Below are positions 1 through 64,000 of a stretch of 64,000 nucleotides of DNA, piece by piece. This DNA is from Cryobacterium glucosi (GTDB lineage Bacteria > Actinomycetota > Actinomycetes > Actinomycetales > Microbacteriaceae), in assembly GCF_004402235.1 (NCBI RefSeq), contig NZ_SOFS01000007.1:62001-126000 (forward strand). Direction: 5' to 3'. The translations under genes were made by a program, and so were the position numbers. Each line of letters starts with the position of its first letter. Position 1 is the first letter of the stretch. The notes beneath the pieces are model-generated. The model did no database searches, had not been told where the DNA came from, and worked only from the letters and a program-made list of their open reading frames with translations.

Positions 1-102
1 GTTGTCTGCGCGCCGGATTCCCGGCCTCCGCCTTCAGCACATGCACAACCCTCCTGTTGCAGAGATTCTGCAGCCGTTTAGTCCGAAGGAGGTGGGTTAG
101 TC

Positions 103-687
103 ATGCATCAGTACGAGTTGATGGTTATCCTCGATCCCGAGATCGATGAGCGCACCGTAGCTCCCAGCCTTGACAAGTTCCTCAACGTTGTTCGCAACGA
201 TGGTGGAACGATTGACAAGGTTGACGTTTGGGGTCGCCGCCGTCTCGCTTACGAGATCAACAAGAAGTCCGAAGGCATCTACGCCGTCGTCGACTTCACC
301 GCGAACGCTTCTGCCACGGCCGAGCTCGACCGCCAGCTGAAGCTGTCGGAAGCCGTCATGCGCACCAAGGTTCTCCGCGCAGAAGAAGGCATCGCCCAGG
401 TTGCCGTCGCGAGCAAGCTCGCCGCCGAGAAGGCAGCCCGCAAGGCAGCCAACCCGAAGGTCATTGCCGCGAAGGCCGAAGCCGCAGCCGCCCCGACCGC
501 CAAGGTCGCCGCGTCTGTCAAGCCCGCATCGGCTCCCGCCGCAGCAGCCGTCAAGGCCGCAGCCCCGGCAGCTCCTGCAGCGCCGGCAGCGGTCGCCACC
601 CCGGCAGCAGTCGCCAAGCCCGCAGCGGTCGCCACACCGGCACCCGCAGCAGCCGTCGACACCGCCGACAAGGCAAGCGACAAGTAG
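103..687 (+). CDS. rpsF: 30S ribosomal protein S6 with long Ala/Pro-rich C-terminal tail
   Basis: S6 binds 16S rRNA in the small-subunit platform together with S18, whose gene lies two places downstream. Residues 1-95 form the S6 fold (start [36 protein letters not shown] in the middle). Residues 96-194 are a low-complexity tail of Lys, Ala and Pro with repeated PAAV/AVATPA units; the usual family length is about 95-135 residues. The ATG follows AAGGAGG at 86-92, so the start is clear. First gene of rpsF-ssb-rpsR-rplI; the stop codon is 3 nt from the ssb start. A long opposite-strand frame over the tail is a product of the biased composition. Confidence 0.97.
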
Positions 688-690
688 CCC

Positions 691-1194
691 ATGGCCGGCG
701 AGACCGTAATCACCGTGGTGGGCAACCTGACCAGCGATCCGGAACTGCGTTACACGCAGGGCGGGCTGGCGGTTGCCAACTTCACCATCGCATCCACTCC
801 GCGCAATTTCGATCGCGCAGCCAACGAGTGGAAAGATGGCGACGCATTGTTCCTGCGCGCGAGCGTTTGGCGTGAATTCGCCGAGCACGTCGCCGGTTCA
901 CTGACCAAGGGTTCTCGTGTCGTCGCTACTGGGCGGCTCAAGCAGCGTTCCTATGAAACGAAGGAAGGCGAGAAGCGCACAAGCTTCGAGCTCGAAATCG
1001 ACGATATCGGTCCTTCGCTCAAGTACGCCACTGCTTCGCTCACTCGCGCTGCATCGTCGTCCTCCCCGCGCGGCGGTAACTCCGCAGCGGCCGGGAACGA
1101 CGAGCCCTGGGCAGCCACTCCTCCCGCCGCCGTGAACACCGGTGGCGACGTGTGGAACACCCCGGGCAACTTCAGCGACGAGACACCCTTCTAG
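691..1194 (+). CDS. ssb: Single-stranded DNA-binding protein
   Basis: Coats single-stranded DNA in replication, repair and recombination. The N-terminal OB fold shows the family motifs [17 protein letters not shown] and [14 protein letters not shown]; residues ~115-155 are a Ser/Ala/Pro/Gly-rich linker, and the protein ends in DETPF, a degenerate form of the DDDIPF partner-binding tip. The length of 167 aa is normal. The ATG lies 3 nt after the rpsF stop, so translation is probably coupled. Placement between rpsF and rpsR is the standard bacterial arrangement. Confidence 0.96.
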
Positions 1195-1255
1195 CCGATC
1201 GCGGCGCTCCGGCGCCGTCAGGCTGAATCGCACTTCTTAAGAAAGTAAGGAAATC

Positions 1256-1519
1256 ATGGCTGGAAAGTCGAGCGGCGACCGCCGCAAGCCGCTCCGCGGA
1301 GCTAAGGGTGGCAAGAACGCCGCTCCCGCGAAGTCGATCCGGGTTGGTGTCATCGATTACAAAGATGTCCCCACCCTGCGCAAGTTCATCTCCGAGCGTG
1401 GAAAGATCCGCGCCCGTCGTATCACCGGTGTCTCCGTCCAGGAACAGCGCCTCATCGCCCGTGCCGTCAAGAACGCCCGCGAAATGGCGTTGTTGCCCTA
1501 CGCCGGCTCAGGCAGGTAG
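1256..1519 (+). CDS. rpsR: 30S ribosomal protein S18
   Basis: Small-subunit protein that dimerises with S6 on 16S rRNA. Family motifs [19 protein letters not shown] and [24 protein letters not shown] (read as two adjoining blocks) are present in 87 aa, the expected length. GTAAGGAAATC precedes the ATG and acts as the ribosome site. The 61-nt gap from ssb has no obvious terminator. No zinc-binding cysteines are present, so this is the cysteine-free form of S18. Confidence 0.97.
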
Positions 1520-1527
1520 GTAGCCAA

Positions 1528-1977
1528 ATGTCGAAAATCATTCTGACGCACGAGGTCTCCGGCCTCGGTGCACCCGGCGACATCGTCGAGGTCAAGAACG
1601 GGTTCGCCCGTAACTACCTCTTCCCGCAGGGCTGGGCCGTTTCCTGGACCCGCGGAGGCGAGAAGCAGATCGAACAGATCAAGGCTGCTCGTGTCGCCCG
1701 TGAGCACGCCACGCTCGAAGAGGCCCAGGCCCTGAAGGCAACCATCGAGAACACCAAGGTCCGTCTGGTCGTCAAGGCCGGAACGGGCGGACGCCTCTTC
1801 GGCTCCGTCAAGACCACGGATGTTGCCGAAGCCGTCGCCGCTGCAGGCCTCGGTGCCATCGACAAGCGCAAGATCGAGCTCAGCCCGATCAAGTCCGTCG
1901 GCGAGCACCAGGCAACGGTTCGTCTTCGCGACGAACTGAGCGCCACCATCACCCTCGTGGTGGTTGCTGCCAAGTAA
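1528..1977 (+). CDS. rplI: 50S ribosomal protein L9
   Basis: Large-subunit protein with two globular domains joined by a long helix. The N-terminal signature [20 protein letters not shown] and the second-domain [15 protein letters not shown] are present; 149 aa is standard. It starts 8 nt after rpsR and is the last gene of the ribosomal operon, being followed by a strong hairpin terminator at 1993-2030. Confidence 0.97.
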
Positions 1978-1992
1978 GCAGTCACACTGCCG

Positions 1993-2030
1993 GCCTAGCG
2001 GCGGACTCCCACCGGAGTCCGCCGCTAGGC
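1993..2030 (+). terminator. Rho-independent terminator of rpsF-rplI operon
   Basis: Perfect 17-bp inverted repeat (1993-2009 with 2014-2030) around a 4-nt loop, followed by TCGTTT. It sits 15 nt after the rplI stop and ends the ribosomal-protein operon. Confidence 0.9.
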
Positions 2031-2088
2031 TCGTTTAAGGCTCCAACCACCCCTTTCGAGGGTGATTTCAGTTGATGAATCCCCACAT

Positions 2089-2285
2089 TTGTACACAGGA
2101 TTTCTTCTGGGCACCAACGTTCAAGGTGTACTTGAACCAGCTTTTTACCCACAGCTGTGAATAGAATTTATGCCTGATCAAAGTGCATTAAATTTTCAAA
2201 GAAGAATAGTTGTCCACAGCCGAGTCCACAGGTTGTGCACAAGCCTCGCGGCGTTTCGCCCTCATTCTGCACAGTGTTATCCACA
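2089..2285. other. Cluster of DnaA-box-like 9-mers upstream of dnaB
   Basis: The gene-free stretch 2031-2413 contains TTGTACACA (2089-2097), TTACCCACA (2145-2153), a weak reverse match (2156-2164), TTGTCCACA (2210-2218), GAGTCCACA (2222-2230), TTGTGCACA (2233-2241) and the exact consensus TTATCCACA (2277-2285). TTGTCCACA is the usual form in high-GC actinobacteria. Positions 2161-2210 are strongly AT-rich for this genome. Together this looks like a DnaA-binding region: either control of dnaB by DnaA, a titration site, or an origin-like element. The main oriC normally lies between dnaA and dnaN, neither of which is here. Confidence 0.65.
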
Positions 2286-2413
2286 GGGTGGTTTGTTTCC
2301 AGCGGAAACCGGTCCGTATGGTGGGCACGCGGCCGGATTTCGAGGTGTGCCGGAATCGTCCGATGGTGTCGGCGGTCCCTGATAGAACATCACCACGGAC
2401 AGAGGAGGCACGG

Positions 2414-3805
2414 TTGTCGATCGCACACCTGGGTCTGGCGGACAAACGCGGTACCGATCTGCGCAACGGCACAGAGACCCGGCACACCGAACGAACGCTC
2501 CCCCACGATCTCCTGGCCGAACAGAGCGCGCTCGGCGGCATGATGCTCAGCAAGGACGCCGTCGCAGACGTCGTCGAGACCGTTCGCGCCGCGGACTTCT
2601 ACATCCCGAAGCACGAGCTGATCTTTGATGCGATCCTGTCGCTCTATGCGCAGGGTGAGCCGACGGACGTCATCGCCGTCACCGACGAACTCACCAAACT
2701 CGGCGAACTCTCCCGAGCCGGCGGCGCAGACTACCTGCACACGCTCACGAGCCTCGTCCCGACCGCCGCCAACGCGGGCTTCTACTCCTCCATCGTCGCC
2801 GAGCGGGCCCTGCTACGCCGCCTCGTCGAGGCCGGGACCCGCATCGCCCAGATGGGGTACTCGGGCGAAGGCGAGGTGCTCGACCTCGTCAACAACGCCC
2901 AGGCCGAGATCTACGCCGTCACCGGCAGCACAGAGACCGAAGACTACGTGCCGCTCACCGACGCCGTGACGGCGGCAATCGACGAGATTGAAGCCGCCAA
3001 AGGCAAAGACGGCCAGATGACCGGCGTGCCGACCGGCTTCGCGGACATGGACGAGCTCACCAACGGTTTCCACCCCGGCCAGCTCATCATCGTCGCGGCA
3101 CGTCCTGCCCTTGGAAAGTCGACGCTCGCGCTCGACTTCGCGCGCTCGGCCTCGATCAAGCACGACATGCCGAGCATCTTCTTCTCCCTCGAAATGGGCC
3201 GCAGCGAAATCGCGATGCGCCTGCTCTCTGCCGAGGCATCCGTGCCCCTGCAGAGCATGCGCAAGGGCACGGTCGACGCGCGCGACTGGACCACCATCGC
3301 GGCCACCCGCGGACGCATCAACGACGCCCCGCTCTACATCGACGACAGCCCCAACATGACCCTCGTCGAGATCAGGGCCAAGTGCCGCAGGCTCAAGCAG
3401 CGTGTCGGACTCAAAATGGTCATCATCGACTACCTGCAGCTGATGACATCGGGCAAGAAGGTCGAGTCCCGACAGCAGGAGGTCAGCGAGTTCTCCCGGG
3501 CTCTCAAGCTCATGGCCAAGGAACTGCAGGTGCCCGTGATCGCCCTCTCCCAGCTCAACCGTGGACCGGAACAGCGTGCGGACAAGATGCCGGCCATCTC
3601 CGACCTCCGGGAGTCCGGTTCGCTCGAGCAGGACGCCGACATGGTCATCCTGCTGCACCGCGAGAGCGCATATGAGAAGGACAACCCCCGCGCCGGCGAA
3701 GCCGACCTGATCGTCGCCAAGCACCGCAACGGTCCGACGCGAACCGTCACCGTCGCCTTCCACGGTCACTATTCGCGCTTCGCCGATCTCGCGCCCGGTT
3801 CGTAG
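2414..3805 (+). CDS. dnaB: Replicative DNA helicase DnaB
   Basis: Hexameric 5'-3' helicase of the replication fork. N-terminal primase-interacting domain begins PHDLLAEQSALGGMMLSKDA; the RecA-type motor has Walker A ARPALGKST (Lys235) and the SQLNRGPEQR / ISDLRESGSLEQDAD motifs. I chose the TTG at 2414 because GAGGAGG lies at 2402-2408 and the result (463 aa) matches family length. The frame is open further upstream to 2210, but that would translate the DnaA-box region. No intein is present, unlike some mycobacterial DnaB proteins. Confidence 0.95.
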   Translation: MSIAHLGLADKRGTDLRNGTETRHTERTLPHDLLAEQSALGGMMLSKDAVADVVETVRAADFYIPKHELIFDAILSLYAQGEPTDVIAVTDELTKLGELSRAGGADYLHTLTSLVPTAANAGFYSSIVAERALLRRLVEAGTRIAQMGYSGEGEVLDLVNNAQAEIYAVTGSTETEDYVPLTDAVTAAIDEIEAAKGKDGQMTGVPTGFADMDELTNGFHPGQLIIVAARPALGKSTLALDFARSASIKHDMPSIFFSLEMGRSEIAMRLLSAEASVPLQSMRKGTVDARDWTTIAATRGRINDAPLYIDDSPNMTLVEIRAKCRRLKQRVGLKMVIIDYLQLMTSGKKVESRQQEVSEFSRALKLMAKELQVPVIALSQLNRGPEQRADKMPAISDLRESGSLEQDADMVILLHRESAYEKDNPRAGEADLIVAKHRNGPTRTVTVAFHGHYSRFADLAPGS

Positions 3806-3924
3806 ATTCCGCGTTAAAACGACCCCCTCTTCCCCGGTACGCTAGCGGGAGGGCGGTAAAACCGCGCAAGCTTTCGGGTTGTCCGGATTTGCTCGTGGCT
3901 GGCCGCCGCGAAGGAGATACCCGC

Positions 3925-5088
3925 GTGAAGGTTGGCATTGGGCGAGAGCGCATCGAGGGAGAGCGGCGTGTCGCCGCGACACCGGAGACTGTGCAGCAAC
4001 TACGGGGCCTCGGTGTCGATGTCCTGATCGAGGCCGGCGCCGGCATCGCTGCAGGATTCTCCGATCGTTCATACACGGATGCCGGTGCCACCGTCGTCCC
4101 CGAGCTCGCGCTCGATGACCTCGACGTCTACTGCCACGTGCGACCGCTCACCCCCTCGCTCGCCGCCAGGCTCCACTCCGGCCTCGTCACGGTCGGACTC
4201 GCGGCCCCCGCTAACGAACTCCCGACCGTCACGGCCCTCGCCGCGGCCGGCGTCACCGCCTTCGCCCTCGAACTCGTGCCGCGCATCAGCCGCGCCCAGT
4301 CGATGGACGCCCTGACCTCGCAGGCCCTTGTCGCCGGCTACCGGGTCGTCCTCGAGGCGGCCATCCGCTTCCCGCGGTTCTTCCCGATGTACATGACTGC
4401 CGCGGGCACCATCCCGCCCGCGCGCGTCCTCGTCCTCGGCGCCGGCGTCGCGGGCTTGCAGGCGATCGCGACGGCCAAGCGCCTCGGCGCGCGCGTCTCC
4501 GCGTACGACGTGCGCCCCGCATCCGCCAACGAGGTCACCTCGATGGGCGGAACCTTCGTGACGCTCGACCTGGATGCCGTCGAGGGCGCGGGCGGGTACG
4601 CCCGCGAGCTCAGCGAAGACCGCGCCGTCCGCCAGCGCGAGCTCCTCGCCCCCCACGTCGCCGCGGCGGATGTCCTCATCACCACGGCCGCGATCCCCGG
4701 CCGCCCTGCACCCCTGCTCGTGACGCACGACATGGTCACCGGCATGCGGCCCGGCTCCGTCATCGTCGACCTCGCCGCCGAAACCGGCGGAAACGTCGAA
4801 GGCGTCGTCGCCGGCGTCGACACCCTCGTTCCGGTCGCGAGCGGGGACGGAACCGTCACCCTCGTCGGGATGAAGGACGCGGCATCCACGATGCCCGCTG
4901 ACGCCTCACGCCTGTACGCCAAGAACGTCGCGAACCTGCTCGCTCTCATGACGAGCGAGGGCACGGTCGCCCCCGATTTCACCGACGAGGTCATCGCCGG
5001 CGCATGCCTCACCCACTCGGGCGAAGTGACGCACGAACCGACCAAGGCCGCCCTCGCGGCCCAGGCCGCGCTGCAAGGAGAAGACTGA
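3925..5088 (+). CDS. pntAA: NAD(P) transhydrogenase subunit alpha part 1 (NAD-binding domain I)
   Basis: Soluble NAD(H)-binding component of the membrane transhydrogenase that couples proton influx to NADPH formation. Domain I motifs: start KVGIGRERIEGERRVAATPE, Rossmann VLVLGAGVAGLQAIATAKRLGA, RPASANEVTSMGG. The 387-aa GTG start at 3925 follows AAGGAG at 3911-3916; an upstream start at 3889 lacks such support. The stop overlaps the pntAB ATG (ATGA). The split into three subunits is the form seen in many actinobacteria and Rhodospirillum. Confidence 0.95.
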   Translation: MKVGIGRERIEGERRVAATPETVQQLRGLGVDVLIEAGAGIAAGFSDRSYTDAGATVVPELALDDLDVYCHVRPLTPSLAARLHSGLVTVGLAAPANELPTVTALAAAGVTAFALELVPRISRAQSMDALTSQALVAGYRVVLEAAIRFPRFFPMYMTAAGTIPPARVLVLGAGVAGLQAIATAKRLGARVSAYDVRPASANEVTSMGGTFVTLDLDAVEGAGGYARELSEDRAVRQRELLAPHVAAADVLITTAAIPGRPAPLLVTHDMVTGMRPGSVIVDLAAETGGNVEGVVAGVDTLVPVASGDGTVTLVGMKDAASTMPADASRLYAKNVANLLALMTSEGTVAPDFTDEVIAGACLTHSGEVTHEPTKAALAAQAALQGED

Positions 5089-5399
5089 TGGATCCGATCA
5101 CCCTGTTGACCGTGGTGGTGCTGGCGGTGTTCGTCGGCTTTGAAGTGGTCTCGAAGGTCTCGAGCACCCTGCACACCCCGCTGATGAGCGGCGCGAACGC
5201 CATTCACGGCATCATCCTGATCGGCGCGATCACCGTCGCCGGCCAGACGACCACTATCTGGCTGCTGGTCGTGGCCCTGCTCGCCGTGCTCCTCGCGACA
5301 GCGAACCTCGTCGGCGGCTTCGTCGTCACCGACCGGATGCTCAAAATGTTCGCCCCCCGCAAACCGGCCGGCACCGACGCGAAGGACACCGCCAAATGA
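5088..5399 (+). CDS. pntAB: NAD(P) transhydrogenase subunit alpha part 2 (membrane domain II)
   Basis: Small membrane subunit (103 aa) contributing the first helices of the proton channel. Three hydrophobic segments are visible (residues ~5-22, ~43-61, ~62-85), with the conserved STLHTPLMSGANAIHGI block between the first two. ATG overlaps the pntAA stop, and its own TGA overlaps the pntB ATG, indicating translational coupling across all three subunits. Confidence 0.94.
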   Translation: MDPITLLTVVVLAVFVGFEVVSKVSSTLHTPLMSGANAIHGIILIGAITVAGQTTTIWLLVVALLAVLLATANLVGGFVVTDRMLKMFAPRKPAGTDAKDTAK

Positions 5400-6769
5400 G
5401 CCTGCTCAGCCCCGAATGGACCGGGCTCCTCTACCTGGTCTCCGCCGTCTGCTTCATCCTCGCCCTCCGCGGGCTGTCCTCGCCCAAGACCGCACGGCGC
5501 GGCAACCTGATCGGCGCCGCCGGAGCGCTCCTCGCCGTCATCACCGTGTTCTTCTCGGTCCGGATGGACAACATCCCCGCCATCATCGTGGCCATCGCCG
5601 TCGGCTCGGCCATCGCCGCCCCGATCTCCCGCCGCGTGCAGATGACGCAGATGCCCCAGCTCGTCGCCCTCTTCAACGGCGTCGGCGGCGGCGCAGCCGC
5701 CCTGGTGGCCATGCTCGAGCTCGGTGAAAGCGCCAATGGCTGGACCAGGGTCGCCGTCGTCTTCACGATGCTCGTCGGCGCGGTGTCCTTCGCCGGCTCC
5801 GCCGTCACTGTCGGCAAGCTCCAGGGCCTGATCAGCTCCCGCCCGCTCGTGTTCCCCGGGCTGGCCTGGGTCATGGGCGGCATCGTCCTCCTGGCGCTCG
5901 TCACCGGCGGCTTCGTCGTCGGCACCGGTGCCGCCGGCTGGGCGGTCGTACTGCTCGTTCTCGGCCTCGTCGTCGGCGCCCTGCTCGTGCTGCCGGTCGG
6001 CGGCGCGGACGTGCCCATCGTCATCTCCCTGCTGAACGCATTCACCGGGCTCGCCGTCGCGGCCTCCGGCATCGTGATCGGCAACCTCCTGCTCGTCGTC
6101 GCCGGCACCCTCGTCGGTGCAAGCGGCACGATCCTCACCCGCGCGATGGCCGCAGCAATGGGCCGCGGAGTCAGCGGCATCATGTTCGGCGCCTTCAAGG
6201 GCGGCTCGACCGCGGGCTCGACCACGCAGAGCGACCGTCCTGTCCGGTCCTCCAGCCCCGAAGACGTCGCTGTGCTGCTCAACTACGCCCAGCGGGTCGT
6301 CATCGTTCCCGGCTACGGCCTTGCCGTCGCCCAGGGCCAGCACACGATCGCCGAACTCGCAACGACCCTGCAGGCCAGGGGCGTCGAGGTCGTCTTCGCG
6401 ATCCACCCGGTCGCCGGGCGGATGCCGGGGCACATGAACGTGCTCCTCGCCGAGGCGAACGTTCCGTACGAGTCGCTCAAGGAAATGGCCGAGGTCAACC
6501 CCGAGTTCAAGAACACCGACGTCGCCCTCGTCGTCGGCGCGAACGACGTGGTCAACCCCGCGGCCAAGACCTCGCCCGGCTCGCCGATCTACGGGATGCC
6601 GATTCTCGACGTCGGCGACGCCCGCCAGGTCGTCTTCCTCAAGCGCTCGATGCGCCCCGGCTTCGCGGGCATCGAGAACGAGCTGCTCTACGACCCGAAG
6701 ACGACGCTTTTGTTCGGCGACGCCAAGGATTCCCTCACCAAGATCCTCGGCGCGGTCAACGCGCTCTAG
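5396..6769 (+). CDS. pntB: NAD(P) transhydrogenase subunit beta
   Basis: Membrane domain II plus NADP(H)-binding domain III of the proton-translocating transhydrogenase; 457 aa. About eight hydrophobic segments occupy residues 5-265. The C-terminal domain carries VVIVPGYGLAVAQGQHTIAE, FAIHPVAGRMPGHMNVLLAE and VGANDVVNPAA, all classic NADP-site motifs. Overlaps pntAB by 4 nt and ends the operon. The complex would supply NADPH for biosynthesis. Confidence 0.96.
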   Translation: MSLLSPEWTGLLYLVSAVCFILALRGLSSPKTARRGNLIGAAGALLAVITVFFSVRMDNIPAIIVAIAVGSAIAAPISRRVQMTQMPQLVALFNGVGGGAAALVAMLELGESANGWTRVAVVFTMLVGAVSFAGSAVTVGKLQGLISSRPLVFPGLAWVMGGIVLLALVTGGFVVGTGAAGWAVVLLVLGLVVGALLVLPVGGADVPIVISLLNAFTGLAVAASGIVIGNLLLVVAGTLVGASGTILTRAMAAAMGRGVSGIMFGAFKGGSTAGSTTQSDRPVRSSSPEDVAVLLNYAQRVVIVPGYGLAVAQGQHTIAELATTLQARGVEVVFAIHPVAGRMPGHMNVLLAEANVPYESLKEMAEVNPEFKNTDVALVVGANDVVNPAAKTSPGSPIYGMPILDVGDARQVVFLKRSMRPGFAGIENELLYDPKTTLLFGDAKDSLTKILGAVNAL

Positions 6770-6884
6770 GCTCTGTCACCGAGCGGATGCTCCGAGCCGG
6801 CCCGCGTAGACTTGGCCAGTCTCGCTACCCGACAACGAGCATCCGCTACCGGCAGGAAGCCGCAGGCAGGAAAGGGGTCTTCGC

Positions 6885-7511
6885 ATGGCCGACGCACCCG
6901 ACAACGCCCGCACGGACCACCGCACCGCGGGGTATTGGACAGTGCCCCTCGTGCGCGCTGCGATCGCCGTCGTCCCGGCCATCCTGATCACCTTCACCGC
7001 GAACCACTCCCCGGACTTCGGGCTCGTGGTGTTCGGCGCCTTCGCCTTCGTGAGTGGCGTCGCCGTCGCCGTGCTGAGCCGCCGCACTCTCGCAGACTCC
7101 CGTGAACGCAGCGCCTTCCTCGTGCAGGGCGTCGCCGGTGTCGTAGCCGGGGCGCTCGCGCTCGGCTTCCACGGCGGGGGGCTCGGCTTCTTCCTCTACC
7201 TCGTCACGGTCTGGGGCATCGTGACCGGCTTCCTGGAACTGTCGAGCGGCATCCGTGCCCGGCGCAGGGACCCTGCAGACCGTGACTGGCTCGTGATGGG
7301 CGCGGCGACCGTGCTGTTCGCGATCGTTGTGCTGGTGCTGCCGCCGAACGTCGTCGTCTCCGTCGGCCTGCTCGGCGCCTATCTCGTGATGCTCGCGGTC
7401 TACCTCGGCATCGCAGCGTTCTCACTCAAGTGGGCCGTGGCGGCCGGCGCCGCCCAGGTCCCCCTCGACTCGATTCACCCCGCAGCACCCAACGATTCGG
7501 ACACTCAGTGA
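6885..7511 (+). CDS. Membrane protein, DUF308/HdeD-like
   Basis: A 208-aa integral membrane protein with six hydrophobic stretches (roughly residues 22-40, 46-64, 81-95, 99-116, 136-153, 158-175). The layout and small size resemble the HdeD/DUF308 family, whose role in actinobacteria is not established. AAAGGGG (6875-6881) lies close to the ATG. The final codons overlap the GTG of the next small membrane gene (GTGA), so the two are likely one operon. No catalytic residues are recognisable. Confidence 0.65.
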   Translation: MADAPDNARTDHRTAGYWTVPLVRAAIAVVPAILITFTANHSPDFGLVVFGAFAFVSGVAVAVLSRRTLADSRERSAFLVQGVAGVVAGALALGFHGGGLGFFLYLVTVWGIVTGFLELSSGIRARRRDPADRDWLVMGAATVLFAIVVLVLPPNVVVSVGLLGAYLVMLAVYLGIAAFSLKWAVAAGAAQVPLDSIHPAAPNDSDTQ

Positions 7512-7768
7512 CCCAGAACACGCCGCGCAAGCCCAGCCGCTCCGAAGTACTGAAGCCGCTCGAACTGGTCGGCCTCGCCGGCGTGATGGCCCTCTTCCTC
7601 GGGCTCGTCGTGCTGATGAGCACGAGGGAGCCGCTGCTCGCCCTGGTCGGGTTCGGCATCGCGTTCATCGTCGTGCTCGTCGTGATCGCGATGCTCGTGC
7701 TCAACATCAAGCCCAACGACGCCGAAAAGACCGACATCGACGAGCAGGACAAGGGCCAGCAGCCCTAA
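7508..7768 (+). CDS. Small two-helix membrane protein, unknown function
   Basis: An 86-aa protein with a basic N-terminus (TQNTPRKPSRSEVLKPLE), two hydrophobic helices (about residues 20-36 and 44-65), and an acidic tail (NDAEKTDIDEQDKGQQP). The GTG start overlaps the stop of the preceding gene, which argues for this start over the longer frame from 7430. Convergent with purB, leaving only 5 nt between stops. I do not recognise a function. Confidence 0.6.
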   Translation: MTQNTPRKPSRSEVLKPLELVGLAGVMALFLGLVVLMSTREPLLALVGFGIAFIVVLVVIAMLVLNIKPNDAEKTDIDEQDKGQQP

Positions 7769-7773
7769 GCCGG

Positions 7774-9156
7774 TCAGCCGAGGTAGTCGACGAGACTGTC
7801 GGCGAGGCCGACGTATGCCGCGGGAGTCAACGCGAGCAGGCGGGCCCGGGCGTCCTCCCCGATCTCGAGCCCGGAGACGAAGGCGACGAGGTCGGCCTGG
7901 TTGATCCGCTTGCCACGGGTGAGCTCCTTGAGCAGCGCGTACGGGTCTGCGATCGTCGACCGGCCGGCCGAGACCTCCGCCCGGATCACGGTCTGGATGG
8001 CCTCGCCGAGGATCTCCCAGTTGACGTCGAGATCGTGAGCGAGCAGGGCCCTGTCGATGTCGATCTCGCCGAGCCCGCGCACGATGTTGTCGAGGGCGAG
8101 CAGGGAGTGGCCGAAGCCGACGCCGATGTTGCGCTGGGTCGTCGAATCGGTCAGGTCCCGCTGCATGCGCGAGGTGACCAGGGTCGCGGCGAGCGAGTCG
8201 AGGATCGCCGAGGACAGTTCGAGGTTCGCCTCGGCGTTCTCGAAGCGGATCGGGTTGATCTTGTGCGGCATCGTCGATGAGCCGGTCGCGCCGGCCTGAG
8301 GGATCTGCCGGAAGTAGCCGAGGGAGATGTAGGTCCACACGTCCGTTGCGAGGTTGTGCAGCACCCGGTTGACGTGGGACACCTTCGAGTACAGCTCGGC
8401 CTGCCAGTCGTGCGATTCGATCTGGGTCGTGAGCGGGTTCCAGGTCAGCCCGAGGCCCTCGACGAAGGCGCGGGACACGGCCGGCCAGTCGATCGTGGGA
8501 TCCGCGGCGACGTGCGCCGCGAATGTTCCGGTCGCACCGCTGAACTTGCCGAGATAGTCGTTGGCCTCGACCTGCGCGGCCAGGCGCTCGAGCCGGTACA
8601 CGAAGACCGCGATCTCCTTGCCGACGGTCGTCGGCGTTGCCGGCTGGCCGTGGGTGCGGGCGAGCATCGCATCCGCCCGGTATTCGAGGGCGCGCAGCCG
8701 GAGCAGTCCGATGGTCGCGCGGAGCTTGGGCAGCCAGACCTCGCGCACGGCGGAGCTCACGGTGAGGGCGTACGCGAGGTTGTTGATGTCCTCGCTCGTC
8801 GCGGCGAAGTGGGTGAGCTCGCTGATCCGGTCGAGGCCGAGCGTGGTCAGGCGGCGGCGCACGAGATACTCGACCGCCTTGACGTCGTGGCGGGTGGTGG
8901 CCTCGAGAACGGCGAGTTCGTCGATCTCGGCCTGGCCGAAGCCGGTGACGAGGGCGCGCAGCGAGGCCTTGTGTCCGGCGTCGAGCGGAGTAGAACCGAA
9001 CAGGCTGCGATCGGTGAGGGTGATCAGCCACTCGACCTCGACGTGCACCCGCGCGCGGTTGAGTCCGGCCTCCGACAGGTACTCCCCGAGTTCGGTGACG
9101 GCGGCCCGGTAGCGGCCGTCTAGCGGGCTGAGGACCTGGGGGGGTAGTGGACTCAT
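7774..9156 (-). CDS. purB: Adenylosuccinate lyase
   Basis: Catalyses two steps of purine synthesis: cleavage of SAICAR and of adenylosuccinate, each releasing fumarate. Signature GSSTMPHKINPIRFENAEANL (fumarase/aspartase superfamily loop) and the THGQPATPTTVGKE catalytic segment are present; 460 aa is the E. coli-type length rather than the shorter Bacillus type. Starts with SPLDGRYR near the N-terminus, typical of this subgroup. Its ATG overlaps the stop of the upstream phosphatase gene, so the two are probably co-transcribed. Confidence 0.96.
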   Translation of the reverse strand: MSPLPPQVLSPLDGRYRAAVTELGEYLSEAGLNRARVHVEVEWLITLTDRSLFGSTPLDAGHKASLRALVTGFGQAEIDELAVLEATTRHDVKAVEYLVRRRLTTLGLDRISELTHFAATSEDINNLAYALTVSSAVREVWLPKLRATIGLLRLRALEYRADAMLARTHGQPATPTTVGKEIAVFVYRLERLAAQVEANDYLGKFSGATGTFAAHVAADPTIDWPAVSRAFVEGLGLTWNPLTTQIESHDWQAELYSKVSHVNRVLHNLATDVWTYISLGYFRQIPQAGATGSSTMPHKINPIRFENAEANLELSSAILDSLAATLVTSRMQRDLTDSTTQRNIGVGFGHSLLALDNIVRGLGEIDIDRALLAHDLDVNWEILGEAIQTVIRAEVSAGRSTIADPYALLKELTRGKRINQADLVAFVSGLEIGEDARARLLALTPAAYVGLADSLVDYLG

Positions 9157-9698
9157 CGGACTCCCTGTCGAATTGCGGGCTCTAGTTGCGCGAAGAGCGC
9201 GAGGTTTGCCTTCTCAATCATGCCCAATACCGAGTCAAACAACGCATCGTCGGAATAGTACGGGTCCGGCACGTCGTGCAGGGACGCCTGTTCCTGGTCG
9301 AAGCTGAGCAGCAGGCGCACCTTGCTCCTGTCCCGGTCGCTCACCGCCCAGTTGCGCAGGATGCGCTCCTGGGTGCGGTCGAGCACGACGACGAGGTCGT
9401 AATCGCTGAACCAGACCGGGTCGAACTGGCGGGCGCGATGGTGGCTGCCGTCGTACCCCTGCCGTTTGAGGGCGGCGACCGTGCGGACATCCGCCTGCTC
9501 GCCGACGTGCCAGTCGCCGGTGCCCGCAGAGCTCGTGAAGATCAGCCGGCCGAGCCCGGACCGGGTGACCAGGTCGCGCAGGGTGATCTCCGCCATCGGC
9601 GAGCGGCAGATGTTGCCGGTGCAGACGAAGATGATCCGAAAGGGCGTCGCCTCGTCGGGGCGGATCGCCGAGAAGGTCATGGCTCCATTGTCCGTCAC
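9153..9698 (-). CDS. Low-molecular-weight protein-tyrosine phosphatase
   Basis: Dephosphorylates phosphotyrosine through the CX5R loop, here CTGNICR (Cys26, Arg32), with the general-acid Asp in VPDPYYSD near the C-terminus. The GTG at 9698 is preceded by GGAGGAGG at a good distance; an internal ATG at 9680 would give a protein six residues shorter. 181 aa. The stop overlaps the purB start by 4 nt. In actinobacteria such enzymes often act on capsule or Wzc-type kinases, but no partner is nearby, so the substrate is unknown. Confidence 0.88.
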   Translation of the reverse strand: MTDNGAMTFSAIRPDEATPFRIIFVCTGNICRSPMAEITLRDLVTRSGLGRLIFTSSAGTGDWHVGEQADVRTVAALKRQGYDGSHHRARQFDPVWFSDYDLVVVLDRTQERILRNWAVSDRDRSKVRLLLSFDQEQASLHDVPDPYYSDDALFDSVLGMIEKANLALFAQLEPAIRQGVR

Positions 9699-9831
9699 TT
9701 TCGCCTCCTCCACACCTGCTCGGGGGACTTCGCTTTCCCCGGGTTCCCGTCGGCGGGCGCTCCGGAGGGTAGTGGCGCACAGGATCGGTCTGTCGGGGCC
9801 CGCCGGGTCGGCCTCGCGGAAGGGCAGGCCG

Positions 9832-10197
9832 ATGCAGTGGTGGCAGTATCCGCCGGAAACCGACCGGTTGACCGAACTGCGGCACCAGCGGATGCTGCTG
9901 CGCACCCTGGCCGACGACATCGCCCTCGCGGCGCGCCGGCTTCTCCCCGCCGGCGCCCCGGCAGAGTGGCGCTCCGAGGCGCAGCGCGCCTACCTCGACC
10001 GCCGCTGGGAACTCGCCGCGCTCCTGGCCGGGGCGGAGCGGAGCATCGAGGAGACCCTCACGGCGGTGCTCGCGCGGATCGACAGTGTGAAGGCTCAACT
10101 CGCGGCCGAGGAGGTGACGGCAGCGGCCGCTGCGACGACGTCGGTGCCGCAGGCACCGGGCGGAGCCCGGGCGACCCCCGGAGGCTGGTCGGAGTGA
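9832..10197 (+). CDS. Small helical WXG100-like protein
   Basis: 121 aa, predicted almost wholly helical, with two helices around a central WRSEAQRAYLDRRWE segment (Trp46), which resembles the WXG-type turn of ESX/type VII substrates. A low-complexity Ala/Thr/Pro tail follows residue 92. It precedes by 39 nt a membrane-anchored alpha/beta hydrolase whose N-terminal part has a similar helical pattern, so the pair may act together. No signal peptide. Similarity to WXG100 proteins is judged by eye only. Confidence 0.45.
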   Translation: MQWWQYPPETDRLTELRHQRMLLRTLADDIALAARRLLPAGAPAEWRSEAQRAYLDRRWELAALLAGAERSIEETLTAVLARIDSVKAQLAAEEVTAAAAATTSVPQAPGGARATPGGWSE

Positions 10198-10236
10198 GGG
10201 GGCCGGGGTCCGGCGAGGGACTACTGATCTCCGGCG

Positions 10237-11694
10237 GTGGTGGAACCCTCGTCGCGACGGACGCCGTTCTCGCCGAGGCGGCCGGCCGTGCTCCGGGCGC
10301 TCCAGACGGAATCCGAGTCCTGGCGCGCCCGGCTCGCCCGGATCCGGGCGCTCGAGTCCTCGCCGACCCCCGCCGTGCGCTGGACGGACGCCGACCCGGG
10401 CCTCGGCATCCTGCGGACCGACACCGTGCTCGCCGACATCAGTGCGCGGAGCAGGGCGCTCGCCGACGCGCTCCTGACGGCCGCGGAAGGATACGGGCGC
10501 GTCGAACGGGTGGTCGAGCGGGCGAGCGGCGTCGCGGGAGCGTGGCTCGGCTACCTCGTGGGGCGTGCAGCCCCGCTGATGATCCTCGGTGCGCTGCCGA
10601 ACCTCGCGGCCTTCGTCCTCGGCGGCCTCGTGAGCCGGGCGCTCTTCGGCGACTCTGTGGCCGGAGGGAGCCTGGCGGAGGTCGCGGCCTGGTTCCAGGC
10701 GAACCCGGGACTGTTGAGCGACCCGGCCGTCGTCGCCGCGGTGCGCGTGCTCGTGTCCTCCGCCGACGACGCGGCCGTCGGCGCGCTCGGGTTGCCGTTT
10801 CCCGCAGCACTCGAACTGGGCGACGAGGGACTCGGCCTGCTCGGAGTCTCCTCCGTCGCCGGGGCGGCGCTGCTCCTGGTCCGTCCGTTCGGACTGCTCG
10901 TGGAGACGCCGGTGAGCGTGCACCGGGTGACCGAGACCGGGAGCCCGGTGCATCCGGCCGTCCTCGCGGCCCTGCCCCCTGACGGTTTCGGGGAGCTCGC
11001 GCGGCGGATCCCCGACGCGAGGGCCGACGGTCCGCAGATCCGGATCGAGCGCTACGCCGGCAACGCTGGCTCCCCGCCGTCCTGGATCGTCTATGTCGGC
11101 GGCACCGCGGAGTGGGACCCGACCGGCACAGGGCAGCCGTTCGACCTGACCAGCGATGTCGCCGGCGCTGCGGCGGGCGACGCGGGTTCGGGCCCAGGCA
11201 ACCTCGGCCCCTCCGGTTCGTATCGCGCCGTCGTCGAGGCGATGCACGCCGCCGGTGTCCAGCCGCAGGACCCGGTGCTCCCGGTCGGGCACTCCCTCGG
11301 CGGTCAGATCGCGGTCCAGCTCGCGGAGTCCGGAGAATTCAACACCGTCGGTGTCGCCTCCTTCGGCGGCCCGACGGCAGCGCTCTCCATTCCGGCCGGG
11401 GTGGAGGCCGTCACCGTCGAGCACACCGACGACATCGTTCCGGCGTTCGGCGGCATGCCGCCAGGGGTCGACGACCGGGTCCTCGTGCGCAGCAGGGCGT
11501 TCGCCGCCGGTGAGACGCCGGCAGGGCAGGCATTGCCTGCGCATTCCCTCACGAGCTACCAGGCCACCGCCCGCCTGATGGACGGGTCGGCGGAGCCGAA
11601 CCTGCTGCGCTTCCGGGACACCCTGGCCGGGGTCGGCGCAACCGGACCGGCCGAGGTCACCCGGTGGCACGGCATCCGCGTGACCGGGCCGTGA
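10237..11694 (+). CDS. Alpha/beta hydrolase with helical N-terminus and membrane segment
   Basis: 485 aa. Residues 1-95 are helical and charged (WXG/LXG-like), ~100-130 are hydrophobic, and the C-terminal half is a serine-hydrolase domain: nucleophile elbow VGHSLGG (Ser353), candidate Asp in HTDDIVP and His in AHSLTSYQ. This order suggests a secreted or surface lipase/esterase-type enzyme. GTG start chosen because a stop at 10225 closes the frame upstream. The 17-bp tandem repeat at 11686 runs through the stop codon. Substrate unknown. Confidence 0.6.
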   Translation: MVEPSSRRTPFSPRRPAVLRALQTESESWRARLARIRALESSPTPAVRWTDADPGLGILRTDTVLADISARSRALADALLTAAEGYGRVERVVERASGVAGAWLGYLVGRAAPLMILGALPNLAAFVLGGLVSRALFGDSVAGGSLAEVAAWFQANPGLLSDPAVVAAVRVLVSSADDAAVGALGLPFPAALELGDEGLGLLGVSSVAGAALLLVRPFGLLVETPVSVHRVTETGSPVHPAVLAALPPDGFGELARRIPDARADGPQIRIERYAGNAGSPPSWIVYVGGTAEWDPTGTGQPFDLTSDVAGAAAGDAGSGPGNLGPSGSYRAVVEAMHAAGVQPQDPVLPVGHSLGGQIAVQLAESGEFNTVGVASFGGPTAALSIPAGVEAVTVEHTDDIVPAFGGMPPGVDDRVLVRSRAFAAGETPAGQALPAHSLTSYQATARLMDGSAEPNLLRFRDTLAGVGATGPAEVTRWHGIRVTGP

Positions 11695-11745
11695 ACCCGG
11701 GCGGGCCGTGAACCCGGGCGGGCCGTGAACCCGGGCCGTGAACCA
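11686..11745. repeat. 17-bp tandem repeat, about 3.5 copies
   Basis: Unit GGGCCGTGAACCCGGGC occurs at 11686, 11703 and 11720, with a truncated copy after. The first copy contains the stop codon of the hydrolase gene; each further copy repeats an in-register TGA. Likely slippage-generated; no function evident. Confidence 0.8.
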
Positions 11746-11759
11746 GGTGCGGGGGCGGG

Positions 11760-12152
11760 TTACTGGCGGCCGGTGGCGGGACGCGCGAGCACGCCGAGCA
11801 GCCAGCTGATGATGCCGAGAACGAGTGCCCCGAGCACCCCGGTCCAGAAGCCGTCGACATGCAAGCCGAAGCCGAGGCCGTCGGAGATCAGGGCCACGAG
11901 CATGAGGAGCAGGCCGTTGACGATGAGCGCGAGGAGGCCGAGGGTCAGAACGTAGAGCGGGAAGGCGATGACACGCACAAAACCGCCGATCACGCCGTTG
12001 ACGAGACCGAAGATGAGGGCAATGAGGAGATACGTCACGACGATGGCGCCGGTGTCCGGCGCATAGGGTTCGACACTCACTCCCGAGACGAGGAGGGTGG
12101 TGAGCCACAGGGCGACGGCATTGAGGATGAGCTTGATCAGGAATCTGGCCAT
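11760..12152 (-). CDS. Phage holin family / four-TM membrane protein
   Basis: 130 aa with four hydrophobic helices (ILNAVALWLTTLLVSGV, VTYLLIALIFGLVNGVIGG, FPLYVLTLGLLALIVNGLLL, VLGALVLGIISWLLGVL) separated by short loops, the pattern of the Mycobact_4TM family (PF04020), often labelled holin-like though it is chromosomal and not lytic. ATG at 12152; a longer frame upstream is arginine-rich and unsupported. Convergent with the hydrolase gene; the 17-bp repeat lies between. Confidence 0.75.
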   Translation of the reverse strand: MARFLIKLILNAVALWLTTLLVSGVSVEPYAPDTGAIVVTYLLIALIFGLVNGVIGGFVRVIAFPLYVLTLGLLALIVNGLLLMLVALISDGLGFGLHVDGFWTGVLGALVLGIISWLLGVLARPATGRQ

Positions 12153-12267
12153 GCGACCACTATGGCACCTGACCGGGCGCTGCGCTTGGGTGGCGCGGCC
12201 TGCGGCACGCCCGGTCTCCGCGCGGCTCATGCGGTCGCGCGAATACGCCCCGGCGTAGAATCGCCGA

Positions 12268-13371
12268 GTGAGCCCCACAGACCAGTCAGCGGTGCGACTG
12301 CGCCCCGAAATCATCGCCCTCCCGGCCTACAGGCAGGGAAAGGCGGCAGCCGCGAGTGCCTTCAAGCTCTCGAGCAACGAGAACCCGTTCGGGCCACTGC
12401 CCGGTGTGATCGCTGCCGTCGGCGCCGAGACGACGTACAACCGCTATCCGGATGCCTCCGCGTCCGAACTGCGGGAACGCCTCGCCGCACGCTACGGGCT
12501 TTCGCCGGACGAGGTGCACGTGGGCAGCGGTTCCGTCGCCCTGCTCTCCCAGCTCATCCTCGCCGCGGCGGGCCCAGGGGACGAAGTCGTCTATTCCTGG
12601 CGCTCCTTCGAGGCGTACCCGAGCCTCGTCACCGTCGCAGGCGCGACGAGCGTGCAGGTGCCCAACCGGCCGGATCACGGCCACGACCTCACCGCCATGG
12701 CCGCCGCGATCACCGACCGCACCCGCGTGCTCATCGTCTGCAGCCCGAACAACCCGACCGGCACGATCGTGCACGCTGCGGAGTTCGAGGCCTTCATGGC
12801 GGTCGTCCCCTCGACGCTGCTCGTCATCCTCGACGAGGCGTACGCCGAATTCGTGACCGACCCCGACGCCGTCAGGGGCATCTCCCTGCTGGGCCGCTAC
12901 CCGAACCTCGTCGTGCTCCGCACCTTCTCCAAGGCATACGGCCTCGCCGGGCTCCGGGTCGGCTACGGCCTCGGGCCGGTTGCGATCCTCGACGCTGCCC
13001 GTGCGACGGCGATTCCGCTGTCGGTCACGGGGGTCGCCAGTGCTGCCGCGATCGCATCGCTCGATGTCGATGACGAACTCATGGAACGGGTGCGCACCAT
13101 CGGCACCCGTCGTGACACGATCTGGCGCGCGCTCACCGAGCAGGGCTGGAACACTCCCGCACCCCAGGGCAACTTCATCTGGTTGCCGACGGGCGCGGAA
13201 ACCGGTGTCGCCGCCGAGGCGCTCGGTGCGGCCGGACTCGTGGTGCGGCCCTTCCCCGAGGGGATCCGGATCTCAATTGGCGAGGAAGAATCTGTGGAAG
13301 AACTACTGCGAACCTGCGCGGAACTTGTACAAAATCTACCAATAGGGCATTCGGCCCGGCGGCTAGGTTAG
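12268..13371 (+). CDS. hisC: Histidinol-phosphate aminotransferase
   Basis: PLP enzyme converting imidazole-acetol phosphate to histidinol phosphate; related enzymes also act on aromatic amino acids. Motifs: [11 protein letters not shown] near the N-terminus, [19 protein letters not shown] lysine in [16 protein letters not shown] (Lys222), and [12 protein letters not shown] at the C-terminus. The start is a GTG at 12268 placed 6 nt behind TAGAAT (12256-12261), so the mRNA is probably leaderless. It stands alone from other his genes and ends 4 nt before the E1 alpha gene. Confidence 0.92.
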
Positions 13372-13375
13372 TACG

Positions 13376-14503
13376 ATGGCAGCGCGCGAGAACGACTCAC
13401 CCCTGGTTCAGGTGCTCTCGACGAGCGGGCTCGTCGAGCCGAGCGAGGCGGCGGCGGAGTTCATGCCCTACCTCGACCGCCTGACCGAAGACGACCTCCG
13501 CAGGTTCTACCGTGACATGGTCGTCGTCCGTCGTTTCGACAAGGAGGCGGCGAACCTGCAACGGCAGGGCCAGCTCGCCCTGTGGGTGCCGAGCCACGGC
13601 CAGGAGGCCGCCCAGGTCGGCAGCGCGTATGCCACCCGCCCCCAGGACCACGTCTTCCCCTCCTACCGTGAGCACGTCGTCGGCATGATCCGCGGGCTCG
13701 ACCTCGTCGACATCCTGCGGATGCTGCGCGGCGTCACCCTCGGTGGCTGGACCCCCGAGGATCACGGCAACTTCCATCTCTACACTCTCGTGCTCGCCTC
13801 GCAGACCCTGCACGCGACCGGATACGCGATGGGCATGCAGCTCGACGGCACGACCGCGACCGGCAACCCCGAAACCGACGAGGCGGTCATCGTCTACTAC
13901 GGCGACGGAGCCTCCTCCCAGGGTGACGCGAACGAGGCCCTCGTCTTCGCGGCGAGTTACCAGACCCCGCAGGTCTTCTTCCTGCAGAACAACCACTGGG
14001 CGATCTCGGTGCCGGTCACCCGGCAGTCGCGCACCCCGCTCTACCTCCGCGCCGGCGGCTTCGGCATGCCCGGCACCCAGGTCGACGGCAATGACGTGCT
14101 CGCGAGCTACGCCGTCACCGCCAAGCACCTCGACGACGCGCGCGCGGGCAAGGGCCCCGCCCTGATCGAGGCGATGACCTACCGGGTCGGTGCGCACACC
14201 ACCGCAGACGACCCCACCAAGTACCGTGACCCGGAGGAACTCGCCGCCTGGGTCGCGAAAGACCCGATCGTCCGGTTCCGCGCCTACCTGCAGGGCCTCG
14301 GCGTCGAGCAGGACTTCCTCGACGCCGTCGACGAGGAGGCCGAGGACCACGCAGCGGATGTCCGCCGCCGCGCCCTCGAGATCCGCTCGCCCGAGCGTTC
14401 CGTCATCTTCGACAACGTCTACGCCGAACCCCACCCGCTGATCCAGGAACAGAAGGCCTGGCTCGACCGATACGAAGCATCCTTCGAAGGAGGCGACGCG
14501 TGA
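13376..14503 (+). CDS. 2-oxoacid dehydrogenase E1 component, alpha subunit (branched-chain or pyruvate)
   Basis: Thiamine-diphosphate enzyme that decarboxylates a 2-oxoacid and transfers the acyl group to lipoyl-E2. The TPP motif begins GDGASSQGDANE at Gly176 and ends FLQNN; the YREHVVGMIRGL and YRVGAHTTADDPTKYRD (phosphorylation-loop) segments are family hallmarks. 375 aa. ATG lies 6 nt after TAGGTT (13364-13369), suggesting an internal leaderless promoter although hisC ends only 4 nt upstream. The stop overlaps the E1 beta GTG. Sequence alone does not separate branched-chain from pyruvate specificity; the E1 alpha/beta form favours branched-chain in a lineage that usually uses AceE for pyruvate. 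Confidence 0.9.
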   Translation: MAARENDSPLVQVLSTSGLVEPSEAAAEFMPYLDRLTEDDLRRFYRDMVVVRRFDKEAANLQRQGQLALWVPSHGQEAAQVGSAYATRPQDHVFPSYREHVVGMIRGLDLVDILRMLRGVTLGGWTPEDHGNFHLYTLVLASQTLHATGYAMGMQLDGTTATGNPETDEAVIVYYGDGASSQGDANEALVFAASYQTPQVFFLQNNHWAISVPVTRQSRTPLYLRAGGFGMPGTQVDGNDVLASYAVTAKHLDDARAGKGPALIEAMTYRVGAHTTADDPTKYRDPEELAAWVAKDPIVRFRAYLQGLGVEQDFLDAVDEEAEDHAADVRRRALEIRSPERSVIFDNVYAEPHPLIQEQKAWLDRYEASFEGGDA

Positions 14504-15561
14504 GCGACACGATCGTGACCGAGACCCCGGTCCGGGAGCCGGCCGCTTCTGCAGTGCCCGCGGCAGCATCCGCCGTTCCAGCCACCTCGGCGAACCTCCC
14601 GATGGCCAAGGCCCTGAACGCCGGCCTCCGGCAGGCGATGCTCGACAATCCGAAGGTCCTGATGATGGGCGAGGACATCGGACCGCTCGGCGGCGTGTTC
14701 CGCGTCACCGAGGGCCTGCACGCCGAATTCGGCGACAAGCGCGTGCTCGACACCCCGCTCGCAGAGTCCGGCATCGTCGGCACCGCGATCGGCCTCGCCC
14801 TCCGCGGCTACCGTCCCGTCTGCGAGATCCAGTTCGACGGCTTCGTCTTCCCCGGCTTCGACCAGATCACCAGCCAGCTCTCCCGGATGCGCAACCGGCA
14901 CGAGGGCCAGGTCACGATGCCCGTCGTGATCCGGATTCCCTACGGCGGACACATCGGCTCGATCGAGCACCACCAGGAGAGCCCGGAGGCGTACTTCGCG
15001 CACACCCCGGGCCTGCGCGTCGTGAGCCCCTCGAACCCGCACGACGCCTACTGGATGATGCAGGAGGCGATCGCCTCCGACGACCCGATCATCTTCTTCG
15101 AGCCGAAGAGCCGCTACTGGCCCAAGGGCGAGGTCCGTTTCGGCGCGAGCGGGATTCCCCTGCACGCGAGCCGGGTCGTCCGTGCCGGCTCCGACGTCAC
15201 CCTCGTCGGCCATGGCGCCATGGTCACTGTCCTGCTGCAGGCCGCCGAACTCGCCGCGGTCGAGGGCATCAGCATCGAGGTCATCGACCTGCGCTCGATC
15301 TCCCCGATCGACTACGGCCCCATCCTCACCTCCGTGGAGAAGACCGGCCACCTGGTCGTCGCCCAGGAAGCATACGGCTTCGTGAGCGTCGGCTCGGAAA
15401 TCGCGGCGACCGTCACGGAGCGCTCGTTCTACCACCTCGAGGCTCCCGTGCTGCGGGTTTCCGGCTTCGACACCCCCTTCCCGCCCGCGGCCGTCGAGAC
15501 CCACTTCCTGCCGTCCCCCGACCGGGTCCTCGAAGCGGTCGATCGTTCCCTCGCCTACTGA
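14500..15561 (+). CDS. 2-oxoacid dehydrogenase E1 component, beta subunit
   Basis: Partner of the preceding alpha subunit, with transketolase-like pyrimidine and C-terminal domains. Family blocks: MMGEDIGPLGGVFRVTEGL, DTPLAESGIVGTAIGLALRG, EIQFDGFVFPGFDQI, HHQESPEAYFAHTPGLRVV, and DLRSISPIDYGPI. 353 aa with an extra Ala/Pro-rich N-terminal stretch of about 30 residues before the conserved domain. GTG start overlaps the alpha stop. The E2 gene follows after 45 nt. Confidence 0.92.
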   Translation: MSDTIVTETPVREPAASAVPAAASAVPATSANLPMAKALNAGLRQAMLDNPKVLMMGEDIGPLGGVFRVTEGLHAEFGDKRVLDTPLAESGIVGTAIGLALRGYRPVCEIQFDGFVFPGFDQITSQLSRMRNRHEGQVTMPVVIRIPYGGHIGSIEHHQESPEAYFAHTPGLRVVSPSNPHDAYWMMQEAIASDDPIIFFEPKSRYWPKGEVRFGASGIPLHASRVVRAGSDVTLVGHGAMVTVLLQAAELAAVEGISIEVIDLRSISPIDYGPILTSVEKTGHLVVAQEAYGFVSVGSEIAATVTERSFYHLEAPVLRVSGFDTPFPPAAVETHFLPSPDRVLEAVDRSLAY

Positions 15562-15606
15562 CATGCACCACCCCGCACCTCGCATGACCCACAGCAAGGA
15601 ATCCAG

Positions 15607-17016
15607 ATGAGCGTCCTGAACTTCACCCTTCCCGATGTCGGTGAGGGCCTCACCGAGGCTGAAATCGTCGAGTGGCGGGTCGCCCCCGGCGACACCGTGT
15701 CGATCAACCAGGTGCTCGTCGAGATCGAGACGGCCAAGTCGCTCGTCGAACTGCCGTCTCCGTTCGTCGGCGTCGTCGGCGCCATCCTCGTGGAGGTCGG
15801 AACGACCGTGGACGTCGGAACGGTGATCATCACCATCGTCCCCGCCGAGGAGCCCGCAGCCGTCAGTCCGGCTCCGGCCGCTGCTCCCGCTGCCGTGACG
15901 GCGGATGCCGGAGCAGGACAGGTCCCCGCCGCACACGTCACCGAGCTGGCCGGCGCAGCCCTCGACACCGGGTCGACCATCACCGCTGAGGAGCCGAAGG
16001 TGCTCGTCGGTCGGGGAGCCGCTCCGAGCGTGCCGACCCGTCGCCGTCGGGGATCCGACGGTGCCGCGCCGCACGCCTCGATCGCTCCTCCCGCGATCGA
16101 AACGCCCCGGCCGGCCGCCGCAGCCCAGGCGCGGGCGCCGCGAGCGGCATCCGCCGGTCCCGTCATCGCCAAGCCCCCGATTCGCAAGCTCGCGAAGGAC
16201 CTCGGCGTCGATCTCGCCCTCGTCGAGGCGACCGGCCCCGTCGGCGACGTCACCCGCGAGGACGTGCTGCGCGGGGCGACCCAGGCGAGCGTGTTCCGCA
16301 ACATCCAGACGCCCGAGTGGCCGAGCGACCGTGAGGAGCACATCCCGGTCAAGGGCGTGCGCAAGGCGATCGCGCAGGCCATGGTCGGCAGCGCGTTCAC
16401 CGCGCCGCACGTCAGCCTGTTCGTCGACGTCGACGCCACGCGCACGATGGAGTTCGTCAAGCGCCTCAAGGCCTCGACCGACTTCGCCGGGGTGCGGGTC
16501 TCGCCGATGCTGATCATGGCCAAGGCGATGATCTGGGCCGTGCGCCGCAACCCCACCGTGAACTCGGTCTTCACCGATCAGGAAATCATCATCAAGCACT
16601 ACGTGAACCTCGGCATCGCCGCGGCCACCCCGCGCGGGCTGATCGTGCCGAACGTCAAGGAAGCCCAGGACATGAGCCTCCTCGAGCTCGCTCGCGCCCT
16701 CGAGACGCTCACCCTCACGGCGCGCGACGGCAAGACGACGCCGGCAGACCAGGCCGGGGGCACGATCACGATCACGAACATCGGCGTCTTCGGCATGGAC
16801 ACCGGCACCCCGATCCTCAACTCCGGCGAAGCCGGGATCGTCGCCCTCGGCACGATCAAGCCCAAGCCCTGGGTCGTCGACGGCGAGGTGCGCGTGCGCC
16901 AGGTCACGACCATCGGCGCGAGCTTCGACCACCGGGTCGTCGACGGAGACGTGGCGAGCCGCTTCCTGGCGGATGTCGCGAGCATCATCGAGGAACCGGC
17001 CCTCCTCCTCGAATAG
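15607..17016 (+). CDS. Dihydrolipoamide acyltransferase (E2) of 2-oxoacid dehydrogenase
   Basis: Core of the complex; transfers the acyl group from lipoyl to CoA. Layout in 469 aa: one lipoyl domain (lipoyl-lysine in [10 protein letters not shown], Lys44), an Ala/Pro linker, a peripheral-subunit-binding domain ([20 protein letters not shown]), a second linker, then the catalytic domain with active-site [10 protein letters not shown] (His442). AGCAAGGA precedes the ATG. No E3 (lipoamide dehydrogenase) is in the window, so a shared E3 must be encoded elsewhere. Confidence 0.93.
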
Positions 17017-17027
17017 CGGGTTCAGAC

Positions 17028-17082
17028 TTTGGGAAGGCTTACCTCACCAGCTCTTTAACGCGCTGGTGAGGTAAGGCTTTCC
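17028..17082. promoter_or_regulatory. Inverted repeat with two DtxR/IdeR-box-like arms
   Basis: A 14-bp perfect stem (17038-17051 with 17062-17075) around 10 nt lies between the E2 gene and the VIT-family gene. Both arms contain AGGCTTACCT or its reverse, one base from the AGGCTAACCT part of the iron-box consensus; the left site (17028-17046) matches 14 of 19 positions by my count. It may be an iron-regulator operator for the transporter, a terminator for the E2 operon (no U-tract follows), or both. Confidence 0.45.
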
Positions 17083-17121
17083 ACGCTGGCGGACGTGGAT
17101 TCCCTGTGGTCTGATGTTCCA

Positions 17122-17880
17122 ATGACCTCCATCGCCCCCGCCAGAATCGCCCCCGTCGCTCCTGCGGTCGAAGCCGCAGCCGACGACCGGAAGCGCACCG
17201 AGAGCCACGCCGGCCGCCTGAACTGGCTTCGCGCCGGGGTGCTCGGCGCCAACGACGGTATCGTCTCCGTCGCAGCCCTCGTCGTCGGCGTCGCCGGCGC
17301 GAGCGGCTCGACCGCAGTCATTGCCGCGGCCGGCACAGCCGGTCTCGTCGGCGGGGCGATCTCGATGGCCCTCGGTGAATACGTCTCCGTCAGCAGCCAG
17401 AGCGACAGCCAGCGCACCCTGATCGCGCGCGAGAAGCACGAACTGAGCATCGACCCGGAGGGCGAGCTCGAGGAACTCGCGAAACTCTACGAAAAGCAGG
17501 GCCTCGCGCCCGCGACCGCCCGCCAGGTCGCCACGGAATTCACCGCGATCGACCCTGTGCGCGCCCACCTGCTGGCCGAGCACAGCATCACGGAAGACGA
17601 CGTCGTCAGCGCCTGGCATGCCGCCTGGGTCTCCGCCGCGGCGTTCACCCTCGGCGCGCTGCTCCCGTTCCTGGCGATCCTGCTCCTGCCCGCGAGCGTG
17701 CGCATCCCGATCACCTTCGGCGCCGTGCTCGTCGCCCTCGCCGCCCTCGGCGCGACCGGCGCCCACCTCGGCGGCAGCCCCAAGCTGCGGGCGATCATCC
17801 GCGTCGTGCTCGGCGGCGCCGCCGCGCTCGTGGTCACCTTCCTGATCGGGTCCCTGCTCGGCACCTCCGGCGTCGTCTAG
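17122..17880 (+). CDS. VIT1/CCC1-family Fe2+/Mn2+ transporter
   Basis: Integral membrane protein of the vacuolar iron transporter family, which in bacteria exports or sequesters ferrous iron or manganese. Signature GVLGANDGIVSVAALVVGVAGA at the start and GGAISMALGEYVSVSSQSD after it, then a cytoplasmic helical region rich in Glu (PEGELEELAKLYEKQG) and three C-terminal helices. Start choice is uncertain: ATG 17122 (252 aa) or an in-frame GTG at 17095; neither has a clear ribosome site. Lies just after the iron-box-like inverted repeat and before the zinc operon. Confidence 0.88.
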   Translation: MTSIAPARIAPVAPAVEAAADDRKRTESHAGRLNWLRAGVLGANDGIVSVAALVVGVAGASGSTAVIAAAGTAGLVGGAISMALGEYVSVSSQSDSQRTLIAREKHELSIDPEGELEELAKLYEKQGLAPATARQVATEFTAIDPVRAHLLAEHSITEDDVVSAWHAAWVSAAAFTLGALLPFLAILLLPASVRIPITFGAVLVALAALGATGAHLGGSPKLRAIIRVVLGGAAALVVTFLIGSLLGTSGVV

Positions 17881-17920
17881 CCCGCCAGCCACCAAGCGGT
17901 GGCGAGCCCACCTAATGGTT

Positions 17921-17949
17921 TTGACAATCATTATCAATAGGGATAGCGT
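17921..17949 (+). promoter_or_regulatory. znu promoter with Zur box
   Basis: TTGACA (17921-17926) and TAGCGT (17944-17949) are spaced by 17 bp; GTG of znuA is 7 nt further, so the transcript is probably leaderless. TGACAATCATTATCA (17922-17936) is a 7-1-7 palindrome of the Zur/Fur type that covers the -35 element, a position suited to zinc-dependent repression. Confidence 0.85.
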
Positions 17950-17956
17950 CGCTTAC

Positions 17957-18985
17957 GTGACCCCCTCGAAAATCCTCGTACCCGCACTCCTGGCCGCGGC
18001 CGCGCTCACCCTCAGCGGATGCTCGGCCACGACGCCCGGTTCGGCCGGAGGCTCAGGAGGAGCATCGGGCGACCTCCGGGTCGTCGCGACAACCACCCAG
18101 GTCGCCGACCTCGCCCGCAACGTGATCGGGGATGCCCCGGGCGTCACGCTGACCCAGCTCATCCAGCCGAACCAGAGCGCGCACAGCTACGACCCGTCCG
18201 CGGCCGACCTGACCGCCCTCGGCCGCGCCGATGTGCTCGTCATCAACGGCGTCGGCCTCGAGGAATGGCTCACCGACGCGATCGACGCCTCCGGCTTCCA
18301 TGGCGTCACGATCGACTCCGATGCGGGCATCACGATCGCAGAGAGCGGCGCCGGAAACGACGAGGCCCCCCACACGGCGGATGCCGCACACGACCACGCG
18401 GGCGGCAACCCGCACATCTGGACCGACGTCGCGAACGCGGAAGCCATGACCCGCACCATCGCCGCCGGTCTCGCGGCCGCGAGTGCCGCCGACGCCGACC
18501 GGGCAGCTGCCTTCACGGCCAACGCCGCCGGCTACGGAAGCACGCTCGCAGCGCTCGACGGCTGGATCCGCACGAACATCGACCCGGTCCCCGCCGCGGA
18601 GCGGCTTCTCGTCAGCAACCACGACGCCTTCGGTTATTTCACGGCCGCATACGGCATCACCTACGTCGGCAGCGTGATCCCGAGCTTCGACGACAACGCC
18701 GAACCGAGCGCAACCGAAATCGACCAACTCGTCACGAAGATCAAGGCCACCGGCGTCAAGGCCGTGTTCTCCGAGGCCTCGATCAGCCCCAAGGCCGCCG
18801 ACACGATCGCCCGGCAGGCCGGCGTCACCGTGTACTCCGGCGACGACGCCCTGTATGGCGATTCCCTCGGCCCGGCCGGCAGCGACGGTGCCACCTACGT
18901 CGCCTCTCAGCTGCACAATGTGCGCCTGATCCTCGAGTCCTGGGGCAGAGTCCCCACCGCCGTACCGGCAGACCTGCGAGAGTGA
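17957..18985 (+). CDS. znuA: Zinc ABC transporter, substrate-binding lipoprotein
   Basis: Captures zinc (possibly manganese) outside the membrane. Signal peptide with lipobox LSGC (Cys22), then a cluster-A-1 binding fold; His-rich loop PHTADAAHDHAGGNPHIW and conserved SNHDAFGYF and FSEASISPK segments. 342 aa from the GTG at 17957, supported by the promoter spacing; a longer frame from 17915 would run through the Zur box. First gene of a five-gene operon with all gaps of 5 nt or less. Zinc preference is inferred from the Zur box and the zur gene at the operon end. Confidence 0.92.
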   Translation: MTPSKILVPALLAAAALTLSGCSATTPGSAGGSGGASGDLRVVATTTQVADLARNVIGDAPGVTLTQLIQPNQSAHSYDPSAADLTALGRADVLVINGVGLEEWLTDAIDASGFHGVTIDSDAGITIAESGAGNDEAPHTADAAHDHAGGNPHIWTDVANAEAMTRTIAAGLAAASAADADRAAAFTANAAGYGSTLAALDGWIRTNIDPVPAAERLLVSNHDAFGYFTAAYGITYVGSVIPSFDDNAEPSATEIDQLVTKIKATGVKAVFSEASISPKAADTIARQAGVTVYSGDDALYGDSLGPAGSDGATYVASQLHNVRLILESWGRVPTAVPADLRE

Positions 18986-18989
18986 ACAC

Positions 18990-19781
18990 GTGAACGAGAA
19001 CGATTCTCAACCGCGGACCGCCGCGCCGCTCGCCCTCCACGTGGCCGGGGCATCCTTCGCATACGCCCAGACGCCCGCGCTCGAAGACGTCGCCTTCGAC
19101 CTGCGCGCGGGTGAGGCCGTCGCCCTGATCGGGCCGAACGGTTCGGGAAAGTCGACCCTACTCAAGGGAGTGCTCGGCCTGATCCATCGCACAGCAGGCA
19201 CGGTCGAAGTGCTCGGTGAATCCCCGGCCCCCGCAGGCGCGGTCGGGTACGTGCCCCAGGCCGACGAGCTCGACCCGGAATTCCCGGTCACCCTCGAACA
19301 GGTGGTCATGATGGGGCGATACCGTTCCCTCGGCTGGCTGCGCCTGCCCGGCAAACGCGACCGCGCGCACGTCGCAGCGGCCCTCGAGGCCGTCGGCCTC
19401 TCCGAACGCGCCAGGACCCGGTTCGGCGAACTCTCCGGGGGCCAGCAGCAGCGCGGCCTCCTCGCCCGCGCCCTCGCATCCGGGCCCCGCCTGCTCCTGC
19501 TCGACGAACCGTTCAACGGCCTCGACCAGGAGAACCGCAACGCGCTCGTGGACACCGTGAAGCGACTCAAGGCCGACGGTGTTGCCGTGCTCATCTCGAC
19601 GCACGACCTCGAACTCGCCCGCGACGTCTGCGAATCGGTCCTGCTGCTGAACGGCGGCCAGGTCGCCTTCGGCCCACTCGACGAGGTGCTCAGCCTTGAG
19701 AACGTCCAGCGCACCTTCCGGTCCGTCGGGGTCGAACTCGACGAGCACACCGTCGTCGTGCCCAGCCACACGGGGCACTGA
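18990..19781 (+). CDS. znuC: Zinc ABC transporter, ATP-binding protein
   Basis: ATPase of the importer. Walker A LIGPNGSGKSTLLKGVLG, signature LSGGQQQRGLLARAL, Walker B LLLLDEPFNGLD and the ISTHD switch are all intact; 263 aa. GTG start 4 nt after the znuA stop. Followed with no gap by the first permease gene. An N-terminal extension of about 12 polar residues precedes the ABC fold. Confidence 0.93.
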   Translation: MNENDSQPRTAAPLALHVAGASFAYAQTPALEDVAFDLRAGEAVALIGPNGSGKSTLLKGVLGLIHRTAGTVEVLGESPAPAGAVGYVPQADELDPEFPVTLEQVVMMGRYRSLGWLRLPGKRDRAHVAAALEAVGLSERARTRFGELSGGQQQRGLLARALASGPRLLLLDEPFNGLDQENRNALVDTVKRLKADGVAVLISTHDLELARDVCESVLLLNGGQVAFGPLDEVLSLENVQRTFRSVGVELDEHTVVVPSHTGH

Positions 19782-20663
19782 GTGGATGCCTGGGGCGCGC
19801 TTCTCGACGCCTTCTCCCTGCCGTTCATGTCCCGCGCCCTCGTGGTGCTCCTCGTGCTGAGCCTCGTCGCGGGCATCGTCGGCGTGCTGGTCAACCTGCG
19901 CGGGCTCGAATTCATCAGCGACGGGCTCACCCACGCGGTGTTTCCCGGCATCGCGATCGGGTTCGTCTGGGGCGGCCGTGAGGGCCTCTTCGCGGGGGCG
20001 ATCGTCGCGGCAGTGCTCACTGCGATCGTGTTGGCGGTGCTGATGCGCAAGGCTGTGCCGGTCGACGCCGCGATCGCGATCGTGTTCACGGCCATGTTCA
20101 GCATCGGCGTGATCGTCGTGTCCCGGCAGACCAACTACGTCGGCCAGCTCGAACAGCTCCTGTTCGGGCGGCTGCTCACGATCAGCGTGGTCGAGGTCGT
20201 CCAGACGATCGTGATCTGCGCGATCGCCCTCCTCCTCGTGGGAGTCACACTCAAGGAGCAACTCTTCCGCGCCTTCGACCGCACCGGGTTCTCCGCCGTC
20301 GGCTACCGGCCCTTCGTGCTCGACCTCGTGCTCAACGTGGCGATCGCGCTCGTCGTCGTCGCCGCGTCGAGCGCCGTCGGAACCCTGCTCGTGCTCGCGG
20401 TGCTGATCGTTCCCGGCGCGGTCGCACGGCTCGTGACCGTGCGCCTGTGGCTGCTGTTCCCGGTCGCGGCGGTGTTCGCCGCCGTCGCGGCGTGGCTCGG
20501 CCTCTCCCTCGGCTATGTGGCATCCGTGGGGGCCGGCATCAACCTGCCGAGCGGCGCGACCGTCGTGCTCGTACTCGTCGCCGGGTACGCCCTCGCCCTC
20601 GTCGGCCGACTCCTGCTCGACCGGCTGCGCGCGCCGCAGCCTCGGCCCGCGGCGGTGCTCTGA
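19782..20663 (+). CDS. znuB: Zinc ABC transporter, permease 1
   Basis: Membrane subunit of the ABC-3 family, 293 aa with about eight hydrophobic helices. Conserved [20 protein letters not shown] loop contacts the ATPase, and [14 protein letters not shown] is the C-terminal family motif. GTG directly follows the znuC stop. The operon encodes two different permeases, so the transporter may be a heterodimer, or the two may be alternatives. Confidence 0.9.
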
Positions 20664-21535
20664 TGGATTACTTCAGCACCGCCCTCATCGCCGCGACCGT
20701 GATCGGCGCACTCTGCGGCCTCGTCGGCTCCCTTGTCGTGCTGCGCCGGCGCACCTTCTTCGCCCAGGCCCTCACCCACGCCACCTTCCCCGGCGCGGTC
20801 GCCGCGGCCATGCTCGGGCTGAGCATTCCGCTCGGGGCTTTCGTCGCGAGCATCGCCATCGTCGGAATCATGACCGTGATCGGCCGGGTGCGCCGCCAGG
20901 GCAGCCAGGTGGCCTCTGGCATCGTCCTCACGGCGGGCTTCGCGCTCGGGGTGCTCCTGCAGGCGCTCAACCCGTCGCTGCCCGTTCACGTCGATTCGTT
21001 CCTCGTCGGATCCATCCTGACCACGACCGGTTCCGACATCGGCCTCGCCGGCGGCGTCCTCGTGGTCGCCGTTCTGGTGATCGTCTTCTTCGGCAAGGAA
21101 CTGCTGTTCTCGACCTTCGATGCGAGTGGATACCGCGCGGCCGGATACCGGGAATGGCCGATGGAACTCCTGACCCTGGGCCTCATCACCGCGACCGTCG
21201 TGACCGCGATGCCCGCGGTCGGCGCGATCCTCGCGATCGCCCTGATCGCAGCCCCCGCGGCCGCCGCACGCCTGCTCGCCCGCACCACGGGGCAGATCCT
21301 CGTCGCGGCACCCGTCCTCGGGGCGACGGCCGGGATCAGCGGGGTACTGCTCTCGCGCGCCCTCGACGTCGCCGCCGGGCCCGCGATCGCGCTCACCGCA
21401 GCAGCGTTCTTCCTCCTGGCTCTCGCCGTGCGTCAGATCCGCTCCCGGGCCGGCAGTTCCCGGACCGCCGCCCTGCCCACCCGGCCGGCTTCCGGTCGTG
21501 CCGCCGCCCGGGCGAGCCTAGGGTGGGAGTCATGA
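20663..21535 (+). CDS. Zinc ABC transporter, permease 2
   Basis: Second ABC-3 permease (290 aa), with RTFFAQALTHATFPGAVAAA as the coupling loop and ALIAAPAAAARLLA near the end; about eight helices and a basic, Arg/Ala-rich tail of 35 residues. ATG overlaps the stop of permease 1 (ATGA) and the TGA overlaps the ATG of zur. It is clearly divergent from permease 1, so it is not a recent duplication. Confidence 0.9.
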   Translation: MDYFSTALIAATVIGALCGLVGSLVVLRRRTFFAQALTHATFPGAVAAAMLGLSIPLGAFVASIAIVGIMTVIGRVRRQGSQVASGIVLTAGFALGVLLQALNPSLPVHVDSFLVGSILTTTGSDIGLAGGVLVVAVLVIVFFGKELLFSTFDASGYRAAGYREWPMELLTLGLITATVVTAMPAVGAILAIALIAAPAAAARLLARTTGQILVAAPVLGATAGISGVLLSRALDVAAGPAIALTAAAFFLLALAVRQIRSRAGSSRTAALPTRPASGRAAARASLGWES

Positions 21536-21939
21536 AGCGCAACACCTGGCAGCGCGAGGCCGTGCGCACCGCCCTCAGCGACACGGTCGGATTCGTGAGC
21601 GTGCAGGGCCTGCACACCCGCCTGCACGCCACCGGATCCCCGATCGGACTCGCGACGGTCTACCGCGCCCTCGCCGACCTCGCGGGCGAAGGCGAGGCCG
21701 ACTGCCTGCAGTCGCCCGACGGCGAAAGCCTCTACCGGGCCTGCAGCACGACAGACCACCACCACCACCTGATCTGCCGGCACTGCGGCCTCACCGTCGA
21801 AATCGAAGCGGATGCCGTCGAAACCTGGGCGAAGAACGTCGCCGCCGAGCACGGCTTCACCCAGGCCGCCCACGTCGTCGACGTGTTCGGCCTGTGCGCG
21901 GCGTGCACCGCGGCATCCGCCGCCGCCGCCATCGCCTGA
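21532..21939 (+). CDS. zur: Fur-family zinc uptake regulator
   Basis: 135-aa Fur-family repressor: winged helix at residues ~10-70 (QREAVRTALSDTVGFVSVQGL, GLATVYRALADLA), metal site TTDHHHHLICRHCG, and a second CXXC pair in GLCAACTAA that would hold the structural zinc. ATG overlaps the permease stop. Assigned to Zur because it ends a zinc-importer operon that begins with a Zur box and is next to cysteine-free ribosomal protein genes; it would repress its own operon when zinc is ample. Confidence 0.9.
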   Translation: MKRNTWQREAVRTALSDTVGFVSVQGLHTRLHATGSPIGLATVYRALADLAGEGEADCLQSPDGESLYRACSTTDHHHHLICRHCGLTVEIEADAVETWAKNVAAEHGFTQAAHVVDVFGLCAACTAASAAAAIA

Positions 21940-22114
21940 GCGGAGTTGCGCGGACACCCGTCGACCCGTAGAGTTGGCGGTTGCTGCGCATATCTTTGCG
22001 TGCACTGCCGGAATACATCGGCTTCGCTTTCTGAACCAGTGAAGTGGAACTGCTGTGCCCGGCCGACAAGAGATCTTGGGAAGGGCATTCGCCCTTCGGT
22101 ATTGGAGGAGAACC

Positions 22115-22351
22115 ATGGCAGCAACCTGCCAGGTGACCGGAGCCGTTCCCGGCTTTGGACACAACGTTTCGCACTCGCACCGACGCACCAAGCGTCGTTT
22201 CGACCCGAACGTACAGACCAAAAAGTACTACGTGCCTTCGTTGCGCCGTAACGTCACCCTGACCCTCTCGGTCAAGGGAATCAAGGTTATCGATGCTCGT
22301 GGCATTGAGTCGGTCGTCAAGGACCTGCTCGCCCGTGGGGAGAAAATCTAA
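22115..22351 (+). CDS. rpmB: 50S ribosomal protein L28, zinc-independent form
   Basis: 78 aa with the L28 core [20 protein letters not shown] and [19 protein letters not shown]. The CXXC pairs of zinc-type L28 are absent; only Cys5 remains. GGAGGAG (22104-22110) precedes the ATG. Its leader contains a short hairpin (22081-22096). Gene order zur, rpmB, rpmG, rpsN matches the actinobacterial zinc-sparing paralogue cluster; I found no clear Zur box in 21940-22114, so it may instead be expressed constitutively. Confidence 0.93.
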
Positions 22352-22518
22352 TGGCCAAGCAGCATGACGTCCGCCCGATCATCAAGCTCCGCTCGACGGC
22401 CGGCACCGGTTACACGTATGTGACCCGCAAGAACCGTCGTAACGACCCCGACCGTCTCGTGCTCAAGAAGTACGACCCCGTAGTGCGCAAGCACGTTGAC
22501 TTCCGAGAGGAGCGCTAA
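22351..22518 (+). CDS. rpmG: 50S ribosomal protein L33, zinc-independent form
   Basis: A 55-aa gene: [40 protein letters not shown], then [13 protein letters not shown]. The positions that carry CXXC pairs in zinc-type L33 (after KLRST and at KKY) hold no cysteines. Start ATG overlaps the rpmB stop (TAATG). Middle gene of rpmB-rpmG-rpsN. Confidence 0.93.
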
Positions 22519-22521
22519 CAC

Positions 22522-22827
22522 ATGGCCAAGAAGAGCAAGATCGCCCGTAACGAACAGCGCAAGATCGTTGTTGCCCGTTACGCCGTCAAGCGCCTGGAGC
22601 TGAAGAAGGCCCTCGTCGACGAGTCCGGTACGGACGAGTCGCGCGAGGCAGCCCGCCTCGGCCTCCAGAAGCTTCCCCGCAACGCTTCGCCGGTGCGCGT
22701 GCGCAACCGCGACGCCGTCGACGGTCGCCCCCGTGGCCACCTCTCCAAGTTCGGCATCTCGCGCGTGCGTTTCCGCGATATGGCGCACCGCGGCGAGCTG
22801 CCCGGCATCACCAAGTCCAGCTGGTAA
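22522..22827 (+). CDS. rpsN: 30S ribosomal protein S14, long zinc-independent form
   Basis: 101 aa, the long cysteine-free S14 type, as opposed to the 61-aa zinc form usually found in the spc operon. Starts [20 protein letters not shown] and ends [20 protein letters not shown] then [15 protein letters not shown] precedes the ATG by 8 nt. Last gene of the cluster, followed by a strong hairpin. Confidence 0.94.
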
Positions 22828-22868
22828 CACCCGCTGAATCGCTTCGCTGAACTCCGGTTCCGCGAATG

Positions 22869-22902
22869 AGGGGATGTCGACTTCGGTCGACATCCCCTTT
22901 CT
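22869..22902 (+). terminator. Terminator after rpmB-rpmG-rpsN
   Basis: 13-bp perfect stem (22869-22881 with 22886-22898) capped by a TTCG tetraloop and followed by TTTCTC, 42 nt after the rpsN stop. Confidence 0.88.
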
Positions 22903-23137
22903 CGTACCCGGGCGGATGTCTCGTCGAGGGACCCCGGATTCCGCGCACAGCGGAAATGGCACTCCCGGAAGGGCAAAAAGCGCCCCAAGATGCCGAAAAA
23001 CGCCGGAAATACGCGGAAGTTCCCGGAACTCTGTTAGATTCAACGCGGTCCAACCGACCAACGGATGCGCCTTCTGGCGTCGCCCGCATTACCCGCATAC
23101 CTGTTTTTTACAGACGAAGGTCCGAGGAGGACACTCA
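22903..23137 (+). promoter_or_regulatory. HU gene leader/promoter region
   Basis: This gene-free stretch holds a TAGATT -10 candidate (23035-23040) without a good -35, giving a leader of about 90 nt, and a strong ribosome site GAGGAGGA (23124-23131). GAACTCTGTT at 23026-23035 resembles the operator of the sugar-acid island by 10 bases but is probably chance. Long frames across it are not coding. Confidence 0.4.
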
Positions 23138-23425
23138 ATGGCTGACAAGTCGCTGAACAAGACCGAGCTCGTTGCCAAGGTTGCCGCAGACTCTGGCCAG
23201 AGCCAGGTTGCCGTCGACAGCGTGCTCAACGCATTCTTTGCCGCACTCGCCGAAACCGTCGCGAGCGACGGCAAGGTCACCATCCCGGGCTGGCTCGGCG
23301 TCGAGCGCACCGCCACCGCGGCGCGCACCGGCCGCAACCCGCAGACCGGCGAAGAAATCGCCATCGCAGCAGGCCACCGCGTCAAGCTGACCGCCGGCAG
23401 CAAGCTGAAGGCCGCCGCCAAGTAA
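23138..23425 (+). CDS. hup: HU-family DNA-binding protein
   Basis: Nucleoid-associated protein that bends DNA. 95 aa with SLNKTELVAKVAADSG at the start, VTIPGWLGVERTATAARTGR (beta-arm base) and NPQTGEEIAIAAGHRVKLTA. The usual arm motif GFG..F is replaced by GWLGVE, a variant seen in actinobacterial HU. No long Lys-rich C-terminal tail. ATG preceded by GAGGAGGA. Confidence 0.94.
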   Translation: MADKSLNKTELVAKVAADSGQSQVAVDSVLNAFFAALAETVASDGKVTIPGWLGVERTATAARTGRNPQTGEEIAIAAGHRVKLTAGSKLKAAAK

Positions 23426-23440
23426 CATCGGCACCCGTTC

Positions 23441-23476
23441 CACCTGCTTCACCCGCTTCATCTGCTTCACCTGCTT
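23441..23476. repeat. Four copies of a 9-bp tandem repeat
   Basis: CACCTGCTT, CACCCGCTT, CATCTGCTT and CACCTGCTT run head to tail between the HU stop and its terminator hairpin. Non-coding; likely slippage product. Confidence 0.75.
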
Positions 23477-23481
23477 CATAC

Positions 23482-23517
23482 AGAGGAGGGCGTCGGCTTC
23501 GGCCGGCGCCCTCCTCT
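23482..23517 (+). terminator. Hairpin after HU gene
   Basis: 16-bp stem with one G-U pair (23482-23497 with 23502-23517) and a TTCG loop. No U-tract follows, so it may act as an intrinsic terminator of the actinobacterial U-less type. Confidence 0.75.
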
Positions 23518-23579
23518 GCGTCCGGTCCGTGGCATCCGCTCTCGGCATACCCACCCGGCTGGCCGGTTAAGCTGGAGCC

Positions 23580-25589
23580 GTGCCTCGTCTCGTGCGGATC
23601 TCCGGTCCTGCAGCCCTCCTCCTGGTGGCCGTGCTCTCGACCCTGCTGGCCCTCGCCTACGGCGGCGGCGCTGCTGCGCAACTGCTCGCAGACCCGGGGC
23701 CGCTCGTGCGCTGGGGACTCCCGGTGGCGAAGCTGCTCGTCAACCTCGGTGCTGCGGGCACGATCGGCGCCCTCGTGCTCGCCTGCTTCGCGCTCAGCCC
23801 CCGCGAGAACGCATACGGCACCTCGCTCGACTTCGCCGCGGGAGCCGCGGCACTCTTCACCGCCGCCTCCGCTCTCACCGGGTTCCTGACCTTCCTGCAG
23901 GTGACGGATGTCCCGTTGGCCTTCGACGACCGCTTCAGCGCGACCGCCGGCCAGTTCTTCAGCCAGATCGAACTCGGCCAGGCCTGGCTCGCGACCACGC
24001 TCATCGCCGCGGGCGTCACGGTGCTGTGCTTCGCGGTGCGCAGCCAGACCGGGCTCGTTTTCGTCACGGCCCTCGCGATCGGCGCCCTCGTTCCGATGGC
24101 GCTCCAGGGCCACGCAGCGGGCAGCCAGGGCCACGACGTCGCGATCACGGCACTCGGACTGCACCTCGTGTTCGCGGCGATCTGGCTCGGCGGGCTCCTG
24201 ACGGTCGTCGTGCTCCGCAAACAGCTCGAGGGCACGCGTATCAACGCCGTCATCGGCCGGTATTCGACGCTCGCCCTCGTGAGTTTCATCGTCGTCGCGG
24301 CCTCCGGTTACGTCAGCGCCGAACTGCGGATCGGCAGCATCGACCGGCTTCTGACGCCGTACGGCATCCTCGTGCTCGTGAAGGTCGTCGCCCTCATCAC
24401 GCTCGGCGGTTTCGGTGTGTTGCAGCGCCGGTTCCTCGTCGAGCGGATGCGCCGGGCCACGCTCGCGGGACCGGGCGCCGCCGGCCGCAGCGCGGGCACC
24501 TGGTTCTGGTGGCTCGTGGTCGGCGAGCTCGCTTTCATGGGACTCGCCTCAGGGGTTGCTGCGGCGCTCGCCCGTACCGCGACCCCGGTCGCCCAGGTCG
24601 TGGCGACCCAGGTCGCCACCTCGACCCCCGCGCAGATCCTCACCGGCGAGCTGCTGCCGCCAGAGCTGACCTTCGCCCGGTACTTCACCGAGTGGGACTT
24701 CGACCTGGCCTGGGTGCTGTTCTGCGCCTTCGGGATCTTCTTCTACCTGGCCGGGGTCTACCGGTTGCACAAGCGCGGTGACTCCTGGCCTGTCTACCGG
24801 ACCGTGTCCTGGGTGGTGGGGATGCTCATCCTCTTCTACATCACCAACGGCGGCGCCAACCTGTACGCGAAGTATCTGTTCTCGTCGCACATGCTGATGC
24901 ACATGGCGCTCACCATGCTCGTGCCGGTGTTCCTCGTGCCCGGCGCCCCGATCACCCTTGCCGCCCGGGCCATCCACAAGCGCACCGACGAGAGCCGCGG
25001 AGCCCGCGAGTGGATCCTCCTCGCGGTGCACTCCCGGTACGCGGGCGTCCTGACGAACCCGATCGTCGCCGCAGTGCTCTGGGCCGGCTCCCTCTGGGTG
25101 TTCTACTACTCGAACCTGTTCAGCTGGGCGACGACCGACCATATCGGGCACGAGTGGATGGTCGTGCACTTCCTGATCACCGGGTACCTGTTCGTGCAGT
25201 CCCTGATCGGCATCGACCCGGTGCCGTACCGGCTGCCCTACGCCTTCCGGCTGCTGCTGCTGCTCGGCACGATGGCGTTCCACGCCTTCTTCGGGGTCGC
25301 CCTGATGACCGGGACGGGCCTGCTCCTCGCCGACTGGTACGGCGCGATGGGCCGCACCTGGGGGGTCAGTGCGATCGCCGACCAACAGCTGGGCGGCGGC
25401 ATCGCCTGGAGCGTCGGCGAGATCCCGACGATCGCGCTCGCGATCGCCGTCGCGATCCAGTGGTCCCGCAGTGACGAGAAGGAAACCCGGCGCAAGGACC
25501 GCAACGCCGACCGGACCGGCGAGGCCGAGCTCATCCGCTACAACGCCCAGCTCGAGCGGCTCGCCTCGCGCGACACCCGGCAGCCCTAG
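23580..25589 (+). CDS. CopD / cytochrome c oxidase assembly (CtaG) fusion membrane protein
   Basis: 669 aa with about 15 hydrophobic segments. The N-terminal half (to ~330) is a CopD-like copper-resistance domain (LGLHLVFAAIWLGGLLTVVV is typical); the C-terminal half (~360-640) is the caa3_CtaG domain with KYLFSSHMLMHMALTMLVP and HIGHEWMVVHFLITGYLF, whose His residues are candidate copper ligands. This two-domain form is common in actinobacteria. GTG at 23580 lies 6 nt after TAAGCT (23568-23573), so probably leaderless. Likely supports copper delivery to cytochrome oxidase. Convergent with the next gene. Confidence 0.88.
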   Translation: MPRLVRISGPAALLLVAVLSTLLALAYGGGAAAQLLADPGPLVRWGLPVAKLLVNLGAAGTIGALVLACFALSPRENAYGTSLDFAAGAAALFTAASALTGFLTFLQVTDVPLAFDDRFSATAGQFFSQIELGQAWLATTLIAAGVTVLCFAVRSQTGLVFVTALAIGALVPMALQGHAAGSQGHDVAITALGLHLVFAAIWLGGLLTVVVLRKQLEGTRINAVIGRYSTLALVSFIVVAASGYVSAELRIGSIDRLLTPYGILVLVKVVALITLGGFGVLQRRFLVERMRRATLAGPGAAGRSAGTWFWWLVVGELAFMGLASGVAAALARTATPVAQVVATQVATSTPAQILTGELLPPELTFARYFTEWDFDLAWVLFCAFGIFFYLAGVYRLHKRGDSWPVYRTVSWVVGMLILFYITNGGANLYAKYLFSSHMLMHMALTMLVPVFLVPGAPITLAARAIHKRTDESRGAREWILLAVHSRYAGVLTNPIVAAVLWAGSLWVFYYSNLFSWATTDHIGHEWMVVHFLITGYLFVQSLIGIDPVPYRLPYAFRLLLLLGTMAFHAFFGVALMTGTGLLLADWYGAMGRTWGVSAIADQQLGGGIAWSVGEIPTIALAIAVAIQWSRSDEKETRRKDRNADRTGEAELIRYNAQLERLASRDTRQP

Positions 25590-25605
25590 TCCCTGCCGGA
25601 ATCGG

Positions 25606-26688
25606 TCAGCGGAGCTGGATCGCGAGCGACCCGTCGGCCCCGACCACGACCTGGATCGCGACCGCGAACGGAACATCCTCATCCCGGGTGCTGAGGTCCC
25701 CGTCGAAGAGCGACTGCACGGCGACCTTGATGTGCGCCCTGCCTGCCGTCGCCGGCATGTCGAAGACGGTGTCCCCGGCGGCGAGCGTCACGGCCGGGTA
25801 TTCGGGAATCGACCAGGTCGGCACCGACTTGACCCTGTCGTTGATCTCGATCCCGAAGGGGCAATCCGAGGGCTGCAGGACCGTCTGCGTCGCGCAGGAA
25901 TCGAGGAAGGCGTTGAGCTCCGACTGGACCTGCCCGACGAAGGACGCGTTCGGTTCGGCGTCGACCGAGACATCCGTCGCCCCGGACTGCGTCACGGGAA
26001 CCGACTGCGGCGCCGCGCTCAGCAGGGCCGACTCGTGCGCGATCGTGTACCGGGCCGGGGCGAACGCGAGGTACGCGGCCTGGTTCGAGAACGTCACCGG
26101 GGCGTCGGCCGCCGCGTGCGCGCGCGTGTCGAGGGTGAGGCCGTTGACCGAGAAACTCGCCTCGTGCAAGACCGTGACGCCGAGCACCGCGAGGGGGCTG
26201 GTGTCGAAGCGCCACGAGTCGAAGACCGCCGCGTACGTTCCCGCCCTGGCCACCCGGAACTCCATCGTCTCCGGAGCACCGTCGAGGTCGAAGGCGTAGA
26301 TCACGCTGTGCACCTCGGCGGTGCCGGTGCCGGTGCCTGTGCCTGTGTCGGCGGCGTCCGGCTGCACGGTGTCGCTGACGAGCCTGATCGCGGTGATCGA
26401 ACTGAGCACGGATGCCCGCAGCAGCGTGTCGGGAAGTTCCGTCGGCAGGCCCGCCGCCGTCAGCTCTGCCGTGGTCGGGGTCACCCCCGGCAAGGTGAGT
26501 GCGCTCGCGGTGTCGTGCCTGGCCAGGGCGTCGAGGTACTGGCGCACAAAACCACCCGCGCTGTACACCTCGCGGTTGAGCGAACCGATCGCCGCGAACA
26601 GCGCGGCGACGAGGAGGACGACAACCACGACGACGGCGACGAGGGTTCGGCCCCGGTCGCGCGGGGCCGTGCGGTCGCGGTTGCTCAC
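25606..26688 (-). CDS. Membrane-anchored protein of unknown function with Thr-Gly repeat
   Basis: 360 aa; a basic N-terminus (NRDRTAPRDRGR), one transmembrane helix (~15-38), then an extracytoplasmic part predicted rich in beta strands. Residues DTGTGTGTGTAE come from a 6-bp repeat at about 26320-26345. TAGAAT (26700-26695, minus strand) sits 6 nt before the GTG at 26688, so I prefer that start to the GTG two codons upstream. Two Cys residues (SCATQ, DCPFG) may form a disulfide. I do not recognise a family. Confidence 0.6.
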   Translation of the reverse strand: MSNRDRTAPRDRGRTLVAVVVVVVLLVAALFAAIGSLNREVYSAGGFVRQYLDALARHDTASALTLPGVTPTTAELTAAGLPTELPDTLLRASVLSSITAIRLVSDTVQPDAADTGTGTGTGTAEVHSVIYAFDLDGAPETMEFRVARAGTYAAVFDSWRFDTSPLAVLGVTVLHEASFSVNGLTLDTRAHAAADAPVTFSNQAAYLAFAPARYTIAHESALLSAAPQSVPVTQSGATDVSVDAEPNASFVGQVQSELNAFLDSCATQTVLQPSDCPFGIEINDRVKSVPTWSIPEYPAVTLAAGDTVFDMPATAGRAHIKVAVQSLFDGDLSTRDEDVPFAVAIQVVVGADGSLAIQLR

Positions 26689-26838
26689 GTCCACATTCTA
26701 CGGGCGCGATTCTGAGGTGCCGGCGTGCGTGGGTGCGGGACGGGAGCTGCGATGTCCACGGATGCCCGGCATCCGCCCCCGGCACCGGCCCGGGCGGATA
26801 CAGTGGAATGTTCCCTCCATTCCTACTGAAAGCGACCC

Positions 26839-28131
26839 GTGTCCCCGATTTCGTTGTCGCGTGAGCAGGCCGAGGTCTACCAGGCCATCGAGAACACGCG
26901 CCAGAACGTCTTCGTGACGGGGCGCGCCGGCACCGGCAAGTCGACGCTGCTGAACCACCTGTCGTGGAACACCAGCAAGCAGATCGTGATCGCCGCCCCG
27001 ACCGGTGTCGCGGCGCTCAACGTGGGCGGGCAGACGATCCATTCGCTCTTCCGGCTGCCGATCGGGGTCATCGCCGACCACGCGATCGACCAGAACGACC
27101 AGGTCAAGAAGCTGCTCAACACGATCGACACCGTCGTGATCGACGAGGTCTCGATGGTCAACGCCGACCTGATGGACGCGATCGACCGCAGCCTCCGGCA
27201 GGCCAGGCAGCGCCCGAACGACAGCTTCGGCGGCGTGCAGATCGTCTTGTTCGGCGACCCGTACCAGCTCGCGCCCGTCCCCGGCGATTCCGACGAGCGG
27301 GCGTACTTCACCGACACCTACCGGTCGATGTGGTTCTTCGACGCGAAGGTCTGGAAGGGCGCTGAACTGCGCATCTTCGAACTGACCGAGGTGCACCGGC
27401 AGCGGGATGCCGACTTCCGGCACATGCTGAACGCCGTGCGCTACGGGCAGGTCACCGCGGAGATCGGCGGCGCGCTCAACGCAGCGGGCGCCCGCACCCC
27501 GCCTGCAGAGGGCGTGATTACCCTCGCCACCCGCAACGACGCGGTCAACCGGATCAACGCGGCCGCGCTCAAGCGACTGCCGGGCAAGGCGCTCACCGCG
27601 AAGGCAGAGGTCACCGGTGACTTCGGCGGCCGCACCTATCCAGCGGACGCGGTGCTCGAGCTCAAGGTGGGCGCCCAGGTGATGTTCCTGCGCAACGACT
27701 CCCCGCTCGACGGCGGCGCGCGCTGGGTCAACGGCAGCATCGGCACGGTCACGAAGGTGGATTCGACGGTCTACGTCGAGATCGACGGCACGACGCACGA
27801 GGTGGAGCCGGCCGTGTGGGAGAAGTACAAGTACAGCTACAACCAGGCGACGAAGAAGCTCAGCAGGGACGTCGTCGCCGAGTTCACCCAGTTCCCGCTG
27901 CGGCTGGCCTGGGCGGTCACCATCCACAAGTCCCAGGGCGCGACGTACGAACGGGCGATCGTCGACCTCGGCACCAGGGTCTTCAGCCCCGGCCAGACCT
28001 ACGTTGCCCTCAGCCGGCTGACCGGCCTCGACGGGCTCTACCTCACCCGGCCGCTGCGGCCGAGCGACATCATCGTCGACGAGGACGTGCAGCGGTTCAT
28101 GGGCAGCCAGGGCGCCCTGCCCGCGTCCTGA
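26839..28131 (+). CDS. Pif1/RecD-like ATP-dependent helicase
   Basis: Superfamily 1B helicase, 430 aa. Walker A GRAGTGKST (28-36), PTGVAALNVGGQTIHSLF (motif Ia), VVIDEVSMVNADLMDAID (motif II), LFGDPYQLAPV (motif III), and C-terminal AVTIHKSQGATY and TYVALSRLTGLDGLYL (motifs V-VI). Compact like bacterial Pif1 proteins, lacking the RecD N-terminal domain. GTG start after CCTACTGAAAGCG; ribosome site weak. Probably resolves G-quadruplex or D-loop structures; that is family knowledge, not visible here. Confidence 0.88.
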   Translation: MSPISLSREQAEVYQAIENTRQNVFVTGRAGTGKSTLLNHLSWNTSKQIVIAAPTGVAALNVGGQTIHSLFRLPIGVIADHAIDQNDQVKKLLNTIDTVVIDEVSMVNADLMDAIDRSLRQARQRPNDSFGGVQIVLFGDPYQLAPVPGDSDERAYFTDTYRSMWFFDAKVWKGAELRIFELTEVHRQRDADFRHMLNAVRYGQVTAEIGGALNAAGARTPPAEGVITLATRNDAVNRINAAALKRLPGKALTAKAEVTGDFGGRTYPADAVLELKVGAQVMFLRNDSPLDGGARWVNGSIGTVTKVDSTVYVEIDGTTHEVEPAVWEKYKYSYNQATKKLSRDVVAEFTQFPLRLAWAVTIHKSQGATYERAIVDLGTRVFSPGQTYVALSRLTGLDGLYLTRPLRPSDIIVDEDVQRFMGSQGALPAS

Positions 28132-28138
28132 CCCGCGG

Positions 28139-28807
28139 CTAGTGGTGGTGGCCGGCCGGGGTCTCGGGGGTCGGGGCCGAGGGAAGACCGTGCGAGCCGT
28201 GCGGGACGGCGTGCGCGCCGGCATCCGTCGCGGCCAGCGCCGGTGTGGTGAGCCCGGAGACGACGAGGGCGGCGAGCGTGAGAGCCGCGAGGAAGCGCCA
28301 CCCGCCGGCCGTCTCACCCGCTGGGGTGTGTGCCGAATCCAGGACGTGGTGCCTGATTCGGGTTGGCTCGGGGCGATTCGGGCCGGATTCGGCCTGAACT
28401 CCTGAATTCGGAACGCGCTCGGTGGTGGTGGTGGTGCCGGTGCTGGCGGCGCGGCGGGTGCGGCGCAGGGCGAGTGCAAGGGAGCCGGCCAGGAAGAGGT
28501 CGAAGAGGGTTGCGGTGGCCATCGGCTGGAGCGGGAGGCCGGTCGCGGTCGCCGGCACGCCGAGGCCGCTGCCGAGGGTTGCGACGGCGCCCCAGACAAA
28601 GACAGGGATCAGGGCTCCGAAGAGCGCTGCCCCGGGGGCGAGTGCCCGCCCCCGGACCAGCGTTACGGCGCCCCAGCCGAGCTCGGCAGCGCCGAGCCCG
28701 ACCAGGGTGATCATGAGGAGCACCGGGGCGCTCGCACCCACGGCGAGGTGGATCGTTCCCGCGCCGATGGCGGCAGAGGAGAGCCAGAGGCGGCTGATCG
28801 GGGTCAT
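28139..28807 (-). CDS. Membrane protein with His-rich C-terminus
   Basis: 222 aa. Four hydrophobic helices (residues ~8-25, 29-50, 58-77, 92-108), a polar region of about 50 residues, a further hydrophobic segment (~168-188), then a tail containing HAVPHGSHG and ending GHHH, which could bind metal. AGGAG precedes the ATG. No family recognised. Followed upstream on the same strand by a DUF4383 protein; 71 nt apart, possibly one operon. Confidence 0.55.
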   Translation of the reverse strand: MTPISRLWLSSAAIGAGTIHLAVGASAPVLLMITLVGLGAAELGWGAVTLVRGRALAPGAALFGALIPVFVWGAVATLGSGLGVPATATGLPLQPMATATLFDLFLAGSLALALRRTRRAASTGTTTTTERVPNSGVQAESGPNRPEPTRIRHHVLDSAHTPAGETAGGWRFLAALTLAALVVSGLTTPALAATDAGAHAVPHGSHGLPSAPTPETPAGHHH

Positions 28808-28878
28808 CGAAGCTCCTGTTCGTGGATGCGTGGTGCGGCGTGCTGCGTGGCGAATGCGGGTGTGGAGCGGCCGGCGGT

Positions 28879-29289
28879 TCAGGCGACCGCGGAGTGGCGG
28901 ACGACCTTGTCGGCGGCGAGGCCCGCACCGAGCAGCACGATCGCACTGGCGAGGTGCAGGAAGTGGTCTGGCGTGTTGAGGGCGAGGATGTTGAGCTCCG
29001 AGCCAGCGATGAAGAACCCGACGATGCCGAGGAGCAGGTAGACCGCGCCGATCGTGGTGTTGACGGACTTGGCCGCGGTGACGCCCGAGAGGCCGGCGAT
29101 GAGCAGTGCGGCGCCGATCAGCAGGTGGGCGACGTTGTGCAGCGGGTTGACGGCGAAGAGGCCGAGCAGGAGCCCGCCCTGGGTGGCGATGAAGCTGACC
29201 CCGCCCGTGACGGCGAAGCCGAGCAGGCCGACGAGCAGGTAGACGGCTCCGAAGACGGTGGCGACGAGGCGGTTCGGTGAAGTGCGCAT
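28879..29289 (-). CDS. DUF4383 domain membrane protein
   Basis: 136 aa with four hydrophobic helices and the family pattern LVGLLGFAVTGG, NPLHNVAHLLIGAALL, TTIGAVYLLLGIVGFF, NTPDHFLHLASAIVLL, including the paired His residues before each helix. Start ATG 29289 follows AGGAGGAAA. Function of the family is unknown; often near stress-response genes in actinobacteria. Confidence 0.82.
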   Translation of the reverse strand: MRTSPNRLVATVFGAVYLLVGLLGFAVTGGVSFIATQGGLLLGLFAVNPLHNVAHLLIGAALLIAGLSGVTAAKSVNTTIGAVYLLLGIVGFFIAGSELNILALNTPDHFLHLASAIVLLGAGLAADKVVRHSAVA

Positions 29290-29373
29290 GAGATTTCCTC
29301 CTGGTAGAGACCGCGGGGGTGCGGTTGCCAGTAGTTCGGAATGAACCTCACAGCGGATTGGTAGGCTCGCGGC

Positions 29374-29907
29374 ATGAATATTCCCCCGGACACCAAGGAC
29401 TGGACCTGGGTGCTCGAGCGCCCCTGCCCCGAGTGCGGTTTCGTCGCCGCGGATGTCGTCTTCGAGGACATCCCACGGTTGATCCGCGAGAACGCCGCGG
29501 CCTGGCTGCCCGTGCTCGAGCGAGCGGATGTCGCGGTGCGGCCGAGCGAGCACACCTGGTCCGCCCTGGAGTACGCCGCCCATGTTCGCGATGTGTTCCG
29601 TATTTTCACCGTCCGGCTCGCGCTGATGCGCTCGGAGGACGACCCCCTGTTCCCGAACTGGGACCAGGACGCGACGGCCGTGGCGGAACGGTACGGCGAG
29701 CAGGCCCCGGAACGGGTCGCCGTCGAACTGGCCGAGGCCGCGGCATCCGCGGCCGTTGCGTTTACCGCGGTCCCCGCCGCCGAACTCGGTCGGGTCGGCA
29801 GGCGCAGCGACGGCGCCCGGTTCACTGTGACGACGATGGGACAGTACTTCGTGCATGACCCGGTGCATCACCTGCACGACGTCACCGCGGTGTCAGAGCA
29901 CCGCTAG
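29374..29907 (+). CDS. DinB-family protein
   Basis: 177 aa four-helix DinB/YfiT-like protein; family members use a metal site of three His residues, several acting as mycothiol- or bacillithiol-dependent transferases. Visible: LERPCPECGF at the N-terminus, THWSALEYAAHVRD-like segment (here TWSALEYAAHVRDVF), and QYFVHDPVHHLHDV at the C-terminus. ATG lies 6 nt after TAGGCT (29362-29367), so likely leaderless. The CPEC motif is a usual variation of this subfamily. Divergent from the DUF4383 gene. Confidence 0.82.
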   Translation: MNIPPDTKDWTWVLERPCPECGFVAADVVFEDIPRLIRENAAAWLPVLERADVAVRPSEHTWSALEYAAHVRDVFRIFTVRLALMRSEDDPLFPNWDQDATAVAERYGEQAPERVAVELAEAAASAAVAFTAVPAAELGRVGRRSDGARFTVTTMGQYFVHDPVHHLHDVTAVSEHR

Positions 29908-29979
29908 AGTCGCGGCTGCCGTTTCTGAGGCGGGCAGCGCAGGTGACGGTGGTGATGCACCGGGCGTGTGCGGCCGCCG

Positions 29980-30246
29980 CTACGCGGTGTGCCTCCGGTT
30001 GACGACGGCGCCATAGATCAGCAGCACGATGATCGACCCTGCAATGGCGAGCAACCAGCTGGACAGCTGGAAGAAATCGCCGATGCCGACGCCGAAGAGG
30101 AGGGACCCGAGCCAGCCGCCGAGGATCGCGCCCACCACTCCGAGGAGCAGGGTCACGAACCAGCCGCCGCCCTGGGTGCCGGGCAGGATGGCCTTGGCGA
30201 TCGCGCCGGCGATCAGGCCGAGAAGTAGAAATCCGATGAAACTCAT
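29980..30246 (-). CDS. GlsB/YeaQ/YmgE-family stress membrane protein
   Basis: 88 aa, three Gly-rich helices: GFLLLGLIAGAIAKAILPG, GGWFVTLLLGVVGAILGGWL, WLLAIAGSIIVLLIYGAV. This is the transglycosylase-associated / GlsB family seen in stress regulons; biochemical role unclear. ATG preceded by AAAGGA. The 291-nt gap 30247-30537 to the next gene shows only a weak CGCTT-AC-AAGCG palindrome near 30255 and no coding frame. Confidence 0.85.
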   Translation of the reverse strand: MSFIGFLLLGLIAGAIAKAILPGTQGGGWFVTLLLGVVGAILGGWLGSLLFGVGIGDFFQLSSWLLAIAGSIIVLLIYGAVVNRRHTA

Positions 30247-30537
30247 GTCAAGCGTCCTTTCGCTTACAAGCGTTGTCTCACATGGTGTGTCATCACATGC
30301 CTGCCCGCAGACTCTGGCGCGGGTGCAGGCCAGCCTCCATCTCCGTCTTACTCATCGAGTCTGCCACGATCCGGTATCCCGGTCACGGGGTCGCGGCCCG
30401 AATGCAACCCGATTCGGGAATATGCCGTGAGTTACGATTGCCCTGCGCCCTGCAACTGATCACCCCCGGTCTCAGCGACTGCAGTGGCACCCCCGTTCTC
30501 GCGGCGGACGCCCCGGCGCAGATCGACGGAGGCCCTC

Positions 30538-31998
30538 TTGTCCGACAGAACACTGCCCGTGGTCATCCAGGGCGGCATGGGCATGGCCGTCTCGTCCTGG
30601 CGGCTCGCCAATGCGGTGGCCCGCACCGGCCAGCTCGGCGTCGTCTCCGGCGTCGCCCTCGACTCCGTCCTCACACGCAGGCTTCAGGACGGCGACGCCG
30701 GCGGACACATCCGCCGGGCGCTCGCCGCGTTCCCGGTTCCCGCACTGGTCGGGCCCGTTCTCGAGCGCTACTTCCAGGCCGAGGGCCGCGCGGAGGGCGA
30801 GCCGTACCTTCCCGTACCCAAACTGTCCCTGAAGCCCACCCGCGAGCAGCAGGAGCTCAGCGTGCTCGGCAACTTCACCGAGGTCTGGCTGGCCAAGGAG
30901 GGCCACACCGGGATCGTCGGGATCAACTACATGGAGAAGGTACAGATGGCGACCCCGCCGGCCGCACTCGGCGCCATGCTCGCCGGGGTCGACTACGTCC
31001 TGATGGGCGCCGGCATCCCGCGCCAGATCCCGCACCTCCTCGATGAGCTCGCCGCCGGCCGGGTCGGCACGATCGACATCGACGTGCACGGGGCCGAAGC
31101 GGATGCCGTCCACACCGTGAGCGTGGATCCCGTCGACGTCCTCGGGCTGACGCCGGAGACCTTCCCGCCGCTACTCCGCCCGTTCTTCCTCGCCATCGTC
31201 TCGGCGCACGTGCTCGCGTTCTACCTCGCGCGCGATGCGGACATCCGCCCGGACGGGTTCATCATCGAGGGCCCGACGGCAGGCGGGCACAACGCGCCCC
31301 CGCGCGGCCGGCTCACCCTTGACGACGACGACCAGCCGATTTACGGCCCGCGCGACGACGCGAACATCGTCAAGATCGCCGAACTCGGCCTGCCGTTCTG
31401 GCTCGCCGGCGGCTACGGGCAGCCGGAACGCCTCGCCGTCGCGCTCGCCGCGGGAGCACAGGGCGTGCAGGTCGGCACCCTGTTCGCGCTCAGCCAGGAG
31501 TCCGGCCTCGCCCCCGAACTGCGCGACCAGGTGCTCGGCCGCCTCGACGCGACGGAGCTCTCGATCCGCACCGACGCCGCCGCCTCGCCGACGGGATTCC
31601 CGTTCAAGGTGGCCCAGCTGCCGGGCACGTTGTCCGAACCGGCGGTCTACGCCGACCGGGTGCGTCTCTGCGACCTCAGCTACCTGCGCGAGCCCTATGC
31701 GAAGAAGGACGGCACGGTCGGGTTCCGCTGCCCGAGCGAACCCGTGCACATGTACGTGCGCAAGGGAGGCACCGCCGAGGATGCTGCCGGCCGCGCCTGC
31801 CTCTGCAACGCGCTCACCGCGACCGTCGGCCTCGGCCAGACCCGCAAGACCGGCTACGTCGAGGCGCCGCTGCTGACGCTCGGCAACGACATCGACGGGG
31901 CCGCCGTGCTCCTCGCTGCACATCCGGAAGGGTGGAGCGCCGCGGACGCCATCGGCTGGCTGCTCCGCGACGCCCCGGTCTCCCCGACCGCCTCCTGA
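30538..31998 (+). CDS. Nitronate monooxygenase family protein
   Basis: FMN enzyme of the nitronate monooxygenase/2-nitropropane dioxygenase family, which oxidises alkyl nitronates; some relatives act as FabK-type enoyl reductases. Visible: VVIQGGMGMAVSSWRLANA at the N-terminus, GPTAGGHNAPPRGR (catalytic His region), LAGGYGQPERLAVALAAGA and GVQVGTLFALSQESG (FMN phosphate site). 486 aa, longer than the usual 320-380, with an extra Cys-containing C-terminal region (RACLCNALTATVGLGQTRKT). TTG start follows GGAGG (30528-30532). Confidence 0.82.
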   Translation: MSDRTLPVVIQGGMGMAVSSWRLANAVARTGQLGVVSGVALDSVLTRRLQDGDAGGHIRRALAAFPVPALVGPVLERYFQAEGRAEGEPYLPVPKLSLKPTREQQELSVLGNFTEVWLAKEGHTGIVGINYMEKVQMATPPAALGAMLAGVDYVLMGAGIPRQIPHLLDELAAGRVGTIDIDVHGAEADAVHTVSVDPVDVLGLTPETFPPLLRPFFLAIVSAHVLAFYLARDADIRPDGFIIEGPTAGGHNAPPRGRLTLDDDDQPIYGPRDDANIVKIAELGLPFWLAGGYGQPERLAVALAAGAQGVQVGTLFALSQESGLAPELRDQVLGRLDATELSIRTDAAASPTGFPFKVAQLPGTLSEPAVYADRVRLCDLSYLREPYAKKDGTVGFRCPSEPVHMYVRKGGTAEDAAGRACLCNALTATVGLGQTRKTGYVEAPLLTLGNDIDGAAVLLAAHPEGWSAADAIGWLLRDAPVSPTAS

Positions 31999-32003
31999 CC
32001 ACT

Positions 32004-32055
32004 ACCTTTCCGGTCGAGAGTGCCCGTTACAGCGGTCACTCTCGACCGGAAAGGT
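32004..32055. terminator. Bidirectional terminator, 19-bp perfect inverted repeat
   Basis: 32004-32022 pairs exactly with 32037-32055 around a 14-nt loop, between two convergent genes whose stops lie just outside. The arm (ACCTTTCCGGTCGAGAGTG) has A/T runs at the outer ends on both strands, so it can stop transcription from either side. The strict symmetry also fits a dispersed palindromic repeat. Confidence 0.82.
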
Positions 32056-32060
32056 GACTC

Positions 32061-32960
32061 TCAAGCGGCTTCAGTGACGGTGAACTCCGCTGTCATCGTG
32101 TGGCTCGTGCCGGGGGCGAGGGTGATCGCGGCTGCGCCCACGTTGCAGGTCTCGACGCAGACCATGCCGGTCCATTCCTGGGAGCCGAAGTCCGCCATTG
32201 CCGCGGCCTTGTCGATCCATGGGTTCCAGACGACGGTGCTCTCGGAGCCGGTCTTCGCGACGGCGATGCTGCGCGTCCCGTCCTTGATGACCGTGGTGGC
32301 CGTGGTGCCGGGGTAGATCCGGTCGGTCTCCGCCACGAAGCCGACGGGGCCGTCGGCCCCTGGCTCGAGCGTGCCGCCCGCGACCTTGTCGAGGAACGGG
32401 GTGCCCTCGAGCCCGGCGACCGTCGTCCGGTGGATGTCGTCGATCGCGAAGTAGCTGTGCAGCGCCTCCTCGACGGTCACGGCCACCGTGTCCCGGTTGG
32501 TCACGGTCAGCTCGAGGCGGAGCGTCGCACCGACGGTCACGGTGTAGCGGGCTTCGAACGGATGCGGCCACGCCGACGCGCGTGTCGCGGGCGAGTCCGT
32601 CAGGTGGAAGGTCAGCACCACATCGTCAGCGACCTCGGCGGCGCCGGACAGCTGCCACTCGGTCACGCGGGCGAACCCGTGGGCCGGCGCCGTCGCGTCC
32701 GCTGCGTTCGGACCGAACCAGGGGAAGCAGATCGGGATTCCGCCGCGGATGGCGGTGCCCGGGGTGAAGCGGCTCGCCGCGCTCATCCAGAGCACGGGGG
32801 CTCCGCCGGCTGGAACCCAGGAGGCGACGTGCGCACCGTGCAGGTACACCTCGGCCGACCCGGCGCGGCCGGTGACACGGACGATGGGGAGCCCGCCGAC
32901 GCCGGGGGCGAGGTGGACGGACGCCGGCAGGACGGGAAGTGCTGTGGGAATGGTTGACAT
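32061..32960 (-). CDS. D-hexose-6-phosphate mutarotase (aldose-1-epimerase family)
   Basis: 299 aa, galactose-mutarotase fold of the YeaD type. Motifs: VYLHGAHVASWVPAGG-like start (here EVYLHGAHVASW), LWMSAASRFTPGTAIRGGIP and ICFPWFGPN, HGFARVTEWQL, and EALHSYFAIDDI; these carry the conserved His pair and the RGG sugar-phosphate site. ATG at 32960 with GGAGG upstream. Interconverts anomers of glucose-6-phosphate or related sugars. Stands alone between the terminator and the sugar-acid island. Confidence 0.88.
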   Translation of the reverse strand: MSTIPTALPVLPASVHLAPGVGGLPIVRVTGRAGSAEVYLHGAHVASWVPAGGAPVLWMSAASRFTPGTAIRGGIPICFPWFGPNAADATAPAHGFARVTEWQLSGAAEVADDVVLTFHLTDSPATRASAWPHPFEARYTVTVGATLRLELTVTNRDTVAVTVEEALHSYFAIDDIHRTTVAGLEGTPFLDKVAGGTLEPGADGPVGFVAETDRIYPGTTATTVIKDGTRSIAVAKTGSESTVVWNPWIDKAAAMADFGSQEWTGMVCVETCNVGAAAITLAPGTSHTMTAEFTVTEAA

Positions 32961-33074
32961 GGGAAACCTCCAGGGTTCACCTGATTTTCCCACAGTGGGA
33001 CTGTTGATGAGCGGGCGCGACTCTCAGCCGGTGCCTGCCCGCTGTGCGGCAGACATCGGACCATCAGGGTGCGG

Positions 33075-34013
33075 TTAGGCGACTGCGACCGGTGGCGGGT
33101 TCTTCGACTCGACATAGGCCCGCGTGACCGCAATGTCCTGGTCGCCGAAACCGTGTGCGGTGAGATCGGTGAAGGTGTCGAGCAGCAGACGCAGCTGAGC
33201 GGCATCGGTGCCGGTTCGATCGGCTTCTTCGAGTGCGTAGCGGAGGTCCTTGATCATGTACCTGGCGACTCCGGACGGGCGATAGTCCGCGTCGACGATA
33301 CGCCGCTTCCGGCTGTCCAGGACCCGGCTGCCCGCGTACCCGTTTTCGAGAAGGTCGAAGAGGGCGCCGAGGTCGAGGCCGCTCCGTTCCGCCAGGACCG
33401 CAGCCTCGCCGAGCGCCAGAATATTCGCCGCCACGATGAGTTGATTGCAGAACTTGGCGATTGCGCCGGCACCGAGCGGACCGAGGTGCGCCGGGGTGCC
33501 GATGGCCCGTAACACGGGCAGTGCGAGGTCGACATCGTCAGCGCTGCCGCCGACCATAATCGAGAGTGTCCCCGCGACCGCACCGTCTTCGCCGCCGCTC
33601 ACAGGGGCATCGACGACGTGGAGGAGACCGTTGGTCTCAGTTGCGAGCCTGTCCGCGAGCTCACGGATGCCGGACGCGGAGGACGTGGAGGAAATCACCA
33701 ACAAAGTGGGGGTCGTGATACCCGAAACGATACCGTCGGGGCCGTTCAGAACCTGTTCAAGTTGCGGAAGGTCCGGGAGCATGTCGACGATGATGTCGGC
33801 CTGTTCAGCGAGCCGCCGCGGGGATTCCGCCCAGGAGGCTCCCGAATCCAAGAGTTCGGAATAGCGTTCGCGTCCTCGGTCGCTGATGACAACGTTCCAG
33901 GAGGCTGCAGGGCTGCGCAGGAGGCTTGCAGCCATCGGGCGGCCCATCACTCCCAATCCAATGACTCCGACAGTAAGCGAATTTGCAACAGGAAAACTAC
34001 GTTGGTTTGACAT
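33075..34013 (-). CDS. Beta-hydroxyacid dehydrogenase (3-hydroxyisobutyrate DH family), copy 1
   Basis: NAD(P)-dependent oxidoreductase, 312 aa. Rossmann GVIGLGVMGRPMAASLL, substrate loop DAPVSGGEDGAVAGTLSIMV, catalytic Lys in GAGAIAKFCNQLIVAA, and the C-terminal helical domain. Family members act on 3-hydroxyisobutyrate, tartronate semialdehyde, or sugar-acid derivatives. ATG 34013 sits 7 nt after TAGAGT (minus strand 34026-34021). Closely similar to the gene at 37657; the two face outward at the edges of the idonate/gluconate genes, which suggests a duplicated sugar-acid dehydrogenase. Confidence 0.85.
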   Translation of the reverse strand: MSNQRSFPVANSLTVGVIGLGVMGRPMAASLLRSPAASWNVVISDRGRERYSELLDSGASWAESPRRLAEQADIIVDMLPDLPQLEQVLNGPDGIVSGITTPTLLVISSTSSASGIRELADRLATETNGLLHVVDAPVSGGEDGAVAGTLSIMVGGSADDVDLALPVLRAIGTPAHLGPLGAGAIAKFCNQLIVAANILALGEAAVLAERSGLDLGALFDLLENGYAGSRVLDSRKRRIVDADYRPSGVARYMIKDLRYALEEADRTGTDAAQLRLLLDTFTDLTAHGFGDQDIAVTRAYVESKNPPPVAVA

Positions 34014-34020
34014 GCCGTTC

Positions 34021-34041
34021 ACTCTAGCGAACTCTGTTCAG
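34021..34041. promoter_or_regulatory. Promoter and palindromic operator in divergent region
   Basis: CGAACTCTGTTCAG (34028-34041) contains the palindrome GAACTCTGTTC (34029-34039), 2 nt upstream of the minus-strand -10 TAGAGT (34026-34021). The same 14 bases recur at 39510-39523 before the transporter gene. Likely binding site of the IclR regulator of this island (inference). TTGACA at 34057-34062 may be the -35 of the rightward operon. Confidence 0.65.
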
Positions 34042-34114
34042 TAGGATGGATGCAGCTTGACATTCAGGAGCGCCGCACACCGACCCCTATTCGGCGCAGA
34101 AAAGGGTAAATACA

Positions 34115-35173
34115 GTGATCGAATCAGATACTCGCCTTCGAGTCGTTGTCGCGGCTCCACTGTCCGAGGAACTATGCCACCGCATCGAAACGGGTGAACC
34201 CCGCCTGCAGCTCATCCGCGATCAGGAGCTGTTGCCCCCGCAGCGCCATCCCGGCGATTTCAACGGCGACCCTTCCTTCCACCGCACCGCTGCGCAGCAG
34301 GAGCGTTTCACGGCCCTCGTCGATAGCGCGGATGTGCTCTATGGCATCCCGGACGTCGATTCCGCGGCACTGAAGAAGACCGTCGGAGTCAACCCGCGCT
34401 TGCGCTGGGTGCAAACCATGGCGGCGGGCGGCGGCGGACAGGTTGCCGCCGCAGAGCTCAGCGCGGCTCAGCTGGAACGGGTTGCCTTCACGACTTCCGC
34501 CGGCGTGCATGGCGGTCCCCTCGCCGAATTCGCACTCTTCGGGGTGCTCGCCGGCGCCAAGTCATTGCCGCGCCTCCTTGCCCAGCAGCACGACCACACC
34601 TGGAGTGGCCGCTGGACCATGGGGCTTGTGAGTGAGCAGACGGTCCTTGTCGCCGGTCTCGGTGGCATCGGTGCCGGAGTCGCTTCCCGTCTTGCCGCAC
34701 TCGGCGCACGCGTGATCGGCACGACCCGCGGCTCGCAGGACATCCCGGGAGTCTCCCGCTTCATCCAGCCCGAAGAAATCCCCTCCGTGGCGCACGAGCT
34801 GGATGCTGTCGTCGCGACCCTGCCCGGGACCGCTGCGACCAACGGACTCTTCGGCAGCGAGTTCTTTTCCCGGGTCAAGCCGGGCGCGACCGTCGTGAAC
34901 GTGGGACGTGGGACCGTCATCGACCAGGACGAACTGTTGCGTGCGCTGCGGAACGGCCGGGTCGGGTTCGCGGCCCTCGACGTGTTCGCCGAAGAACCCC
35001 TCGCCACCGACAGCCCATTCTGGGACCTGCCGAACGTCCTGGTCAGCCCGCACACCGCCGCTCTCAACGCTGCAGAGGACCGGCTGATCGCCGAGCTCTT
35101 CACCCGCAATGCCACTCGCTTCCTCGACGGACAACCCCTGATAAACCGGGTCGATACCGTCGAGTTCTACTGA
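34115..35173 (+). CDS. D-isomer-specific 2-hydroxyacid dehydrogenase
   Basis: 352 aa NAD(P)-dependent dehydrogenase of the GhrB/phosphoglycerate DH superfamily: VLVAGLGGIGAGVASRLAALG (dinucleotide fold), NVGRGTVIDQDELLRAL (catalytic Arg region), FAEEPLATDSPFWDLPNVLV (Glu) and SPHTAA (His). First gene of a rightward operon with idnO-, idnD- and gntK-like genes, so a role in reducing 2-keto-sugar acids such as 2-ketogluconate is plausible but unproven. GTG start; GGGTAAA is a weak ribosome site. Confidence 0.85.
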   Translation: MIESDTRLRVVVAAPLSEELCHRIETGEPRLQLIRDQELLPPQRHPGDFNGDPSFHRTAAQQERFTALVDSADVLYGIPDVDSAALKKTVGVNPRLRWVQTMAAGGGGQVAAAELSAAQLERVAFTTSAGVHGGPLAEFALFGVLAGAKSLPRLLAQQHDHTWSGRWTMGLVSEQTVLVAGLGGIGAGVASRLAALGARVIGTTRGSQDIPGVSRFIQPEEIPSVAHELDAVVATLPGTAATNGLFGSEFFSRVKPGATVVNVGRGTVIDQDELLRALRNGRVGFAALDVFAEEPLATDSPFWDLPNVLVSPHTAALNAAEDRLIAELFTRNATRFLDGQPLINRVDTVEFY

Positions 35174-35192
35174 AAGACACAGGAGAGAACTG

Positions 35193-35960
35193 ATGAACAC
35201 GCTATTTGACGTCTCGGGGAAGACGGCACTCGTCACGGGATCGAGCCGAGGAATCGGACTTGCGCTCGCGGGCGGCCTCGCGGACGCGGGAGTGCGGGTT
35301 GTCGTCCACGGACGCAACCGCGATCAGGTTGACGCGGCCCGCTCCGGGCTGGAGAAATCCGGCCGGGTGGAAACGATCGCATCCACCTTCGACATCACCG
35401 ACCCGGCCGCCGTCGCCGATGGAATCGCGGCGATCGAGAATGAGTGGGGTGTGCTGGACATCCTGGTCAACAACGCCGGAATTCAGCGCAGGGCCCCGTT
35501 CACCGAGTTCACCTTCACTGACTGGAACGACATCGTCGCGACCAACCTCACCGGTGCATTCCTGGTCGGCCAGCAGGCCGCTCGAGGGATGGTGACCCGC
35601 GGCAGCGGCAAGATCGTGAATATCGGATCGGTGCAAAGCCAGCTCGGGCGAGCAGGCATTGCGCCATACGCTGCGACCAAGGGCGGAATCTCGATGCTGA
35701 CGAAGGGCATGTGTGCTGACCTTGCGGTCAGCGGCATCCAAGTGAACGCCCTCGCGCCCGGGTATTTCGCGACAGAGCTCACGAAGGCTCTGGTCGCGGA
35801 CGAGGCCTTCAGCTCCTGGGTGCGCACGCGAACACCTGCCGGACGCTGGGGCGATGTCGCAGACCTGGTCGGCACCCTGATCTACCTCGTGTCGCCCGCG
35901 TCGGACTTCGTCAACGGGCAGACGATCTTCGTCGACGGCGGAATGACCGCCGTGGTGTGA
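35193..35960 (+). CDS. idnO: Gluconate 5-dehydrogenase (SDR family)
   Basis: Reduces 5-keto-D-gluconate to D-gluconate. Classical SDR, 255 aa: TGSSRGIGLALA cofactor loop, LVNNAGIQRRAPFTEF (the QRR after NNAGI is typical of this group), catalytic IGSVQSQLGR, PYAATKGG (Tyr, Lys), and a C-terminal FVNGQTIFVDGGMT. AGGAGAG precedes the ATG by 6 nt. Starts 19 nt after the 2-hydroxyacid dehydrogenase and is followed by idnD, reproducing the idnO-idnD pairing. Confidence 0.88.
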   Translation: MNTLFDVSGKTALVTGSSRGIGLALAGGLADAGVRVVVHGRNRDQVDAARSGLEKSGRVETIASTFDITDPAAVADGIAAIENEWGVLDILVNNAGIQRRAPFTEFTFTDWNDIVATNLTGAFLVGQQAARGMVTRGSGKIVNIGSVQSQLGRAGIAPYAATKGGISMLTKGMCADLAVSGIQVNALAPGYFATELTKALVADEAFSSWVRTRTPAGRWGDVADLVGTLIYLVSPASDFVNGQTIFVDGGMTAVV

Positions 35961-36039
35961 CGAGACCCGGTCAGGAACCTGGCCTGCACACAGCGGATTC
36001 AGCGAACGGAACCACATTCATAGGACAGAGGAGTCCAAC

Positions 36040-37095
36040 ATGTCGAATATTCACACCGGCGTTCTCGGCGTTGTCGCCCACGCCAAGGGAGACCTTCGGG
36101 TCGAGGTCATCGGAGAGCCGCGGCCTGAGGCTGATGAGGCGGTCGTTGAGGTCGCCTTCGGTGGCATTTGCGGATCAGACCTGCACTACTGGCTCGATGG
36201 GGCGGCCGGAGAATCCATTCTCCGAGAGCCGCTTCTGCTCGGGCATGAAATCGTCGGAACGGTCGTCACGTCGGCCGCGGACGGATCCGGACCCGTTGCC
36301 GGGACCCGTGTCGCGGTACACCCCCTGACGCCGGGGCCGGGTGATGGCAGTCGCTATCCGATCGAGCGGCCGAATCTTGCACCGGGCGGGACCTATCTCG
36401 GCAGTGCTGCCCGGTTCCCGCACCGGTCGGGTGCATTTGCCAGGCGGGTCGCGCTGCCCAGCCGGATGCTGCGGAAACTCCCGAAGGGGCTGTCGCTTCG
36501 CGACGCCGCTCTCGTTGAACCGGCCGCCGTTGCGTGGCACGCCGTTGGGCGAGCAGGCGAGGTGCGCGGCAGACGAGCTCTCGTTGTCGGGTGCGGTCCG
36601 ATCGGGTCGCTCGTGATCGCCGTGCTGCGGCACCATGGCGCAGCGGAGATCATCGCGGTCGACACGGTCGAGCCGCCCCTGTCGAGGGCGCGCCTGCTCG
36701 GTGCGACCCAAACGCTCCTCGCCACCGATGCGGACGCGATTGCGCGCGTCGACGCCGATATCGTGATCGAGTCGTCCGGCAACTACCGGGGACTCGAATC
36801 GGCGGTGCGCGGTGCCACCCGTGGAGGACGCATCGTGATGGTCGGACTGCTGCCGTCTGGCGAGCAGCCGGCCCTGATCTCGCTGGCGATCGTCCGCGAG
36901 CTGGAACTCGTCGGATCGTTCCGGTTCAATGACGAGATCGACGAGGTCGTGGCCGCTCTCGCCGACGGCTCCCTCGACGTCGGCGGAATCGTGACCCAGG
37001 TCTTCCCCGTTGGTGAGGCCGCTGCGGCCTTCGAAATCGCCCGCGACCCCGCTGCATCCGGCAAGGTCTTACTCAGCTTCGAAGAACGGGACTAG
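36040..37095 (+). CDS. idnD: L-idonate 5-dehydrogenase (medium-chain, zinc-dependent)
   Basis: Oxidises L-idonate to 5-ketogluconate. MDR fold, 351 aa: catalytic-zinc ligands in GGICGSDLHYW (Cys) and LLLGHEIVG (His, Glu), and NAD site LVVGCGPIGSLVIAV. GTYLGSAARFPHRSGAFAR matches the IdnD-specific FFGSAMYFPH-type segment. The four-Cys structural-zinc lobe of most relatives (CXXCXXC) is replaced by TPGPGDGSRYPIERPN, with no Cys there. AGAGGAG precedes the ATG. Followed 6 nt later by gluconokinase. Confidence 0.85.
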   Translation: MSNIHTGVLGVVAHAKGDLRVEVIGEPRPEADEAVVEVAFGGICGSDLHYWLDGAAGESILREPLLLGHEIVGTVVTSAADGSGPVAGTRVAVHPLTPGPGDGSRYPIERPNLAPGGTYLGSAARFPHRSGAFARRVALPSRMLRKLPKGLSLRDAALVEPAAVAWHAVGRAGEVRGRRALVVGCGPIGSLVIAVLRHHGAAEIIAVDTVEPPLSRARLLGATQTLLATDADAIARVDADIVIESSGNYRGLESAVRGATRGGRIVMVGLLPSGEQPALISLAIVRELELVGSFRFNDEIDEVVAALADGSLDVGGIVTQVFPVGEAAAAFEIARDPAASGKVLLSFEERD

Positions 37096-37101
37096 AACGC
37101 C

Positions 37102-37632
37102 ATGATCAACTCCGTCCAACATCCGCTTGTCGTCGTGATGGGAGTGTGCGGTGCGGGCAAGTCGACAGTCGGTGAACAGCTTTCGCGGGCCATCGGCGAG
37201 TCGTTCATCGACAGCGACGTGCTCCACCCCGCGGCCAATATCGCCAAAATGGCCGCAGGCCGTCCCCTCGACGACGCGGACCGGATGCCGTGGCTCTCGC
37301 TCGTCGGCGGCGCCCTTTCCGCCGCGCGAGCCGATGGCCAGGGGCTCGTCATTGCATGCTCCGCGCTCAAACGGAGCTATCGGGACGCGATTCGTGCCGA
37401 GGCGCCTGGAACGTACTTCGTGCACCTTTCTGGTACTCCTGAATTACTGGCGGCGCGCCTCCGCGACCGCGGAGGACATTTCATGCCGCCTGAGCTTTTG
37501 GAGTCCCAACTCCGTACTCTTGAGCCGCTCTGCGACACCGAGGAGGGAACCGTCGTCGACATCGCCGCAGGGGTCAGCGAAATTGTTGCCGCTGCGGTCA
37601 CGTCCCTGCGGGTTCCGGCGGTGTCTCAGTAG
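37102..37632 (+). CDS. gntK: Gluconokinase, GntK/IdnK type
   Basis: Phosphorylates D-gluconate to 6-phosphogluconate. 176 aa: P-loop GVCGAGKST (14-22), DSDVLHPAANIAKMAAGRPL (gluconate/ATP site), DADRMPWL, CSALKRSYRD and LRDRGGHFMPPELLESQL. Starts 6 nt after idnD, and with idnO completes idonate to 6-phosphogluconate. A second gluconokinase domain exists in the fusion at 57773; the two differ (for example SDVLHP here, GDDLHP there), so they are not a fresh copy. Confidence 0.92.
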   Translation: MINSVQHPLVVVMGVCGAGKSTVGEQLSRAIGESFIDSDVLHPAANIAKMAAGRPLDDADRMPWLSLVGGALSAARADGQGLVIACSALKRSYRDAIRAEAPGTYFVHLSGTPELLAARLRDRGGHFMPPELLESQLRTLEPLCDTEEGTVVDIAAGVSEIVAAAVTSLRVPAVSQ

Positions 37633-37656
37633 CTGCCGAAGCCTCGACCAATGAAA

Positions 37657-38574
37657 TCAAAGACTGCCGACGTATCGGTGGATGACGGCGAGATCCTGGT
37701 CTCCGAGGCCCGCTTCGGTCAACCGTAGGAAGGATTCCCGCACGGCGGCCAGGGTCGGGGCCACCGTGCGGGTATCTGCAGCAGCGGCTGCCGCGAAACT
37801 CAGGTCCTTGACCATGAATTTGGCCGCCCCTGTTGGCGTGTAGTCGCGCTCGACGAGCCGTCGACCCTTCGTCTCCAGAACGCGGCTGCCCGCATAGCCG
37901 CCCTGGAGAAGGTCCAACAGGGCGCCAAGGTCAAGGCCTGAGCGTTCGGCGATCACGCTCGCTTCGGCGATCGCGCTCATTGTCGCAGCGACGATGAGCT
38001 GGTTGCAGGCTTTGGCCACGGCGCCGGCTCCAAGTGGCCCCAGTCTCAATGGGGACCCACAGGCGCTGAGGACCGGCAGGACGCGTGCGACGGGTTCGAC
38101 GTCGCCGCCGACCATGATCGAGAGTGTTCCTGCTTCCGCGCCTTCGGTGCCGCCGCTGACGGGGGCGTCGACAAGAACCATTCGCCCGTGCGTACCGTGA
38201 CGGAGTCGAGCGTCGACCGTGCGCAGTCCGGCAGCTGAGACCGTGGCCGAGACGACCACGACAAGCTCCGTGGACGCTTCGGCGACGCCGTCTGGCCCGA
38301 AAAGAACTTCCTCCACCTGAGGCAAATCGGGAACCATGAGGATGAGGACGTCCGACTGCTCCGCGAGTTCGCGCGGCGTGCCTGCCCATGCCGCTCCGGC
38401 TGCCAGTAGCGCCGCAGAACGTTCTCGTGATCGCCCCGTGACCGTGACTTTGCGGATGTGCCTGTCCGGTCCGCTGGCGCGGAGCAGGTTCAGGGCCATG
38501 GGCAACCCCATGTTTCCCAGCCCGATCATTCCCACGGATACAGGACCTGATTCGGCGGGGGGCAACGTTGACAT
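37657..38574 (-). CDS. Beta-hydroxyacid dehydrogenase (3-hydroxyisobutyrate DH family), copy 2
   Basis: 305 aa paralogue of the gene at 33075. Shared blocks: GMIGLGNMGLPMALNLL, VDAPVSGGTEGAEAGTLSIM, LGPLGAGAVAKACNQLIVAA (catalytic Lys), AERSGLDLGALLDLLQGGYA, and GSRVLETKGRRLVERDY. ATG at 38574 sits 6 nt behind TATGCT, and a longer frame upstream to 38715 is not supported. Convergent with gntK and divergent from the IclR gene. Likely processes a related sugar-acid intermediate; substrate not determinable from sequence. Confidence 0.85.
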   Translation of the reverse strand: MSTLPPAESGPVSVGMIGLGNMGLPMALNLLRASGPDRHIRKVTVTGRSRERSAALLAAGAAWAGTPRELAEQSDVLILMVPDLPQVEEVLFGPDGVAEASTELVVVVSATVSAAGLRTVDARLRHGTHGRMVLVDAPVSGGTEGAEAGTLSIMVGGDVEPVARVLPVLSACGSPLRLGPLGAGAVAKACNQLIVAATMSAIAEASVIAERSGLDLGALLDLLQGGYAGSRVLETKGRRLVERDYTPTGAAKFMVKDLSFAAAAAADTRTVAPTLAAVRESFLRLTEAGLGDQDLAVIHRYVGSL

Positions 38575-38580
38575 TTGAAC

Positions 38581-38599
38581 AGCATACAGAACCGCATTC
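38581..38599. promoter_or_regulatory. Promoter and operator-like palindrome of dehydrogenase copy 2
   Basis: Minus-strand -10 TATGCT (38586-38581) followed upstream, after 2 nt, by GAACCGCATTC (38589-38599), a GAAC-N4-TTC palindrome. The geometry relative to the -10 is the same as for copy 1 at 34021-34041, supporting a common regulator. Confidence 0.5.
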
Positions 38600-38704
38600 A
38601 CCACTGTGGATGGTGATCGCCCCGTGAAAGTGGGCGACTGGTACCATCGGGGTGTGTTTCGGCTGCCGCCATGCGGCGCAGCGCGGCGCCAAGGAGGAAG
38701 CGGA

Positions 38705-39496
38705 ATGAGCGTCATCGAGGTTGAAAAGGGTGCTCAGGCGCCGGCAGTCTTGAAGGCGGTCAGGATCCTCGATCTGCTCGCGCTCTCGCCCGGCCGCGCC
38801 CGTTCCTTGAGCGATATCGCGCGAGAGTTGGGTATAGCCAAGTCGTCGACGTCCAATCTGTGTGCGTCGCTCGAAGAGGGCGGGCTCATCCGGCGAAGCG
38901 GTGGAGGATATCTACTGGGCAGACGCGCGGTCGAGCTCGGAAGCGCTTACCTCGCGGGGTTCGACCAGATTCGGGAGTTCTACCGGATCTGCGAGGAGTC
39001 GGAGGTGCTCACCACACAACTTGTGCAGATTGCAATGTTGGACGGAGCCAGGGTCCTCTATCTGGCGGCGTACGAAGGGAGGGAGCGGTTCCCGTTGTCT
39101 GCGGGCGTCGGAGATCGCTACCCGTCGTCAGCGACCGCGGTGGGTACGGTACTCCTCGCGGAACTACCACCGGACGAGGTTGAAGCGCTGTACGCGGACC
39201 CCAATCGACTCGTGACTTTCACTGATCGTTCAACGAAGGACCTGGAGACGTTGCAGCGGAAGTTGAAGATGACGCGTGAGCGCGGATATGCCATCGATGA
39301 GGGTGAGATCCACTTGAGCGTGGTCGGTTTGGCAGTCCTCGTCCCTTCGACGCGAAGCGGAGAACCATCGTTCGGAATCGGTGCGTCGCTGGTGCACCCG
39401 AATGATTCACCGGAGGAGCGGGCGCGCGTCCTGGCGGCTCTTCGGATGGCGGCAGCGGAGCTGACGCGGCCGACGATTGTTCCTGTCGAAAAATAA
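38705..39496 (+). CDS. IclR-family transcriptional regulator
   Basis: 263 aa. N-terminal winged helix (RSLSDIARELGIAKSSTSNL) followed by the GAF-like IclR effector domain (GRERFPLSAGVGDRYPSSAT, GTVLLAELPPDEV, RGYAIDEGEIHLSVVGLAV). ATG 38705 has AAGGAGGAA upstream; an open frame to 38606 is not needed. Divergent from dehydrogenase copy 2 and upstream of the transporter, so it is the natural candidate for the GAACTCTGTTC sites; IclR proteins of sugar-acid loci usually respond to a pathway intermediate. Confidence 0.9.
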   Translation: MSVIEVEKGAQAPAVLKAVRILDLLALSPGRARSLSDIARELGIAKSSTSNLCASLEEGGLIRRSGGGYLLGRRAVELGSAYLAGFDQIREFYRICEESEVLTTQLVQIAMLDGARVLYLAAYEGRERFPLSAGVGDRYPSSATAVGTVLLAELPPDEVEALYADPNRLVTFTDRSTKDLETLQRKLKMTRERGYAIDEGEIHLSVVGLAVLVPSTRSGEPSFGIGASLVHPNDSPEERARVLAALRMAAAELTRPTIVPVEK

Positions 39497-39509
39497 TCGT
39501 TCAGAATGC

Positions 39510-39536
39510 CGAACTCTGTTCAGCCGGGTGTAGCAT
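39510..39536. promoter_or_regulatory. Operator and promoter upstream of MHS transporter
   Basis: CGAACTCTGTTCAG (39510-39523), identical to 34028-34041, lies 7 nt upstream of TAGCAT (39531-39536), a -10 candidate. The transporter start is about 100 nt further, leaving a leader with GGAGGGTGAG before the GTG. Confidence 0.6.
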
Positions 39537-39635
39537 CATTCCTACGGGCACAGACGCCCGCATCGACGCCTCGACTTGGGTGAATTCCGAGTAATTCATT
39601 CGACTCAGGGGTCATCCAATGGAGGGTGAGACATC

Positions 39636-41054
39636 GTGAGCAGTGAGAATCAACCGGGCGGTTCCAGTGGGGCTTCGGATCCGGATTACGCGGCGAATCT
39701 TCGTCGGGCCACTTTGGCATCAAGCGTGGGCAGTGCGCTGGAATATTACGACTTCGCCCTGTACGGGCTCGCGTCGGCCCTGATCTTCAGCAAGGTATTC
39801 TTCTCCAACCTCACACCTGCCGTTGCCCTGGTCGCGAGCTTCGCCACCTTTGGGGTGGCCTTCGCCGCACGTCCACTCGGGGGGCTTTTCTTCGGCACGA
39901 TCGGCGACAAGCTCGGTCGTAAATGGGTTCTACTCACGACGATCGCCATCATGGGTGGCGCATCCACTCTCGTCGGCGTCTTGCCGACCTATGAGCAGGC
40001 CGGCCTGTGGGCCCCGGCTCTCCTGGTCTTGCTCCGGCTCTTGCAAGGCTTCGGTGCTGGCGCCGAACAGGCGGGCGCGACGGTCCTTATGGCCGAATAC
40101 GCACCCGTTCGCCGACGCGGCTTCTTCGCGGCCCTCCCCTTCATTGGGATTCAGGCAGGAACCTTGCTTGCCGCGGGAGTGTTCGTCGACCTCGGCACCC
40201 TCCCCACGGAGGTCCTGCTCGCGGGAGTGTGGCGCATTCCCTTCCTCGCCTCCATCCTGCTCATCGGTGTCGCCGTCTTCATCCGGATGCGCCTGCGGGA
40301 AAGCCCGACATTCATCACTCTCGAAAAGCAGGATCAGGTTGCCGAGAGTCCCCTCCGCGAGGTTTTCCGCGGCTCATTCCCCTCGGTTCTGCGTGGAATC
40401 GGCCTGCGGATGGCGGAGAACGGGGGCTCCTATATCTTCAGCACTCTCGCCGTGAGTTTCGTGGTCACAACCGTTGGAGTCGGCACGTGGATCGGCCCGC
40501 TCGCCGTCGCGGTTGGATCGTTGGTCGGGATGGTGACGGTTCCGTTCGCCGGTCACCTCTCTGATCGCTTCGGACGGGTCCCCGTCTACCGGTTCGGCGC
40601 GGCGGTCCTTCTGGTGCTTGCCTTCCCCGGCTGGTGGCTGCTGTCGCTCGGAAACCCTGTAATCGTCATCATCGTGATCGCCGTTGCAATCGGCCTCGGA
40701 GTCAACACCATGCTCGGCGCGCAGTGCGCGCTCCTTCCTGAAATGTTCGGCAACCAACACCGGTATCTCGGTGTTGCGACGTCACGGGAATTCAGTGCCA
40801 TCCTTGCCGGCGGGATCGCGCCGGTCCTCGGTGCTTTCCTCATCGGCGCCAGCGGTGGGGCCTGGTGGCCGCTGGCCATCTATGTCTTCATCCTCGCCGC
40901 GATCACGTTCGCAACGACTTTCGTGACACCCGAGACCCGCGGCCGTGACCTGACGCTTCTCAACGACGCACTGTTCGACAGCGCGGTTCAGGTTGAGACA
41001 CGTCCCGAACACATGGTGTCGCACAAGGAATTCCTCGCACGTGTCGGCAGCTGA
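39636..41054 (+). CDS. MFS transporter, metabolite:H+ symporter (MHS) family
   Basis: 472 aa, 12 predicted helices. ASSVGSALEYYDFALYGLASAL opens the family (E-YYDF motif), RPLGGLFFGTIGDKLGRKWVL is the MFS loop 2-3, and RLLQGFGAGAEQAGATVLMAEY is helix 4-5. The MHS group carries citrate, ketoglutarate, proline-betaine, shikimate and similar acids; here the neighbours suggest a sugar acid. GTG start with TGGAGGGTGAG upstream. Preceded by the island operator and followed after 41 nt by the FAH-family gene. Confidence 0.88.
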   Translation: MSSENQPGGSSGASDPDYAANLRRATLASSVGSALEYYDFALYGLASALIFSKVFFSNLTPAVALVASFATFGVAFAARPLGGLFFGTIGDKLGRKWVLLTTIAIMGGASTLVGVLPTYEQAGLWAPALLVLLRLLQGFGAGAEQAGATVLMAEYAPVRRRGFFAALPFIGIQAGTLLAAGVFVDLGTLPTEVLLAGVWRIPFLASILLIGVAVFIRMRLRESPTFITLEKQDQVAESPLREVFRGSFPSVLRGIGLRMAENGGSYIFSTLAVSFVVTTVGVGTWIGPLAVAVGSLVGMVTVPFAGHLSDRFGRVPVYRFGAAVLLVLAFPGWWLLSLGNPVIVIIVIAVAIGLGVNTMLGAQCALLPEMFGNQHRYLGVATSREFSAILAGGIAPVLGAFLIGASGGAWWPLAIYVFILAAITFATTFVTPETRGRDLTLLNDALFDSAVQVETRPEHMVSHKEFLARVGS

Positions 41055-41095
41055 CGCAGCTTCTCTCCTCATTCGACCAAATCAGAAAGCACAGC

Positions 41096-41833
41096 ATGCG
41101 GATAGCACGACTCGAAACTCCAGAAGGGCCCCGCTCTGCGGTGGCCGTGGACGATCGTTGGGACTTCATCATCGATCCTTTCGCCCGGGAAATCATCTTC
41201 ACCGGGGACTCGACACCCATGGACGGTGCCGTGCTCCTTGCCCCGGTGCAACCCGGCCTCGTCGTCGGAATTGCTCATAACCTCACCAACAACAACCACG
41301 TCCTGCCCATTCAGGCCTGGCAGAAATCGGCACACACCGTCGCGGGGCCTGGCGACGAGATCCTGGCTCAGCGTGGCGTGGGAACGGTCAACGTCGAAGG
41401 AGAACTTGCCGTCGTCATCGGGCGATCGGCTACCGCGCTCACTGTAGAAAACGCCTTCGACTACGTTCTCGGATTCACGGTCGCGAACGACGTGACGAAC
41501 GTCGATCAGGTGCCCGTCGACGAAAAGAACTTCCAGAGCAAAAGTGGAGTCAACTACACACCGCTCGGCCCCTGGATCGAGACCGAGGTGGCCGACCCCG
41601 AGAACGTGAGCACAGAGGTCGCGATCAACGGTGAGGTGCGCGCCCGGTCCGGGTCGTTCAACCTCCCGTCGAGTGTTGCCGCGACACTCGCATACGTGAC
41701 GCGCTGGCTCACCCTGGAACCCGGGGATGTGATCATGACCGGTGCTCCGAACACCTTTGTCGCCGTTCATCCCGGTGATCGCGTCGACATCACTCTCGAG
41801 GGGATCGGAACGCTCAGCAGCACCGTCGGCTGA
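41096..41833 (+). CDS. Fumarylacetoacetate hydrolase (FAH) family protein
   Basis: 245 aa. Motifs: VVGIAHNLTNNNHVLP (family start), VNVEGELAVVIGRSA (Glu metal ligands), FTVANDVTNVD (Asp ligand), GPWIETEV and GDVIMTGAPNTF. The family splits or decarboxylates 2,4-dioxo-acids or isomerises hydroxymuconates; in sugar-acid loci relatives hydrolyse 2,4-diketo-3-deoxy acids. Same strand and 41 nt after the transporter, hence probably one operon. It hints at a second, non-phosphorylating branch in this island. ATG lies after AGAAAGCACAGC; weak ribosome site. Confidence 0.82.
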   Translation: MRIARLETPEGPRSAVAVDDRWDFIIDPFAREIIFTGDSTPMDGAVLLAPVQPGLVVGIAHNLTNNNHVLPIQAWQKSAHTVAGPGDEILAQRGVGTVNVEGELAVVIGRSATALTVENAFDYVLGFTVANDVTNVDQVPVDEKNFQSKSGVNYTPLGPWIETEVADPENVSTEVAINGEVRARSGSFNLPSSVAATLAYVTRWLTLEPGDVIMTGAPNTFVAVHPGDRVDITLEGIGTLSSTVG

Positions 41834-41850
41834 TCGTCAACCGGGAAGTC

Positions 41851-41903
41851 CCGGAGCCCGGATGCTCGCCCTGCAGGCTGCAGGGCGAGCACCCGGGCTC
41901 CGG
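41851..41903 (+). terminator. Long hairpin ending the sugar-acid island
   Basis: 26-bp stem with one mismatch (41851-41876 with 41878-41903), almost no loop, placed 18 nt after the FAH-family stop. No U-tract. A cruciform-forming palindrome of this size also serves as a boundary to the divergent-function TetR module. Confidence 0.75.
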
Positions 41904-41923
41904 CATGTCACGCACCGAGGGCC

Positions 41924-41963
41924 TTGACCCGCACTGAACAAGTGTTTAGCATGTTGAACATGC
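41924..41963 (+). promoter_or_regulatory. Promoter and palindromes of tetR-ABC operon
   Basis: TTGACC (41924-41929) and TAGCAT (41947-41952) are 17 bp apart and the ATG at 41960 follows by 7 nt. Two palindromes overlap it: CTGAACAAGTGTTTAG (one mismatch pair plus centre, ~41934-41949) and the perfect GCATGTTGAACATGC (41949-41963). They are suited to autorepression by the TetR protein. Confidence 0.75.
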
Positions 41964-42682
41964 GTACAGCTCGTCCCTCTCCACCGGAGGACCTCACGGC
42001 GCGCGCCTTGATCCGGGATGCCGCGATCGTTCATTTCGCTCAGGACGGCTTCCGCAAATCGAGCCTGCGGGCGATCGCCGCCACCGCCGGCGTGAGCGCG
42101 AGCCTCGTCGTGCATCACTTCGGCAGCAAGGAGCGCCTCCGCGGGGAGTGCGATGAATTCGTGATCGGCACCATGCTGGCCGCGGCCCGCGACAAGGCGA
42201 GCCCGGCGGGACTCCAGGCCGTGATCCAGGGATACCTCGCGAACCCCGCGGAATACGAGGTCGACGTCGCCTACCTGTCGCGGGCGATCGCGGAGGAGAC
42301 GGCGGCCGGCCGGACCTTCGTGGACACGATCGTCGACGAGACCGAGGCGATCATCCGGGCCGGAATCGCGGACGGAACCATGAACCCCTCCTCCGACCCG
42401 CGCGCGGTGGCGGTCCTGATCGCGACGACGAGCCTGGCGATGATGACGATGAGCGCACACCTCGCCCGGTCGCTCGGCTTCGAGGGCCTGGGTCTCGGCC
42501 AGGAGACGATGCGGCGGCTCGCGCTGCCGTCGGTCGAGCTGTACACCCACGGGCTCTACACCGACGAGACCGTGCTGAACGTCACCCGGAAGGCGCTCGC
42601 GGCAACGCCGGAGCCCGCTGCGGCACCCCCGGCAGAGCCCATGCCGGCCCAGGAATACCCCAGTCGAGAGGACACCCGATGA
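41960..42682 (+). CDS. TetR-family transcriptional regulator
   Basis: 240 aa. HTH at residues ~25-60 (FRKSSLRAIAATAGVSASLV, HHFGSKERL) and a ligand domain with a Pro/Ala-rich tail. I chose the ATG at 41960 because it fits the promoter spacing; the ATG at 41951 is three codons longer. TGA overlaps the ATG of the ABC ATPase, so it is the first gene of a regulator-exporter operon and likely controls it. Confidence 0.88.
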   Translation: MRTARPSPPEDLTARALIRDAAIVHFAQDGFRKSSLRAIAATAGVSASLVVHHFGSKERLRGECDEFVIGTMLAAARDKASPAGLQAVIQGYLANPAEYEVDVAYLSRAIAEETAAGRTFVDTIVDETEAIIRAGIADGTMNPSSDPRAVAVLIATTSLAMMTMSAHLARSLGFEGLGLGQETMRRLALPSVELYTHGLYTDETVLNVTRKALAATPEPAAAPPAEPMPAQEYPSREDTR

Positions 42683-43737
42683 GTCACGTCGAAACAGCGA
42701 GCTGGCCACATCCCGGGGCGTCGTCCCCGCCCACGGATGCCGCGATCCAGGCCGTCGAGATCACCAAGCGCTTCGGCAGCACCCAGGCCCTCCATGGTGT
42801 GACCTTCACGGTTCCCCGCGGCAGCGTCTTCGGCGTGATCGGCCCCAACGGAGCGGGCAAGACCACGACCATGCGCGCCCTGCTCGACATCATCCGGCCG
42901 AGCTCCGGGCACGCGACCGTTCTCGGCACCGACTCGCGCAACGCCGGCCCCGAGTTGCGCCGGCGGATCGGCTTCCTGCCCGGAGAACTCATCCTCGAGG
43001 GCCGCATCACCGGACGAAAGCTCCTGCAGCACTACGCCGACATCTCCGGTCCCGTCCGCACCGGGCACATCGAAGAACTCGCCGAACGGTTCCATCTCGA
43101 CCTCGCACAGCCGGTGCGCAAGCTCTCCCGCGGCAACAAGCAGAAGCTCGGCATCGTGCAGGCGTTCATGCACGAGCCGGAACTCCTCGTGCTCGACGAA
43201 CCGACGAGCGGGCTCGACCCCCTGATGCAGCAGGAGTTCCTGCTGCTCGTCAAGGAGGCCCGCGACGCCGGCCAGACCGTATTCCTGTCCTCGCATGTGA
43301 TCAGCGAGATCCAGCAGGCCGCCGACGAGGTCGCGATCCTCCGGGACGGGCGCATCATCACCGTCGCGAGTGTCGAGGCACTGCGCCAAACGGCCGTGCG
43401 TCACTTGCGGATGACGGCCACCGGCATCCGCCCCGCCGACCTCTCCGAGCGGCTGGGCCGGCTCGACGGCATGGCCGGGCTCGTCTGCATGGCCGTCACC
43501 AGCCCCGCTGGGGCCGCAGCCACCGAGGCGACCGCAACCCTCGAGGGTGCGATCCAGCCCTTCATCCAGGCCGTCTCCACGCTCGACCTCACGGATCTCG
43601 TTCTCGAGGAACCCGACCTCGAGGAATCCGTGCTCGCGCTCTACACCGCGCCGGAGGATTCCGCAGAGTCGCACAGGGCCTCCCGGGCGACCCGAACCGC
43701 CCGCGGGTCCCGAGCGGAAAGGAAGGAACCGAAATGA
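42679..43737 (+). CDS. ABC transporter, ATP-binding protein (drug/antibiotic exporter type)
   Basis: 352 aa. Walker A GPNGAGKTTTMRALLD, LSRGNKQKLGIVQAFMHE (signature), Walker B LLVLDEPTSGLDPLMQ, SSHVISE switch; C-terminal extension of ~100 residues as in the DrrA/CcmA and tetronasin-type exporters. It overlaps the TetR stop and the permease ATG by 4 nt each. With the single permease it would form a type ABC-2 exporter; the cargo is unknown, probably a toxic compound sensed by TetR. Confidence 0.9.
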   Translation: MSHVETASWPHPGASSPPTDAAIQAVEITKRFGSTQALHGVTFTVPRGSVFGVIGPNGAGKTTTMRALLDIIRPSSGHATVLGTDSRNAGPELRRRIGFLPGELILEGRITGRKLLQHYADISGPVRTGHIEELAERFHLDLAQPVRKLSRGNKQKLGIVQAFMHEPELLVLDEPTSGLDPLMQQEFLLLVKEARDAGQTVFLSSHVISEIQQAADEVAILRDGRIITVASVEALRQTAVRHLRMTATGIRPADLSERLGRLDGMAGLVCMAVTSPAGAAATEATATLEGAIQPFIQAVSTLDLTDLVLEEPDLEESVLALYTAPEDSAESHRASRATRTARGSRAERKEPK

Positions 43738-44561
43738 CCGCGTCCACGGAGACGGATGTCCGCCGTGCGCCCCTGCCGATCTTCGGCAAGGCATTCGCAG
43801 ACGGCCGGCGAGCCCTGCTCGGCTGGGGAATCGGCATCGCGGCGGCGATCTTCCTCTACCTGCCGCTCTACCCGAGCATGATCGGCACGTCCGAGATGCA
43901 GAAGCTCATCGACTCGCTGCCGCGGGCCCTGATCCGTACCCTCAATTACGACCAGATCAGCACCGGGGCCGGCTACACCCAGGCGACGGTCTTCGGCCTG
44001 ATCGGGTTCCTGCTGATGAGCATCGCCTCGATCGGCTGGGGCGCGGCCATGCTCGGCGGCGACGAGGAATCCGGCCAGCTCGAGCTGACCCTCGCCCACG
44101 GCGTCACCCGGGTGCAGGTGGTCGTGGAGCGGTTCGCGGCGCTCGTGCTGAAGGTCCTGTTGATCACCGCCCTGATGTTCGTGCTCATCGCGCTCCTCAA
44201 CGGCCCGAGCCAGCTCGGCATCGACGTCGGGTACCTGGCCCAGACCTGCCTGCTTTTCGCGGGCCTCGTGCTGCTCTGCGGCAGTGTGGCGATGCTCGGC
44301 GGCGCGCTCACGGGCCGCAAGGTGTGGGGCATCGGCGCCGGAGCGTTCGTCGCGGTCGTCGGCTACGTCTTCAACGCCCTCGGCAACCAGAGCGCCGACC
44401 TCGAGTGGTTGCACGGACTCTCGCCCTATTACTGGGCGTTCGGAAACTACCCGATGACGAACGGGGCCCCGCCGCTTGCGCTCCTCGCGTTCTACGGCGG
44501 TTCCCTGCTCGTCGCGGCGGTGACGGCACTCGTGCTGCGCCAGCGCGACATTGGCGTCTGA
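43734..44561 (+). CDS. ABC-2 type transporter permease
   Basis: 275 aa, six predicted helices (residues ~32-50, 85-110, 130-155, 160-185, 193-212, 240-262). A large loop between helices 1 and 2 carries IDSLPRALIRTLNYDQISTG, and GGDEESGQLELTLAHGVTR follows helix 2; both are usual in this permease group. ATG overlaps the ATPase stop. Ends the TetR-ABC operon. Confidence 0.85.
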   Translation: MTASTETDVRRAPLPIFGKAFADGRRALLGWGIGIAAAIFLYLPLYPSMIGTSEMQKLIDSLPRALIRTLNYDQISTGAGYTQATVFGLIGFLLMSIASIGWGAAMLGGDEESGQLELTLAHGVTRVQVVVERFAALVLKVLLITALMFVLIALLNGPSQLGIDVGYLAQTCLLFAGLVLLCGSVAMLGGALTGRKVWGIGAGAFVAVVGYVFNALGNQSADLEWLHGLSPYYWAFGNYPMTNGAPPLALLAFYGGSLLVAAVTALVLRQRDIGV

Positions 44562-44625
44562 GCGGAGCCGGCAGGCCCCGGCGCGGTAGCGTGAGGCTTT
44601 CACCACGTTCAGCAAGGGAGCGCTC

Positions 44626-45513
44626 ATGAAGGTCGTCGTCACCGGTGCCAACGGAAAAGTCGGTCGGGCCGCCGTCCAGGCGCTGCTCGCAGCCGGCCAC
44701 GACGTGACGGGGGTCGACCTCGCCCGCCCGGTCTTCGAGCGGGCGGTGGAGGGCGCGGCGCGCTACCAGATGGCCGACCTGACGGATGCCGGTGAGGCCT
44801 TCGCCGTGATCCGCGGAGCCGACGCTGTCGTGCACACCGCCGCGATCCCGGACCCGACCGCGAATCCCGCCCACGTCGTGTTCCGCACCAACCTGATGGC
44901 GACCTTCAACGTTCTCGAGGCCGCCGTCCGCTTCGGCGTGCCGCGCTTCGTGAACATCTCGAGCGAGACGGTGCCGGGATTCCTGTTCGCCGAGCGCGGC
45001 TTCCTGCCTGAGTATGCGCCCGTCGACGAGGACCACCCGGCGCACCCGCAGGACCCGTACGCGCTCACCAAACTCTTCGGGGAGCAGCTGATGGATGCCG
45101 CCGTCGCACGTTCGGACATCCGGTGCATCTCCCTGCGGCCGAGCTGGGTGCAGAACGAGGACAACTACGAGCAGAACCTCGGGCCGCTCGTGCGCGACGC
45201 CGCGTTGGCCAGCGGCAACCTGTGGAGCTACACCGATGCATACGACCTCGCGGACGCCATCGTGCTCGCCGCCGAATCGGAGCTGCCCGGCCATGAGGTG
45301 TTCTACATCGCCGCGCCGGACACTGCAGGCGGGCGCGACTTCGCCGCGATCCTGCACGAGCACTATGGCGACACGATCCCGCTGCGGCCCCTCTCCCGTC
45401 CGGATGCCTCGGGCATCTCGAGCGCGAAGGCGCAGCGCCTGCTCGGCTGGGCGCCGAAGCGGTCCTGGCGGGACTACCTCGACGCCGACGGTAGGGCGCT
45501 GGCGAGCTCGTGA
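44626..45513 (+). CDS. NAD-dependent epimerase/dehydratase (extended SDR)
   Basis: 295 aa: cofactor loop TGANGKVGRAAVQALL, active site NISSET and YALTK (Tyr, Lys), WVQNEDNYEQNLGPLVRD, and a C-terminal substrate domain. The layout resembles uronate dehydrogenases and nucleotide-sugar epimerases; the exact substrate is not evident. Preceded by CAAGGGAGCG. Monocistronic in appearance; the GlpX-like gene starts 132 nt later. Confidence 0.85.
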   Translation: MKVVVTGANGKVGRAAVQALLAAGHDVTGVDLARPVFERAVEGAARYQMADLTDAGEAFAVIRGADAVVHTAAIPDPTANPAHVVFRTNLMATFNVLEAAVRFGVPRFVNISSETVPGFLFAERGFLPEYAPVDEDHPAHPQDPYALTKLFGEQLMDAAVARSDIRCISLRPSWVQNEDNYEQNLGPLVRDAALASGNLWSYTDAYDLADAIVLAAESELPGHEVFYIAAPDTAGGRDFAAILHEHYGDTIPLRPLSRPDASGISSAKAQRLLGWAPKRSWRDYLDADGRALASS

Positions 45514-45645
45514 CCCGCGTTCGTAACACGGAAGAGTTAGGCTGACGCCATTCCAGTCTCCGGTACACCCGTCCCCGTCCGTCCCTCCGCCGAGCCGGAA
45601 ATCGAGCCGACGGGCATCCCCCGTGGCTCCGGTTCCGGCGCCGTC

Positions 45646-46488
45646 GTGCTCGGCGCGCACTCCTATCCCGCCGCCCTCGTCGCCCGCGTGCGTGAGGCGA
45701 CGGATGCCGCCGCGGCGGCCTGCCTGCCCTGGCTCGGCCGGGGCGACAAGATCGCCATCGACGACGCGGCCGTCACGGCCATGCGGGACGTGCTCGCCGA
45801 TGCTCCGTTCCAGGGCACCGTCGTCATCGGCGAGGGCGAAAAGGATGCGGCCCCGATGCTGGCCAACGGCGAGGCGCTCGGCCAGGGCGGCGCCCCGCTC
45901 TGCGACGTCGCCGTCGACCCGCTCGACGGCACCCGCCTCGCGGCCTCCGGTCTCCCCGGCTCGATCTGCGTGATCGCGCTCGCCCCCCGCGGCACGATGT
46001 TCGATCCCGTCGACGTCTTCTACATGGACAAGCTCATCTGCGGCGCGGCCGGCCACGGGGTCGTCGACATCCGCCGCCCGATCGCCGAGAACCTCGCCAG
46101 GCTCGCCGCCGTCACCGGGGTCGCCGTGAGCGACCTCGTCGTCGTCGTGCTCGACAAGCCCCGCCACGCGGTGCTCATCGCCGAGATCCTCGCGACCGGC
46201 GCCGCGCTCAGGCTCGTCGGAGAGGGCGATATCGTCGCCGCCGTCGCGGCCGCGACCTCAGGGACCGACGTCGACGTCGTCGTCGGCATCGGTGGGACAC
46301 CCGAGGGCATCATCGCGGCCTGCGCCGTGCGGGCACTCGGCGGATTCATGCAGGGGCGCCTCGCGCCCCAGACGCCCGAGCAGCACGCCGCGGCGCTCGC
46401 GGCCGGGCACGACCTCGACCGGGTGCTCGAGCTCGACGACCTCGTCGCGAGCGAGGCTGTGCTGTTCGTCTCGAGCGCCGTCGGCTGA
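45646..46488 (+). CDS. glpX: GlpX-type class II fructose-1,6-bisphosphatase, C-terminally shortened
   Basis: Hydrolyses fructose-1,6-bisphosphate in gluconeogenesis. Metal and substrate motifs are intact: GRGDKIAIDDAAV, VVIGEGEKDAAPML, VAVDPLDGTRLA, FYMDKLICG, LDKPRHAVLI and GIGGTPEGIIAACAV. It stops at LFVSSAVG, whereas the family continues about 50-60 residues (TxGDLLxG and later strands). At 280 aa it is short against ~320-340. The stop is followed at once by a 29-bp inverted repeat. Start uncertain: GTG 45646 has no ribosome site; an upstream in-frame ATT at 45550 lies 6 nt behind TAGGCT and would add 32 residues. It may be a decayed or specialised second copy. Confidence 0.75.
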   Translation: MLGAHSYPAALVARVREATDAAAAACLPWLGRGDKIAIDDAAVTAMRDVLADAPFQGTVVIGEGEKDAAPMLANGEALGQGGAPLCDVAVDPLDGTRLAASGLPGSICVIALAPRGTMFDPVDVFYMDKLICGAAGHGVVDIRRPIAENLARLAAVTGVAVSDLVVVVLDKPRHAVLIAEILATGAALRLVGEGDIVAAVAAATSGTDVDVVVGIGGTPEGIIAACAVRALGGFMQGRLAPQTPEQHAAALAAGHDLDRVLELDDLVASEAVLFVSSAVG

Positions 46489-46493
46489 GCCGG

Positions 46494-46568
46494 CTCAGTC
46501 GGAGATTCTCGCGAAACGCCGCTGGGCCGGTCGGCGGATGCGGCGTGTCGCGAAAATCTCCGACTGAG
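46494..46568. repeat. 29-bp imperfect inverted repeat between convergent genes
   Basis: 46494-46522 pairs with 46540-46568 (27 of 29 positions) around a 17-nt loop. Outer arms read CTCAGTCGGAGATT; the A/T-rich middle (GAAAATCT) could give termination. It lies between the glpX-like stop and the oxidoreductase, and may be a dispersed repeat of this genome or a bidirectional terminator. Confidence 0.75.
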
Positions 46569-46600
46569 CGCGTGCGCAGGGGCGCGGGGGCGCGGAAACG

Positions 46601-47392
46601 TCAGGCGCCGTCCGCGCCGCCGTACCGCTCGGTCCGGATTCGGGCGGGATCCCGGCCAGCCCGCACGAGGGCGTCCGCCACGAACTCGACAAAGGGGGTC
46701 GCGCCGCACACGAACGTGAGCGCGCTGGTGCCGAGGGTCTGAACGCTCGCCGCGAGGCCGGTGACGTCAAGGCGGCCGGGTGCGTGGGGCCATCCGCTCG
46801 GGGCACGCCGGGTGTACACCCAGTCGAGGTCGAAGCGCGGGGAGACCCGGGCGAGCTCCTCGAGTTCGGCGCGGTAGTACGCCATCTCCGGTGAGCGCAC
46901 CGAGTAGAGCAGGCGGAACGGAGCCGGGTGCGCGGCCGCCTCATGGGCGCGGATCATGGCCATCAGCGGAACGACGCCGGAGCCGCCGGCGATGAGCTGC
47001 ACCGGCGCGGGTTCCTCCTCCCGCCAGACGAACCAGCCGCCGATCGGTCCGCGGATCTCGAGCCGGTCGCCGACATCGAGGCCGCGCACGAGATACGGCG
47101 AGACCTCGCCATCGTCGAGTTCCTCAACGGTTGTCTCGAGAACCCCACCCGGTGCGGCCGAGGCGAGCGAGTACGAGCGCACGGCGGTGTAGCCGTCCGG
47201 TGCGGTCAGGCGAACGTCGATGTGCTGGCCCGCGACGAGCTCGGGCAGCTGGGGCAGGGCGGCTGAGGCGGGCAGCCGCATCCGGATCGTGCGGGCCGTC
47301 GGGGTTTCGGCGTAGGCCTCGACGACCAGGGCGTCGTGCCAGTCCGATGCGTTCCACGTGGAACGGGCGGCGCTCGCCGGGACGTCGCTCAC
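46601..47392 (-). CDS. Ferredoxin-NADP reductase-like flavoprotein
   Basis: 263 aa, FNR family without an iron-sulfur domain: FAD site RSYSLASAAPGG, NAD(P) site IAGGSGVVPLMAMIRAHE, and VCGATPFVEFVADAL near the end. GTG start at 47392 overlaps the stop of the sulfite-oxidase-like gene, so the two are co-translated and this protein is the probable electron donor for, or acceptor from, the molybdopterin enzyme. C-terminus RTERYGG is the typical aromatic stacking end. Confidence 0.88.
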   Translation of the reverse strand: MSDVPASAARSTWNASDWHDALVVEAYAETPTARTIRMRLPASAALPQLPELVAGQHIDVRLTAPDGYTAVRSYSLASAAPGGVLETTVEELDDGEVSPYLVRGLDVGDRLEIRGPIGGWFVWREEEPAPVQLIAGGSGVVPLMAMIRAHEAAAHPAPFRLLYSVRSPEMAYYRAELEELARVSPRFDLDWVYTRRAPSGWPHAPGRLDVTGLAASVQTLGTSALTFVCGATPFVEFVADALVRAGRDPARIRTERYGGADGA

Positions 47393-47982
47393 CAGTACCG
47401 TTCTTCACGCCAGGGGTCGCCGTGCATGTGGTACCCGTTCTGCTCCCAGAAACCGGGATCGTTGCGGGTCGACAGCTCAATGCTCCGCACCCACTTCGCG
47501 CTCTTCCAGAAGTACAGCGAGGGCACGAGCAGCCGGGCAGGGCCGCCGTGCTCCGGAGCCAGCGGGGCGCCGTCGAACTGGTGCGCCACCCAGGCCTTGC
47601 CGCCGCGCAGCTCGTCGAGCGGCACATTGGTCGTGTACCCGCCGTAACTGCGGGCCATCGCGAACCCGGCCCCGGTGTCGACGCCCTCGAGCAGCGTGTC
47701 GAGGGAGACGCCGCGCCAGCCGGTGCCGAACTTCGACCAGCTCGTCACACAGTGGATGTCGACGGTCACGTCTTCCTGCGGCAGCGCCTGGAACTCGTCC
47801 CAGGTCCAGGTGGTCATCAGCCCGGACTCGCTCGTGATGCTGAAGCGCCACTCCTCGGTGGACACCCGCGGGGTGGGTCCGATCGAGAGTACCGGGAAGT
47901 CCGTGACGAGGTGCTGTCCCGGCGGCAGCCCGGGGACGGGTTCGCGGCGACGGCCCATGAAACCGGGCGAAAAGAGACCCAT
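47389..47982 (-). CDS. Sulfite oxidase-like molybdopterin oxidoreductase
   Basis: 197 aa single-domain enzyme of the YuiH/sulfite-oxidase superfamily. Mo-coordinating Cys78 in DIHCVTSWSKFGTGWRGV; conserved ARSYGGYTTNVPLDEL and HGGPARLLVPSLYFWKSAKW segments bind the pterin. No signal peptide, so probably cytoplasmic. Start ATG at 47982. Paired with the flavin reductase downstream. Physiological substrate unknown; the YedY relatives reduce methionine sulfoxides. Confidence 0.88.
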   Translation of the reverse strand: MGLFSPGFMGRRREPVPGLPPGQHLVTDFPVLSIGPTPRVSTEEWRFSITSESGLMTTWTWDEFQALPQEDVTVDIHCVTSWSKFGTGWRGVSLDTLLEGVDTGAGFAMARSYGGYTTNVPLDELRGGKAWVAHQFDGAPLAPEHGGPARLLVPSLYFWKSAKWVRSIELSTRNDPGFWEQNGYHMHGDPWREERYW

Positions 47983-48069
47983 GGCGACTCCTCCAGAGAT
48001 GCGATTGCCGGATTCGCACAGCCTAGCGGCGCGATTGTCAGGACGCACCTGCCGGAATACCCTGAGCAC

Positions 48070-48771
48070 ATGTGCGGACGCTTCGCGATGGACAAGGACA
48101 CCGACGATCTGATCCAGGAGTTCGTCGCGACCGGCGGCGACTTTCGGGACTGGCGGCCGTCGTACAACATCGCGCCGACCGATCGGGTTCCCGTGGTGCG
48201 CGAGTGGGAACACGACGGAACGATCACCCGCGAGGTTGACGCGGCGACCTGGGGGCTCACGCCGGCCTGGTCGACCGGCGGCAAACGACCCGCGCCGATC
48301 AATGCGCGCCTCGAGACCGTTGCCACCAACGGGATGTTCCGCACGGCCTTCGATTCCCGCCGGTGCATCGTCCCGATGACGGGCTACTACGAGTGGGAGG
48401 ACCTCCCAGACGGCAAGCAGCCGCACTTCATCCACGGCGACGGGCTCCTCGCAGCGGCCGGACTCTACGCGGCGCGCAAGGAGAGTGACGACTCCTGGTC
48501 CCACAGTATGACGATCATCACGAGGGAGGCCCGCGACGCTTCGGGCGAGATCCACGACCGGATGCCCGCATTCCTCGAACGGAAGGTGTGGGACGAGTGG
48601 CTCAGACCGGGGAAGCTCACCGACCCGAATCACCTGCTCGACCTGCTCGACCGAACGTCCAGCGCCGTTGCGGCCCACATCGAGAGCTACCCCGTGTCCC
48701 GGCGGGTGAACAGCGTGCGGGTGCCCGACGCCGAACGGCAGGACCCGGCACTCATCCGGCCGCTGTCCTGA
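48070..48771 (+). CDS. SOS-response-associated peptidase (SRAP / HMCES-YedK family)
   Basis: Forms a protective thiazolidine crosslink with abasic sites in single-stranded DNA through Cys2, which becomes the N-terminus after Met removal. Visible: MCGRFAM start, PSYNIAPTDRVPVVR, PINARLETV (Asn-Ala-Arg-x-Glu), RRCIVPMTGYYEWE and MPAFLE. 233 aa. ATG lies 6 nt behind TACCCT (48058-48063), consistent with a leaderless message; no LexA box was seen. A longer upstream frame is unsupported. Confidence 0.93.
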   Translation: MCGRFAMDKDTDDLIQEFVATGGDFRDWRPSYNIAPTDRVPVVREWEHDGTITREVDAATWGLTPAWSTGGKRPAPINARLETVATNGMFRTAFDSRRCIVPMTGYYEWEDLPDGKQPHFIHGDGLLAAAGLYAARKESDDSWSHSMTIITREARDASGEIHDRMPAFLERKVWDEWLRPGKLTDPNHLLDLLDRTSSAVAAHIESYPVSRRVNSVRVPDAERQDPALIRPLS

Positions 48772-48823
48772 GGCGCACAATGGAAGGGCGGCCGTCGAAT
48801 AGGGCCGCAGCTGGAGATACTCC

Positions 48824-49687
48824 GTGCCCGTCCCGTCCGCCCAACCTGCAGCATCCGTTCTGCACACCCCGCTCGCCCCGAGTCGCGCACTGCTCGCGCG
48901 GGCGCAGCGGGTCATCGTGATCGCCGGCGCCGGGATGAGCGCCGACATCGGGACGCCCGTCTACTGGACCGGGGACAACGCGGCATACGGTGACACCGTC
49001 TCGCACTACGGCCACACCAACCTCGAGCATTCCTGCGCGCCGCTCTGGCTCGAGGAACCCGACCAGCAGGCCGCGTTCTTCCGCGAGACCTGGCGGGAGA
49101 TGCGCGAATCGGAGAAACCTTCCCGGCCCGCCGACCCGTACTTCGTGCTCCAGGACTGGCTGGATGCCGCCGCGAAGGACTCCTTCGTGCTCACCTCCAA
49201 CGTCGATACCGCCTTCACCGACCACGGCTTCCCTGCCGAGAAGCTCCTCGAGATCCACGGCGCCTACGATCGCTCCCAGTGCCTGGCCGAACCGGAGGCG
49301 CACGGCGTCTTCCCGACCGTCGACCCGACGCTTGCCACCACCTTCTGTCCCACCTGCGGGAGCCTTGCCCGGCCGAACGTGCTCTTCTTCGACGACTACT
49401 GGTTCAACAACGCCGCGAACGAACTCCAGGAGGACGACTTCCTCGACTACCAGCGCCCCCTCGCAGCGGAGGACCCCGGCAGCACGGTCATCCTCGAGAT
49501 CGGGGTCGGCCTCACCGTGATGAACCTGCGCAACCTGACCTGGGACCTGCACTCCCGGTACGACATCCCGATCGTGCGCATCAACCCGTTCCACGTCGGC
49601 CGCGGCGATGACGTGTCCGCGGGGAGCGCGCCGATCTATGAGCACCAGCTCACCGCGCTCGTCGGGCTCCGCGCCCTGCTCGGCTAG
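48824..49687 (+). CDS. Divergent Sir2-family NAD-dependent protein
   Basis: 287 aa. NAD-site GAGMS (35-39) is followed by ADIGTPVYWT, lacking the canonical SGIPDFR; TSNVDTAF replaces TQNID; the catalytic HG is kept in LEIHGAYDRSQC; zinc site shows CPTCG but only one Cys in the first half, so His of EAHG may be a ligand. RPNVLFFDDYWFNN corresponds to RPxVVxFGE with Asp for Glu. It may be a deacylase or an ADP-ribosyl transferase like SirTM. GTG start with CTGGAG upstream. Confidence 0.78.
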   Translation: MPVPSAQPAASVLHTPLAPSRALLARAQRVIVIAGAGMSADIGTPVYWTGDNAAYGDTVSHYGHTNLEHSCAPLWLEEPDQQAAFFRETWREMRESEKPSRPADPYFVLQDWLDAAAKDSFVLTSNVDTAFTDHGFPAEKLLEIHGAYDRSQCLAEPEAHGVFPTVDPTLATTFCPTCGSLARPNVLFFDDYWFNNAANELQEDDFLDYQRPLAAEDPGSTVILEIGVGLTVMNLRNLTWDLHSRYDIPIVRINPFHVGRGDDVSAGSAPIYEHQLTALVGLRALLG

Positions 49688-49749
49688 CCGGCGGGCACGC
49701 TACGGCCTGCCGGGCCTGACGGGTCTGTCCGCCGAACGAGAGACGAGCC

Positions 49750-50619
49750 TCAGGGGGCCTGTCGCAGGTCGGGTTTGTCCGGTGAGCCGGGCGGCGGAGT
49801 CAGCACTTCCACATTGCTCTTCCGGAAGGCCTTGGCCAGGTCGAGCGGCGGGGCCTGGTCGGTGATGAAGTAGTCAGCCCGGCCCAGCTCGGCGACCTGG
49901 GCGAAAAGCTGACGCCCGAATTTCGTTGAGTCCGCGAGGATCGCGACGCGCGAAGCCCGGGCGACCATCTCGCTCATCATGACCGCCTCGGCGAGGTTGC
50001 TCGTCGAGTATCCGCCATCGGCGGAGACGGCCCCCACCGAAATCAGGGCCAGGTCGCAGCGCACATCGAGGTCATTCCCGCTGCCCGCGAACTGAAACCC
50101 GACGGGTCCGATGGTCGACTGGCCGCTGAGGCGCACGGCGCCGCCGAAGACATAGAGGTCACGACAGACATCCGGTGGCATCTCGATCGGAATACGGAGG
50201 TTGTTGGTGGCCACCGTCAGGTTGCGGTGCTTGTCCAGGTGGCGCACCGCTGCCAGCGTCGTCGTGCCGGCGTTGATCATGATGACGGAGCCGTCCTGCA
50301 CGAGTCCGGCCGCCAGGGCGCCGATCTTGTCCTTCGCGGATGTCTGCAACCGCAACCGGAGGTCAAGTTTCTTCTCCGTCGTTTCCATGACCGATTGGCT
50401 GACCGCTCCGCCGTGGGTCCTGACCAGTACCCCGTCGGCATCGAGCTGGTCGAGGTCCCTTCGGATGGTGTCGGCCGAGACTCCGAAGTGCTCCGCGAGA
50501 GCCCCGACCGTGACCTGACCTGCTTCTGACACGTACAGGGCGAGATCGGCCTTGCGTCCCGCGGGCAGGCGGGCGGCCTGATCGGGCCGGTTCGAACGCG
50601 GGGCCGGGGAAGGGGACAT
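49750..50619 (-). CDS. DeoR-family transcriptional regulator
   Basis: 289 aa. HTH VGALAEHFGVSADTIRRDLD then VRTHGGA, followed by the DeoR sensor domain with the sugar-phosphate loop INAGTTTLAAVRHL and SVGAVSADGGYSTSN. ATG at 50619 lies 5 nt after TAATAT (minus strand); an ATG five codons upstream is an alternative. Divergent from the sugar ABC operon, separated by 270 nt carrying direct repeats; it should repress that operon and be released by a phosphorylated sugar. Confidence 0.9.
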   Translation of the reverse strand: MSPSPAPRSNRPDQAARLPAGRKADLALYVSEAGQVTVGALAEHFGVSADTIRRDLDQLDADGVLVRTHGGAVSQSVMETTEKKLDLRLRLQTSAKDKIGALAAGLVQDGSVIMINAGTTTLAAVRHLDKHRNLTVATNNLRIPIEMPPDVCRDLYVFGGAVRLSGQSTIGPVGFQFAGSGNDLDVRCDLALISVGAVSADGGYSTSNLAEAVMMSEMVARASRVAILADSTKFGRQLFAQVAELGRADYFITDQAPPLDLAKAFRKSNVEVLTPPPGSPDKPDLRQAP

Positions 50620-50625
50620 GCCTGA

Positions 50626-50889
50626 TATTAGCATTTTCTTGCATTTTCGTTCCGTGCTTTGTCGATTTCATCGGGCCAATTCCGGAGTTTCACGCATGAC
50701 CCTGCATGAATGAGTGACTCCCACTTGGTCGGCTCGACCGGTGAATCCGCCGAAATCAGGGTGTTGGCGCGTACAAATTGGTGCTTTTGTATGCTTGACG
50801 ATCGGCAATTCACTCCGCTACTATCATGCAACAAGGCGCAGAAAAGCGCATACAACAGCAGAACACAGCAAAACTTGGAATGGAGAACC
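50626..50889. promoter_or_regulatory. Control region between deoR and sugar ABC operon
   Basis: GCATTTTCTT and GCATTTTCGT (50631-50650) form a 10-bp direct repeat next to the deoR start, with a weaker GTGCTTTGTC just after (50655). The rightward promoter is TTGACG (50795-50800), 18 bp, TACTAT (50819-50824). GTGCTTTTGT (50781-50790) precedes its -35, and an opposing TTGTATGC pair lies near 50787 and 50850. These repeats are DeoR-type operators by position and form. Confidence 0.6.
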
Positions 50890-52182
50890 ATGAATAGCAA
50901 AGGCGCTATGGTCCGGAGGGCTGTCGTCCCTCTTGTCGTCGCAGGAATGGCCGTCACCCTCATCACCGGGTGCAGCACCAGTAGTTCGGTCACCGCGACT
51001 GCGGATCCGAACGAGAAGGTCACGCTGGAGTTTTCCCAGTGGTGGGAGCCGGAACTGCCCGCTGGTGCACTGCGCACCCTGATGGACGAATTTCAGACGG
51101 AGAACCCGAACATTACGGTCAAGCTGCTCAGCGCGCCGTACGCGGCAACCAAGGACCAGACGGTTGCCGGCGCGGCCTCGGGAGTTATGTCCGACGTTGT
51201 GGGACTTGACGGGGCCTGGGTGAGCGACTTCGCCAAGCAGGGCGCGCTCGCCGACCTCTCCCAGCTGATGAAGGACGCCGGGTACGACGAGAGCCAGCTG
51301 GCCAGCCAGGTCAAGATCAAGGACTCGACCTTCATGATCCCGGTGCTCAACTTCGTCTATCCCATGTTCACCAACGACGATCTGTTGGCCAAGGCCGGCG
51401 TCACGGCACCGCCCACCAACCGCACCGAGTTCACCGCGGCGGCCGAAGCTGTCACCAAGACCGGGGACGCCAAGGGTTGGGTCCTCCCGCTTTCCCTCCA
51501 GGCGCCGAACGGAATCCAGAATGACGTCATGTCCTGGGCGTGGGCATCCGGTGGCAGCATGCTCAAGAACGGAGCCCCGGACCTCACGAACGCCGCGGTG
51601 AAGAGCGCGACCAATTACGTGAAGGACCTCTGGGACAAGGGCGTCATCGCCCCCGGTTCCCTCACCATGACGGAACAGGACAAGGTGGAGGAATTCACCA
51701 ACGGCCGGGTCGGCATGATGATCGACTCCCTGTCGCACGTCACGAGCATCCGGGAAAAGAACCCGAACCTCAAGTTCAGCATTTCCGCCATTCCCGCGGC
51801 GGACGGTTTCACCGGCAAGCGCGGCATCCCATACGCGTCGTGGGGCATCGGTGTCTCCGACACCGGAAAGCACAAGGCGGAGGCCTGGAAGCTCGTGCAG
51901 TTCCTGATGAGTGAGAAGACCAACTCCACCCTGTCCACTCTCGCCCACGCCTTCCCCGGGAACACCAGCTCCACTCCGGACTTCACCGGAACCGACCCGC
52001 TCTTCAAGACGGCATTCGACATCTACAAGAGCGGCACACCCGTCAACGAGTTCGTCGGTCTCCCGGTCGCGGAACAGCTGATGCGTGACTTTGACGAGCA
52101 GTTCCAGGGCGCGCTGACCGGGACCCAGTCTGTCGACGACATGCTGACCAAAGCCCAGGGGGCCTGGGCCGCGAAGTTCTAG
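50890..52182 (+). CDS. Carbohydrate ABC transporter, substrate-binding lipoprotein
   Basis: 430 aa. Signal peptide with basic start, hydrophobic core and lipobox ITGC (Cys28). Cluster-D sugar-binding protein: VTLEFSQWWEP, NITVKLLSAPYAATKDQ, GDAKGWVLPL, FTNGRVGMMIDSLSHV, PYASWGIGVSDTGKHKAEAW. ATG follows TGGAGAA. First gene of the operon, separated from the permeases by an intercistronic hairpin that probably raises its relative yield. The sugar is not known; downstream enzymes point to a hexose or its phosphate. Confidence 0.92.
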   Translation: MNSKGAMVRRAVVPLVVAGMAVTLITGCSTSSSVTATADPNEKVTLEFSQWWEPELPAGALRTLMDEFQTENPNITVKLLSAPYAATKDQTVAGAASGVMSDVVGLDGAWVSDFAKQGALADLSQLMKDAGYDESQLASQVKIKDSTFMIPVLNFVYPMFTNDDLLAKAGVTAPPTNRTEFTAAAEAVTKTGDAKGWVLPLSLQAPNGIQNDVMSWAWASGGSMLKNGAPDLTNAAVKSATNYVKDLWDKGVIAPGSLTMTEQDKVEEFTNGRVGMMIDSLSHVTSIREKNPNLKFSISAIPAADGFTGKRGIPYASWGIGVSDTGKHKAEAWKLVQFLMSEKTNSTLSTLAHAFPGNTSSTPDFTGTDPLFKTAFDIYKSGTPVNEFVGLPVAEQLMRDFDEQFQGALTGTQSVDDMLTKAQGAWAAKF

Positions 52183-52207
52183 CCAGTCGGAGACAACTCA
52201 GCCTCGC

Positions 52208-52242
52208 GTGGCCGCGTCAGGACTCGTGCCTGACGCGGCCAC
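52208..52242 (+). other. Intercistronic stem-loop
   Basis: 14-bp perfect stem (52208-52221 with 52229-52242), 7-nt loop, between the binding-protein and permease genes. No U-tract; typical of a processing or 3'-protecting element that makes binding protein more abundant than permeases. Confidence 0.8.
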
Positions 52243-52266
52243 CCAAACTCAAGGAGGGATCACGTC

Positions 52267-53187
52267 TTGAGAACAACACGCACCCCAGGTGCTGAGCGGA
52301 CTACCGCGGCAAAGTCGCTGACCGGCAGGCTCACGCCGTACGGATTCATCTCCCCGACGGCGGCCCTGCTCTTCATCCTCATGTTCGTCCCGATCGCCAT
52401 GGTCATGGGCTACTCCGTCATGGACAACGTCATCACCAACAAGCATCCGGAGTTCGTCGGGCTGGACAACTACGTCAAGGTCCTCACCAACGGCGTCTTG
52501 CCGACTGCCGTACTCAATACGGCGATCTTCACCATCGTCAGCGTGATCGCACACCTCGTGCTCGGCCTGTTGTTCGCGATGATGCTCAATACGAAACTGC
52601 TCAGCAATCTCACCACCGGGCTCTTCCGGGTGATCTACGTGCTGCCCTGGCTGTTCACGGTCGCCATCATCGCCATCCTCTGGCGGCTCCTGCTCAACCC
52701 GAACGGCGTTATCAACTATGTTCTGGTCGGCCTCGGGATCACTCCCACCGGCATCGAGTGGCTGTCGACACCGGGAACGGCGCTTCTGGCCGTCACGTTC
52801 ATCAACATCTGGGCCGGGTACCCGTTCTACATGGTCAGCCTCCTGGCCGGCCTGCAGGGAATTCCGACGGACCTCTATGAAGCAGCCAAGGTGGACGGGG
52901 CTTCAGCGCTCCAGCAGTTCTGGCACATGACCCTGCCCCAGCTCAAGCCCATCATCATCAGCATGTCCCTGCTCGACGTCATCTGGACGTCGCAGCAGTT
53001 CGCGCTGATCTGGATGACCACCGGCGGTGGGCCCATCAACGCAACGGAGATGCTGAGCACATTCACGTACAAGCTGGCCTTCAGCAACTACGAGTTCTCC
53101 CAGGCCTCCGCGAGTGCCGTCCTGCTCCTGGTCGTGTCGACAGTCCTCGCATACGTCTATGCCCGATACCAGAAAGCGCGGGAGTGA
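52267..53187 (+). CDS. Carbohydrate ABC transporter permease (MalF-like)
   Basis: 306 aa with six helices and the EAA loop YEAAKVDGASALQQFWHMTLPQ in its two parts (EAAKVDGAS then LPQLKPI). TTG start after AAGGAGGGA. Pairs with the next permease to form the channel. The last codons are 1 nt from the next ATG. No ATPase gene lies in the operon, so a shared MsiK/UgpC-like ATPase encoded elsewhere is expected, as is usual in actinobacteria. Confidence 0.93.
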   Translation: MRTTRTPGAERTTAAKSLTGRLTPYGFISPTAALLFILMFVPIAMVMGYSVMDNVITNKHPEFVGLDNYVKVLTNGVLPTAVLNTAIFTIVSVIAHLVLGLLFAMMLNTKLLSNLTTGLFRVIYVLPWLFTVAIIAILWRLLLNPNGVINYVLVGLGITPTGIEWLSTPGTALLAVTFINIWAGYPFYMVSLLAGLQGIPTDLYEAAKVDGASALQQFWHMTLPQLKPIIISMSLLDVIWTSQQFALIWMTTGGGPINATEMLSTFTYKLAFSNYEFSQASASAVLLLVVSTVLAYVYARYQKARE

Positions 53188-53188
53188 T

Positions 53189-54034
53189 ATGGCTGCGACC
53201 CAAAGACGCGTTCGCCTGGTGAAGAAGGCCGGGCTGTTCATCGGCCTGCTGATCGGCGCCGTGTTCGCCGGATTCCCGGTGGTGTGGATGGCGTCGAGCT
53301 CGTTCAAGTCGAATACCGAGATCTTCGCCTCGCCGCCGAAACTGATCACGGACAACTTCTCCTGGGATGCGTACACGTCGATCCTGACCGACCCCACCAA
53401 GGTGCGGTTCTTCATCAACAGTTACGTGGTGTCCCTGTCCGTGACGGTGCTCACGCTCCTCATCGCCATCCTGGCGGCGTATGCCTTCAGCCGGTTCGAG
53501 TTCCGCTTCAAGAAACCCCTGAACATGATCATCGTGAGCGTGCAGGGCGTCCCGCCCATCACGCTCCTCATTCCGTACTTCGGATTGATGGTGACTCTGG
53601 GCCTGTACAACACCTACCTGGGCCTGATCCTCACCTACATGGTGTTCACGCTGCCCTACGCGATCATCATGATGACCGGCTACTTCAACACCCTGCCCAA
53701 GGAACTGGACGAGGCAGCCCGGGTCGATGGGGCGAGTGCGATGGGAGCGCTCTGGCGCATCCTCGTGCCGATATCCATCCCGGGCATCGTCTCGGTGGGT
53801 ATCTACACCTTCATGATCTCGTGGAACGAGTTCCTCTTCGCGCTGACCCTGACTCGCACCCAGGACATGCGTACCGTGCCCATCGGCATCCAGTTGCTCA
53901 TGGGCCAGAACTCCTACGAGTGGAACCAGATGATGGCGATGAGCATCCTCGGGTGCATCCCGGTCCTGCTCCTCTTCCTCTTCTTCCAACGCTTCTTCAT
54001 CGGCGGCATGACTGCAGGAGCGGTCAAGAACTAG
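53189..54034 (+). CDS. Carbohydrate ABC transporter permease (MalG-like)
   Basis: 281 aa, six helices; N-terminal FPVVWMASSSFKSNTEIFA and EAA loop DEAARVDGASAMGALWRI, LVPISIPGI. Start ATG at 53189 rather than the longer frame from 53114, which would overlap the first permease; ribosome site is GGGAGTG. The aldolase gene begins 52 nt later on the same strand. Confidence 0.93.
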   Translation: MAATQRRVRLVKKAGLFIGLLIGAVFAGFPVVWMASSSFKSNTEIFASPPKLITDNFSWDAYTSILTDPTKVRFFINSYVVSLSVTVLTLLIAILAAYAFSRFEFRFKKPLNMIIVSVQGVPPITLLIPYFGLMVTLGLYNTYLGLILTYMVFTLPYAIIMMTGYFNTLPKELDEAARVDGASAMGALWRILVPISIPGIVSVGIYTFMISWNEFLFALTLTRTQDMRTVPIGIQLLMGQNSYEWNQMMAMSILGCIPVLLLFLFFQRFFIGGMTAGAVKN

Positions 54035-54085
54035 CCGCGTCTGCCTTTTCCCTCTCGTCTCACCCCAACCAAGGAGAACCACCGC

Positions 54086-54946
54086 ATGTTAATGAATGGA
54101 ATCGACCTTCTGGCCGTCGCGAATGCGAACGACTTCGCTGTCCCGGCGTTCAACGTCAGCGACTACGCGATGATGAACGGCCTCTTCGAGATCAGCGAGG
54201 AGAAGAATTCCCCGCTGATCATTGCGATCCACCCGGACGAACTGAGCCACATCGGCGTCGACATGCTTCCCGCGATCATTGCGCGCGCTCACCGCTCGAC
54301 CGTACCCGTCACCATCCACCTGGACCACGGGGCGACCTACGAGCAGGTGCTCGTGGCCATCCAGAGCGGCTTCACATCCGTCATGATCGACGGATCGCTG
54401 CTCCCGTTCGCCGACAACGTGGCGATCACGAAGCGGGTCGTCGATGCCGCGCACGCCGTGGGCATCTCGGTCGAGGGTGAGCTCGGCACGATCGGCAAGA
54501 CGGACAGCGAGGCCGAAGACGGCACGGCGACCATCATCTTCACCGATCCCGACGACGCGGTGAAGTTCATCGCATCCACCGGCGTGGACAGCCTGGCCAT
54601 TGCCATCGGCACGAGCCACGGCATCTATCCCGCAGGCATGAAGCCAGAGCTCAGGCTGGACCTGCTCCGCGAGATCACCGGCAAGGTCGGCATCCCCCTG
54701 GTCCTTCATGGCGGATCCAACAACCCGGACCAGGAAATCGGGGAGGCCGTGCGGCTGGGAATCAATAAGATCAATATCTCGAGCGACATCAAATCGTCGT
54801 ACCACTCCAAGATGCGGGAGGTCCTTGCCGACCCGGGTGTGCGGGAGCCGAACACGATCCAGCCGCCGTGCGTCGCCGCCATGAAGATCACCGCGGCGCA
54901 GAAGATCGACCTGTTCAATGCGGCCGGAAAAGCAGCACTCTACTAA
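54086..54946 (+). CDS. Class II fructose/tagatose-bisphosphate aldolase
   Basis: 286 aa zinc aldolase of the GatY/KbaY/FbaA group, cleaving a ketohexose-1,6-bisphosphate into glyceraldehyde-3-phosphate and dihydroxyacetone phosphate. Metal and catalytic motifs: VTIHLDHGATYEQV, VEGELGTIGKTD, AIAIGTSHGIYP, LVLHGGSNNPDQ. Phosphate loop NISSDIKSSYHSKM. AAGGAGAA precedes; ATG 54086 or 54092. Next to a sugar kinase, so tagatose-, fructose- or sorbose-type bisphosphate is likely; sequence does not decide. Confidence 0.9.
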   Translation: MLMNGIDLLAVANANDFAVPAFNVSDYAMMNGLFEISEEKNSPLIIAIHPDELSHIGVDMLPAIIARAHRSTVPVTIHLDHGATYEQVLVAIQSGFTSVMIDGSLLPFADNVAITKRVVDAAHAVGISVEGELGTIGKTDSEAEDGTATIIFTDPDDAVKFIASTGVDSLAIAIGTSHGIYPAGMKPELRLDLLREITGKVGIPLVLHGGSNNPDQEIGEAVRLGINKINISSDIKSSYHSKMREVLADPGVREPNTIQPPCVAAMKITAAQKIDLFNAAGKAALY

Positions 54947-54950
54947 TCGA

Positions 54951-56153
54951 ATGGCACATATCTCCATGCGCGAAAAACTGGTGTTGGGGCTCGGCGGAAC
55001 CGTCGACTACGAGATCGCCTGGGACTCCCGGGTGATCGAGCACCTCATCCGCGAGTACTCCATTCGCGCGTCGGAGCTGGATGCCTCGATCCCGGTCATG
55101 AGCGAGCGGGACCTCGTCGTCACGTTGCTCGCCTTCCTCGAGGGCGGTGCCGGAGGAGAGCGATTCGTCGCCTCCTCCGACATCGTGGAGACGTTCGCCG
55201 CCCGGTTCGATAGAAGGATCACCCTGGGCGGCACGTGCGTGCGCGCCGCGATGGCGATGCAGGCGCTCGGCATCGAGAGCACTGTTCACTTGGTCAGCAT
55301 CGACGATCACGTTCGCAGGCTGCTCCCCGCGGGATGCGCCTACCTCTGCAGCGCAGACCACGACACGACCGATCCGCATCTCATCGTGCAGTTCAACGCG
55401 GGCGCGCGCGTCCAGGCCGGCGACATCGACCTGCGTGCGCCGCACCCGAATCGGGTCATCTACGCCAATGATCCACCGAACGAACAGCTGCTGTTGAGCA
55501 ACGCTCTCGGAGAGGTGCTCCGAGATGCCGAGGTGTTCCTGATCTCGGGGTTCAACGTCATCCAGGACACGGACCTGCTCCAAGAACGGTTGGTGGACAT
55601 CCTTCGGCACATGCAGCAGTTGCCGGTAACAGCCGTCGTCTATTACGAGGACGCCGGATTCCATGTCCCGGCGATGAGCCGGTACGTGCGCGACGCGCTC
55701 ATCGGGGTGATCGACGTGTACAGCATGAACGAGGACGAAATGCAGGCATACCTGGGACGCCCCGTCGACCTCCTGGCCGTCGACGAGGTGGCCGAGGCGC
55801 TCCGGGAATTGCAGCGGCTGATCCCCGCCGCGACCCTGGTCGTGCACACGAAGTATTGGTCACTCGCCCTGGGCGAGTTCGCCGCCTCCTATGGCGCGAG
55901 CCTCCAGGGCGGCATCACGATGGCGAGCACGCGATATTGCTACGGGGACGATTTCACCGAGCGGGACTACCGGGAAGTCGACAACCGGATGCCCAGCGTG
56001 CCCGGTACTCGGTTCGCCTCCGATCTCGAGGACCGGATGGGGCACACCGTCCGGTGCCTGCCCGCGTTCGCGCTCACCGTCGCCGCGCCGACGACCATCG
56101 GACTGGGCGACTCGTTCGTCGGCGGGTTCATCGCTGCCCTGGCTCGGCGCTAG
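54951..56153 (+). CDS. ADP-dependent phosphofructokinase/glucokinase-family sugar kinase
   Basis: 400 aa ribokinase-like fold of the ADP-PFK/GK type (PF04587), a family best known in archaea. Evidence: GLGGTVDYEIAWD at residues 13-25, LGGTCVRAAMAMQALGI, a middle block VIYANDPPNEQLLLSNALGE followed by LISGFNVIQD, and catalytic TTIGLGDSFVGGFIAAL (GLGD). Starts 4 nt after the aldolase, so the two likely work in sequence: a hexose-phosphate is phosphorylated then cleaved. Start could instead be ATG 54966. Use of ADP rather than ATP is inferred from family only. Confidence 0.78.
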   Translation: MAHISMREKLVLGLGGTVDYEIAWDSRVIEHLIREYSIRASELDASIPVMSERDLVVTLLAFLEGGAGGERFVASSDIVETFAARFDRRITLGGTCVRAAMAMQALGIESTVHLVSIDDHVRRLLPAGCAYLCSADHDTTDPHLIVQFNAGARVQAGDIDLRAPHPNRVIYANDPPNEQLLLSNALGEVLRDAEVFLISGFNVIQDTDLLQERLVDILRHMQQLPVTAVVYYEDAGFHVPAMSRYVRDALIGVIDVYSMNEDEMQAYLGRPVDLLAVDEVAEALRELQRLIPAATLVVHTKYWSLALGEFAASYGASLQGGITMASTRYCYGDDFTERDYREVDNRMPSVPGTRFASDLEDRMGHTVRCLPAFALTVAAPTTIGLGDSFVGGFIAALARR

Positions 56154-56237
56154 CCGGGCGGACAGTGGTCGAAGCCGGGCCGGCTGCCGTTCCAGTGAAG
56201 ACCGGGTCGCTCCGGTTCCAGAGAGTGCGGCCCAGGA

Positions 56238-56987
56238 CTAGGACGACCGTTCGCCGGTCAGCCACTCGTCGAATGTCGTGGGAGCCTCGCCCTCGTCCCC
56301 GGTGCCGCGCAGCACCCCGGAACGCATTCCGCGCCAGTACGCGCAGGGAAGGGACACCCCGAGTGCCGGCATCCGTCGCCCGTCGGCCCGGATGACCTTG
56401 CGCACCATGCCGAGGAGGATCTCATCCCGCGGCCCGCGCAGGTCGCGGTGACGTCCCCGCTCGGTGCCGTCGGCGATCGCAACGAGGGCGTCGGCCACGT
56501 CGGCGGCCGCGATCGGACGCAGCAGTCCGGCGGGGACCAGGGCGATCGGGCCGAACGACGCGCGACCGAGCACCTGCCGCGCGAACTCGTGGAACTGGGT
56601 GGTTCGCAGGATGCTGAACGGCACCGGCCCGGCGGTGACGAGGCGCTCCTGTTCGACCTTCCCGGCGTAATACCCGAGCGGTAGGTAGTCGATTCCGACG
56701 ATGGACAGCGCCACGTGGTGTCCCACCGACTGGCGCACTTCCGCGGCGAGCAGGTGCCTGGTCGCCGCGCCGAAGAACTCGACGGATGCTGCGGCTGAGG
56801 TGCTCGCCACGCTCGTGACGTCGATCACGGCATCCGCTGCCGTGAGCGCCGCGTCGAGTCCGACGCCGGTGCTGACGTCCTGCCCGGTTGACCGTGACAG
56901 CGGGACGACCTCGTGACCACGGCGTTGGGCGACCGCAACGACGTGCCTGCCGACGGTGCCGGTCGCCCCGGCTACGACGATCCTCAT
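56238..56987 (-). CDS. NAD(P)-binding SDR (NmrA/atypical) protein
   Basis: 249 aa: cofactor loop VVAGATGTVGRHVVAVAQ, and LSIVGIDYLPLGYYAGKVEQE with Tyr-x3-Lys, PFSILRTTQFHEF, ending in TTFDEWL. Such proteins act as reductases or as redox sensors; substrate unknown. ATG at 56987 is preceded by GGAGGGG. Separated by 13 nt from the upstream GNAT gene on the same strand, so probably co-transcribed. Confidence 0.82.
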   Translation of the reverse strand: MRIVVAGATGTVGRHVVAVAQRRGHEVVPLSRSTGQDVSTGVGLDAALTAADAVIDVTSVASTSAAASVEFFGAATRHLLAAEVRQSVGHHVALSIVGIDYLPLGYYAGKVEQERLVTAGPVPFSILRTTQFHEFARQVLGRASFGPIALVPAGLLRPIAAADVADALVAIADGTERGRHRDLRGPRDEILLGMVRKVIRADGRRMPALGVSLPCAYWRGMRSGVLRGTGDEGEAPTTFDEWLTGERSS

Positions 56988-57000
56988 GATGCGACCCCTC

Positions 57001-57519
57001 CTAGGACGTTGTGAGTTGCTTGACCATCTCGAGTTCCCGGGTCGTCGGGTCGAGGTCGTAGGGCGCGGTCACGCCGGTTGCCGCGAAGCCGCGGTGCTCG
57101 TAGGCGGCGCGGGCGCGGTCGTTGTGCTCGTGCACGTGCAACGTGAGCCGACCCGATTCCGTGAGCGCCCAGTCCTCGATGCGCGACAGGAGGGCATCCG
57201 TCACGCCGGCCGCCCCGCCGCGGTAGTCCGGCGCGACGTAGACACCGACGAGCAGCGCACCCGTCGCCTCGTCGGGAACGTAGCCGCCCATCGTCCCGAC
57301 CCAGCGCCCAGAGGGCGCGATCGCCACGACGACGATCGAATGCTCATGGGTGCCGCGCGCTCCGCGCATGGTCCATTCGGCCTCGTCGTGGGCGAGCGCG
57401 GCGTCGAAGGTCTCCCCGAAGGCGAGGGGCGTGTCGTGGAGCATCTCCAGTCGAAGTTCCCGGATCTCGCGCCAGTCTGCCGCCGTCGTGCGGCGAATCG
57501 TGAACCCCTCGGTCATCAT
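57001..57519 (-). CDS. GNAT-family N-acetyltransferase
   Basis: 172 aa. Starts FTIRRTTAADWREIRELRLE and carries the acetyl-CoA loop VYVAPDYRGGAAGVTDALL, then LHVHEHNDRARAAYEHRGF and a final beta strand. TATCGT lies 6 nt before the ATG at 57519 on the minus strand, so leaderless start; a second ATG follows immediately. Substrate cannot be inferred. Confidence 0.87.
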   Translation of the reverse strand: MMTEGFTIRRTTAADWREIRELRLEMLHDTPLAFGETFDAALAHDEAEWTMRGARGTHEHSIVVVAIAPSGRWVGTMGGYVPDEATGALLVGVYVAPDYRGGAAGVTDALLSRIEDWALTESGRLTLHVHEHNDRARAAYEHRGFAATGVTAPYDLDPTTRELEMVKQLTTS

Positions 57520-57644
57520 CCACGCACGATAGCAGGGAAGCGCGCCGGGTCGAGGTGAAGCGCCGCGCTCACCGGGTCCGCGCCGCGTGCGGGCCACGCA
57601 CGCCTCGACTTGACGGCTCTCTCCCGGAGTGCCACACTCGCAAT

Positions 57645-57673
57645 ATCTGATTAATCAGATTAATCTGATTAAT
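57645..57673. promoter_or_regulatory. AT-rich operator array upstream of gntK-edd fusion
   Basis: ATCTGATTAAT occurs directly at 57645-57655 and 57663-57673 and inverted at 57650-57660, giving nested palindromes (CTGATTAATCAG; ATCAGATTAATCTGAT at 57654-57669). It stands out sharply against the GC-rich surroundings, about 100 nt before the fusion gene, and is likely the binding site of a regulator encoded elsewhere. The divergent intergenic region 57520-57772 holds nothing else I can assign. Confidence 0.7.
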
Positions 57674-57772
57674 GAAATTCAGCGTCAACCTCGCTGTGCC
57701 CGCGTCAGCGGAGCGCGGTGACCTGGGCCTGACAATGAGGTCGCGCCGAAGCGTCCTCGCGAGAGGACGACG

Positions 57773-60268
57773 ATGTACTCATCCACACCACCCGGACTGA
57801 CGAAAGCAACCCCACCAGCCCGCGTCAGCAGCGACCCGCACACCCCTGTCGGCGTGCCCGGCCCGCAACCCGTCCTGGTCATGATGGGGGTTTCCGGCTC
57901 GGGCAAGTCGACCGTAGCCGCTCTCCTCGCCAGCCAGCTCGGGTGGGACTTCGTCGAGGGCGACGATCTGCACCCCGCGGCGAACGTGGCCAAGATGGCG
58001 TCGGGCACTCCGCTCACCGACGAGGACCGCTGGCCCTGGCTCGACACCGTGTCGTCCTGGATCGTCGAGCACACCACGGCCGACCTCCCCGGCATCGTCA
58101 CCTGCTCGGCGCTGAAGAAGAAGTATCGGGACGTGCTGCGCGAGCAGAACGTGATCTTCGTGCACCTCGTCGGCTCAAAGGACCTGCTCGGCGCACGGAT
58201 GTCTGCCCGACTCGACCACTACATGCCGGCCAGTCTTCTCGATTCGCAGCTGGACACCCTGGAGCCGTTGGATTCCGACGAGCGCGGCATCCTGATCGAC
58301 GCGTCGAGACCGCCCGCCGAGGAGGCCGCCAGGATCGTCACGATGCTCGGCCTGCGGCCGGCCGCAGGCTCGTCCGCACCCGGTGCGGCCACATCAGGGC
58401 ATTCCACCGCTCAGCTGCCGGTGACCACCGCGGTGATCCACCCGGTCGTCGACGCGGTCACGCGCCGGGTCATCGAACGCAGCGCGCAGAGCCGGGCCAG
58501 GTACCTCGCCCGGATCGATGCTGCCGCGGAGCAGGGGCCAACCCGTGGTCGCCTCGGGTGCGCGAACCTCGCCCACGGCTTCGCCGCCACCGGCCAGCAG
58601 GACAAGGCCGCCCTGCGCGCCTTCGTGAAGCCGAACATCGGGATCGTGTCCTCGTACAACGACGTGCTCTCCGCGCACCAGCCGTTCGCGGCCTATCCGG
58701 CGATCCTCAAAGACGCCGTCCGGAAGGCCGGAGGCATCGCGCAGGTCGCGGGCGGCGTGCCCGCGATGTGCGACGGCATCACCCAGGGCAGAGACGGCAT
58801 GCAGCTGTCGCTGTTCAGCCGCGATCTGATCGCCATGGCGACCGGCGTCGCACTGGCCCACGACCTGTTCGACGGAGCGTTGCTGCTCGGCGTCTGCGAC
58901 AAGATCGTGCCAGGCCTGGTCATCGGCGCGCTGGCCTTCGGTCATCTCCCGGCCATCCTGGTGCCGACCGGTCCGATGAGCTCCGGGATTCCGAACAAGG
59001 AAAAGAGCCGGATCCGCGAGCTCTACGCCGAAGGCCTGGCCGACCGTGAGCAACTTCTCGAGGCCGAGACGGCGTCGTACCACTCCGCAGGCACCTGCAC
59101 CTTCTACGGAACGGCGAACTCCAACCAGATGCTGATGGAGGTCATGGGACTCCACCTCCCCGGTGCGAGCTTCGTCAGCCCGGACTCCCCGTTGCGCGAG
59201 GCCCTCACCGCCGCGGCGGCCCGCCAGGTGGTCGCGCTGACCGAGCTGAAAGACCGGTACACCCCGATCGGACGCGTGGTGGACGAGCGGTCGATCATCA
59301 ACGGCGTCGTTGCCCTGCTTGCCACCGGAGGGTCGACGAACCACACGCTGCACCTCCCGGCCATCGCGGCCGCCGCGGGGATCCAGCTCACCTGGCAGGA
59401 CTTCGCGGACCTGTCCGAGGTCGTTCCCCTGCTTGTCCGCATCTACCCCAACGGCCCTGCCGACATCAACCACTTCCACGCCGCCGGGGGCACGGCGTTC
59501 CTGATCGGCCAGCTCCTCGACGCGGGCTTGCTGCACCCCGACGTCCGCACCGTTGCCGGCGCGGGACTCGACGCCTATCGCCGGGAGCCGGTGCTCGACG
59601 GAAACGCCCTGAGCTACCGCCCGGGACCGACCGAGAGCCTCGACACGGACGTGCTGCGGCCCGCCTCAGCGCCTTTCGCGCCGAACGGCGGACTCCGGAT
59701 CCTGGACGGCAATCTCGGCAGTGCGGTCATCAAGGTCGCCGCGGTGGCGACCGAACACCACGTCATCCAGGCGCCCGCGGTGGTGTTCGACGACCAGCAC
59801 GTCTTCCTCGCAGCGTTCGAAGCCGGTGAGCTCGACCGGGATCTCGTGGCCGTGATTCGGTATCAGGGCCCGTCCGCAAATGGAATGCCCGAGCTGCACA
59901 AGCTCACCCCGGCGCTCGGCATCCTCCAGGATCGCGGCTATCAGGTCGCTCTGGTCACCGATGGGCGGATGTCCGGCGCGTCGGGAAAGATCCCGGCCGC
60001 CATCCACCTCACCCCCGAAGCCGCAGCGGGCGGTCCGATCGGCCGCATCCGCGATGGCGACCTCGTACGCCTCAACGCGACGGCGGGCACCCTCGACGTC
60101 CTCCTCGACGACGACGTCTTCGCGGCCCGCGAAATCACCGGTGCTGCGCTCGACGACGTCAGCTGGTCCGGCACCGGTCGGGAGCTCTTCTCGGTCTTCC
60201 GCCGGCAGGTCGGCCCGGCCGACCGTGGCGCCAGCGTCATCACCAACACACTTGAAGGAGTCCTCTGA
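57773..60268 (+). CDS. gntK-edd: Bifunctional gluconokinase / 6-phosphogluconate dehydratase fusion
   Basis: One 831-aa frame. Residues ~30-195 are a complete GntK-type gluconokinase: P-loop GVSGSGKST (39-47), [40 protein letters not shown]. An Ala/Ser/Gly linker (~198-218) leads to Edd from about residue 221: [18 protein letters not shown], iron-sulfur cysteines in AMCDGITQG (Cys333), [10 protein letters not shown] (Cys375) and GTCTFYG (Cys442), and [18 protein letters not shown]. No stop, frameshift or internal ribosome site marks the junction. It would convert gluconate to KDPG via 6-phosphogluconate. ATG follows GAGAGGA; stop overlaps eda. Confidence 0.92.
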
Positions 60269-60900
60269 TGTCCACCCTGAACGCAGCCCAGCTGCTCGAG
60301 CTCGCACCCGTGATCCCCGTCGTCGTCATCGAGGATGCCGACCGCGCGGTGGCACTGGCCCGGGCACTCGTGGCGGGTGGCCTGCCGGTTATCGAGGTGA
60401 CGCTGCGCACCCCGGCTGCACTGCGTGCGATCAGTGCCATCGCCGACCAGGTGCCCGACGCCGTCATCGGCGCCGGAACGGTCAACAACCCGGAACTCGT
60501 GCGTCGGGCCGCCGAGGCCGGGGCCCGGTTCCTGATTTCTCCCGGGTCGACCGATGCCCTGCTCGACGCGATGGACGCATCCGGTCTGCCCTACCTGCCG
60601 GGAGCCGCGACTGCGTCGGAGGTCCTGCGGCTGATCGAACGCGGACACCCGGAGATGAAGTTCTTCCCTGCCGAGGCGTCCGGCGGCCACGCGGTGCTGC
60701 GCTCACTCGCGGCGCCCCTGCCGGAAGCGCGGTTCTGTCCGACGGGCGGGATCACGCTCGCGAGCGCGCCCGTCTACCTCGCGCTTCCCAACGTTGGGTG
60801 CATCGGCGGCACGTGGATCACTCCGCTGGATGCCATTGAAGTCGGCGACTGGACGCGTATCGAAGGACTGGCCCGCCAGGCCGCCGGCCTGCGGCCCTGA
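60268..60900 (+). CDS. eda: KDPG (2-keto-3-deoxy-6-phosphogluconate) aldolase
   Basis: Splits KDPG into pyruvate and glyceraldehyde-3-phosphate, the final step of the Entner-Doudoroff pathway. 210 aa class I aldolase: [25 protein letters not shown] (Glu), [21 protein letters not shown], Schiff-base Lys131 in [11 protein letters not shown], and [18 protein letters not shown] overlaps the fusion-gene stop (TGATG), so production is coupled to the upstream kinase-dehydratase. Confidence 0.95.
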
Positions 60901-60929
60901 ACTGCGGCACTCGGCTTGGGCTCTGGCTT

Positions 60930-60945
60930 CGGCTAGGCCTAGCCG
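60930..60945. terminator. Short palindrome between eda and convergent gene
   Basis: CGGCTAGGCCTAGCCG is a perfect 16-bp palindrome that covers the stop codon of the minus-strand gene. Too short and loop-less to be a sure terminator. Confidence 0.3.
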
Positions 60946-61721
60946 AGGCCCGCGATCCGGTTCAGTGCGGCACGCATGATGAGCTCGGCGGGGTCGTCGA
61001 GGACCTCGTGGTTGAGGTAGAACGCTTCGAACCACGCGCGCACTTCCTCCTCGGGGAGCCCGACCGCAACCCAGTCGACCCCGGCGACCGCTTCGGAGAC
61101 CGGTTCCCCCGTGCCGGCATCGAGCCACGCCCGCACAATCGGCGTCTCGGGGTCCGCGTCTTCCGGGTTCCAGGTGAGGATCAGGCTGCGTGCCTCGTCG
61201 TCCGTGTGCAGATGGTCTGTGCGCCCGGACCCCAGCCAGGGCAGCATCATCTGCTCGCCGGGAATGGCAACGTCCACGATCTCCAGGGGCACCGCCCCGA
61301 AGTCGCGGGCGTAGACCCGAAGTCCTTCGTGGTGCCAGTCGGCGGCCTCTTCGGCGTCCTCCGCGAGATCTTCGAGCAGAGGGAGAGTGTGCTTGACGAG
61401 CGCCAGGGCCCACGCCACGAGTTCCTTCGTCTCCCGCTTCGGCCACGGGCTGCGATCAGTCTCTTCTCCGTCGGCGCCATGGAAGTGGTGCTCGACACCG
61501 TCAGGCGTCGTTTCCAGGTGCAGCTCTCCGCCCTCGAACCCGAGGGAGAACACAGCCACCTCTTCTTCGTCGGCCTCGCCCTCACCGTCGACGAACCAGT
61601 CGGCGTTCAGCACCGGGTTCCGGAACTGGGTCGGCAGCGGCGGAGCCTCCAACGGCAGGTCGCCCAGGTCCAACACCGCCCGGAAAACAGTGTCCGGCAT
61701 TCGCAAGGTGGGGTCAGTCAC
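60939..61721 (-). CDS. Acidic cytoplasmic protein of unknown function
   Basis: 260 aa, strongly acidic, no signal peptide or membrane segment. Visible stretches: DWFVDGEGEADEEEVAVF, LALVKHTLPLLEDLAEDAEE, and LMLPW-type loop (QMMLPWLGSGRTDHL). GTG start after TGAGGAGTACCT. Reads like a conserved hypothetical of Microbacteriaceae, but I do not recognise a domain. About 70 nt upstream begins the transposon-like end, so its natural upstream region may have been displaced. Confidence 0.6.
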   Translation of the reverse strand: MTDPTLRMPDTVFRAVLDLGDLPLEAPPLPTQFRNPVLNADWFVDGEGEADEEEVAVFSLGFEGGELHLETTPDGVEHHFHGADGEETDRSPWPKRETKELVAWALALVKHTLPLLEDLAEDAEEAADWHHEGLRVYARDFGAVPLEIVDVAIPGEQMMLPWLGSGRTDHLHTDDEARSLILTWNPEDADPETPIVRAWLDAGTGEPVSEAVAGVDWVAVGLPEEEVRAWFEAFYLNHEVLDDPAELIMRAALNRIAGLG

Positions 61722-61761
61722 AGGTACTCCTCAGTCCGCGTCGAGAATACCGGAAACGAGG

Positions 61762-61787
61762 CGTCGGGAAGTGACGTCGGGAAGTGA
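61762..61787. repeat. 13-bp exact tandem duplication
   Basis: CGTCGGGAAGTGA occurs twice without spacing (61762-61774, 61775-61787), directly outside the putative transposon terminus at 61793. Confidence 0.8.
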
Positions 61788-61798
61788 CACGGTGTGAG

Positions 61799-61842
61799 TT
61801 CTTGAGGTACTTGAGACTGGATTCTTGAGTTGAGACTATGGA
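61799..61842. repeat. Tandem terminal repeats of the putative transposon
   Basis: TTCTTGAG-GTAC-TTGAGACT (61799-61818) and TTCTTGAGTTGAGACT (61822-61837) are two imperfect copies; a further GTGAGACT lies at 61891-61898 and CTCGC-GATTG-GCGAG at 61861-61875 can fold. No coding frame across 61722-61975. Confidence 0.6.
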
Positions 61843-61916
61843 AATGCTGGAGCCAGCGCACTCGCGATTGGCGAGAACCGCTCAACCAATGTGAGACTGC
61901 GCCCGGCCAACAATGC

Positions 61917-61965
61917 AAAAGAACGGCAATGGGGCCAGGGGGCTGGATTCCATTGCCGTTCTTTT
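61917..61965 (-). terminator. Terminator of the tniQ-like gene
   Basis: 16-bp perfect stem (61917-61932 with 61950-61965) ending in TTTT on the minus strand, 11 nt after the stop at 61976; the loop holds a small inner CCAG/CTGG stem. Confidence 0.88.
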
Positions 61966-61975
61966 CAATCTTGTT

Positions 61976-63940
61976 CTAGACGGTGGTGCGAAGTATCCGT
62001 TCTTCAGCCGGGCATTTCGGGCAACCCTTGGAGAGTAAACGGTGAGGGACGCTCTGCTGGTGGGTGTGTCCGTTTGCCGTGCATTTCCACCAGAGAAGTT
62101 GAGTGCCGGCGGAGATTTTGCTCGGCACTTTGGGGTGGTTGAGGTAGGGGTGGAACTCGGTGACGAGAATTGGCTGTGTCGAGGCGAGGTCGTTGACGCC
62201 GGGAACGAGTGTTCGGCGGGAACACACCGAGCACTTGTATCCGGCCGTGCGTCGTTCGATTCGCTCTCGATATGTGTGGCCCGCGGGGCATAGCCAATAC
62301 ATGTTGTCACCCGACCCGCGGGTACGGTCGGAGGGCTTCACCTTCCCGTTCAATGTCGGGTGCCATTCTGCCGCGATTAGCGGATGGGACTCATCGAGGC
62401 CTTCAGTGCCCGGCCGCTTTCTTCCCGTTCGGCACTGTTGGCAGCCCTTGCTCTTGACTCTGTCCGCGATAGACATTGGGTACTCGTGGTCGTTGGGGCA
62501 CACCCACCTGATGGATTCTTGGCTCCCGGCGCCGTATTTGGTCGGAGGAAACCGTCGCAGCCAGCTGGGGTGCCATTCGGCGAGTAGCTGGGGGTGGGTG
62601 GTCGCGATGTCGTTGATGCCTGGAACGATGAGGCGGTTCAGGCAAACCGGGCATTTGGACCGGGCGGCCGTTCGATTCGACGCGGTGGCAGGGTAGTTGT
62701 GCCCTTTGGCGCAGCGCCAGATGTAGTACTCCTTGGAACTTGCCGGGATCTGTTTGGCAGTGAGGCCGCCATTTTTCGTTTCGTCGAATTCTGCCGCTAT
62801 TTCTGGATGGCTGGATTCCAGGTCGTTGTAGCCAGGCTGGATGACGTCGTTTTGACATACGGGGCATTTGAGCGGCGTGGTTGCGGGAGGTGCGAACGGT
62901 CGTGCTCGGTCTGTCTCGAATTGGTGACCGGAAGAGCAGATCGTGAGCACTTGGCGTTTGCGTCCGACGGATGGATTCGGGGCTCCAACTCGTCGTTCAC
63001 TGACGAATCCGAGGCCGAATCGGGCGGCGCTCGCCGGGTCGTCGCCGGTGACCGCGAGGTAGTTGCTGAAGGGTTCGAGTTCCGTGGGGCCACTCGTAAG
63101 CGAGTTGGCAACTGCTGTGTTGAGCGGAAAGTCGTGTGGCCAGGCGAGTTCGAATGGTGAGGCCGTGAGGGCGCTGTGGCGGACCGCCCAGGCCGTCGGA
63201 CGGGCATAGAGCCAGAGTGCTCGAGAGAGGTCCGTGGCGGGCGAGCCAATGACGTTGTCGAGCGTGCTGACCAGGTGTGCGTAGGCGTCGGTGAAGCGCG
63301 TGTTCGGATTGAAGAAGATGCGCGCGAAATCCGGTGTGGTGATTGCCGCGGCGATGGCGATGGCGAGCGGAAAGGTCTCGGCTTCCGTCGGTGAGTCGTC
63401 GTCGCGGTCGGCTTCAGGTGCGAGAGCCTGCCCGAGGAGCGTGAAGAGGCGCACGTCGATGCGGTGTTGGCGGCGGAGTTTGCGGAACTGGATTTCGGCT
63501 TCGATGTGCTCGCTGGTCACCGGGTGCTGGTCTTCGGGCGCTGTAGTCATCCCGACCCATCGTGAGTGGCGGATGCAAACCAGGTTCTCGAAGTGGGGAT
63601 TCTGTTCAATGGAGGCTCCGTGGCTGCAGAGGGTGCACATCCAGCGCTGGGGCAACAGCTCGGAGCAGAACTCGCAAGTGCTGCCATCGTCGTGGGTGAG
63701 CCAGCCGGAGGGGTGCGGGAGGAGGTGCAGGTCGGCGCGTTTGTTCTTCGCTGTGAGGACGCTGAGCCACGCTGCGTCTCTGTCGATGCGGGTCTTGGAG
63801 TGGGTGGTCAGTGTGATGAGCTGGTTTCGGTGCTGGTCTGTTTCGAAGTTCGCCTCGAGGAGGCGCCGGGTGTAACTCTCCATGGTTTCGCGGTGGCCGG
63901 GACGCACGTCGAATGGATAGCGTCGGCTGAGTTCGCTCAT
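61976..63940 (-). CDS. TniQ-like protein with five C-terminal zinc-ribbon (DUF4379-type) repeats
   Basis: 654 aa. N-terminus RYPFDVRPGHRETMESYTRR resembles TniQ/TnsD openings; a zinc cluster follows (Cys89, 92, 102, 105, 122, His125, in TCEFC, MCTLC, VCIRHSRWVG). After an all-helical middle (~140-320) come five units of CxxxH...CxxC about 70 residues apart: Cys335/His339-Cys359/362, 410/414-430/433, 481/485-500/503, 551/555-570/573 and 620/625-640/643, each linked by HPxLxAEWHP-type text. TniQ proteins choose the target site for Tn7-like transposition; the ribbon array may read DNA. ATG overlaps the previous gene stop. A treble-clef nuclease partner is the alternative. Confidence 0.6.
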   Translation of the reverse strand: MSELSRRYPFDVRPGHRETMESYTRRLLEANFETDQHRNQLITLTTHSKTRIDRDAAWLSVLTAKNKRADLHLLPHPSGWLTHDDGSTCEFCSELLPQRWMCTLCSHGASIEQNPHFENLVCIRHSRWVGMTTAPEDQHPVTSEHIEAEIQFRKLRRQHRIDVRLFTLLGQALAPEADRDDDSPTEAETFPLAIAIAAAITTPDFARIFFNPNTRFTDAYAHLVSTLDNVIGSPATDLSRALWLYARPTAWAVRHSALTASPFELAWPHDFPLNTAVANSLTSGPTELEPFSNYLAVTGDDPASAARFGLGFVSERRVGAPNPSVGRKRQVLTICSSGHQFETDRARPFAPPATTPLKCPVCQNDVIQPGYNDLESSHPEIAAEFDETKNGGLTAKQIPASSKEYYIWRCAKGHNYPATASNRTAARSKCPVCLNRLIVPGINDIATTHPQLLAEWHPSWLRRFPPTKYGAGSQESIRWVCPNDHEYPMSIADRVKSKGCQQCRTGRKRPGTEGLDESHPLIAAEWHPTLNGKVKPSDRTRGSGDNMYWLCPAGHTYRERIERRTAGYKCSVCSRRTLVPGVNDLASTQPILVTEFHPYLNHPKVPSKISAGTQLLWWKCTANGHTHQQSVPHRLLSKGCPKCPAEERILRTTV

Positions 63941-64000
63941 TTGGTGGCCAGTCCTTTCAGAATGTTGGTGACGGACATGGGGTCTTTCTTCCTGTTGGTC
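63937..64000 (-). CDS. 3' end of an upstream gene (partial), possibly transposition ATPase
   Basis: The minus strand entering at 64000 reads TNRKKDPMSVTNILKGLATK and a TGA that overlaps the ATG of the tniQ-like gene. Only 20 residues are visible; overlap and order suggest the TniB/TnsC ATPase of the same element, but the fragment itself is not diagnostic. Confidence 0.4.
   Translation of the reverse strand, partial: TNRKKDPMSVTNILKGLATK

Follow-up and report, generated by a model that had tools for sequence, protein, structure and literature searches.

The analysed window, a stretch of 64,000 nucleotides from the Cryobacterium glucosi contig NZ_SOFS01000007.1, contains a single gene coding for both gluconokinase (GntK) and 6-phosphogluconate dehydratase (Edd), two enzymes that are normally separate proteins. 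The fused gene lies next to eda, and the features referred to below are as follows:

34115-37632, idonate/gluconate-type cluster, about 20 kb upstream of the fusion
57647..57676, + strand, operator-like repeat (TGATTAAT repeated): the palindrome CTGATTAATCAG, then two degenerate copies, in 9-base steps
57773..60268, + strand, fused gene GntK-6-phosphogluconate dehydratase, 831 aa, ATG to TGA
57875..58333, + strand, gluconokinase domain, residues 35-187 (TIGR01313; PDB 4eun, 3t61, 1knq)
58343..58345, + strand, possible internal start ATG, residue 191, with AGGA 8 nt upstream
58355..58420, + strand, junction, residues 195-216: native gluconokinase C-terminal tail, then Edd start
58439..60244, + strand, 6-phosphogluconate dehydratase domain, residues 223-824 (TIGR01196; Cys 333, 375, 442)
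60268..60900, + strand, eda, 2-keto-3-deoxy-6-phosphogluconate (KDPG) aldolase, 210 aa (PF01081, TIGR01182)

The first-pass annotation of this DNA had described one uninterrupted 831-codon frame, and this was borne out: no internal stop occurs in 57773-60268 (+), both domains are complete, and an AGGA ribosome-binding site lies 5 nt upstream of the ATG start. Equally, the announced overlap of the fusion stop with eda was found (TGA at 60266-60268, eda ATG at 60268, one base in common), together with the GntK P-loop GVSGSGKS (residues 39-46) and the three Edd cysteines C333, C375 and C442. At the G+C of this DNA, the mere openness of such a frame proves little: when 64-kb windows of the same base composition were simulated 60 times, their longest stop-free runs had a mean of 486 codons and went up to 799.

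Profile searches assigned the N-terminal part to TIGR01313 (183.8 bits, cut-off 113.75, profile positions 1-157 of 164) and the C-terminal part to TIGR01196 (972.6 bits, cut-off 708.25, profile positions 1-601 of 601), whereas the best IlvD model reached 361.5 of the 644 bits required over the latter; Pfam agreed with both assignments. Solved relatives are 4eun, 3t61 and 1knq for the kinase and 2gp4 (831.2 bits) for the dehydratase. The GntK motifs, including further stretches at residues 111-120 and 146-164, align with E. coli GntK 1knq, with P-loop (GxxGxGKS) and substrate motifs intact, which we take to be gluconokinase signatures. C333, C375 and C442, presumably the Fe-S ligands of Edd, are invariant across the seven rows of alignment A1, and 90% or more of the rows in alignment A2 (27, two of them kinases only) have them as well. 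The fusion thus has in common with stand-alone GntK/IdnK proteins (TIGR01313; E. coli 1knq, 4eun) the whole domain, P-loop and substrate motifs, but where these end at a stop its kinase runs on into Edd without one; with stand-alone Edd (TIGR01196; PDB 2gp4) it has in common the full length, the three conserved cysteines and the edd-eda order, but its Edd bears an N-terminal kinase that the stand-alone enzyme is without.

The eda product scored 214.9 bits with PF01081 and 234.8 with TIGR01182 (cut-off 156.05), and stayed under the cut-off of the equivalog model PRK06015 (258.4 vs 320). An AAGGAG lies 7 nt upstream of the eda start, within the 3' end of the fusion, and eda may be translationally coupled to the fused gene.

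Among 57 genomes of the host genus, the full frame was found in three (G000, G002 and G008), the last with a likely sequencing frameshift. In G002 the fusion frame is retained at 95% identity; in G008 identity is 93% up to residue 713, where the frame shifts. Since ilvD is also in pieces in G008 and completeness of the assembly is put at 83%, this shift is probably sequencing noise and not a true break. A fourth genome of the genus, G051, carries a decayed copy with remnants of gntK, edd and eda in the same order as in the intact fusion loci; the stretch of the operator-like repeat is missing there. The two near full-length family matches and the retention of the frame in G002 and G008 indicate that the fused gene is real, and a GntK-Edd fusion next to eda is therefore confirmed as an observation.

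The operator-like repeat is kept in G000, G002 and G008. Allowing up to two mismatches, CTGATTAATCAG has three matches in the window, all at 57647-57676 (expected 0.51; one of 100 shuffles equalled this), and a Sigma-70 scan of 56900-61800 found no promoter-like site. Upstream, genes at 50710-56153 code for a sugar-binding protein, an ABC permease, a class II aldolase and an ADP-dependent-glucokinase-like kinase, which looks like a sugar catabolic operon, beside a DeoR-type regulator in the opposite orientation (49750-50634); approximately 49690-56240 is missing here in G008 and G051 and present in G002 at least from 51195. Downstream, similarity to G002, G008 and G051 ends near 61754-61775 and is back near 76150 in G002 and G051, leaving a strain-specific stretch of about 14 kb (61755 to about 76150 in window coordinates, on the same contig). 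Inside it, 61976-63940 codes for a protein of 654 aa in which DUF4379 zinc-finger stretches occur four times.

What had been described as an Ala/Ser/Gly linker between the two enzymes turned out to be the ordinary C-terminal tail of the stand-alone gluconokinases of the host family. This tail, GSSx(L/F)GAxxPGxS(S/T), sits beyond the kinase fold and was found in 26 of 36 stand-alone host-family GntK loci (L002, L007-L031), the ten loci without it all belonging to genus g36; these 36, being the best matches of the genus and family searches, are not a random sample. The count leaves aside L175, which duplicates the L002 locus, and L004, the IdnK-like kinase of the window, which is also without the tail. 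In other genera of the family the stand-alone proteins end in ...KPAAGSSALGAPNPGQSTAPKRG (G177) and ...KPAAGSSALGALNPGRSTV (G099), so that the resemblance of the fusion to the GntK of its own family extends to the C-terminal tail. Directly after it, ten residues of the fusion resemble the start of free Edds. An inherited tail followed by an Edd-like start points to a gntK that lost its stop and ran into the start of edd.

Pairwise dN/dS among the three species, with G008 included only up to residue 706, was 1.07-1.56 over the first 30 residues, 0.17-0.24 over GntK residues 31-194, 0.46-0.90 over the fast-evolving residues 195-216 (22 codons) and 0.04-0.08 over the Edd domain. Purifying selection thus appears to act on both enzymes, and constraint on the joint and the N-terminus is slight. 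In the predicted structure (mean pLDDT 71.7), which is poor for the kinase half, its alignment holding only three kinase rows, pLDDT falls below 50 at residues 196-218, and the junction is predicted to be disordered.

As for the origin of the two halves, a rapid phylogeny built from 131 Edd rows placed the three fused Edds within a group of 20 (SH-aLRT 93, not starred) made of Pseudonocardiaceae and a few other actinobacteria, the Edds of the host order falling elsewhere. In the kinase tree, built without actinobacterial kinases from outside the host family, the GntK of the fusion grouped with host-family kinases (91/86), outside the group of the other family rows (98/97). By identity, its closest kinases are those of the host family (79% in G177), against at most 59% in ten edd-bearing genomes. 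Taken together, trees and kinase identities suggest that the edd part probably came from a different lineage of actinobacteria and was then joined to a host-family gntK. The stand-alone gntK stands behind a permease gene in both G177 and G099, that of G177 being a gntP match (420.8 bits).

No other fused edd was found in the genome searches (1983 genome scans counted, repeats included; the samples held one genome per species and some genomes were scanned repeatedly), and among the genomes searched stop-free matches of fusion length came from the host genus only. The host-family sample (398 genomes) gave no Edd-grade match besides the owner of the fusion; 19 others have a match that passes E 1e-70, in each case over the kinase part and never past residue 260. 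A free edd is present in 19 others of 396 host-order genomes, followed each time by eda at a short distance, and no gntK was found within 1.5 kb flanks of these loci. Edd-grade matches were also obtained in one other of 396 genomes of the phylum sample, 23 others of 188 in the class sample (two already in the order sample), 23 of 150 in the order around Amycolatopsis, 26 of 190 in the class of Niveispirillum and all ten genomes chosen for having edd. The order of Gilliamella gave 95 of 197; ten of these reach well into the kinase part, each with at least one stop. Because the 1e-150 cut-off used for the Amycolatopsis-order, Gilliamella-order, Niveispirillum-class and class samples hid weaker kinase rows, long open frames (about 770 codons or more) round stand-alone edds were checked for a concealed kinase in 11 regions plus L047, L156 and L158; no gntK was found in them.

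With GTDB contigs, gntK was absent from the flanks of 79 of the best 80 of at least 593 loci. The remaining one, in Gilliamella, was rejected as a second fusion, stops being present between gntK and edd, and the same holds for Aeromonas caviae, where a single tblastn piece likewise has stops between the two genes. Matches were present in 1018 plasmid records, and in 20 of these the match spans 80% or more of the query (19 of them among the matches listed); separate genes were seen in the three plasmid loci inspected (Aeromonas, Azospirillum, Vibrio), 11 plasmid rows, Vibrio included, annotate edd and gluconokinase separately, and six more Azospirillum rows are unannotated. Viral contigs gave two loci, with matches beginning at residue 222, and none of the 33 matches in phage records spanned 80% of the query. 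The adjacent gntK-edd pairs of a Vibrio cyclitrophicus plasmid, Aeromonas caviae, Azospirillum brasilense and Gilliamella have the same enzymes, order and strand as the fusion, but they are separate genes, with a stop between them or in different frames, whereas the fusion is one frame; even the 4-nt overlap in Vibrio cyclitrophicus leaves two genes. NF041633 (KHG/KDPG aldolase-sugar kinase fusion) likewise joins enzymes around the KDPG branch; by its name, and presumably in the rest of its contents, it combines an aldolase and a sugar kinase and, unlike the present fusion, has neither Edd nor GntK. The first-pass annotation knew of no well-described enzyme of this form, and indeed no counterpart emerged from the genomes searched or from the open-access literature, in which no GntK-Edd fusion was found in print; passages of PMC10847513 and PMC11544825 make no mention of one.

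On the evidence of sequence comparison, the reading we favour, with a probability of about 0.75, is that of one bifunctional gluconate-to-KDPG polypeptide feeding Eda, which arose probably once by loss of the gntK stop and joining to edd. The joining would go back to the common ancestor of a small number of species within a single genus. The polypeptide would have both activities, and the fused chain would be the main product of the gene. That an assembly or sequencing error deleted the stop between two adjacent genes can practically be dismissed: close gntK/edd neighbours do exist in other genomes, but the junction is gap-free and open in three separately assembled species.

More weight attaches to a dual product, in which an internal start, ATG at residue 191 or GTG at 221, would add a free Edd to the fused chain. 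G000, G002 and G008 all retain ATG191 together with the AGGA that precedes it by 8 nt, so that a free Edd may also be made; Met is absent from the corresponding place in the stand-alone family kinases compared, and codons 182-194 (13) are identical in the three species, three sequences being a comparison of low power. Still, the AGGA motif is short, conservation is lacking in the codons closest to the Edd start (GTG217 only in G000, ATG214 only in G008), and upstream of GTG221 only a GGTGA match is present; we regard a second product as possible but rather unlikely. The kinase half might also be vestigial, so that the protein would function only as an Edd preceded by a long N-terminal stretch. 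The host genome has two further gluconokinase-like genes (37102-37632 and one on contig C13), hence the fusion is not the sole entry for gluconate, and with GntK less constrained than Edd the kinase half could be dispensable; dN/dS above 1 over the first 30 residues goes in the same direction. However, the values of 0.17-0.24 over residues 31-194 and the unbroken P-loop and substrate motifs speak against this, and loss of kinase function seems very unlikely.

In the bifunctional enzyme we favour, the N-terminal domain would convert gluconate and ATP to 6-phosphogluconate, the C-terminal Fe-S domain would convert 6-phosphogluconate to KDPG, and Eda would then split KDPG into pyruvate and glyceraldehyde-3-phosphate. 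In the cell, the fusion would presumably act on gluconate, part of which could come from the idonate-type cluster 20 kb upstream. This cluster (34115-37632) comprises a 2-hydroxyacid dehydrogenase, an SDR near gluconate 5-dehydrogenase, a Zn-dehydrogenase near L-idonate 5-dehydrogenase and a gluconokinase, and is followed by an MFS symporter at 39636. The SDR and L-idonate-type dehydrogenases are under curated cut-offs, and the kinase (37102-37632) is over that of TIGR01313; cluster and third kinase might either feed gluconate to the fusion or compete with it. A Pfam scan of 37 of the window's 54 predicted proteins showed no GntP-family permease beside the fusion.

The host genome also carries gnd and two zwf-type genes, which makes 6-phosphogluconate a real branch point. 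It is conceivable, although unlikely, that the fusion holds newly formed 6-phosphogluconate near Edd, committing gluconate to the Entner-Doudoroff route and leaving glucose-derived 6-phosphogluconate for the dehydrogenase. Such a hand-over of substrate, raised as a possibility in the first-pass annotation, is speculation; the junction, an inherited and fast-evolving tail predicted to be disordered, lends it no structural support. If true, a branch point would be controlled by the joining of proteins.

The fusion adds no new reaction or pathway. Its enzymes are well known, the architecture is new within the searches made, and its distribution is narrow and clade-specific. It clearly illustrates how loss of a stop can fuse two genes, with a 'linker' traceable to the tail of one parent, and it offers a two-step biocatalyst. 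For these few species, it may serve as a natural test of whether joining consecutive enzymes alters flux at the 6-phosphogluconate branch point.
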